Of a stretch of 34,271 nt of DNA, positions 1 through 34,271 are shown one piece after another. The notes below the pieces were generated by a model, which made no database searches, was not told where the DNA came from, and saw nothing but the letters and a program-made list of their open reading frames with translations. The DNA comes from Actinomycetes bacterium (GTDB lineage: Bacteria; Actinomycetota; Thermoleophilia; Solirubrobacterales; Solirubrobacteraceae): assembly GCA_021851525.1 (NCBI GenBank), contig JAJZDA010000013.1, forward strand, positions 1 through 34,271. The letters are read 5' to 3'. The number at the start of each line of letters is the position of its first letter. Within the stretch, counting starts at the first letter, position 1. The translations under genes were made by a program, and so were the position numbers.

Positions 1-1201
1 GACGGTGCCCGAGGCCGTGGAGCCCGAGGAGGCGGCGGAGGAGGACGAGCGTCCCGCGCGCTCCCGCCGGCGCACCCGCGGTGGGCGCGGAGCCCGCAGT
101 GAGGAGGCCGAGAGCGAGGAGCGCGGCGGCGAGCGCGAGGGCCGCGGTGAGCGTCCGGCCCGCGGTGAGCGTCCGGCCCGCGGTGAGCGTGAGGCCCGCG
201 GTGAGCGTGAGGGCCGCGGTGAGCGTGAGGGCCGTGGTGAGCGTGAGGGCCGCGGTGAGCGTGAGGCCCGCGGTGAGCGTGAGGGCCGTGGCGAGCGTGA
301 GGGGGAGCCGGTTGAGGGCATCGTCGAGCTGCTGGCCAACGGTTCGGGCTTTCTGCGCCTGACGCCGCCGGAGCCCTCGGATGATGATGTCTACATCTCC
401 GCCGCGCAGGTCAAGCGCTGTGAGCTGGTCAACGGTGACCGCGTCAGCGGCCCGCGGCGCGCGCCACACCGCTCCGAGCGCTACCCGTCCCTGGTGCGCG
501 TGGACACGGTCAACGGTCGGCCCGCCTCGGAGCTGGCAGACCGGGGCCGCTTCGATGAGCTCCCCGGCAGCTTCCCGACCGAGCGCTTCAAGCTCGGCTC
601 GGATGACCCGACGCTGAAGGCGATCGAGTTCCTCACCCCGTTCGGGCGCGGCTCGCGCGTGGTGATCACCGGTGGTCGCTGGGCGGGCAAGTCACACGCG
701 CTGCGCGCGCTGGCACAGGCTCTGGCGGCCGAGCAGGACGTGAGCGTGTTCATCGCGCTGGCCGGAGTGCGCCCCGAGGAGATCTCCGAATGGTCGACCG
801 GTGAGCAGCGCCCCGGTGCCGCGCTCAGCTTCGCCGCCTCCGCGGACGCTCAGGACGGCGCCGTGGAGCTGGTCGTGGACCAGGCGCGCAGACTCGCGGC
901 GCGCGGTGAGAACGCGGTGGTGCTGGTTGACACGCTCGACGGCCTGCATCCCCTGGCGGCGCGCAAGCTGATGGCCTCCGCGCGCAACATCGTGGACGGT
1001 GGCTCGCTGACCGTGATCGCCACCGCAGGCCAGCCGCTGGGCGGCGAGACGACAGTCATCTCGCTGGATGAGCGGCTTGCCAGCGCGGGTCGCTACCCGG
1101 CGCTGGAGCTGGCCAGCAGCGGAACCCTGCGGCCCGAGTTGCTGGTCGGCGAAGCGGGCGCCAAGGCCATCACCAAGGAACGTGCGAAGGCGCTCAAGTA
1201 G
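1..1201 (+). CDS. Rho-family protein lacking motor residues (5'-partial)
   Basis: The frame is open at the left edge (first whole codon at base 2), so the N-terminus is missing. Residues are numbered from the GTG at base 5. Residues 40-100 are RGER-type repeats. Residues 103-172 match Rho's cold-shock-like RNA-binding domain (GSGFLR, then DDVYISAAQV). Residues 195-380 match the Rho ATPase core. Walker A keeps AGKS (K229, S230) and Walker B keeps D309. However, comparison with E. coli Rho gives V255 for catalytic E211, G313 for R269, no arginine at the R353 position and S for arginine finger R366. About 20 residues containing the Q-loop are absent after Walker B, the R-loop (EEFKGTGN in E. coli) is deleted, and the C-terminal helix is short. 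ATP-driven translocation therefore looks unlikely; RNA binding is plausible. It is probably a second, non-motor Rho paralogue. Family assignment is firm; loss of function is inferred from recalled alignment. Confidence 0.85.
   Translation, partial: TVPEAVEPEEAAEEDERPARSRRRTRGGRGARSEEAESEERGGEREGRGERPARGERPARGEREARGEREGRGEREGRGEREGRGEREARGEREGRGEREGEPVEGIVELLANGSGFLRLTPPEPSDDDVYISAAQVKRCELVNGDRVSGPRRAPHRSERYPSLVRVDTVNGRPASELADRGRFDELPGSFPTERFKLGSDDPTLKAIEFLTPFGRGSRVVITGGRWAGKSHALRALAQALAAEQDVSVFIALAGVRPEEISEWSTGEQRPGAALSFAASADAQDGAVELVVDQARRLAARGENAVVLVDTLDGLHPLAARKLMASARNIVDGGSLTVIATAGQPLGGETTVISLDERLASAGRYPALELASSGTLRPELLVGEAGAKAITKERAKALK
125..304 (+). repeat. 18-bp tandem repeat coding for RGER[EP][AG]
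   Basis: Nine consecutive 18-bp units (143-304) plus one degenerate unit (125-142) follow the consensus CGCGGTGAGCGTGAGGGC. Because 18 is divisible by three, the array is in frame and encodes a six-residue charged repeat in the Rho-like protein. Such arrays can gain or lose units by slippage without a frameshift. Confidence 0.9.
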
Positions 1202-1207
1202 GTCCGC

Positions 1208-2134
1208 TCAGTAGGCGGTGCAGCGTGACCGCGGGCGCGGCACCGCCTTGTAGGCGGCGCCCTGCCCGCGGTTCCACAGCAGCTGATCAAGCTCCGCGGG
1301 GTTCAGCCTGACGCCCGTCGCCGCAGCGGCGGCGACGATCAGCTCCGCCGCGTGCACCGCGCAGGCGCGCAGCTCCACCTCCGGGTCTGAGCCGTGCTCC
1401 AGCAGCTCGCCTCTGGCGATCGACGCCCGCAGCCCCGGCTCCAGCTCGAGCACGCCGTCCAGCGCCAGCACGTGGGGCACGAGGTTGTCGGCGAACAGCG
1501 TCAGGGAGCCGATGTCGGAGAAGCGCGCGACGCCGGCGCGCTGGAGATCCGCCGCGGTGATCTGCGCGCGCTTGAGGAACGGCACCTCGAGCCCGTGGTA
1601 GCGGGAGGTGTCGGCGAAGCAGCGCCAGCGGCGCAGCCGCGTGACCAGCTCCACGGCGGAGCCGTTGGCGGCGTCGACCAGAGCCGTGTAGGAGCCGCCG
1701 TACTCAGCCTGCAGGTGAGCGCCCATGTCCCGCAGTGAGGTGGCAAAGAGCGCCATCAGCTGGTGGCCGGGGTCCTGGTCCATGAGCGCCGCCAGCTCGG
1801 CCGGCCTGATCAGCTCGAGCTGCGCCGCTGACCAGCGGCCGTGCTCATCGAAGCGGCGCCTGATTCCGGCCGCCACGGTGCGGTAGCCGGTCGGCTGGCT
1901 GCGCTTGCGCAGCGTCGGGAACCAGCCGGAGCCGAAGTTGATCGCGTCGAGCGTGAGCCAGAAGGCGGCCTCCCGCTCACGCACGCCGCGCTCCAGCGCC
2001 GGCGCCACGCCCAGCGGGGCGGGCGCCGGCAGCGCTGCCGCGTAGGCGGGAATCGCAGCGGTGTTGATGCGCACGCTGCGGGCCTGCTCGGCGACCTGCG
2101 CGCAGGCCGCTCTGATCGCGTCGGTGATGACCAC
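1208..2134 (-). CDS. Queuosine-salvage hydrolase (QNG1/DUF2419 family)
   Basis: This 308-residue protein matches the queuosine 5'-phosphate N-glycosylase family, which releases queuine from queuosine nucleotide so the base can be reused for tRNA modification. Visible family signatures are FGSGWFP (about 67-73), PFLKRAQI in the middle, a late FADNLVPHVL followed by GVLELEPGLR, an acidic SDPEVELRA stretch, and LDQLLWNRG near the C-terminus. Length is normal for the family. I chose GTG at 2134; the frame continues upstream to an ATG at 2323, but that extension would lie antisense within the helicase gene and is low-complexity. It converges on the Rho-like gene (6 bp between stops) and diverges from the helicase gene. 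The organism may scavenge queuine as well as, or instead of, making it. Catalytic residues were not individually verified. Confidence 0.85.
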   Translation of the reverse strand: MVITDAIRAACAQVAEQARSVRINTAAIPAYAAALPAPAPLGVAPALERGVREREAAFWLTLDAINFGSGWFPTLRKRSQPTGYRTVAAGIRRRFDEHGRWSAAQLELIRPAELAALMDQDPGHQLMALFATSLRDMGAHLQAEYGGSYTALVDAANGSAVELVTRLRRWRCFADTSRYHGLEVPFLKRAQITAADLQRAGVARFSDIGSLTLFADNLVPHVLALDGVLELEPGLRASIARGELLEHGSDPEVELRACAVHAAELIVAAAAATGVRLNPAELDQLLWNRGQGAAYKAVPRPRSRCTAY

Positions 2135-2156
2135 TGTGGCCGATACCGTAGGGGTT
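2135..2156. promoter_or_regulatory. 22-bp divergent gap, queuosine salvage / helicase
   Basis: The chosen start codons of the two divergent genes (2134 leftward, 2157 rightward) are only 22 bp apart and no Shine-Dalgarno sequence is seen for either. Promoter elements must overlap the opposite coding regions, and leaderless mRNAs are possible. A later helicase start at 2184 would widen the gap to 49 bp. No clear -10/-35 pair is recognised. Confidence 0.3.
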
Positions 2157-4385
2157 ATGGCAATTGCGGTGGGCGATGCGCACATGGAGGGGCTGCTGGC
2201 CGGGCTCAATGAGCCCCAGCGCGAGGCGGTGACGCACGGCGAGGGTCCGCTGCTGGTGCTGGCCGGCGCGGGCTCCGGCAAGACCCGCGTGCTGACGCAC
2301 CGCATCGCGTATCTGATCGGCACCGGTCAGGCGCGGGCCAGTGAGATCCTCGCAATCACCTTCACCAACAAGGCCGCCGCGGAGATGCGCGGGCGCGCGG
2401 AGCTGCTGGTCGGGGCGCGTGTGCGGGCGATGTGGATCATGACCTTCCACGCCGCCTGCGTGCGGATCCTGCGCGCGCACGCGCAGCGCCTCGGTTACAC
2501 GCGTCAGTTCACGATCTATGACCAGGCGGACTCCCGCCGCCTGGTCAAGCGCTGCATGGAGGAGCAGGGAGTCGACCCCAAGCGCTTCACCCCGGCGGCC
2601 ATTCACAGCCAGATCTCCGACGCCAAGAGCCGCATGCGTGACGCCGAGAGCTACTCCCAGATGGTCGGCTCGTTCTTTGAGCGCACCGTCGCCGACGTGT
2701 ACGGCAGCTACGAGCGGGAGCTGCATCGCATGAACGCGATGGACTTCGATGATCTGCTGGTTCGCACAGTCAACGTGTTGGAGCTCTTCCCAGAGGTCCG
2801 CACCAGCTACCAGGAGGCGTTTCGCCACATCCTCGTCGACGAGTACCAGGACACCAACCCGGTGCAGTACCGCCTGCTGGAGCTGCTCACCGGCGAGCGG
2901 CGCAACCTGACTGTCGTAGGCGACCCGGACCAGAGCGTCTACGGCTTCCGCGGCGCGGACATCGGCAACATCCTGAGCTTCGAGCAGCGCTTCCCGGACG
3001 CGACCGTGATCCGGCTCGAGCAGAACTACCGCTCCACGCAGACGATCCTCGACGCGGCCAACGCGGTGATCCTGAACAACCGCGGCCGCAAGGAGAAGCG
3101 GCTGTGGACAGAGCTCGGGCAGGGCGACCCGATCCATGTCCGTGAGCTCGACGATGAGCACGCCGAGGCCCGCTTCGTGGCGGGTGAGATCGAGCGGCTG
3201 GTGGACGACGGCGCCTCCCGCAGTGAGGTGGCTGTCTTCTACCGCACCAACGCGCAGTCACGCGTGCTCGAGGACACGCTGGTGCGCGGCGAGGTCCCAT
3301 ACCAGGTGGTGGGCGGCACGCGCTTCTACGAGCGCGCCGAGATCAAGGACGCGATCGCCTACCTGACGGCGCTCGTCAACCCGCAGGACGCCGGTGCGTT
3401 CACTCGGATCGTGAACTCTCCGCGCCGCGGGATCGGCGCGACCTCCGTCGCCAGGGTGCTCTCGCAGGCCAACACCACCGGTGACCCGGTCTGGGAGGTG
3501 GCGGGCGCGCCGGAGCGGATCCCGGGGCTGGGCAGCGCCGCGGTGAAGGCGCTCACGCGCTTCATGGACACGATTCGCGCCCTGCGGGAGCGCGCGCAGG
3601 CGCAGGGCCCGGTGGCGGCGCTGCTGGGCGAGGTGCTCGAGCAGAGCGGATACCTGGAGGCGCTGCGCGCGGAGCGCACGATCGAGGCGCAGGGGCGGAT
3701 CGAGAACCTCGAGGAGCTGGTCAACGTCGCCGCGGAGTACGACTCCGCTGAGAGCGAGCAGCCGAGCCTCGGAGAGTTCCTGCAGCAGGTCTCGCTGGTG
3801 GCGGACGCCGACACCCGCGATGATGACGCCGGCCTGGTGACGTTGATGACGCTGCACAACGCCAAGGGGCTCGAGTACCCGATCGTCTTCATGATCGGCT
3901 GTGAGGACGGCATCTTCCCGCACTCACGCGCGCTGGAGGAGGGGGGCGTGGAGGAGGAGCGCCGGCTCTGCTACGTCGGGATCACGCGGGCGCAGCGTGA
4001 CCTCTACATCACCTACGCCCGCCAGCGGACCGTGTTCGGCGCGATGAACTACGCGCTGCCGAGCCGTTTCATCGCCGAGATCCCCCCGCAGCTCACCGAC
4101 CGTGAGGAGCCGCGCCCACGCGGCGCCGGCGGCTTCCGCGAGCGGCTGACCTCGTGGAGCGCCGGCGGGCAGGGCGGCTCAGCCAACCCGGCGACGGTGC
4201 GCATCGGCCCGCGTCCCGCTCAGGAGCTTCCTGACTTCCGCATGGGGGAGGAGGTGACCGACGCGAAGTTCGGCGAGGGCACGGTGATCGGCCTGGAGCC
4301 GGGCGGGATCGTGGTGGTGCGCTTCCGCCGGGACGGCTCGGAGCGCAAGCTGATGAGCCAGTACGCGAACCTCAGCCGGCGTTGA
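2157..4385 (+). CDS. pcrA: ATP-dependent DNA helicase PcrA/UvrD (SF1A)
   Basis: This 742-residue 3'-5' helicase, used in nucleotide-excision repair and removal of nucleoprotein blocks, shows the complete SF1A motif set. Walker A AGAGSGKT is near residue 37, DEYQDTNPVQY (motif II) near 227, GDPDQSVYGFRGAD (III) near 252, QNYRST (IV) near 289, TLMTLHNAKGLEYP (V) in the last third, and ERRLCYVGITRAQ (VI) after it. The tail holds the small Tudor-like domain typical of PcrA (GEEVTDAKFGEGTVIG and onward) that contacts RNA polymerase. ATG 2157 places the core directly after a short lead; ATG 2184 is an alternative, and the upstream ATG at 2061 would overlap the divergent gene. folD follows after 27 bp on the same strand. 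Confidence 0.95.
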   Translation: MAIAVGDAHMEGLLAGLNEPQREAVTHGEGPLLVLAGAGSGKTRVLTHRIAYLIGTGQARASEILAITFTNKAAAEMRGRAELLVGARVRAMWIMTFHAACVRILRAHAQRLGYTRQFTIYDQADSRRLVKRCMEEQGVDPKRFTPAAIHSQISDAKSRMRDAESYSQMVGSFFERTVADVYGSYERELHRMNAMDFDDLLVRTVNVLELFPEVRTSYQEAFRHILVDEYQDTNPVQYRLLELLTGERRNLTVVGDPDQSVYGFRGADIGNILSFEQRFPDATVIRLEQNYRSTQTILDAANAVILNNRGRKEKRLWTELGQGDPIHVRELDDEHAEARFVAGEIERLVDDGASRSEVAVFYRTNAQSRVLEDTLVRGEVPYQVVGGTRFYERAEIKDAIAYLTALVNPQDAGAFTRIVNSPRRGIGATSVARVLSQANTTGDPVWEVAGAPERIPGLGSAAVKALTRFMDTIRALRERAQAQGPVAALLGEVLEQSGYLEALRAERTIEAQGRIENLEELVNVAAEYDSAESEQPSLGEFLQQVSLVADADTRDDDAGLVTLMTLHNAKGLEYPIVFMIGCEDGIFPHSRALEEGGVEEERRLCYVGITRAQRDLYITYARQRTVFGAMNYALPSRFIAEIPPQLTDREEPRPRGAGGFRERLTSWSAGGQGGSANPATVRIGPRPAQELPDFRMGEEVTDAKFGEGTVIGLEPGGIVVVRFRRDGSERKLMSQYANLSRR

Positions 4386-4412
4386 GCGGCGCGATCGTTT
4401 AAGTTCCAGGCG

Positions 4413-5264
4413 ATGGCAGCTGAGATCATCGACGGCAAGGCGGTCGCCGCGGAGGTTCGCGCGCAGGTGGCGCGCGACGTGCAGGCATGGGTGCAGGCCG
4501 GCAACCCACAGCCTGGATTGGCGACCGTGCTGGTGGGCGAGGACCCGGCGTCCGCCGTGTACATCGCGGGCAAGCGCAGGGCCTGCACGGAGGTCGGCAT
4601 CGCCGACCTGCACCGCCACCTGCCGGCGCACAGCACCCAGCAGCAGGTGGCCGAGCTGATCTCAGAGCTCGCCGCGGACCCGGGCGTGAGCGGCATCCTC
4701 CTGCAGCTGCCGGTCCCCGGGCAGATGCAGGGCAACGAGCTGACCGCGCTGATCCCGCCGCTGAAGGACGTTGACGGCCTGACGCCGATGAGCGCCGGGC
4801 TGCTGGCCCAGGGAGCGCCGGGATTGCGCCCCTGCACGCCCGCCGGGGTGATCGCGCTGCTGGACCACGCCGGCGTGCAGATCGAGGGCGCTGAGGCCGT
4901 GGTGGTGGGGCGCTCTGACCTCGTCGGCAAGCCGGTCGCGGCGCTGCTGCTGGCGCGCAACGCGACGGTCACCGTCGCGCACTCCCGCACGCGTGATCTG
5001 GCGGCGGTGTGTGCGCGCGCGGACATCCTGATCGCCGCGGTCGGTGTGCCGAGGCTGCTCGGTGCTCAGCACGTGAAGCCCGGCGCGACCGTGATCGATG
5101 TCGGCATCAACCGCACCGACGCGGGCCTCGTGGGCGACGTGGACTTTGAGGCGGCGGCCGCCGTGGCCGGCCGGATCACCCCGGTTCCCGGCGGGGTGGG
5201 GCCGATGACCATCGCGATGCTGCTGCGCAACACGCTTTCGGCCGCGCAGCTGCAGGCGCGGTGA
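4413..5264 (+). CDS. folD: Bifunctional methylene-THF dehydrogenase/cyclohydrolase FolD
   Basis: FolD interconverts 5,10-methylene-, methenyl- and 10-formyl-tetrahydrofolate in one-carbon metabolism. The 283-residue length is standard. An early substrate-site YIAGKRRAC supplies the YxxxK catalytic pair. LLQLPVPG lies in the middle, followed by the dinucleotide-binding GRSDLVGKPVAALLL near residue 167, VIDVGINR, and the C-terminal signature PVPGGVGPMT near 258. The ATG at 4413 begins MAAEIIDGKAVA, the usual FolD N-terminus. Its TGA overlaps the GTG of the next gene, so the two are translationally coupled. Formylated folate supplies purines and initiator tRNA, which fits its place beside translation genes. 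Confidence 0.96.
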   Translation: MAAEIIDGKAVAAEVRAQVARDVQAWVQAGNPQPGLATVLVGEDPASAVYIAGKRRACTEVGIADLHRHLPAHSTQQQVAELISELAADPGVSGILLQLPVPGQMQGNELTALIPPLKDVDGLTPMSAGLLAQGAPGLRPCTPAGVIALLDHAGVQIEGAEAVVVGRSDLVGKPVAALLLARNATVTVAHSRTRDLAAVCARADILIAAVGVPRLLGAQHVKPGATVIDVGINRTDAGLVGDVDFEAAAAVAGRITPVPGGVGPMTIAMLLRNTLSAAQLQAR

Positions 5265-5797
5265 GCCTGAGCCTCTCACGGCCGCGCGCCGGCGAGTGGC
5301 TGGCCCTGCTGGGCTCCGTGGGGTTGACCGTGACCCTGTTCGCGGCGCACTGGTACGCGGCGCCCGCGCGCTTTCGCGCCTCACTGCTGGCGCTCGGTGA
5401 GCCGGTCAGCGCCAGCGGCTGGCAGACGTTCGGCTGGCTGGGCCCGCTGTGCCTGCTGGTCGGGCTCCTGGGGATCGCGGCGTTCCTGCTGGCGGCCGGG
5501 TGTGCCTCACCGGCGATGCCGGTGATCAGCGTCACGCTGCTGATGCCGTTGGCGCTGGTGCTGGTGCTGGCGCTGGCTGTGCGGGAGCTGGTAGCGCGGC
5601 CCGCGCTGCAGCTGCCGGCGGGTGCCGGCGGGCCGCTGCAGACGCTCGGCGGTGCCTACCTGGGCCTGGGCTGCGCGCTGCTGATCGCGCTCGGCGCGTG
5701 GCTGTGCCTGCGCCGTGACGCTGTGGCGCCGGGTGACGCGCCGGTGCTGATCGAGACCTTCCGGATCGGCCCGCCCTCGCCCGGGGCTGAAGCCTAG
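5261..5797 (+). CDS. Small four-helix membrane protein, function unknown
   Basis: This 178-residue protein starts with a GTG that overlaps the folD stop by four bases. It has about four hydrophobic segments: near residues 12-31, 56-80, 85-107 and 125-147. Helices 1 and 2 are separated by a loop with WYAAPARF. The last 25 residues are soluble and proline-rich. I see no enzymatic motif and no recognised family. It ends one base before gatC, so it is part of the folD-gat transcription unit. A role cannot be inferred beyond co-expression. Confidence 0.75.
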   Translation: MSLSLSRPRAGEWLALLGSVGLTVTLFAAHWYAAPARFRASLLALGEPVSASGWQTFGWLGPLCLLVGLLGIAAFLLAAGCASPAMPVISVTLLMPLALVLVLALAVRELVARPALQLPAGAGGPLQTLGGAYLGLGCALLIALGAWLCLRRDAVAPGDAPVLIETFRIGPPSPGAEA

Positions 5798-5798
5798 A

Positions 5799-6101
5799 AT
5801 GGTTGCGATGCTCGAACGGGAAACGGTGGATCACGTCGCGCGGCTGGCGCGCCTGGCGCTCAGCGACGCGGAGACCGACGTGATGGCGGTTGAGCTCTCG
5901 AAGATCCTCGACCACATCGAGGCGATCAGGACGCTCGACCTGGACGGGGTCGAGCCGACCTCGCACGTGATCGACGTGGTCAACGCGCTGCGGGCGGACG
6001 TGCCGCACCATTCGCTGCCGCGTGAGCTGGCGCTCGCCTCGGCGCCGGATCCCGTGGACGGCGGCTTCGGCGTGCCCAGCCCCGGTGCCTCCGCGCAGTG
6101 A
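5799..6101 (+). CDS. gatC: Asp-tRNA(Asn)/Glu-tRNA(Gln) amidotransferase subunit C
   Basis: GatC is the small scaffold subunit that wraps around GatA and stabilises the GatCAB complex. The 100-residue protein shows the family opening TVDHVARLARLALSDAE, the central ILDHIEAIRTLDLDGVEPTSH, and LRADVP before the short C-terminal tail. ATG 5799 gives MVAMLERE; the ATG at 5808 is an equally good start. It abuts the preceding stop and overlaps gatA by four bases, so the three subunits are made in a coupled way. Confidence 0.94.
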   Translation: MVAMLERETVDHVARLARLALSDAETDVMAVELSKILDHIEAIRTLDLDGVEPTSHVIDVVNALRADVPHHSLPRELALASAPDPVDGGFGVPSPGASAQ

Positions 6102-7540
6102 GCGACGCGCTCCTGAACCTGACGGCGGCCGCCGCGGCCGCCGCGATCCGCGCCGGTGAGCTCGACCCGGCGGAGCTCTTCGAGCTCTACCGCGAGCGTG
6201 CCGCCGCGGACTCCCTGAACGCCTTCAGCTGGCTCTGCGACGGCGCTCCCGACGCGGGCTTTGACCGCTCCACGCCGCTGGCCGGGGTGCCGCTCGGGGT
6301 CAAGGACCTGTTCTGCACCGCGGGGATCCCCACGCAATCCGGGTCCCGGATTCTCGAGGGCTACCGCCCGCCGTACACCGCCACCGTGGTCGAGCGCCTC
6401 TACGCGGCCGGCGCGACGCTGCTGGGCAAGACCCACCAGGATGAGTTCGCGATGGGCTCATCCAATGAGAACTGCGCCTTCGGGCCGGTGCTGAACCCGT
6501 GGGATCGCACGCGCGTGCCCGGAGGCTCCTCCGGCGGCAGCGCCGCCGCCGTTGCCGCCGGGCTGGTGCCCTGGGCGCTGGGCACCGACACCGGCGGCTC
6601 GATCCGCCAGCCCGCTTCGTTCTGCGGGATCGTCGGGTTGAAGCCCACCTACGGCTCCTGCTCGCGCTACGGCATGATCGCCTTCGCCTCCTCCCTTGAC
6701 CAGGCCGGACCGCTGACCCGTGACGTGAGCGACAGCGCGCTGCTGTTCTCGCACATGGTCGGGCAGGACGCCAACGACTCAACCTCGCTGGCCTTCCCCG
6801 AGCCGGTGCGGATGCCGGCGCGGCGCGAGCTGAGCGGCGTGCGCCTGGGCGTGCCCGAGGAGCTGCTGAGCGCCGACAGCGGGATTGACCAGGGGGTGCG
6901 CGAGAGCTTCGAGCAGACGCTCTCGCTGGCTCGCGGCCTCGGTGCGGTGGTCTCACCGTGCCGTCTGCCGCACGCCCCGCACGCGCTCTCCGCCTACTAC
7001 ATAGTCGCGCCCGCCGAGGCCTCCGCCAACCTCGCGCGCTTTGACGGCGTGCGCTACGGGCTGCGGGTGCCGGGCAACGGTGATCTGGAGTCGATGTACA
7101 GCGCCACCCGCGCCGCGGGCTTCGGCCCGGAGGTCAAGCGCCGCATCATGCTCGGCACCTACGCGCTCTCAAGCGGCTACTACGACGCGTACTACGGCAC
7201 CGCGCTGCGCGTCCGCACGCGGATCGCCCAGGACTTCCAGCGCGCGTTTGAGCAGTTCGACTTCATCGTCACGCCGACGGCTCCCGGCACCGCCTTCGAG
7301 CTCGGCGCGAAGTCCAGCGACCCGCTGGCCATGTACCTCAACGACTTCTGCACGGTGCCGATGTCACTGGCCGGCATCCCGGCGATCTCGATCCCGGCGG
7401 GGCTCAGCGAGGGGCTGCCGGTCGGCTTCCAGCTGGCCGGCCCGGCGTTCAGTGAGAACCGCCTGCTGGACGCCGCCTTCGCGCTGGAGCAGGCGATCGG
7501 CTTCGACGGCTCCCCGGCGCGTGCCGGAGGTCGGGCATGA
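6098..7540 (+). CDS. gatA: Asp-tRNA(Asn)/Glu-tRNA(Gln) amidotransferase subunit A
   Basis: GatA hydrolyses glutamine to supply ammonia for converting mischarged Glu-tRNA(Gln) or Asp-tRNA(Asn). The amidase-signature Ser-cisSer-Lys triad is visible: K69 in GVKDLF, S144 in GGSSGGS and S168 in DTGGSIRQPAS, with the spacing known from characterised GatA proteins. The 480-residue length is normal. GTG 6098 overlaps the gatC stop; its own stop overlaps gatB by four bases. Having GatCAB implies that at least one of Gln-tRNA and Asn-tRNA is made by the indirect route. Confidence 0.96.
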   Translation: MSDALLNLTAAAAAAAIRAGELDPAELFELYRERAAADSLNAFSWLCDGAPDAGFDRSTPLAGVPLGVKDLFCTAGIPTQSGSRILEGYRPPYTATVVERLYAAGATLLGKTHQDEFAMGSSNENCAFGPVLNPWDRTRVPGGSSGGSAAAVAAGLVPWALGTDTGGSIRQPASFCGIVGLKPTYGSCSRYGMIAFASSLDQAGPLTRDVSDSALLFSHMVGQDANDSTSLAFPEPVRMPARRELSGVRLGVPEELLSADSGIDQGVRESFEQTLSLARGLGAVVSPCRLPHAPHALSAYYIVAPAEASANLARFDGVRYGLRVPGNGDLESMYSATRAAGFGPEVKRRIMLGTYALSSGYYDAYYGTALRVRTRIAQDFQRAFEQFDFIVTPTAPGTAFELGAKSSDPLAMYLNDFCTVPMSLAGIPAISIPAGLSEGLPVGFQLAGPAFSENRLLDAAFALEQAIGFDGSPARAGGRA

Positions 7541-8982
7541 GCGGCGCAGCCGTCGAGTATGAGCCGGTGATCGGCCTCGAGATCCACGTGCAGCTGAGGA
7601 CCCGCACGAAGATGTTCTGCGGCTGCGAGCTGTCCTTCGGCGATGAGCCCAACGTGCACACCTGCCCGCGCTGCCTGGGGCTGCCGGGAACGCTGCCGGT
7701 GGTCAACGCCCAGGCGGTCCACTACGGGATCATGATCGGCCTCGCGCTGGGCTGTGAGATCGCGCCGCGCTCACAGTTTCATCGCAAGAACTACTTCTAC
7801 CCGGACCTGCCCAAGGGCTACCAGATCTCCCAGTACGACGTGCCCATCTGCGGCCCCGGAAAGCTCGGTGAGGTGCGCATCCACCGCGTGCACCTGGAGG
7901 AGGACGCGGCCAAGCTCGTGCACGTGGGGGAGAGCGGCCGGATCCACGGCGCGGATCGCAGCGTCGTTGACTTCAACCGCGGCGGAACGCCGCTGGCGGA
8001 GATCGTCACCGAGCCGGACCTGCACTCCGCTGATGAGGCCCGCGAGTGGCTGAACCTGCTGCGCACGACGCTGCGCGCGATCGGGGTCTCCGATGTGAAC
8101 ATGGAGGAGGGGTCGCTGCGCTGCGACGCCAACGTCTCCGTGCGGCCGCTCGGCTCAGACCAGCTGGGCACCAAGACGGAGCTGAAGAACATGAACTCCT
8201 TCCGCTTCCTGGCGCAGGGCGTGAAGGCTGAGATCGAGCGCCAGACCGCGCTGCTGCGCGCGGGCGAGCAGGTGCAGCAGGAGACGCTTCACTTTGATCC
8301 CGCCAGCGGCCGGCTGACGCCTTTGCGCTCCAAGGAGCAGGCCCACGACTACAGGTACTTCCCGGAGCCTGACCTGGTGCCGCTGGTGGTCACCGAGGCG
8401 ATGCTCGAGCGGGCTCGCGCGGAGCTGCCGGAGCTGCCCGCCGACCGCGCGGCGCGGCTCGAGCGCGATCTGGGGCTGAGCGGTGAGCGTGCCCGCGAGC
8501 TGGCCTTCCGCCCCGAGCTGGGCGACTTCTATGAGGCCGCGCTGGCGGCCGGCGGCCCGCAGCTTGACGCCGTTGCGCTGGCCAATTGGATCCCACCGCT
8601 GGTGGAGCGCATCGGCTCCGACGCGGACCCCGCCGGCAGCCGCGTGAGCCCGTCCGCGCTGGCTGCGCTGGTAGCGCTGGTGAGCTCGCGGGCCGTCAGC
8701 CAGACGGCTGCGCGCGACGTGCTCACGCTGATGGTCCAGAGCGGCGATCAGCCGGCGACGATCGTCGAGCGCGAGGGGCTCGGGGCGATCGGCGGCGATG
8801 ACTCCGGGCTGGCGCAGGTGGTTGCCGCGGCGATCGCCGCTGACCCCGATGCCGCGGAGAAGGTCAGGGACGGCAACATGAAGGCCGTCGGGCCGCTGGT
8901 CGGCTACGTGATGCGCGAGACCAAGGGGCGCGCTGACGGCGGGGAGATAACCCGCCTGATCCGCGAGCAGCTGGGTTTGTGA
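7537..8982 (+). CDS. gatB: Asp-tRNA(Asn)/Glu-tRNA(Gln) amidotransferase subunit B
   Basis: GatB binds the tRNA, activates the carboxylate with ATP and uses ammonia channelled from GatA. The 481-residue protein opens with YEPVIGLEIHVQL and carries the zinc site C28, C30, C43 and C46. HRKNYFYPDLPKGYQISQYD and DYRYFPEPDL form the kinase-site regions. The YqeY-like tail ends with VGYVMRETKGRADGG. The ATG at 7537 overlaps the gatA stop. It is the last gene of the unit: a strong hairpin starts ten bases after its TGA. Confidence 0.96.
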   Translation: MSGAAVEYEPVIGLEIHVQLRTRTKMFCGCELSFGDEPNVHTCPRCLGLPGTLPVVNAQAVHYGIMIGLALGCEIAPRSQFHRKNYFYPDLPKGYQISQYDVPICGPGKLGEVRIHRVHLEEDAAKLVHVGESGRIHGADRSVVDFNRGGTPLAEIVTEPDLHSADEAREWLNLLRTTLRAIGVSDVNMEEGSLRCDANVSVRPLGSDQLGTKTELKNMNSFRFLAQGVKAEIERQTALLRAGEQVQQETLHFDPASGRLTPLRSKEQAHDYRYFPEPDLVPLVVTEAMLERARAELPELPADRAARLERDLGLSGERARELAFRPELGDFYEAALAAGGPQLDAVALANWIPPLVERIGSDADPAGSRVSPSALAALVALVSSRAVSQTAARDVLTLMVQSGDQPATIVEREGLGAIGGDDSGLAQVVAAAIAADPDAAEKVRDGNMKAVGPLVGYVMRETKGRADGGEITRLIREQLGL

Positions 8983-8991
8983 GCGGCGTCA

Positions 8992-9015
8992 GCACGCGGC
9001 CCGCTGGCCGCGTGC
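8992..9015 (+). terminator. Hairpin after gatB, likely terminator
   Basis: A perfect 10-bp stem (arms GCACGCGGCC and GGCCGCGTGC) closes a 4-base loop, ten bases after the gatB stop codon. Only a weak T stretch (GAGCTTTGG) follows, so termination may be imperfect or Rho-assisted. Position and symmetry support it as the end of the gat unit. Confidence 0.6.
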
Positions 9016-9062
9016 GAGCTTTGGTGCAGCCGCTCAAGTGGCGCGCCGCGTGAGCCGAAGAA

Positions 9063-9077
9063 GACCCTGACAGGGTC
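9063..9077. promoter_or_regulatory. 15-bp palindrome in the EPS leader
   Basis: GACCCTG-A-CAGGGTC is a perfect inverted repeat with a one-base centre, located about 185 bp before the SDR fusion gene. The compact symmetry resembles a dimeric repressor site rather than a terminator. No regulator is encoded in the window, so the assignment is tentative. Confidence 0.3.
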
Positions 9078-9168
9078 GTCAAAACTGAAAAACGCCGAAC
9101 GGTCACCTGCAATGACTTGTTGCAAGATGGTTGCAGGACTGGACGAACATCGCGGCATGGTTTACCGT

Positions 9169-9192
9169 CAACTTGCAGGGCAACTTGCAGGG
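9169..9192. repeat. Tandem 12-bp direct repeat CAACTTGCAGGG
   Basis: Two perfect adjacent copies of CAACTTGCAGGG lie about 70 bp upstream of the GTG at 9263. Related TTGCA or TGCAA words recur just upstream around 9109-9138 (CCTGCAATG, TTGCAAG, TTGCAGG). A cluster of repeated words in a 280-bp non-coding leader is typical of regulator binding, but no factor can be named. Confidence 0.5.
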
Positions 9193-9193
9193 A

Positions 9194-9220
9194 CGTACGG
9201 GACCGGATGCGTACGACCGG
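9194..9220. repeat. Interleaved repeats CGTACG and GACCGG
   Basis: CGTACG occurs at 9194-9199 and 9210-9215 (16 bp apart), and GACCGG at 9201-9206 and 9215-9220. They directly follow the tandem 12-mer, about 45 bp before the start codon. They could be a second binding site in the same control region; chance cannot be excluded for six-base words. Confidence 0.3.
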
Positions 9221-9248
9221 AACCGAACAGGCACTAATGGATTAAGCC

Positions 9249-9255
9249 AGGGGGA
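9249..9255 (+). promoter_or_regulatory. Ribosome binding site fixing the start at 9263
   Basis: AGGGGGA lies seven bases before GTG 9263. It selects this start over the in-frame TTG at 9131, whose extension would translate the repeat-containing leader. Confidence 0.75.
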
Positions 9256-9262
9256 ATGTCAA

Positions 9263-11308
9263 GTGCGCGCTCTCGTCACGGGTGGGGCAGGTTTCATAGG
9301 TTCTCACATCGTCCGGCGTCTGCTTGGCGCCGGATATGAGGTCAGGGTCGTCGATAACCTCGCGACCGGCAGGCTCTCGAACCTCGAGGACGTCTTTGAG
9401 GACGTGGAGCTCTTTGAGGTCGACATCCGCGACGCGGAGGGCCTCAGCCGCGCGATGGTCGGCTGCGACGCCGTCTTCCACCTCGCCGCGCTGCCGTCGG
9501 TGCCGCGCTCCATCGCCGATCCGGCCGCCAGCCACGACGTCAACGCCACCGGCACGCTCAACGTCCTGATCGCGGCGCGCGACGCGGGCGCCAGCCGCGT
9601 CGTGTTCGCCTCGTCCTCCTCGATCTACGGCGCCGCGCGTGAGCTGCCCAAGCGCGAGGACATGCGCCCGCTGCCGATCTCACCGTATGCCGTCTCCAAG
9701 CTCGCGGCCGAGAGCTACGGGCGCAGCTTCCATGAGATCTACGGTCTGGAGACCGTCGCGCTGCGCTACTTCAACGTCTTTGGCCCGCGCCAGAATCCGC
9801 GCTCGGAGTACGCCGCGGTGATCCCGAAGTTCATCTGGGCCTTCCGTCACAACCAGGCGCCGATGATCAACGGCGACGGCGAGCAGTCACGTGACTTCAC
9901 CTACGTGGAGAACGTGGTGAACGCCAACATGGCGGCGATGAAAGCCCCCGGGATTGGGGGACGGGTCTACAACATCGCCTGCGGCCACGGGATCACGCTG
10001 AATGAGATCGCCTCGCGCCTGCAGGCCCAGATCGGGGCGACCGTCGACGCGGTGCATGGGCCCGATCGGGCCGGTGACGTGCGCCATTCGATGGCCGACA
10101 TCTCCCAGGCGCGCGCCGACCTCGGGTATGAGCCGAGCGTCTCGCTCGAGGAGGGCCTGAAGCGCACCGTTGAGCACTTCGACGTTGAGACCGAGGGTGA
10201 GCCGGCCGAGGAGCTCCTGCAGTCCGGGCGTCCCGCGGTGCGCAGCTTCGCGCTGCAGTCCGCGCCCGGCGCATCCGCTGCACCGGCCGGCGCGAAGCTG
10301 CTGATCACCGGTGGCGCCGGATTCATCGGCTCACATCTGGTGGAGGCGCTGGTCAAGCGCGGCCGCGGTGAGCAGATCGTCGTGCTAGACGATCTGTCGA
10401 CCGGCAGCATCGAGAACATCGGTCACCTGCTGGACGGGGATCAGGTGCGCTTCGTGCGCGGCTCCGTGAACGACTCCGATCTGGTCGACGAGCTGATGCG
10501 CGGCGCCAGCAAGTGCGTGCACCTGGCCTCCGCCGTGGGCGTGCAGATGATCGTCAATGAGCCGCTGGACACGCTGATGCGCAGCGTGCGCGGGTCAAAC
10601 GTGGTGATGCACTCGGCGACGCGCAACGGTGTGCACGTGCTCTTCAGCTCGACCTCCGAGGTCTACGGCAAGCAGAGCCACAACGCGCTCACCGAGGAGG
10701 ACGACCTGATCTTCGGCTCGCCCGCCAAGGGCCGCTGGTCCTACGCCATCGCCAAGACCTTCGGCGAGGCGCTGCTGCACGGATATCACCGCCAGCGTGG
10801 CTCAGAGGCCACTGTGGTGCGCCTCTTCAACACCGTCGGCCCGCGCCAGACCGGCACCTACGGGATGGTGCTGCCGCGCTTCGTGCGCCAGGCGCTGGCC
10901 GGTGAGGACCTGACCGTCTACGGCGACGGTGGCCAGACGCGCTGCTTCACGCACGTGGGGGACACGGTCGCGGCGCTGCTGGCGCTGCTTGACAGCGAGC
11001 ATTCCGCCGGGCGGACGTTCAACATCGGCAACGGCGAGGCGATCTCCGTGCTGGATCTGGCGCGGCGCGTGATCGAGCGCAGCGAGAGCAGCTCCGGCGT
11101 GGTGCTGGTCCCGTATGCGCAGGCTTACGGCGACGGCTTTGAGGAGCTCGGCACCAGGCGCCCGGACACCGGCGCGCTGCAGGAGCTCACGGGCTGGAAG
11201 GTGCGCTTCACGGTCAACGACGCAATTGACGACGTGATTGCGCATGAGCGCGCGCGGCTGGAGGCCGATCTCCAGCTGCAGCGGTTCGGGAACCAGAGCG
11301 AGAGCTGA
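9263..11308 (+). CDS. Double SDR fusion: two NAD-dependent sugar epimerase/dehydratase domains
   Basis: The 681-residue protein contains two complete extended short-chain dehydrogenase/reductase domains, each normally a separate ~310-residue enzyme. Domain 1 (1-308) has GGAGFIGS (7-14), SSSIYG, catalytic Y142xxxK146 and RYFNVFGPRQNP, resembling UDP-sugar 4-epimerases. A linker (about 310-343) follows. Domain 2 (344-670) has a second GGAGFIGS (350-357), SSTSEVYG, Y494xxxK498 and RLFNTVGPRQTGTYGMV, resembling UDP-glucuronate decarboxylase-like enzymes. Both active sites look intact, so the product may carry out two steps on a nucleotide sugar. The WecA-like gene begins one base after its stop, tying it to glycan initiation. 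Exact substrates cannot be read from sequence. Confidence 0.9.
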   Translation: MRALVTGGAGFIGSHIVRRLLGAGYEVRVVDNLATGRLSNLEDVFEDVELFEVDIRDAEGLSRAMVGCDAVFHLAALPSVPRSIADPAASHDVNATGTLNVLIAARDAGASRVVFASSSSIYGAARELPKREDMRPLPISPYAVSKLAAESYGRSFHEIYGLETVALRYFNVFGPRQNPRSEYAAVIPKFIWAFRHNQAPMINGDGEQSRDFTYVENVVNANMAAMKAPGIGGRVYNIACGHGITLNEIASRLQAQIGATVDAVHGPDRAGDVRHSMADISQARADLGYEPSVSLEEGLKRTVEHFDVETEGEPAEELLQSGRPAVRSFALQSAPGASAAPAGAKLLITGGAGFIGSHLVEALVKRGRGEQIVVLDDLSTGSIENIGHLLDGDQVRFVRGSVNDSDLVDELMRGASKCVHLASAVGVQMIVNEPLDTLMRSVRGSNVVMHSATRNGVHVLFSSTSEVYGKQSHNALTEEDDLIFGSPAKGRWSYAIAKTFGEALLHGYHRQRGSEATVVRLFNTVGPRQTGTYGMVLPRFVRQALAGEDLTVYGDGGQTRCFTHVGDTVAALLALLDSEHSAGRTFNIGNGEAISVLDLARRVIERSESSSGVVLVPYAQAYGDGFEELGTRRPDTGALQELTGWKVRFTVNDAIDDVIAHERARLEADLQLQRFGNQSES

Positions 11309-11309
11309 G

Positions 11310-12383
11310 ATGCATCCCGCCGCGGCTTTCGCGCTCGCGCTGGCGGCCACATTCCTGTTGACGCCGGTGGCGATTCGCGTCGCCCGCCGAACCCACTTCT
11401 TCGATCTCCCCGCCGGTTACAAGGGCCATCGCAGCCCGACGCCGTATCTCGGTGGCTCGGCGATCGTGCTGGGGCTGCTGTTCGCGGTGCTGGTCGCCGG
11501 CGGCACGCACTCCCGTTACACGCCGATCCTGATCTGCGCGGCCGCGGTCTGGGTGCTCGGCACGATCGATGACCGCGTGAACCTGCCGATCCTGGCGCGG
11601 GTCGCCGTGGAGGTTGGCGTTGGGGTCACGCTCGCCGCCACCGGCCTGGGCTGGAACGTCTTTCACCAGGGGCTGGCAGACGGCGCGCTCAGCGTGTTCT
11701 GGATGGTCGGCGTGATGAACGCCTTCAACCTGATGGACAACATGGACGGAGCCTCCGCCACGACGGCCGCGGTCTCCGCGCTTGGCGCGGGCACGCTCGC
11801 GCTGGTCTCGGGGCGCACCGGCCTGGCGCCGCTGTGCTTCGCCACGGCCGGCGCGTGCATCGGCTTCCTGCCGCGCAACCTCGCCAATCCGGCGAAGATC
11901 TTCATGGGCGACGGCGGCAGCCTGCCGGTCGGGATGCTGATCGCCGCGGTGGCGATGAGCGCCGTGAACCGCAGCTACCTGGGCCCCAGTGGGGTGGTGA
12001 TTGCCGCGCTGCTGGTGGGCCTGGTGATCTTCGACACGACGCTGGTCAGCGTCTCCCGTTCCCGTGCGGGGCGCTCGGTCTTCACCGGCGGTCGTGACCA
12101 CACCACGCATCGGCTCGCCGGCGTGGTGGGGACTCCGCGCCGGGTGGCGCTGACGCTGGCGGTGACGCAGCTGGCGCTGTGCGCCATCACGATCGCGATC
12201 TCCCAGGCGGGGCGCGGTTGGGTGCTGGTCTCCGGCGGTGTTGCGCTCGCGTTCGGGATCGTCGTGCTGTGGCAGTTCGAGACCGCCCCGTGGTTCCGGG
12301 TCGTGCGCCCCCCTTTGGCGCCGGGCGCCGCAGCCTCGGCGGAGAAGCCGAAGCGGTCGCTGCGACGGATGGCGTCGGTCTGA
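11310..12383 (+). CDS. Polyprenyl-phosphate sugar-1-P transferase (WecA/MraY family)
   Basis: Members transfer a HexNAc-1-phosphate from UDP-sugar to undecaprenyl or decaprenyl phosphate, the first membrane step of a glycan. The 357-residue protein is polytopic (about ten helices) and shows the family's cytosolic motifs: substrate loop GYKGHRSPTPYLGG (37-50), TIDD (85-88), NLMDNMDG (140-147), MGDGGS (199-204) and the histidine motif GRDHTTHRL (261-269). The ATG at 11310 immediately follows the SDR fusion stop. MraY is possible by family, but the context of nucleotide-sugar and glycosyltransferase genes favours an exopolysaccharide initiator. It converges with the glycoside hydrolase gene. Confidence 0.9.
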   Translation: MHPAAAFALALAATFLLTPVAIRVARRTHFFDLPAGYKGHRSPTPYLGGSAIVLGLLFAVLVAGGTHSRYTPILICAAAVWVLGTIDDRVNLPILARVAVEVGVGVTLAATGLGWNVFHQGLADGALSVFWMVGVMNAFNLMDNMDGASATTAAVSALGAGTLALVSGRTGLAPLCFATAGACIGFLPRNLANPAKIFMGDGGSLPVGMLIAAVAMSAVNRSYLGPSGVVIAALLVGLVIFDTTLVSVSRSRAGRSVFTGGRDHTTHRLAGVVGTPRRVALTLAVTQLALCAITIAISQAGRGWVLVSGGVALAFGIVVLWQFETAPWFRVVRPPLAPGAAASAEKPKRSLRRMASV

Positions 12384-12401
12384 GCGCCGAGGATCGGCCT
12401 C

Positions 12402-12417
12402 CGGGCGTGGCCGCCCG
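12402..12417. terminator. Short hairpin between convergent genes
   Basis: CGGGCG-TGGC-CGCCCG is a perfect 6-bp stem with a 4-base loop in the 52-bp gap between two convergent stops. It is symmetric, so it could serve both strands, but there is no T tract. Confidence 0.3.
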
Positions 12418-12435
12418 CTGAGCGATGAGCCGCTC

Positions 12436-13899
12436 TCAGTAGGTCCAGGGCAGGCTGGCGTTGATCGCGCCCCTGGCGTGCGAGCGGTGCAGCTCTATGG
12501 CGCGGAAGCTGCTGCCCCGCGTGGGCGCCGGGATCACTGCGCTGAAGACGCCGCCCGCGGCCGGGTGGAAGGTGCTCACGGTGCGCCAGCGGGAGCCGTG
12601 GCGCTGCTGCACAGCCACCGCCCCGCGCCGCGGCGCGACTCCCCAGATCTGGGCGTGGGTGCCGTCGGCGGCCACCACGAGGGGGAAGCTGTAGGCGGTG
12701 TATGACGGCTTGCGCTTGCCGTTGTAGAAGTAGATACCGGAGTAATAGGTGGTCGCGTAGGCCTTCCCCGGCTGGTCGCGGATCAGGTACCAGAGGACGG
12801 TGCTGACGCCCTCCTTCCAGAAGACGTAGAACGACTGCTCCAACCAGTGCGCCTGCTTGAGCAGCGGCAGGCCACCCTTGGGGTTGGGCGGGTTGGAGTC
12901 GTAGCTGAACTCCGTGACCCAGAGCGGCTTGGCGCGGGCGGGGAGCACGGTCCGCAGCCGCAGGCCGGCGTTCACGACCTTGGTGAGCTTCGCCAGGTCA
13001 GGCGCGGACGCGTCGTTGGTGTTGACGGCGGGCGTGGTCGGCGAGCCCACTTCGTAGGGGTCGGACGCCATCACATCGAAGTGCACCGGGTCATTGCAGA
13101 CCTTCTGCAACTTCGCGTTGAGGCAGAGCACGTTCTCCAGGAAGGTCACCGGCGCGACCCGGCCCAGCCGTGTGCCGGGCGGATCCCCGTATGACTCGAG
13201 CCCGCTGAAGATCACCACATCGCTGGCCACGGCGGACTTCACGCCGGCGTAGAAGGCGTTGAGCATCCCGCGGTAGATCGCGGCCCCGGTGTTGACCCAG
13301 GTGCCGTGCGAGCGTGTCCACTGCGGCCCCAGCTTGATCGAGAGGTTGGCCTCGGCCCAGTCCTGGTAGTAACGGACCCGGGGTAGCGCGTGACCGGGGT
13401 TCAGCGGATCCGCGTAGTGGCCGTCGTAACGCGTGGCCAGCGCCTTCATGAAGGCACGGAAGGCCTTGTCGTTGGGGACGTAGGCCTGGGTCAGCGCCGC
13501 CGCGCTGCTCGACGCCTCCGCCCATCGCGGCGCGTCGGTGACCATGAACATCGGCTGGACTCCGGCCTTGGCCAGCGTGCGCACGACGGTGTCCAAATCC
13601 GACCAGTTGCCGTAGGCCGCGTTTGCGGGGTTGGCGGCGTTGGTCCCGACCGCCGGCGCGTGCGTCTCATACCCGGTCCAGTCGACCTCCACCTCCGCAA
13701 TCCGCGCCCCCGACGCATGAACGTTGCGAGCCCACTGCACCGTGGTCTGAGCCGGGTTGTTCGGGTAGATCCAGACGTCGTCCACGAAGCCACGCGTGAA
13801 CGTCGCCGCGCTGGCGTTGCCGGCGATGAGGACGACTCCCGCGACTGAAGCTAAACGCGCAGACCTAACCAGCCAACGCCACCGTGCCGAAAATGCCAT
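12436..13899 (-). CDS. Secreted glycoside hydrolase, clan-A TIM barrel
   Basis: This 487-residue protein starts at ATG 13899 with a signal peptide: basic MAFSARWRWLVRSAR, a hydrophobic core, and likely cleavage after NASA (about residue 31). The body resembles GH39/GH5-like retaining hydrolases. E183 (YYQDWAEANL) fits the acid/base position at the end of strand 4 and E330 (LWVTEFSYDS) fits the nucleophile. An FDVMASDPYEVG segment lies between them. A beta-rich C-terminal segment (about 405-487) may be a small accessory domain. It probably trims, degrades or remodels the polysaccharide made by this locus. The upstream extension to 14016 is rejected because it precedes the signal peptide. The precise GH family is not certain. 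Confidence 0.8.
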   Translation of the reverse strand: MAFSARWRWLVRSARLASVAGVVLIAGNASAATFTRGFVDDVWIYPNNPAQTTVQWARNVHASGARIAEVEVDWTGYETHAPAVGTNAANPANAAYGNWSDLDTVVRTLAKAGVQPMFMVTDAPRWAEASSSAAALTQAYVPNDKAFRAFMKALATRYDGHYADPLNPGHALPRVRYYQDWAEANLSIKLGPQWTRSHGTWVNTGAAIYRGMLNAFYAGVKSAVASDVVIFSGLESYGDPPGTRLGRVAPVTFLENVLCLNAKLQKVCNDPVHFDVMASDPYEVGSPTTPAVNTNDASAPDLAKLTKVVNAGLRLRTVLPARAKPLWVTEFSYDSNPPNPKGGLPLLKQAHWLEQSFYVFWKEGVSTVLWYLIRDQPGKAYATTYYSGIYFYNGKRKPSYTAYSFPLVVAADGTHAQIWGVAPRRGAVAVQQRHGSRWRTVSTFHPAAGGVFSAVIPAPTRGSSFRAIELHRSHARGAINASLPWTY

Positions 13900-13978
13900 C
13901 AGGCGAGGATAGTCGGGAAGGAAGACGGGTCCGTGGCTGTGGGCCGCGACACCGAGAGACGCGCCCGGCGCTAATCGA

Positions 13979-14009
13979 CAACAGAACCACTGAGCGGCAA
14001 CAGAACCAC
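13979..14009. repeat. Direct repeat CAACAGAACCAC x2 upstream of the hydrolase
   Basis: Two perfect 12-bp copies (13979-13990 and 13998-14009) are spaced 19 bp start to start, about 80-110 bp upstream of the hydrolase start. Nearly two helical turns apart, they would present on one face of DNA, as expected of an activator or repressor tandem site. Confidence 0.4.
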
Positions 14010-14029
14010 AGTTCAAGACGGCTGACCGA

Positions 14030-14082
14030 TGCCGTGGCCCACCTCCGTCAGATCCGCTAGATCCCCGTCAGGTGGGGCGGCA
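14030..14082 (-). terminator. Long imperfect hairpin after the GT92-like gene
   Basis: TGCCG...CCCACCT (14030-14044) pairs with AGGTGGGGCGGCA (14070-14082) with a small bulge; the inner loop has a further GATC...GATC pairing. It begins 17 bases past the GT92-like stop on the leftward strand and has no T tract. It is a candidate transcription end for the long leftward series. Confidence 0.45.
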
Positions 14083-14099
14083 CCGACTGCATGAGCCGC

Positions 14100-14990
14100 C
14101 TAGCGCTTTGGGCGACCTGCCGGCTGGGTCTCGCGTGAGCGCATCTCGTCTCTCACCGCGGGCGCGAGGTCCGCGAGCACAGGGTCCTCGACCTCGTTCA
14201 ACGACGGATCGGTGCGCTGATAGAGCAGCCTCACGTGGTTGTCGGTGCGTGTGATCGCGCCGCGCTCCCATCGCTGGTAGGCCTCCGAAACGGACTTCGC
14301 GTAGTAGTGGTTGATGCGCAGGAGGTTGTCCAGGCCGTCGCCTGGTTTGGCCATCGGGGTCGGCTGCGTGCGCCAGGGCCTTGCACGGCTTGGGTGAAAG
14401 AGGACGTGCGGTGACGTGACGTGAGTGAACGTGCGCCCAGGCATGACTATCGGCTTTCCATATTGAGCGAGGTCGTGGTCGTCCGCCGCACGCCTGAGGA
14501 AGTTCTCGATCAGCAAACCCGAGGGACGATCATGCAGGTCACTGGTGCCATAGACATGCCAGCGGATCGCGAAACCAGGCGCGCGATCGAAGCGCCCGAT
14601 CACGTTCGCTAGCGAGTCTCCTGAAGGAGAGAAGAGAAATTCGTCGATGTCCAAGAATGCGAGATGGCGAACATGCCCCCGAGTGGTGAGGAGACAGTGG
14701 CGGTATGCGGTGAACTGGGCGGCGGGCGCAACCGCAGGCCAGTCAACCAGTACGACCAGCCCTGCATCAACGTACGGGCGTACCACGGGCTCCCAGTCGT
14801 CCGCGCTCCGGTTGTTGTATAGGTAGAAGCGCTCAACGCCCATAAGGTGGTGAAAGGCAAGCCACTCGGCGAGGTAAGGCGCCTCGTCCCTGAAGATCGC
14901 GCAGATCGCTAGCGTCGTTTCCCGCCGGTCGCGGTGACGGATCCGCCAGCGGATGTCGCGGAGGAAGGTTGCAGTTGGTACAGGATGCAT
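14100..14990 (-). CDS. GT92/GT2-like glycosyltransferase
   Basis: The 296-residue cytosolic protein shows the family opening LAICAIFRDEAPYLAEWLAFH (split here as LAICAIFRDE and APYLAEWLAFH, residues 28-47), then GVERFYLYNNRS (51-62) and the metal/sugar-nucleotide motif LDIDEF (113-118). A conserved late INHYYAKSVSEAYQRW lies near 227-242. These features match DUF23/GT92-type enzymes of bacterial polysaccharide loci. It lies 92 bp after the ABC exporter gene on the same strand and is the last gene of the leftward series. GC is lower than in the flanking housekeeping genes. Donor and acceptor are unknown. Confidence 0.82.
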   Translation of the reverse strand: MHPVPTATFLRDIRWRIRHRDRRETTLAICAIFRDEAPYLAEWLAFHHLMGVERFYLYNNRSADDWEPVVRPYVDAGLVVLVDWPAVAPAAQFTAYRHCLLTTRGHVRHLAFLDIDEFLFSPSGDSLANVIGRFDRAPGFAIRWHVYGTSDLHDRPSGLLIENFLRRAADDHDLAQYGKPIVMPGRTFTHVTSPHVLFHPSRARPWRTQPTPMAKPGDGLDNLLRINHYYAKSVSEAYQRWERGAITRTDNHVRLLYQRTDPSLNEVEDPVLADLAPAVRDEMRSRETQPAGRPKR

Positions 14991-15082
14991 CGCTGGCCCG
15001 TCAGTTCCGTCGCAGGCCCCGGAGAAACAGTCGTAGCCCGGTGCCGCACCCGGCGCGGATTGCAGCAGTAATGGAGTAGCCC

Positions 15083-17014
15083 TCAGCCGAGCTGAGCAAG
15101 TTCCTCACCGTCCGACAGCTTTGGTGTCTTGGCCGGCAGCTTGTTCGTGGATACCGCAGAACGGTAATACGGGTTGCTTTGGAAGAGTTCGTCGACAGGG
15201 GCGAATGCCTCCAGCTTGCCCTGGACCACGACCATCACCCGGTCGCAGATATCAAGGGTTGAAAGCCGGTGAGCCACGATGAACAAGGTCAAGTGATCCT
15301 TGAGCCTGACGAGAGATTCTTGAATTGTCTGCTCAGCCAGCGGGTCCAACGCGCTTGTCGGCTCGTCCAGCACGAGCACCTCTGGGTTAGCAGCGAGTGC
15401 TCTCGCAAGGCAAATTCTCTGCTGCTGGCCACCGGAGATAGCGTCGGCGCGCGGACCAACCACCGTGCTGTATCCCGACGGCCAGCCGGAGATCTCGTCG
15501 TGAATCCCAGCAAGCTGCGCAGCACGAACCACAGACTCGTCTGATAGGTCCCGAAAGAAGCGGATGTTGTCGGCGACTGAGGCATGGAGCAGGCGCGGCT
15601 CTTGGGGTACGTACGCAAAGACGCGGTGCCAGTCGGATCTGGTGATGTCCAGGGCTGGCACACGATTCACCAGGTAGTCGCCGCTGTTCGGTGCTCGCAG
15701 CCCAAGCAGCAGTTGGACGAGCGTGGATTTCCCGGCTCCTGAGGGCCCCACTATTCCGATCGCCTCGCCGCGGGCGACCGTAAAGTCGACGCCGCTGAGC
15801 GCTGACCGGTTGCCTTCGTAGGCGAACGACACCTCCCGGAAGGCGATCTCATCGACCCGCTCAAGCGATTCTGCGCCCTCCGGGTGGGCACTGGCGCGGT
15901 ACCTTGTCGCGGCCTTCCGGACGCGCTCGACATACGGCTGCGACTGGCGCAGAGACTGGATCGATGACTGCACCTGCTGCCCATAGGCGCCGGAGCGCAC
16001 GAGCATGAGGACCACCACGCCAAGTTCGGCAAGATGGCCCGTGCCGACGGCGTGGAGCGCTGCCAGGGCCGCCAGCAGGACGAGATAGATGAAGGCCTGA
16101 TAGACGCCTGTGACGAGATTGCCCAGCCAGTTCGTCTGGAGGTTGGGGCCGCGAAAGTCAGCGACGAGGCGGTCTAGTACCGCGCGTTGACGCCCTTCGA
16201 CGCCGAAGATATGCGCCTCCTCTGCGAGGCGGACTGCCTCGTTGACTCCGCCTGCATACGCCATCCATCCTTGTGACAGCGCCTCCGCCCGACGGTGGCC
16301 CATGTTCGCCAACGGCCTCAGGAGGAACGAAACGCCGCCGACGATGACGATGATGCCGACGGCCGCGACAGGGCTGACAGCGACAGCCGATGCCACGAGC
16401 ACGCCGAAAGTGATGAGAGCAACCACGAACTGAGCAGCGACGGCGTAACCGAGCGTGGCCTGCGTTGTCTGATTAGTCAACAACTCCTGAAAATGACCTT
16501 CGCGGTCCTGCGACTGCACCGCCCAGGAAGCTTCTGAGAATGCGGCGAAGAGCTCACTGCGCAGGCGTGCTTGTGTCGTATCCGAGATCCTCGCCGGAAG
16601 GAACGAGATGGCCACTGCGAGGAGCAGTCTGACGAGCGCAAGCGCAATGCCGAGTTCTAAGAGCGAGCCAACACTTGCGTTGGCATGCAGCGGTCCGAGG
16701 CTCAGATGCTCGTGCGTGCGGTGGTCGGCGAGCATCAGCGCGGTCTGCGCGAGAATCGCAAGGACCGCAGCTTCAGCAAGGCCAGCGAGGACCGATGCTG
16801 CGCCCAGCGCAGCAACATGGCCTGGCATTCGCCTGATTAGGTCTACGACCTGCGCCTGGATGAACCGCGACGATCGCGCTCGGTTCCGTGCTGGTTCAAA
16901 GTTGATGGGCGGTGTGGAGTTCGAGATGGTGACCGTTCCCTCAGTCCAAGGTGCGGGCAAGTGCGGGTGTGGCAGCGCCGCAGGATCGCCCGCTTTCATA
17001 GTCGACAAGCTCAT
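15083..17014 (-). CDS. ABC exporter, fused permease and ATPase (MsbA type)
   Basis: This 643-residue half-transporter would work as a homodimer. Residues about 60-330 form a six-helix type-I exporter domain. The ATPase follows with Walker A GPSGAGKST near 420, signature SGGQQQR near 526, Walker B VLVLDEP near 542 and the H-loop AHRLST near 580. An AAAGG-like site (AAAGG, 6 bases before ATG 17014) supports this start. In this locus it is the best candidate for moving a lipid-linked glycan across the membrane, though related exporters also carry peptides or lipids. It sits between a methyltransferase and a glycosyltransferase gene, in a stretch of reduced GC. Confidence 0.9.
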   Translation of the reverse strand: MSLSTMKAGDPAALPHPHLPAPWTEGTVTISNSTPPINFEPARNRARSSRFIQAQVVDLIRRMPGHVAALGAASVLAGLAEAAVLAILAQTALMLADHRTHEHLSLGPLHANASVGSLLELGIALALVRLLLAVAISFLPARISDTTQARLRSELFAAFSEASWAVQSQDREGHFQELLTNQTTQATLGYAVAAQFVVALITFGVLVASAVAVSPVAAVGIIVIVGGVSFLLRPLANMGHRRAEALSQGWMAYAGGVNEAVRLAEEAHIFGVEGRQRAVLDRLVADFRGPNLQTNWLGNLVTGVYQAFIYLVLLAALAALHAVGTGHLAELGVVVLMLVRSGAYGQQVQSSIQSLRQSQPYVERVRKAATRYRASAHPEGAESLERVDEIAFREVSFAYEGNRSALSGVDFTVARGEAIGIVGPSGAGKSTLVQLLLGLRAPNSGDYLVNRVPALDITRSDWHRVFAYVPQEPRLLHASVADNIRFFRDLSDESVVRAAQLAGIHDEISGWPSGYSTVVGPRADAISGGQQQRICLARALAANPEVLVLDEPTSALDPLAEQTIQESLVRLKDHLTLFIVAHRLSTLDICDRVMVVVQGKLEAFAPVDELFQSNPYYRSAVSTNKLPAKTPKLSDGEELAQLG

Positions 17015-17319
17015 GCGAGGCCTTTAGATTCGCCGCCGCAGCTGCGGCAGACGCGCTGGAGACGGTGGGCGCGAGCACGCCGCTTCCGGGCCGCGCCTTC
17101 GCGGGGATCGTCACATCACAGAAGATAGATGGTGGCCTGGCGCCAGCGAGGCGTGGTGGGCGAACTGCCTGGCTGCTCTGGGACGTGGCAGGGGAACCAC
17201 TGCCGCAGTCGTCAGGTAGGCGTCTACACGCGCTGCGCTGAACGAGCGTGCTTTGCACGCCTCGAGTGTCAGCAGACTCTGGTCCAACGTTTCCGGCATC
17301 ATCCCGAGAGGGGAGTGGG
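17015..17319. other. 305-bp non-coding stretch between methyltransferase and exporter genes
   Basis: I find no supported gene on either strand; the open frames lack family motifs or a ribosome site. A perfect 14-bp palindrome (GCCGCAG/CTGCGGC, 17035-17048) lies 20 bp upstream of the exporter start and may be a control site. The exporter may therefore have its own promoter here. Confidence 0.4.
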
Positions 17320-18132
17320 TTACCTGAGTCCTAGTCTCGACCGCAGCCGAACCCGCTGACGCAGGCGCCAAAGCGGGGGCTTACGCTCGGGTGTCTTGAT
17401 AATCGGATGCGCGGACGTGTCAGCAACGACCAGCCAGTACGCGGCGTAAGCGTTGCGTCCAGGCCTAATCAGAGCTTCGCCCGGCCGTTGGTGCAGGTGG
17501 GTCAGCGTCGGGTCGGTCCGTCCGCTTCGCCGCGCCGCACTGCGTAGCTCACGCTCCAAGCGCGGAAGTGGCCAATCGTTGACGTGGTACTGGTTGGAAG
17601 TGGATCCGTGATAGTCAGGGTTAGGGAATGAGCAAATCAGCGACTGCACGGAGTGGAAGACGTGCTCAAGGGCACCAGCCGCGTCGCTGAGATGCTCCAG
17701 GACCTCAAACATTATGGCCGCGTCGGCTTCGGGAAGACGCGATGCGCAGAGGTCATGGCCGTAGAAGAACTCTCGGCCGTGAGGCCAAGCAATCTGTTCG
17801 GTTGAGTCGGGTATCCAGAGGTCGAATCCGCGCACCGACGCCGCTGTCCAAGAGAGCATCTCCGTGCCGTACCCTGCGCCGCAGCCGAGGTCCAGCACGT
17901 GTCGGTTGCCGACCAGGCCTAGCGCGAATGCGTACCGCGCGGCATGCTCGCTCATCACGGCCGCAGAGGCCACTCGTGGCCGCGCGCGCTCGTCGACGTC
18001 ATCGGGCTCGCTCACCACGCGCTCCGACTCGCCAAGCTGCTGATAGTTCGTTTTGTGCTCAAGGAACCTACCCGGTTGATTTGCGGCCTGAAGAGCTCCG
18101 ACGCGTCCCCAGGATATCCAGGCCCGACCCAT
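17320..18132 (-). CDS. Class I SAM-dependent methyltransferase
   Basis: Residues 79-89 (VLDLGCGAGYG) form the SAM-binding glycine loop, followed by an acidic strand end (VRGFDLW) and the post-motif AAIMFEVLEHL. This matches the Methyltransf_11/23 type seen in polysaccharide loci, where such enzymes O- or N-methylate sugars. At 270 residues it has a long basic C-terminal tail. The start is uncertain: ATG 18132 lacks a ribosome site, and GTGs at 18015/18012 or ATG 17955 are alternatives. A 97-bp gap separates it from the upstream glycosyltransferase, which may hold a promoter. Base composition is less GC-rich than in the left flank. Confidence 0.8.
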   Translation of the reverse strand: MGRAWISWGRVGALQAANQPGRFLEHKTNYQQLGESERVVSEPDDVDERARPRVASAAVMSEHAARYAFALGLVGNRHVLDLGCGAGYGTEMLSWTAASVRGFDLWIPDSTEQIAWPHGREFFYGHDLCASRLPEADAAIMFEVLEHLSDAAGALEHVFHSVQSLICSFPNPDYHGSTSNQYHVNDWPLPRLERELRSAARRSGRTDPTLTHLHQRPGEALIRPGRNAYAAYWLVVADTSAHPIIKTPERKPPLWRLRQRVRLRSRLGLR

Positions 18133-18229
18133 CGAGAGCGGTGCGGCATATCAAGATCGTCAGTTCTCTCAGGGCTTTGAGATATTGCAACGTAGTTGTG
18201 CGGGACCGTTGCCCAGACTCTCAGTTGGC

Positions 18230-19462
18230 TTACCTTGCCCCGATCTCGTCCAGCAGGTCTGCGAGGTGAGCGGTCAGCCTCGCCCGGCTGAGGGCATCGC
18301 TGTCGCGAACAAAGCTCACGTCGCGGGCCTCCGTGATCGAGCGGACCGCTCCCGCGACATCTCCCGGGGGCACAACCTGGGTGCCGGCATGCGCGCTGAT
18401 CAAGGCCGCCGCGTCGGTGAACGGCTGGCCTACATAGATGATCGGCTTCTGAGTCGCCAAGTATTCAGATAGCTTTGCAACTACGTGGCCCCTCAGGACT
18501 GGATCTGCGTGCTTGGGACCAGCGACCAGCAGAACGCTGCACCTGAGCAGTTCATCGGCCGCTCGGTCATGTGCGAGGAAGCCCGTTTGCTCGACTAGAC
18601 CCGAGAGTCCCACATCAGCGATCTCGCGCAAGAGTCCAGGCTGAGGAGGGCCGATCAGCCTGATCGCGTCGAGCCGGCCTGAAGCACCAGAGTTGAAGAC
18701 GCGTACGGCCTCCCACATCGTCCGAAGGTCTTGTGTGCCTGGGTAGTAGGTCCCGAGATAGCCGAGCGTGAATCGACCATCCGCTTCGCTGGTAGTTGCA
18801 GGTACGCCGTCGTGGCCATTTCTGATGACGTGCACCTCTCGGCTCCATGCGGAGCCGAACATCGATGCCCAAGAGGGGGAGACGGTGACCAGCGCCGACG
18901 CCTCGCGGCCGATCTCAGCCTCGAGGCGTTGCGCCCGAGTGATCACGGGCGAGTCGGAGGGGAGCATCGCTGACCACGGATCACGAAATTCGGCAACCCA
19001 GGGGGTGCCGAGGCGTCGGTGGATTCTCCGTGCGATCAGGTGCGCCGTGATTGGGAACGAGGAGGAGAAGACCGCGTCGAACTCCCCTGCGTGGACCCTG
19101 CGCCGGGCGGAGAGGAGCGCCGGTGGCAGCCAGCCGATCTGCGCGTCCGGAAAATAAAGGTGGCGTCTTGCAAGTTCCTTGAGTCGTGCCCGCGCGCCCC
19201 TCACGGCTGCGGCCTCGGTGTCGCTGCCGCCGGCCCTCAGAAGCTGCTTGCCGGCCCGGCTCAGTTCAATGGACGCGGTCCTGAGAACGCGCTCCTCGGG
19301 GAACGTCAGGGTGTCATCCCGGAAATAGGCACCGTTACGCGGCGTCAGCACTGTCGGCTCCCAGCCGTAGGCCGGCAGGTGCTCAGCGAACCTGGCGATG
19401 CGCAGGCTGCCGATCCCGCCAAGCGGCGGGAAGTAGTACGCGACGATCAGGACACGCTTCAT
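18230..19462 (-). CDS. GT4-like glycosyltransferase
   Basis: The 410-residue protein begins MKRVLIVAYYFPPLGGIGS, the glycine-rich acceptor-domain opening of GT-B enzymes, with LPAYGWEPTVLTPRNG just after. AEFRDPWS (about 177-184) and VTVSPSW mark the hinge before the C-terminal nucleotide-sugar domain, which carries TLGYLGTYYPG and LSEYLATQKPIIYVG. This pattern matches glycosyltransferases of capsule and O-antigen loci. Its ATG overlaps the stop of the preceding GT4 gene, so it is coupled to it. Sugar specificity is unknown. Confidence 0.88.
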   Translation of the reverse strand: MKRVLIVAYYFPPLGGIGSLRIARFAEHLPAYGWEPTVLTPRNGAYFRDDTLTFPEERVLRTASIELSRAGKQLLRAGGSDTEAAAVRGARARLKELARRHLYFPDAQIGWLPPALLSARRRVHAGEFDAVFSSSFPITAHLIARRIHRRLGTPWVAEFRDPWSAMLPSDSPVITRAQRLEAEIGREASALVTVSPSWASMFGSAWSREVHVIRNGHDGVPATTSEADGRFTLGYLGTYYPGTQDLRTMWEAVRVFNSGASGRLDAIRLIGPPQPGLLREIADVGLSGLVEQTGFLAHDRAADELLRCSVLLVAGPKHADPVLRGHVVAKLSEYLATQKPIIYVGQPFTDAAALISAHAGTQVVPPGDVAGAVRSITEARDVSFVRDSDALSRARLTAHLADLLDEIGAR

Positions 19463-20628
19463 CCCGCCTCCAAGACCCGTTTGTAGAGGCTCAAAAGGTT
19501 CTCTCTGAACGCCTGACGCGTGAATCGGGCCTGGAACGCGGCCCGTCCGGCCGCTCCCATGGAACGGGCCTGATCTGGCGATCCCGCTAGCCGGTGCATG
19601 GCACGCGCAAGCGCCTCGACATCTCCGGCGCTGACCAGGAGTCCGGTCTGATCCGCCGTGACTATCTCCTCGGCAGGCCCGACGGTGCTCGTGATCACCG
19701 GGAGCCCGAAGGACATCGCCTCGACGTTGGTGAAGCCGAAGCCCTCTGCGTGGGTCGGCATCACGAAAGCGTCCGCCTCACGGAAGACCTGCTGGAGCCT
19801 GGGGCCGTCGACCCAGGTGAGGCGCTTGGCCACCCCTGCAGTGACCATGCTCGCCAGCAGGCTCGACGTCTTCGCTCTGCGTTGGGGCCCCACCCAGGAT
19901 CTGATGAGGAGATCCGGGTTGGGCTTGGACTCGTCCGAACCGACGATCAGCAGCCTCGCGTGCGGAAGCTCCGCGGCGATCTGGTGGAAGGCGTCCACCA
20001 CGTCATAGCCGCCCTTGCGCTCAAAGTCGCTGCCGACGAACAGGAAGGTGAAGGTCTCCCGTTCAATCCGCGCGGCGGCCGGCGGCTCGTCGAACCCAGG
20101 GGCTATCACCTCGATCTTTTCCGGGGCGACGCCCCAGCGGATGTTGACCTGGCGTGCCCACTCGGAGAACACGTACAACCGTGCGGCGTGCTCCAACGCC
20201 AACAGACGGTCACGTACGCCCAGAGCCCGGTAGAGACGCCTGGATCTGGAGAACGCACGCCGCATGCGCCCCTCATCCCACCCGAGGTAGTCGGTCAGGT
20301 AGACGGCAGCGGAGGAACCTTCACTCATCACCAACGGCGCGCCGCGCAATCCCCGAAGCCAGACCGGGTGGGCGTGCGCGTGAACGACGTCATAGCTGCG
20401 TCGCAGACGCAGCGCCCTGAAGCCCATGTCCGGATACGTTTGCGGACGCAGCAGCTTGTTGAGACCCACCTCGACGGGCAGCACGCAGGTGGCGCCTTGA
20501 GCCGACCGGTGAAAGTCGTCAGAGACGTCATACGCGACCCCCTCAGGCGGGTGTTCGTGCAGAGCACCCACGTAGACCCCCTCGCCGCCGTGGCCGCTAG
20601 GCCCGATCAATAGTACGTCGAGCGTCAT
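19459..20628 (-). CDS. GT4 glycosyltransferase
   Basis: This 389-residue GT-B enzyme has an N-terminal MTLDVLLIGPSGHGGEGVYV, a linker with VIAPGFDEPP, FTFLFVGSDFERKGG opening the donor domain, and the GT4 E-x7-E signature EGFGFTNVEAMSFGLPVI near residues 296-313. It overlaps both neighbours by four bases (methyltransferase upstream, GT4 downstream). It should retain donor configuration and add one residue to the growing repeat unit; the donor sugar cannot be told. Confidence 0.92.
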   Translation of the reverse strand: MTLDVLLIGPSGHGGEGVYVGALHEHPPEGVAYDVSDDFHRSAQGATCVLPVEVGLNKLLRPQTYPDMGFRALRLRRSYDVVHAHAHPVWLRGLRGAPLVMSEGSSAAVYLTDYLGWDEGRMRRAFSRSRRLYRALGVRDRLLALEHAARLYVFSEWARQVNIRWGVAPEKIEVIAPGFDEPPAAARIERETFTFLFVGSDFERKGGYDVVDAFHQIAAELPHARLLIVGSDESKPNPDLLIRSWVGPQRRAKTSSLLASMVTAGVAKRLTWVDGPRLQQVFREADAFVMPTHAEGFGFTNVEAMSFGLPVITSTVGPAEEIVTADQTGLLVSAGDVEALARAMHRLAGSPDQARSMGAAGRAAFQARFTRQAFRENLLSLYKRVLEAG

Positions 20629-21287
20629 TCTGGCTTGCGCGCCAGCGCGACGTACTGGTAGGCCAGCAGATCCGGCGCGACCCAGCGCCCGAGGGTAGCG
20701 TTGGACAGCCGGGTCGCCGCTGCCCCGATCCGGCCGATCTGAGACTGGTCGTCTATCAGACGCAGGTTCCGGTGCAGGTGCTGGAGCTCAAGGCCGTTGC
20801 GGCGCAGGAACTCCTCCAGACTGCGACGTGTGAACACGCGCAGATGCGTGCGATCGCGCACCCCGGAGTCTGTATAGGCCCAGCGATCGAACACCAGTCG
20901 CAGCAGCACCGAGTAGAAACGCCAGTTGGGAACGCTCACTATCACCCGTCCAGACGGACGCAGCAGCGGCATGCAGCGCTGAAGGACAGCGTCCGGGTCG
21001 GCTACGTGCTCGAGAACGTCCGCGAACACCAGATAGTCGAAGCTCTCATCGTTGAAGGGGAGTTCGGCGTCGGTGGCGCTGCCCTCCACCAGCACATCGA
21101 GTCGCTCACGGGCTGCCACGGCTGCCGGCCCGTGGAGTTCGATCCCCGCCACGAAGGCCGCCCCATCGGCCTTGAGCGACGCGCCGAGGGCGCCCTCGCC
21201 ACACCCGATGTCGAGCACGCGAGCCCCCGGGGCACTTACCAGTGCTCGAATCTCCGGACGCGGCTCAGCGTAGTACCGCCCGCTCAC
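20625..21287 (-). CDS. Class I SAM-dependent methyltransferase
   Basis: The 220-residue protein contains the SAM loop VLDIGCGEGALG (24-35), an acidic GIELHGPAA strand end, and FDYLVFADVLEHVADPD, followed by a substrate-side segment (WRFYSVLLRLVFDRWAY). It matches Methyltransf_11-type enzymes found among glycosyltransferase genes. Overlaps of four bases on both sides place it between the AsnB-GT2 fusion and a GT4 gene in one translated unit. A glycan or lipid-linked acceptor is likely but unproven. Confidence 0.88.
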   Translation of the reverse strand: MSGRYYAEPRPEIRALVSAPGARVLDIGCGEGALGASLKADGAAFVAGIELHGPAAVAARERLDVLVEGSATDAELPFNDESFDYLVFADVLEHVADPDAVLQRCMPLLRPSGRVIVSVPNWRFYSVLLRLVFDRWAYTDSGVRDRTHLRVFTRRSLEEFLRRNGLELQHLHRNLRLIDDQSQIGRIGAAATRLSNATLGRWVAPDLLAYQYVALARKPE

Positions 21288-24172
21288 GTCCTGCCCCTCA
21301 CGATATCCAGGAGCGAGCGCAGCACCGCTCGCTGGAATGGGATCATTGCGCGAAAGCGCTCCCCGGACACGGCCGTTCCCCGTCCGCGCACGGTGTAGTA
21401 CCCCAGCCGCAGCGCGGTCCCGGTCGCGACGACGGCCACATAGGCTGCGGCCGCCAGTGGTCCGTCACGCCGTCGCACCAGCGAGACCTGCGCACCGAGT
21501 GAGAGTGTGATCCTGCGGCTGTTGCCGAGCAACTTCGTGGAGCTTGCATGGTCATGGTGCAGGATTGTCGCCTGGGGGTAGTAGCGCACGCGCCACGCCT
21601 GCGCCCAGATCCTCGAGCACCATTCGATGTCCTCGCCGTACATGAAGATGCTCTCATCAAAGCCTCCGGTGGTCTCGAAGATCTCGCGGCGCAGCAGCAT
21701 GAACGCTCCCGCGACCGCATCGACGTCGCGCTCCGTCGACTGATCCCAGTAGCCGCCGAGCAGCGCCTCTCGCCGTCGGGCGCCCAGAAACCGGCTGAGC
21801 CCGAGATTGTCGAGCAGCGCCAGCCGCAGACTCGCGAACCGGTAGGTGGTGTGCTGCATTGTGCCGTCCGGCGAGAGCAGCCGGCAGTGGGCTAGACCGA
21901 CCGTGGGGGCACGTTGGACGGCCGCGAGGAGCGTCGCGACGGACCCGTCGGTTAGCTCCGCGTCGCTGTTCAGGAGCAGCAGCCATTGGCCTCGAGCGAG
22001 CGTCATGCCCTGGTTGTTCGCACGTCCGAAGCCGACATTCTCCGCATTCGCGACCAGCTGAACCTCTGGGAATTCCTCCGCGATCATCGCCTGGCTTCCG
22101 TCGCTCGAGTCGTTATCGACGACTATCACCTCGTGGTTGACATCGCCCAGCCAACGGCGCACGGAACTCAGCGCCGCCCTGGTCAGCTCGAGCGTGTTCC
22201 AGTTGACGATCACCACTGAGAGTTGCGGGTTGTCCGGGCCGTCGTTGCGCGGGTCTGCGCGCGTTGAGATGGCTGCACCCGTGGTCACGGTCTGGCTTTC
22301 AGCGCTCGACCGCGGGGAGTCGAGCCAGTGCTGCGCCCACACCTCGAAGCTGTACATCATCATCGTCGCCGGGACGAGTGAGGTGTCTCCGTCGAGCGCG
22401 CGTCGGACGGTGCGCGTGGCGACGTCCGGGTCGAAGATCCCGCGGGCGCGGATCGCGTCCCGGCTGAGCGTTTCGGCTACGGCCTCACCCAGCTCCCCCC
22501 GCAGCCACGTCGCGAGCGGTGGTGAGAACCCACGCTTGATCCTGCTCGTGGGATCCTCCAGAGTGCTGTTCGCGATGTCATGCAGCAGCAGCTTGCCCTT
22601 GGTGAGCTGCATCTTGTGGTGCGCCGGCACCGCCATCGCCCGTTCCACGAGGTTGTGGTCCAGAAACGGCACGCGCAGCTCCAGAGAGTTCCACATCGAC
22701 ATGGCGTCGGCGCTGCGCAAGAGCTCGTTGGGCAGGTAGGTCTTCAGGTACAGGTAGAGCAGGCGGTTGAGCGGGTGCACGGCCCTGGCACGCGACAGAT
22801 GCTCAACCAGGTACTCAACGGGACCGCTCAGATTGACGCAGGCGGCAATCTCGGCGCTCAGCAGACCGGCGCGAAGCTCCGCTGTGGTCTGATGGAACAG
22901 CTCGTGCGTAACGCGCTGATCCGGTGGCATCGCTGAGAGCGTGGCCAGACGCTTGAGCCGATGCATTGGCGCCAACGCCGCGCCCGTGGTGAGAGGACCG
23001 CGAACTGCCGACGGAAGCTGATCGAGGCGTGCCAGCACGTTTGTGGCCACATGCGTCGGGTAGGCCGCGAAGAGCTCATCACCGCCGACGCCTGAGAGCG
23101 CAACGGTCACCCGCTCGCGAGCGAATCTCGAGATGAAGTGGGTCTGGATCAGCGACTGCCCGGGCTCGTCGTAGACCTCGACCAGGGATCTGAGCGCGGC
23201 AGCTCCCTGGCCCAGGTCCATCTCTGCTTCATGATGCTGCGTGCCGAGCCGCCGAGCTATCGCTCGCGCGGCGGGACGCTCGTCATGTGCCGGGTCGTCG
23301 AACCCGAGCGTGAAGGTCTCGAGCGCGCTGGTCTCGCGCGACGCGAATGTTGCCAGCAGTCGCGAGTCGACGCCCCCGGAGAGCAGCACCCCCAGCGGCA
23401 CGTCGCTAACCATCGTGCGGCGCACTGCCGACTCGAGCAACTCCGTGAACTCCTCCCGGTAGTGGGCGCGGCCCCGGTCGGCCTCCTCCGGCAACGCGCA
23501 GTCCCAGTACTGGTAGGACTCCACCCCGCGGGCCGAGACGGTCATGGCGTGCCCGGCCTCCAGCCGCCGGACCCCGCGGAAGAGCGTGTGCGGCTCAGGC
23601 ACGGCAAACGCCGAGAGGAAGTGCGGGAGCGCGGTGGGATCGAGTTCTGGAGAGAGCAGACCAGACGCCATCACCGCCTTGATCTCTGATCCGAAGATGA
23701 ACGTCCCTTCGTGCTCAGCGTAGACCAGCGGCTTGATCCCAAGGCGGTCACGCGCCAGGAAGAGACTGCGGTTGGCGTCGTCCCAGATCGCGAACGCCCA
23801 CATCCCGTTCAGGTGCTCGACCACGGATCTGCCCCACTGCGCGAACCCGCGGACCACAACCTCCGTGTCACAGCGTGTGCGAAACCGATGCCCGAGGCCT
23901 TCGAGGCGCGTCCTCAGGTCCGCGGTGTTGAACAGTTCCCCGTTGTAAACGATCGTGTACGCGCCGTCCCCGATCGTGATCGGCTGTGCGCCGCCCTGCA
24001 CGTCGATCACGGCGAGCCGCCGGTTGAGCAGTCCCACCGAAGGCGCGCCATCCGCGATGAAGAAGCCCTCCCCGTCAGGCCCTCGGTGGGCTATAGCGTT
24101 GCCCATCCGCTCGAGCCTCGGTCGCTCGATCGGGCGGCCGTCGACCGCATATATCCCGGCAATCCCGCACAT
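21284..24172 (-). CDS. Asparagine synthetase-type amidotransferase fused to GT2 glycosyltransferase
   Basis: This is a 962-residue fusion. Residues 1-200 are a class II glutamine amidotransferase with Cys2 nucleophile (MCGIAGIY), RGPDGEG (30-36) and NGELFN (77-82). Residues 210-618 are the ATP-dependent synthetase domain with SGGVDS (265-270), SGVGGDE (360-366) and IKRGFSPP near 545. A flexible linker (619-650) leads to a GT2 domain (651-962): LSVVIVNWN, VIVVDNDSSDGS, NVGFGRANNQG, LLLLNSDAEL and a GAFMLLRREIFE acceptor region, as in rhamnosyltransferase-like enzymes. The synthetase may amidate a sugar carboxylate that the GT2 half adds or modifies. Glu348 of E. coli AsnB corresponds to V362, so the acceptor is probably not aspartate. 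First gene of a four-gene overlapping series. Confidence 0.93.
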   Translation of the reverse strand: MCGIAGIYAVDGRPIERPRLERMGNAIAHRGPDGEGFFIADGAPSVGLLNRRLAVIDVQGGAQPITIGDGAYTIVYNGELFNTADLRTRLEGLGHRFRTRCDTEVVVRGFAQWGRSVVEHLNGMWAFAIWDDANRSLFLARDRLGIKPLVYAEHEGTFIFGSEIKAVMASGLLSPELDPTALPHFLSAFAVPEPHTLFRGVRRLEAGHAMTVSARGVESYQYWDCALPEEADRGRAHYREEFTELLESAVRRTMVSDVPLGVLLSGGVDSRLLATFASRETSALETFTLGFDDPAHDERPAARAIARRLGTQHHEAEMDLGQGAAALRSLVEVYDEPGQSLIQTHFISRFARERVTVALSGVGGDELFAAYPTHVATNVLARLDQLPSAVRGPLTTGAALAPMHRLKRLATLSAMPPDQRVTHELFHQTTAELRAGLLSAEIAACVNLSGPVEYLVEHLSRARAVHPLNRLLYLYLKTYLPNELLRSADAMSMWNSLELRVPFLDHNLVERAMAVPAHHKMQLTKGKLLLHDIANSTLEDPTSRIKRGFSPPLATWLRGELGEAVAETLSRDAIRARGIFDPDVATRTVRRALDGDTSLVPATMMMYSFEVWAQHWLDSPRSSAESQTVTTGAAISTRADPRNDGPDNPQLSVVIVNWNTLELTRAALSSVRRWLGDVNHEVIVVDNDSSDGSQAMIAEEFPEVQLVANAENVGFGRANNQGMTLARGQWLLLLNSDAELTDGSVATLLAAVQRAPTVGLAHCRLLSPDGTMQHTTYRFASLRLALLDNLGLSRFLGARRREALLGGYWDQSTERDVDAVAGAFMLLRREIFETTGGFDESIFMYGEDIEWCSRIWAQAWRVRYYPQATILHHDHASSTKLLGNSRRITLSLGAQVSLVRRRDGPLAAAAYVAVVATGTALRLGYYTVRGRGTAVSGERFRAMIPFQRAVLRSLLDIVRGRT

Positions 24173-24563
24173 GTCCTCGCGCGAGGGTAGACGACCGGAC
24201 GGCGGCTGGCAGGGCTGCGATCGCCGCGCTGCGTGGCGCGCTAGGCGGTCTGGCAGAGGTAGATGACGTCGGCCGCGATCTCCCGCTCAGGGCGCGTGCT
24301 CGGATGCGCAACAAGCCTGAAGCACTCCCGTTCAGATGGACTCAGCGCGGCGGTGTAGCAGGGCTTCCGAGCGCCTGTAAATCCAGTGAAGTGGCGTGCC
24401 AGTCGAGATCAACCCAGCTGTCGATCGCAGCAAGAGTCGCTCCAGTCAGCACGAAGCTCCCTGGCAAGCAACTCGATCGAGCCGCGCTGGCGCGCACCGG
24501 CCACAAGTGTCCGCCAGCCGTCGAGTACGCCGCGAGTCGTCGGCCGTCTGTATGGTGGCGCCT
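24173..24563. promoter_or_regulatory. 391-bp divergent region between the two asnB genes
   Basis: It must contain promoters for both directions; none is clear. A perfect 12-bp palindrome CCTCGCGCGAGG (24175-24186) abuts the fusion gene's start codon and could be an operator or affect translation. The leftward strand has an uninterrupted but start-less 55-codon frame at 24241-24408, a possible coding remnant. A TATGGT at 24551-24556 could serve as -10 for a leaderless asnB transcript. Confidence 0.35.
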
Positions 24564-26441
24564 GTGTGCGGCATCTGCGGGGTGGTTCAGGAGCGGCCCG
24601 ACGACGTGACGCGTGCGGTGGCTCTGCAGCTTGCGACGCAGCGTCACCGAGGGCCTGACGCCGAGGGGTGGTTTGACAGTGAGCGCGCGGCGGTCGCCCA
24701 GAACCGCCTGTCGATCATCGATCTGCAGACCGGCGACCCGCCGATGACCAACGAGGACGGGTCCGTAGGCGCGGTTCTCAACGGAGAGATCTACAACTTC
24801 CGCGCCATTCGGGAGGAGCTCACACGGTCGGGCCATGCGCTGAGCTCACAGGGCGACACAGAGGTGCTGGCACACCTCGCCGAGTCCAAGGATGCCGCTG
24901 CTGTGGCCCGTGACCTCGACGGGATGTTCGCGTTCGCCGTCTGGGACCGCCGGCGCGAGCGACTGATCATGGGCCGCGACCGGATGGGCAAGAAGCCGCT
25001 CTACTACTGGTACGGGAACGGGACGCTGGTCTTCGCCAGTGAGATCAAGGGGGTTCTGGCCCACCCGGCGGTTAGGCGGTCGCTGAACCCGCGTGCAATC
25101 TCGGCGTACCTGACCTTCGGCTACGTGCCCACCCCGGAGACCTTCTTCGAGGGGATCCTCAGCCTGCCTCCGGCGCATGTCCTCACGCACGTTCCCGGAT
25201 CTGAGCCGGTCATCGAGCGCTACTGGAAGCTTGCGGTGCCTGGAGTCGACGCCGGTGCGTACAGCCTCGACATAGGCATGGACGAGGCCGCGGCGGAGGT
25301 CAGGCGGCTGCTGGAGGCGGCGATCAGGCGCAGGCTCATTTCAGATGTGCCGCTGGGCGCGTTTCTGAGTGGCGGGATCGACTCCAGCGCGATTGTGGCG
25401 CTGATGGCGGGGGTCATGGGTGAGCCGGTCAAGACGTTCACGATCGGATTCGACGACCGTGACGGCTTCGATGAGCGTCCGTTCGCGCGGGCCGTCGCCG
25501 AGAGATTCGGCACCGAACACCATGAGGAGGTTGCACACCCCTCTGCGGTGGACCTGGTCGAGCGGCTCGTGCATCACCACGACCAGCCGTTTGGCGACTC
25601 CAGCGCGGTCCCCACTTTTCTGCTGAACGAGGTTGCCAAACGTCATGTGACGGTCGCCCTCTCGGGAGACGGGGGCGATGAGCTGTTCGCGGGCTACGAG
25701 CGCTTCGCCGCAGGGGTCGCCGTGGGGCGCGTGCTGCAGGCGCCGCCGGAGCTGCGCGCCGCCGGCCGGCGGCTGATCGATCTCCTGCCCGGCCCGGCGC
25801 TTCATGGCCGCGTCGGCCGCGCCCAGCGGTTCGCGGCCAAGGTGGAGGAGGGTATGCCCGACGCCTACCTCGAGTGGATCAGCTACGTGCCAGAGGAGTG
25901 GCGCGGGCGGCTGCTGTCCGACCCCGACGGCTGGGCCCGCGACGGCTACCGCGAGCGGTGGCAGAGGACGGCCACGGCCAAGACCCTCGACCGGCTGCTC
26001 GCGCTGAACATCGACACGTACCTGGTCGACGATCTGCTGGTGAAGATGGACCGCACGAGCATGGCCCACAGTCTGGAGGTGCGCTCGCCCTTCCTCGACA
26101 CCGAGCTGGTTGAGTTCGCGGCCCGCCTGCCGCCCGCGCTCAAGGCTCGCGGCCTGTCGCTGAAGCGAGTGCTGAAGCGTGCTGTCGCCGATCTGCTGCC
26201 CGCGGAGATCCTCGACCGGCCAAAGCGCGGCTTCGGGGTTCCCCTGGATCGCTGGTTCCGGGAGGACCTGGAGAGCTACACGGCGACGATGCTCGGCTCC
26301 GGCGCGCGTGTGAGGGAGCACCTTCGCGGCGATTCGCTCGACGCGCTGCTCAGCGAGCACCGTTCCAGTCGCAGCGCTCACGGGCATGCCCTGTGGACGC
26401 TCCTGACGCTCGAAGTCTTTCTCCGCAAACAGGCCTGGTGA
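24564..26441 (+). CDS. asnB: Asparagine synthase-type amidotransferase
   Basis: The GTG at 24564 is chosen because class II amidotransferases need cysteine right after the initiator methionine, giving MCGICGVV; starts at 24396 or 24552 would bury it. The 625-residue protein has RGPDAEG (29-35), NGEIYNF (73-79), GRDRMGKKPLYY (137-148), the synthetase P-loop SGGIDS (269-274), SGDGGDE (367-373), and KRGFGVPL near the C-terminus. It hydrolyses glutamine and transfers ammonia to an adenylated carboxylate. D369 replaces the usual Glu of true asparagine synthetases, a form common in polysaccharide-locus amidotransferases. It converges on a glycosyltransferase gene with a 3-bp gap. It could be general asparagine synthetase or a sugar amidase. 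Confidence 0.88.
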   Translation: MCGICGVVQERPDDVTRAVALQLATQRHRGPDAEGWFDSERAAVAQNRLSIIDLQTGDPPMTNEDGSVGAVLNGEIYNFRAIREELTRSGHALSSQGDTEVLAHLAESKDAAAVARDLDGMFAFAVWDRRRERLIMGRDRMGKKPLYYWYGNGTLVFASEIKGVLAHPAVRRSLNPRAISAYLTFGYVPTPETFFEGILSLPPAHVLTHVPGSEPVIERYWKLAVPGVDAGAYSLDIGMDEAAAEVRRLLEAAIRRRLISDVPLGAFLSGGIDSSAIVALMAGVMGEPVKTFTIGFDDRDGFDERPFARAVAERFGTEHHEEVAHPSAVDLVERLVHHHDQPFGDSSAVPTFLLNEVAKRHVTVALSGDGGDELFAGYERFAAGVAVGRVLQAPPELRAAGRRLIDLLPGPALHGRVGRAQRFAAKVEEGMPDAYLEWISYVPEEWRGRLLSDPDGWARDGYRERWQRTATAKTLDRLLALNIDTYLVDDLLVKMDRTSMAHSLEVRSPFLDTELVEFAARLPPALKARGLSLKRVLKRAVADLLPAEILDRPKRGFGVPLDRWFREDLESYTATMLGSGARVREHLRGDSLDALLSEHRSSRSAHGHALWTLLTLEVFLRKQAW

Positions 26442-26444
26442 CCT

Positions 26445-27461
26445 TCAGCGGCGGATGCTCCGTAAGAGGTCGGCCAGCTCGGGAGCCCATCGCTGATATG
26501 AGTAGTGGCGCTCAACGAACTGACGCGCGGCGGCGCCGCGCTGCTCGCGCGCGCCGGCGTCGTGCAGCAACTCGTCAAGTGCGATCTCCCATTCCCGCGC
26601 TGAAGTGGCGGCGATCCCGCGTCCCTCGCTGACGAAGTACGTGTTCACGCCAACCGGCGATGCAACGGCTGGGACGCCTGCCGCGAAGTACTGAAGCAGC
26701 TTGTAACCCGATTTCCCGCGGGTCCACTCGGTGTCCGGGAGTGGCATCACCCCAATGTCCAGTTGCGCAAGCTCGCCAGCCTGCGTCTCCTCCGACCACG
26801 GACGGTGCTCTATCCACGGTGCCCTGAGGCCGCTGTCGCCGCCGATCACCACGAACCTGAAGCGTGCGCCCCTGGCCTGCATGCGGTCCAGCACCTCCAG
26901 GAGAGGCTCGAGGTAGGAGACCGTCGTGTGAGAGCCGATCCAGCCGATTGTCGGCAGGTCCTGCTCACCGTGCACGCGCAGCGGCTGTGACTGCGGGTCT
27001 ACGCAGCTGGGGATGACCTCAACCCGGCGGGCGTACTCCGCGGCCTGAGCAGCGAGCGTTGCATTGCCGGTGAGCACGAGTTTCGCGCGGCTCATGCAGG
27101 CGATCGCCCGGCGTCCCTCCTGCTTGGTCCACTGGAAGCGACGATGCGCTGCTGCCGCGTAGCCGACCAGCAGCGCGTCATCAAAGTCGTAGACGTCGAG
27201 CATCCGCGGCGGATCGACCGCCGGCAGCGGAGTCAGCAGCAGAAGGCGATGCACCAGCGTGAGATCGTCGCTCGATCTGGTCGCCGCTGCGCGCAGCGCG
27301 CTGCGCCCCAGAACCGTGGCCTTGCGCAGCGGGTGAGCTGCTGAGACGAGCGTGCTGTACTCGCTGCTGGAGAGCGTTGAGGCGAACTTCAGCTCGATCC
27401 CGTGCCGCGCGAGGAAGGGGATGTAGTTGGCCACCCGCACGCGGGAGCTGGCGGCCGACAC
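26445..27461 (-). CDS. GT4-like glycosyltransferase
   Basis: From GTG 27461 the protein is 338 residues and starts MSAASSRVRVANYIPFLARHG, the usual opening of this GT-B subgroup (arginine-rich S-x-R-V followed by Y-I/L-P-x-L). The C-terminal domain has LPTIGWIGSHTTVSYL, LDIGVMPLPDTEW and GKSGYKLLQYFAAGVPAVAS, a donor-binding region. Earlier in-frame starts (GTG 27509 or 27641) would run into the divergent GT2 gene, so they are less likely. Its stop faces the asnB stop. Specificity is unknown. Confidence 0.8.
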   Translation of the reverse strand: MSAASSRVRVANYIPFLARHGIELKFASTLSSSEYSTLVSAAHPLRKATVLGRSALRAAATRSSDDLTLVHRLLLLTPLPAVDPPRMLDVYDFDDALLVGYAAAAHRRFQWTKQEGRRAIACMSRAKLVLTGNATLAAQAAEYARRVEVIPSCVDPQSQPLRVHGEQDLPTIGWIGSHTTVSYLEPLLEVLDRMQARGARFRFVVIGGDSGLRAPWIEHRPWSEETQAGELAQLDIGVMPLPDTEWTRGKSGYKLLQYFAAGVPAVASPVGVNTYFVSEGRGIAATSAREWEIALDELLHDAGAREQRGAAARQFVERHYSYQRWAPELADLLRSIRR

Positions 27462-27509
27462 CGGGTAAGCTGTCCTGCCCTGGACAGTGAACTCGATCTG
27501 GTCTTGCAC
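27462..27509. promoter_or_regulatory. 48-bp divergent start region of two glycosyltransferases
   Basis: With the chosen starts, both promoters must lie within or beyond 48 bp. The palindrome CACGTG (27507-27512) contains a GTG on each strand at its two halves, so an alternative pair of starts would be back to back. No -10/-35 or ribosome site is clear. Confidence 0.3.
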
Positions 27510-28490
27510 GTGACGCGGCAGCCTACCAACCGCCAAGATGAAGCAGGCCAGCGAGCGCAGGCGCCGCGGCTGAGCGTGGTGATCGTGAGTTGGAACAGTC
27601 GCGCCGATCTCTCGCGGTGCCTGCACTCGGTGTTGGCGCACACCACCTGCGGACCGCTGGAGCTGATCGTCGTCGACAACGGCTCAACCGACGGCTCCGC
27701 TGAATTGGCACAGAGCTTCCCGAACGTGACGGTGATCCGCCTGGAGCAGAATCTGGGGGCTGGGGGCGGGCGCAACACCGGCCTCGCCGCGGCTCGTGCG
27801 CCGCTCGTCCTGCTGCTCGACTCGGACGCCTACGTGGTTGATGACGTGATCAGTCGGGCCGTCGCGCGGCTGGAGCGCGATCCGGAGGTGGACGTGCTCG
27901 GCTGTGAGCTGCGCTTCCCCGTTGGGCGCCGCCAATACAGCGCGTTCAGGGGCATGAGCATCCGGCATACGCTGTTCCGGGATCTGTGGCTCTACCAGCT
28001 TGTGCCAGCTGCCAGGCGCCCAAAGCTGCTGCTGGGCGGCTACTACGACGGTGATGACGAGGTTCGCGCTGACTGGCTGGCGGCCCCGTTCATCCTCCTG
28101 CGGCGATCGGTCTACACCGATTGCGGTGGCTTCAACGCGAGCCTGTTTCCTGAGGACAGCGAGTGGGGGATGCGTCTCACGCGTGCCGGGAAGCGGGTGC
28201 TGTACGCCCCTCGGCTCGGGTACGCCTTCCACGCCGGCAGCAGCTCGGTCGGCGACGGGGAACGCGTGATGGCGATGCACCACGGGGCCGGTCTGGCGGC
28301 ATACCGGGTCCTTCACGGGCGCGTGGCGGCGATCGGCTTCTGGCTGGCTGAGCTCACCGGGGCGAGCGTGCGCTGGCTGGGATATCTTGGCGCGGCGCGG
28401 CTGCGGCCGGCGCAGCAGTTCTACGCGACACAGGCGGCGCACTACCGCACCCTGGTGCGCGTCTATCTGCGCCTCGGGGTGCCGCGATGA
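27510..28490 (+). CDS. GT2 family glycosyltransferase
   Basis: The 326-residue GT-A enzyme has LSVVIVSWNS (21-30), LIVVDNGSTDGS (52-63), NLGAGGGRNTG (81-91) and the metal-binding DSD (104-106). FILLRRSVYTDCGGF and FPEDSEWGMRL mark the acceptor-binding half. This is the rhamnosyltransferase-like GT2 group. The start is uncertain: GTG 27510 leaves a 20-residue lead, and TTG 27504 is an option. Its stop overlaps the next GT4 gene by four bases, so both are co-translated and likely act in the same glycan. Confidence 0.88.
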   Translation: MTRQPTNRQDEAGQRAQAPRLSVVIVSWNSRADLSRCLHSVLAHTTCGPLELIVVDNGSTDGSAELAQSFPNVTVIRLEQNLGAGGGRNTGLAAARAPLVLLLDSDAYVVDDVISRAVARLERDPEVDVLGCELRFPVGRRQYSAFRGMSIRHTLFRDLWLYQLVPAARRPKLLLGGYYDGDDEVRADWLAAPFILLRRSVYTDCGGFNASLFPEDSEWGMRLTRAGKRVLYAPRLGYAFHAGSSSVGDGERVMAMHHGAGLAAYRVLHGRVAAIGFWLAELTGASVRWLGYLGAARLRPAQQFYATQAAHYRTLVRVYLRLGVPR

Positions 28491-29656
28491 GCGCAGCGCA
28501 GCGCCCGCGAGTCTTCTACATCTCCTACGACGGCATGGGGGAGCCGCTCGGTCGCTCACAGGTGCTGTCGTATCTGTTTCGCCTGGCCGGGGAGTTCGAG
28601 CTGACGCTGTTCTCCTTTGAGAAGGACGCGGAGCGGCGGGAGCAGTTGTGCGCTGAGCTCGCAGAGCACGGGATCCTCTGGCACCCGCTCGAGTACCACC
28701 GCCGGCCGCCGGTGCTCTCGACGCTGCTCGACGCGGTGGCGGGCGTCCTCGCGGTGCGCAACGCGGCGCGCCGCCACGGACGCCCTGAGATAGTGCACGT
28801 GCGCAGCTACGTCCCGGCCCTGATCGCGCTCTGGGCACGGCGCTTCACGGGCGGGAAGCTGGTCTTTGACATCCGCGGGTTCTGGGTGGACGAGCGCGTG
28901 GAGGGCGGCATCTGGCCGCAGACCAGCGCCGCCTACCGGTGGCTCTACCGGGTGGCGAAGCGCTGCGAGCGCTGGTTCTTCGCAAGCGCCGACGCGGTGG
29001 TCACGCTCACGCAGGCATCGCTGCCTCAGATCCGCAGCTGGGTGGGAGGCCGGGAGATCCCGCTGGTGGTCATCCCAACCTGCACTGACGTGGAACGCTT
29101 CCGTGGCTCCGCTCGGCTTCCTCAGGGGCCTCAGCTGACCTGGTGCGGGTCGGTGGGCACGTGGTATCGCTTCGACCTAGTGGCTCCACTGGCGCGCGCC
29201 TGCGGGCTGCCGCTGGTGGTGATCACCAGGCAGCCTGAGCTCGCGCGTGAGATCCTCGGCCAGGCCTCCGCGGACGTCCTCTCCCTGGATGCTGCGCAGG
29301 TGCCCGCGGCGCTGCATCCCGGCGACGTCGGCGTGAGCCTCTGCGTTGGCTCGTTCTCAAAGACCGCCTCGGCACCGACACGCTTTGCTGAGTATCTGGC
29401 TGCCGGCATGCCGGTGATAGTCAACCGCGGAGTCGGTGACGTGGCGCAGATAGTTGAGGAGCGCGGCGTCGGTGTCGTGCTGGGCGGTGAGGACGAGGCG
29501 AGCATCGCCGAGGCGGCGCAGCGCGCAGTTGCGCTGGCCGCCGATCCTGAGGTTCAGGAGCGTTGCCGTCAGACGTCCCGGGAGCTGTTTGACGTCGACG
29601 CGGGAGCGCGGCGCTACGCGCAGCTCTACCGCACGCTGCTTGGCCTCAGGCCTTGA
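28487..29656 (+). CDS. GT4-like glycosyltransferase
   Basis: The 389-residue GT-B protein opens with RVFYISYDGMGEPLGRSQV, a start seen in many capsule-type GT4 enzymes. KLVFDIRGFWVDERVEGG lies in the acceptor half. LTWCGSVGTWYRFD opens the donor half and FAEYLAAGMPVIVNRGVGD is the donor-binding region. ATG 28487 overlaps the GT2 stop. The 3' end overlaps the convergent Wzz/BY-kinase gene by 11 bp, so neither terminator can lie outside coding sequence. Confidence 0.9.
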   Translation: MSAAQRPRVFYISYDGMGEPLGRSQVLSYLFRLAGEFELTLFSFEKDAERREQLCAELAEHGILWHPLEYHRRPPVLSTLLDAVAGVLAVRNAARRHGRPEIVHVRSYVPALIALWARRFTGGKLVFDIRGFWVDERVEGGIWPQTSAAYRWLYRVAKRCERWFFASADAVVTLTQASLPQIRSWVGGREIPLVVIPTCTDVERFRGSARLPQGPQLTWCGSVGTWYRFDLVAPLARACGLPLVVITRQPELAREILGQASADVLSLDAAQVPAALHPGDVGVSLCVGSFSKTASAPTRFAEYLAAGMPVIVNRGVGDVAQIVEERGVGVVLGGEDEASIAEAAQRAVALAADPEVQERCRQTSRELFDVDAGARRYAQLYRTLLGLRP

Positions 29657-31253
29657 CGTCTCCGGTGGGCTGCTCTGAGGTCGCCGGCGCGGAGCCGTTG
29701 CTCGGCTGCTGTGCGGCGGCGTCCTGCGCAGCCTGGGCCTGCCTGAGCTGCACGCCGGTCGCCTGCTTGGGGCGCTTGTCCTTGCGACCGCCGCGCTTGC
29801 CCTTGCTGCCCAGCGCGTAGTACTCCTGGGAGTACTTCTCGTATCCGGGAGCGGAGCTCACGCCGGTGGCGACGACCCCGAGGATCTTCGCGTGCGCGGC
29901 CAGCAGGGTCTTCTGCAGGCGGTGAACGGTGTCTCGCTTTGACTGGCTCATGCGCGCCACCAACACGACGCCCGACACGTACTGCATCAGCGGCACGGTG
30001 TCGCTCACCGCGAGCGCCGCGGGCGTGTCGACAATCACCAGATCACACTGCGACTCGAGCGTGCTCAGCAGCGAACGCATCGCGTCGGAGCTGAGCAGCG
30101 CCGCCGGGTTGGGCGGCTGGGGTCCGGCCGGCAGCACGCGCAGACGCCCCAGGTCACCCTCGCGCAGCGGCCAATCCTCCAGCACGGTCTCCACCGGGCG
30201 GCGCTCAGCCAGGACCGTGACCAGGCCGGGATGGTCGTGCAGCCCGAACTTGTCGGTTGTGCCCGCGCGCCGCAGATCAGCGTCGACCAGGATCACGTCG
30301 AGCCCGGCGTGCGCGCCGGCCAGCGCCAGGCGCCCGGCTACCGTGCTCTTGCCCTCCTTCTCCCCGGGGCTCGTGATCATCACGCTGTTGAGCGCGTCAT
30401 CGACGGTGAAGTAGGTGAGTGAGGTGCGCAGCGTCTGGAATGACTCCTCATCCATCGGCGTGGTCTCCAGTGCGCCGGAGAACGCCGAGGGACCGATCGC
30501 GGCAAGCAACGGCAGTCCGGTGAGCGTCTCCAGATCATCCGGGGAGCGCAGCCGGCGGTCTGAGCTGTCGAGCATGATCACCAGCGCGATGGCGAGCATC
30601 AGGCCGATCACAAAGCCGAGCTCAACCGCGCGCTTGAGGTGCGGTCCAACCGGGGTGGGGTTGGGCGCCGCCGGCTGCACGATCGCGACCCCTGAGCTCA
30701 GCGTCCGCAGTTGCGCCTCGGCCTGGCTGATCTGCTGATCAAACGTGATCCGCTGCTGGGAGTTCTTGGCGTAGGGGGCCGCCTGCGCCTGGAGGCTCGA
30801 GATCTGGCTTCGCAGCTGCTGCTGGTTCTGCTGCAGCTGGTCGATGCCCAGGGCGTTGGCGAAGGCGTTGGCGATCTCGGCGGCGGAGGCGGGGCTCCCG
30901 GTCTCAGCCGTGATCGTCAGCAGTGAGGTGACCGAGTTGGCGCTCGCGGTCACGTCACCGAGGATCGCCGATCCCGGCAGCGCGGGGTGCAGGTGCGCGC
31001 CGGCGATGTCAGCCACGTGGCTGGTGGTGACCAGCGCCGCGATGGTGGCGATGTTGCTGGTGTTGATCGAGTTGCCGATCGACACCTGACTCACGGACAC
31101 GGTCGCCGTGGAGGAGTAGACCTTCGGCTTGCCATGCTCCATCAGGTAGGCGATGCCGGGCGCCGCGACGATGAGGACGAGGATGAGCAGCTTCCAGCGC
31201 CACACCATGCGCAGGTAGGCCCGCAGGTCGCGGTGTCCGGTGAATTCCGGCAT
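29646..31253 (-). CDS. Wzz chain-length regulator fused to BY-type tyrosine autokinase
   Basis: The 535-residue membrane protein controls polymer length through cycles of autophosphorylation. Residues 1-230 are a Wzz domain: helix 1 (about 20-38), a periplasmic-side stretch with a Q-rich coiled coil (137-185), and helix 2 (209-228). Residues 288-460 are the kinase: Walker A PGEKEGKST (296-304), Walker A' VILVDADLR (320-328) and Walker B LVIVDTPAA (405-413). A tyrosine cluster (Y471, Y474, Y478, Y479) follows, then a 55-residue basic and polar tail. Sensor and kinase being one chain resembles Wzc of Gram-negatives more than split firmicute pairs. AGAGAGGA 8 bases before ATG 31253 fixes the start; the extension to 31448 is rejected. 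Confidence 0.92.
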   Translation of the reverse strand: MPEFTGHRDLRAYLRMVWRWKLLILVLIVAAPGIAYLMEHGKPKVYSSTATVSVSQVSIGNSINTSNIATIAALVTTSHVADIAGAHLHPALPGSAILGDVTASANSVTSLLTITAETGSPASAAEIANAFANALGIDQLQQNQQQLRSQISSLQAQAAPYAKNSQQRITFDQQISQAEAQLRTLSSGVAIVQPAAPNPTPVGPHLKRAVELGFVIGLMLAIALVIMLDSSDRRLRSPDDLETLTGLPLLAAIGPSAFSGALETTPMDEESFQTLRTSLTYFTVDDALNSVMITSPGEKEGKSTVAGRLALAGAHAGLDVILVDADLRRAGTTDKFGLHDHPGLVTVLAERRPVETVLEDWPLREGDLGRLRVLPAGPQPPNPAALLSSDAMRSLLSTLESQCDLVIVDTPAALAVSDTVPLMQYVSGVVLVARMSQSKRDTVHRLQKTLLAAHAKILGVVATGVSSAPGYEKYSQEYYALGSKGKRGGRKDKRPKQATGVQLRQAQAAQDAAAQQPSNGSAPATSEQPTGDVKA

Positions 31254-31314
31254 CAGGAACGTCCTCTCTTTACGTGAAGCATCTGTGCGATCATCGGCTG
31301 CGCCCACCCCTAGC

Positions 31315-32628
31315 TTAAATGGCGACCGGGACGGTCCCTGCCAGCTCCGTTTCAACCCCTGGCGCGGCGATCTCCGCCTCCGGCGGCAGCTTGCGCGTGC
31401 GGGCATGCTCGCGCAGCACCGCCATCGCGCAGATCCCGAGCGTGACAAGGTGCGTGCGGTAGCGGAAGCCGGTGCCGGCGTTGCCGACGGTCAGTGAATA
31501 GGCGACCATCTCCAGGAACATCGGGTATAGCAGCGGCCCGGCCCGCCCGAAGACGTCCCCGCGGTTGAGCCACATGAAGCGGATCAGCAGCACGATCACC
31601 ATGTACGCGTAGAGCGTCCCGAACGAGCCGAACATCTGGCTCGAGTCGTGCAGCTGCCAGGGGTAGGGCATCAGCATCAGCTCACGGATCTTGGTCGGCA
31701 GGCTGGAGATGATCGCGCCCCTGCTGGAGTAGTTGACCGACTCGAGCGCAAGGTTGGAGCCGTTCGCGCCACCGGTGCCGCCCTGGCCGATGCCCGCGGC
31801 GTTGGCCGCCTGCGAGGCCTGCAGGATCTTGAGGTTCTTGCCGCCGGTCGCCGCCAGCACCGTCGGTGCCGCCACAAAGCCGGCGACGATGATCGCGTAG
31901 ATGAACGGCAGCCCCTTGGAGCTGTAGCGCATGTTGCGGATCGAGGCGTGCAGCACCAGCAGCACCACGCCGCTGGCCATGAACCAGCCCGCATAGCCAC
32001 GCGTCTCCACCGCGATGAAGATGCCGATCGCGCAGATCAGGATCCCGCGGATGTCGAGCCGCTTCCAGAACCAGACGCCGCCGAACGCGACGATTCCGGC
32101 GGCGAGCTCCATGTTCGGCTCCTTGTGGATCTCGCTGTTGAAGAAGATGCTCGCCGGATCGAAGGCCAGCAGCCACATGGCCGTGCGGGAGGCGCGCGCG
32201 CCCCCGAGGTCGTATGCGGCCGCGACCATGAACACGAAGCCCAGCAGCGAGATCCCGATCTGCACCACCCGGATGGCGCTCACGTTCATGAACCCGACCT
32301 TGATCTCCAGCGCAAACAGCACGGTCATCAGCTGGTAGGGACCGTGCGGGAAGTACCCGTGCCCCAGCGGCTGCGCGGCCAGCTGCTGGGCGAACTGCAG
32401 GAACGTGGTCTCATCGCCACCGCGCAGCGAGGCGCCCAGCCCGGTGGCGTTGATCGCGATGATCGAGAGCAGGCGGATGCCGAGCGCCACCGCCAGCGGC
32501 AGCCCGATCTGCAGCTGCGGACGCCGACGCTGCAGCCGCTTGACAACAGCCAGCAGGATCACCGACACCGCGATGATCGTCAGCAGCAGCCCCTCGCTTG
32601 CGTTTGACGCAGGGATCGTCGGCAGCAT
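31315..32628 (-). CDS. Polytopic membrane protein, GT-C or polymerase-like
   Basis: The 437-residue protein has about ten hydrophobic helices. An extracytoplasmic loop after the second helix carries GGDETTFLQFAQQL, placing acidic residues where GT-C enzymes have their catalytic D/E. FFNSEIHKEPNMEL (about 160-173) resembles the K-E motif seen in GT39-like and Wzy-like proteins. A long variable loop rich in G and N lies around 275-300. In a locus that otherwise lacks a recognisable Wzy, it is a candidate repeat-unit polymerase or lipid-linked-sugar glycosyltransferase. It follows the kinase-like gene by 3 bp and precedes the Wzz/BY-kinase gene by 61 bp. Function is inferred from topology and context. 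Confidence 0.72.
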   Translation of the reverse strand: MLPTIPASNASEGLLLTIIAVSVILLAVVKRLQRRRPQLQIGLPLAVALGIRLLSIIAINATGLGASLRGGDETTFLQFAQQLAAQPLGHGYFPHGPYQLMTVLFALEIKVGFMNVSAIRVVQIGISLLGFVFMVAAAYDLGGARASRTAMWLLAFDPASIFFNSEIHKEPNMELAAGIVAFGGVWFWKRLDIRGILICAIGIFIAVETRGYAGWFMASGVVLLVLHASIRNMRYSSKGLPFIYAIIVAGFVAAPTVLAATGGKNLKILQASQAANAAGIGQGGTGGANGSNLALESVNYSSRGAIISSLPTKIRELMLMPYPWQLHDSSQMFGSFGTLYAYMVIVLLIRFMWLNRGDVFGRAGPLLYPMFLEMVAYSLTVGNAGTGFRYRTHLVTLGICAMAVLREHARTRKLPPEAEIAAPGVETELAGTVPVAI

Positions 32629-32631
32629 CGC

Positions 32632-33444
32632 TCAGTCTCCACCGAGGTGCGCCAGCAGCAGCGGCGCCAGCTGGGCCGCGTCACCGCGCTCGCCCTTCAG
32701 TCCCTTGACGGTCGGGCTCAGCGAGGCGGAGAGCGTGGCCAGCGTGTCGGCTGCGCGGTCGGGCGACGGAAAGGTGTGTGGGATCAGCTCGATCAGGGCC
32801 TCGGCGGCGCTCAGCTGCGCGGGCTCCCAGCTGGCGTCGCGCCGGTACTGGGTGCTGAGCACCAGGCCGATGCGGACCGGATCAACCCCGGTCTGAGCGC
32901 CCAGCGCGGCGGGGTCGTGATAACTCTTGCCGCGAAAGCCGCTGCCGCCGTCGCGGATCGCGATCGGCTTGGGGTAGGGGTGAACCATGCCGCTGCGGTC
33001 AAGGACCGCGTACTCATCTGAGAAGTAGGTGGCTCCGGCCCGTACGAGCTCGGTCACGAGCGTGGTCTTGCCGCTGAAGCTCTGACCGGGGATCACGATT
33101 GCCTGTCCGCCGTGGGCGACGGTGCCGGCGTGGATGAACACGTGATCCGGGGCGTGCTGGGCCACGTGGTTGCGCAGCTGCAGCTCGAAGCTGCCGATCA
33201 CGATGTCCAGCGCGCCGCTCTCAACCGGCTCATCGTCGCGCAACAGCTGATGGCCGCCGCCGGCGTCAGAGCGGATCGCGAAGGCCACCGGTGCCACCCC
33301 CGCGGCCCCCTCACGCCAGAGCGGCGGCAGCCAGGAGCGCATCTCCTCGAGCACCTGAGCGGTCTCCGCCTCGAGCGTCACGGTGACGCCGAAGAGCTCG
33401 CCGGTGAGCGGGGCTGGGGGAGTGGCCCTACGTCTTGCCAGCAT
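32632..33444 (-). CDS. HprK-like P-loop kinase of unknown substrate
   Basis: The C-terminal half of this 270-residue protein matches the HPr kinase/phosphorylase fold: FIHAGTVAHGGQAIVIPG, P-loop GQSFSGKT (120-127), and a conserved FSDEYAVLD (141-149) that supplies the putative catalytic aspartate. The N-terminal 100 residues are a separate, unrecognised domain. True HprK regulates sugar transport by phosphorylating HPr, but stand-alone homologues like this occur in secondary-metabolite, RiPP and polysaccharide loci, where they phosphorylate other targets. Its ATG shares one base with the MauE-thioredoxin stop (TGATG), and the membrane protein follows after 3 bp. Substrate unknown. Confidence 0.75.
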   Translation of the reverse strand: MLARRRATPPAPLTGELFGVTVTLEAETAQVLEEMRSWLPPLWREGAAGVAPVAFAIRSDAGGGHQLLRDDEPVESGALDIVIGSFELQLRNHVAQHAPDHVFIHAGTVAHGGQAIVIPGQSFSGKTTLVTELVRAGATYFSDEYAVLDRSGMVHPYPKPIAIRDGGSGFRGKSYHDPAALGAQTGVDPVRIGLVLSTQYRRDASWEPAQLSAAEALIELIPHTFPSPDRAADTLATLSASLSPTVKGLKGERGDAAQLAPLLLAHLGGD

Positions 33445-34271
33445 CAGCGGCGCACGGCGGTCTCGATCAGCTCGTCCTCACCAGGGACGGCGCCGCCGGT
33501 CTCCATCACGCGGCGAACCAGGCGCTCGATCGCCACCTGCCCCGCCATCGGCGGGCTCGAGACCAGCCCCTCGGAGCTCAGCGAGAGCCCTGAGGGGGTC
33601 GCCGCGACGTGGTACCTGGCGGCGAGCTCACGCTCGGGCTCGAGCAGCGTTGTGACACCGGCGAGCATCTCTCTCTGATCGGCAGGCAGCTCAAAGCCTT
33701 GAACGCTGCTGACCACCACTGCGAGCGTCAGTTCGTCTGCGAGCGCACCGTTCCAGCGCGAGATCTGGGGCATCAGTTGGATGCAGGGTAGGCATGTGGG
33801 GCTGGTGAAGATCAGCACCACCGGCCGGCCGCGCGCCAGCAGGTCGGCCAGTGAGACGCTCCCGCCCTCCAGCGCGGTGAGCGCGAACTGTGGCGCCGCA
33901 ACCCCCGGTTGCAGCACGCGGGGCGCGGCGGGACCGGAGATGGCGGTCGCCCAGCCGTCCCCGCCGGCGCGCGCCTGGCTGACGAGCATGAACGCGAGCA
34001 GCAGCGCCACCAGCGTGGCGAGCGCCGCCAACAGGTTTGCGGCAGCGGAGTTGGCCGTCCAGGCGGTCAGCGACGAGCCGGGGGCCTCGACGGCGGCGAA
34101 CGCGGCTAGCAGCGTGAGCACCCCGTTGCGCACCAGTGTGCGTGGGCTCACCTGCGCGCTTGCGACCTGCCCGAAGCAGTAGCACTCCGGCGCGCGCCCG
34201 TTGCGCAGTGCGTTGGCGGCGCCGGCGCTGAAGATCACCAGCAGTGCGGCGGCGCCGATCGCAGAGATCGG
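33444..34271 (-). CDS. MauE-like membrane domain fused to thioredoxin (5'-partial)
   Basis: The frame is open at the right edge, so the N-terminus is outside the window. The visible 275 residues start inside a membrane segment, followed by a C-x-C motif in RAPECYCFGQ (C30, C32) and RNGVLTLLAAF, the pattern of MauE/DoxX-type redox proteins (usually CGCFG). After another helix, residues about 120-255 form a thioredoxin/TlpA fold: VVLIFTSPTCLPC with a CxxC pair, and ATPSGLSL containing the cis-proline. It should pass reducing or oxidising equivalents across the membrane to an extracytoplasmic partner. It is co-transcribed with the HprK-like gene; the partner is not visible here. Confidence 0.85.
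   Translation of the reverse strand, partial: PISAIGAAALLVIFSAGAANALRNGRAPECYCFGQVASAQVSPRTLVRNGVLTLLAAFAAVEAPGSSLTAWTANSAAANLLAALATLVALLLAFMLVSQARAGGDGWATAISGPAAPRVLQPGVAAPQFALTALEGGSVSLADLLARGRPVVLIFTSPTCLPCIQLMPQISRWNGALADELTLAVVVSSVQGFELPADQREMLAGVTTLLEPERELAARYHVAATPSGLSLSSEGLVSSPPMAGQVAIERLVRRVMETGGAVPGEDELIETAVRR

Follow-up and report, generated by a model that had tools for sequence, protein, structure and literature searches.

An AsnB-type glutamine amidotransferase and a GT2 glycosyltransferase are joined in one protein encoded in the window (the whole 34,271-nucleotide stretch of DNA analysed here), and this fusion is real and kept in three species. The best reading of the amidotransferase half, from its sequence and from analogy with known systems, is a WbpS-like amidation of a sugar acid. 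It draws on the closest family model of this half (TIGR03108), on the loss of the residue equivalent to Glu348 of E. coli AsnB, and on a sugar-acetamidino gene trio found beside the orthologous glycosyltransferase of a related genome (G006). With slightly better than even confidence, the whole protein would be a bifunctional enzyme that combines two reactions in one step of glycan assembly, the formation of a primary amide on a sugar acid and the transfer of a sugar. The two halves, their adjacency, and WbpS-like enzymes are already known; the fused architecture is without precedent in the literature searched, in which no AsnB-glycosyltransferase fusion was found among papers outside subscription.

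The gene is a single frame of 962 codons on the minus strand (21284-24172), running from an ATG start to a TGA stop, and the plus-strand reading of the same interval has stops throughout. The original prediction had placed one 962-residue frame at these coordinates correctly; its strand is corrected here. Codon-position GC is even along the whole frame, including the AsnB/GT2 junction. The protein begins Met-Cys-Gly-Ile, and a Met-Cys start is the form that Ntn glutaminases need. Pfam matches above the curated cutoffs cover residues 51-168 (GATase_7, E 5e-44), 242-613 (Asn_synthase, E 1.5e-78), and 652-832 (Glycos_transf_2, E 2.7e-20). In an AlphaFold2 model of the whole 962-residue chain, two ordered domains are seen (mean pLDDT 91.6, pTM 0.86) and pLDDT falls below 50 only at residues 622-639, a stretch that matches the disordered linker predicted earlier at residues 619-650. 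The high pTM of the model may reflect a fixed arrangement of the AsnB and GT2 domains relative to each other. An internal GTG at codon 629 of the fused frame may permit separate translation of the GT2 half. The features of the gene and its surroundings are collected in Table 1.

Table 1. Features of the fused gene and of the surrounding glycan locus, in window coordinates.
Feature	Position	Strand	Basis
Fused gene, AsnB-type amidotransferase + GT2 glycosyltransferase, 962 aa, complete	21284..24172	-	Pfam; orthologous fusions in G020 and G024
Glutaminase (Ntn, GATase_7) domain, residues 1-168; Cys nucleophile after Met1; RRLAVID, YNGE, and RCDTE motifs	23669..24172	-	Pfam, alignment
Asn_synthase (PP-loop ATP pyrophosphatase) domain, residues 242-613	22334..23449	-	Pfam, alignment
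SGGVDS (PP-loop)	23363-23380	-	Alignment
LSGVGGDE, contains the E. coli AsnB Glu348 position (Val362)	23075..23098	-	Alignment
KRGF (Lys449 equivalent)	22526-22537	-	Alignment
Linker, residues 619-649	22226..22318	-	Unconserved, low model confidence
GT2 half, residues 650-962; VDND, NSDA (DxD-type metal site), GEDIEW (predicted base); hydrophobic C-terminal helices	21287..22225	-	Pfam, alignment, structure matches
SAM methyltransferase; 4-base overlap of its start with the fused gene's end; synteny kept in G020 and G024	20625..21287	-	Pfam, synteny
GT4 glycosyltransferase; 4-base overlap with the SAM methyltransferase gene; syntenic in G006, G020, and G024	19459..20628	-	Pfam, synteny
GT4-type glycosyltransferase; 4-base overlap with the 19459..20628 gene; syntenic in G020 and G024	18230..19462	-	Pfam, synteny
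ABC transporter with fused ATPase (MsbA/PglK-like)	15083..17014	-	Profile matches, synteny
asnB2, second AsnB-type amidotransferase, stand-alone, divergent	24564..26441	+	Profile matches, synteny
WecA-like polyprenyl-phosphate sugar-1-phosphate transferase (initiating enzyme)	11238..12383	+	Profile matches
Two NDP-sugar epimerase/dehydratase domains, one frame	9131..11308	+	Profile matches
gatCAB genes	5799-8982		Profile matches, synteny

The source assembly (3.4 Mb, ~90% complete) is fragmented into 267 contigs, a state in which a chimaeric assembly or sequencing error might fuse two genes. Such an error is extremely improbable here, because full-length orthologous fusions occur in two independently assembled genomes from two more species of the genus, with 68% identity in G020 (L012, JAJZID010000001) and 67% in G024. 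Neither ortholog has an internal stop, and the linker is unconserved and is 15 residues shorter in both. An artefact was rejected on these grounds, and the same stop-free orthologs oppose a missed stop or frameshift at about 22225-22315, the event that the original prediction had named as its refutation. Between the window gene and those of G020 and G024, the third codon position accounts for most substitutions in each half, which points to purifying selection on both.

By its conserved residues, the N-terminal half is a class II (Ntn) glutamine amidotransferase of the AsnB type. Cys1, Arg49, Asn74, Gly75, and Asp98 (E. coli numbering) are present in all 134 aligned sequences, the fused protein included, and the fused protein also has the SGGVDS motif and the catalytic lysine (KRGF), with Arg at the Ser240 position. 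Glu348 of E. coli AsnB belongs to the aspartate-activating site. The equivalent position is occupied by Val362 in the window protein and by Leu in the G020 and G024 fusions, and the usual residues there among the 134 aligned AsnB proteins are Asp, Gln, Glu, or His. Because the Glu348 equivalent is absent, the AsnB half is probably no asparagine synthetase. The earlier claim that all domain hallmarks are intact thus holds for the glutaminase, PP-loop, lysine, and GT2 motifs and fails at this residue. The substrate region of the AsnB half also contains an extra loop of 5-6 residues; next to it the alignment at Asp384/Arg387 slips by one residue, and Arg387 may persist. Such a loop has been described for AsnB enzymes that act on substrates other than aspartate (PMC8554201).

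Family models and structures were compared for the same half. TIGR03108 is its best NCBIfam model, at 500 bits and far under the cutoff of 816.9, and the generic asparagine synthase model TIGR01536, which ranks behind it, is passed (424 bits, cutoff 267). The best solved-structure match, in both sequence and fold, is TsnB9 (PDB 7YLZ), which is placed ahead of true asparagine synthetases and was deposited as a hydroxyamidotransferase. TsnB9 shares the AsnB fold and, judging by its deposited name, a task other than asparagine synthesis, whereas its deposited chain lacks a glycosyltransferase domain.

WbpS, WbqG, and PGN_1234 have been placed in TIGR03108 (eps_aminotran_1) and act in uronamide formation, and deletion of PGN_1234 abolishes the uronamide (PMC7468200). 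The position of WbpS in its pathway, on the nucleotide sugar or later, is stated in the same work as not known (PMC7468200). A wbpS mutant of H. pullorum is described as carrying HexNAcA instead of HexNAcAN, in a glycan without further extension (PMC6025236). Similar to WbpS, WbqG, and PGN_1234, the fused protein has a two-domain AsnB-type amidotransferase and lies in a surface-glycan locus, a likeness that is read from the TIGR03108 model score. In contrast to these stand-alone enzymes, it falls short of the family cutoff (500 bits vs 817), has Val at the Glu348 position, and carries a C-terminal GT2. Both the wide margin by which the TIGR03108 cutoff is missed and a pocket residue that is neither the Asp of asnB2 nor the Glu of E. 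coli AsnB count against the WbpS-like reading; judged by its sequence, the AsnB half could be a weak enzyme or one that uses a different carboxylate. Two UDP-sugar dehydrogenases are encoded in the genome, one UDP-glucose-dehydrogenase-like and one UDP-ManNAc-dehydrogenase-like, so uronic acids can be made. The location of these genes on other contigs, outside the locus, also counts against the WbpS-like reading.

The C-terminal half is, according to sequence and model comparisons, a GT2 glycosyltransferase of the GT-A fold. It exceeds the PF00535 cutoff, D45, D96, and D207 are invariant in the glycosyltransferase alignment, and a structure search returned GT-A structures. Among NCBIfam glycosyltransferase models, none passed its cutoff for this half, and its PDB matches are generic and uninformative about the donor sugar.

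The neighbouring genes belong to glycan assembly. Beyond the second GT4-type gene lie a methyltransferase, the ABC transporter, a GT92-like enzyme, the WecA-like transferase, and the fused epimerase pair, and on the other side, beyond asnB2, are more glycosyltransferases and a Wzz/tyrosine-kinase protein. The MsbA/PglK-like transporter would be a candidate flippase for a lipid-linked glycan. Gene content and order are mostly preserved in G020 and G024. The glycan setting that had been proposed for the fusion is upheld, but the term O-antigen says too much, and the locus is better described as one for a surface glycan or exopolysaccharide (the congener G020 is an Actinomycetes MAG, and the host is probably an uncultured actinobacterium). 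Only two AsnB-family genes were found in the ~90% complete genome, the fused gene and asnB2, both within this locus. They encode the identical domain pair and share TIGR03108 as closest model (542 bits for asnB2). However, the two proteins are only ~39% identical, and asnB2, which is 72-79% identical across four congeners, is unfused, has Asp at the Glu348 position, and is also kept where the fusion is absent.

Such an absence is found in G006, the sole genome among the four with orthologs in which the GT2 (64% identity) stands alone. A search for a remnant of the AsnB half in this genome found none. Between its GT2 gene and asnB2 lie genes for HisH-like, AglZ/HisF2-family, and WbuX-family (N-acetyl sugar amidotransferase) proteins, all three above their curated cutoffs, which by these profiles are the known acetamidino-sugar amidotransferase set. 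In G006, the place of the AsnB half next to this GT2 is taken by a sugar amidotransferase of an unrelated kind. By analogy, this supports a sugar as the target of the AsnB half, and it is the strongest context evidence for such a target. The known WbpG/WbuX, HisH, and HisF2 systems resemble the fused protein as glutamine-fed amidotransferases of surface sugars, and in G006 such a set adjoins the orthologous GT2. They differ in being three separate genes of other families and, in the part of the source consulted, in targeting an N-acetyl group rather than a carboxylate (PMC10607449); what is shared with the trio is thus a theme and not a substrate. The branching order of G006 and the fused orthologs is not well resolved in the GT2 tree; the fusion may have been gained, or G006 may have lost its AsnB half.

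A second fusion type occurs in another genus of the same family (g36), where two genomes (G261 and G396; L112 and L113) encode a 937-residue AsnB-GT2 protein beside Alg14-like, GT2, and methyltransferase genes. Architecture and glycan locus are the same as in the window, whereas the GT2 half is barely alignable to that of the window protein, the Glu348 position holds Gln, and the AsnB half is not the nearest relative. Independent origin was not proven from the AsnB halves, since a single clade for all fused AsnB halves is not rejected (AU test, p 0.55, long branches). The two-origin reading draws instead on the GT halves and the different neighbours, and from these the architecture likely arose twice. 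No further fusion type was seen in a scan of ~770 genomes of the phylum with the whole fused protein as query, and of the 20 sites with long open frames that were inspected, all but the g36 pair encoded plain AsnB. In Sphingomonas taxi and on Ruegeria and Alteromonas plasmids, asnB and GT2 genes are likewise neighbours in polysaccharide/exosortase loci but remain two separate genes, on opposite strands in Ruegeria and with the GT2 upstream in Alteromonas. Across 94 AsnB genes of other bacteria, a count with a narrow profile for GT2s of this type gave none directly downstream and 11 directly upstream. An AsnB-then-GT2 order is thus unsupported as a general operon pattern, and coupling would be no general rule of the family.

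For the bifunctional enzyme, family precedent suggests that the N-terminal half would hydrolyse glutamine and pass ammonia through an internal tunnel to the PP-loop site, where ATP would activate a carboxylate as acyl-AMP and a primary amide would be released. The carboxylate would most likely be C6 of a uronic-acid residue, as in WbpS-like enzymes, and not aspartate. The GT2 half would extend the growing polyprenyl-diphosphate-linked oligosaccharide by a sugar. Amidation and transfer would act on the same or neighbouring residues, kept together by the fusion. Amidation coupled to transfer on a lipid-linked intermediate, as had been suggested originally, is plausible; an order in which the nucleotide sugar is amidated first and then transferred fits equally well. 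A more specific proposal, tentative at best, is a dedicated amidate-and-transfer enzyme that passes one intermediate between its sites on the lipid-linked glycan, coupling having been favoured in an architecture that arose twice. In that case, amidation of a sugar acid might coincide with its addition or come shortly before that of the following sugar. Coupling would perhaps be favoured since an unamidated residue blocks extension, by analogy with the H. pullorum mutant.

The main rival to the WbpS-like, bifunctional reading is a neutral fusion of neighbouring operon genes, whose products would serve one glycan pathway while acting independently, with no channelling. This alternative is possible, although we consider it improbable rather than probable. 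The 4-base overlaps between operon neighbours mean that read-through fusions arise easily, and the locus has a second fusion, that of the epimerase domains, which is split with its order swapped in G001. The unfused GT2 of G006 and the unconserved linker also fit a fusion of this kind. On the other hand, three species have retained the fused state across ~30% protein divergence, and the g36 protein shows a like architecture with a barely alignable GT2 elsewhere in the family.

Other alternatives concern the substrate of the AsnB half. A housekeeping asparagine synthetase fused by chance would explain why the generic TIGR01536 model is passed and why the only AsnB-family genes found in the genome sit in this locus, and some non-classical AsnB enzymes, such as that of B. 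subtilis, still complement an asparagine auxotroph (PMC8554201). This explanation is nevertheless very unlikely given the replaced Glu348 equivalent, the glycan-operon setting, and the lack of the AsnB half in G006, which has sugar amidotransferase genes instead. In addition, gatCAB in the window offers a tRNA-dependent route to asparagine. Amidation of a non-sugar carboxylate, either in peptide or amino-acid groups that decorate the glycan or in a DAP-type cell-wall group on a lipid-linked precursor, is also unlikely. AsnB/LtsA-type enzymes do amidate meso-DAP in Gram-positive bacteria, including Actinobacteria (PMC8554201), and the pocket is unlike those of both E. coli AsnB and asnB2. However, the AsnB half is fused to a GT2 within a methyltransferase/glycosyltransferase operon, and no peptide-ligase genes were found among the neighbours scanned.

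As a natural amidotransferase-glycosyltransferase fusion, the protein would name a partner step for WbpS-type amidation, and one purified protein would suffice for a direct test of the order of the two steps. The exchange of the AsnB half for the acetamidino-sugar trio in G006 suggests that nitrogen-capping of the residue next to this GT2 is conserved through different chemistries.

Beyond the fused gene, the only AsnB-family match genome-wide is asnB2, a divergent stand-alone gene that was found in all four congeners compared, including those lacking the fusion. In congener G006, genes of an acetamidino-sugar trio (HisH, HisF2 and WbuX) occupy the expected place of the AsnB half. A second type of AsnB-GT2 fusion is carried by another genus of the family (g36), and its GT2 half can hardly be aligned with that of the window.

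Neither of two long frames of the glycan locus gave a match in the Pfam search; the one at 31315-32628 shares 66-67% identity with its counterparts in congeners G006 and G020. The HprK-related-kinase-like gene adjoins the Wzz/tyrosine-kinase gene.

The epimerase/dehydratase pair, comprising LegB/TviC-like and UDP-xylose-synthase-like domains, represents a second gene fusion within the AsnB-GT2 locus. Its counterpart in congener G024 is likewise a single frame (L096:17231-19258), and that in G001 consists of separate frames in reversed order (L098:1320-3385).

Features of the window and of related loci
Feature	Location	Strand	Genome
Two NDP-sugar epimerase/dehydratase domains, single frame	9131-11308	+	window
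Long frame, glycan locus	12436-14016	-	window
Divergent AsnB-type gene, not fused (asnB2)	24564-26441	+	window
Long frame, glycan locus	31315-32628	-	window
HprK-related-kinase-like protein (score below cutoff)	32632-33444	-	window
HisH/HisF2/WbuX trio	L092:6243-8811		congener G006
Second AsnB-GT2 fusion type	L112:3345-6158; also L113		genus g36
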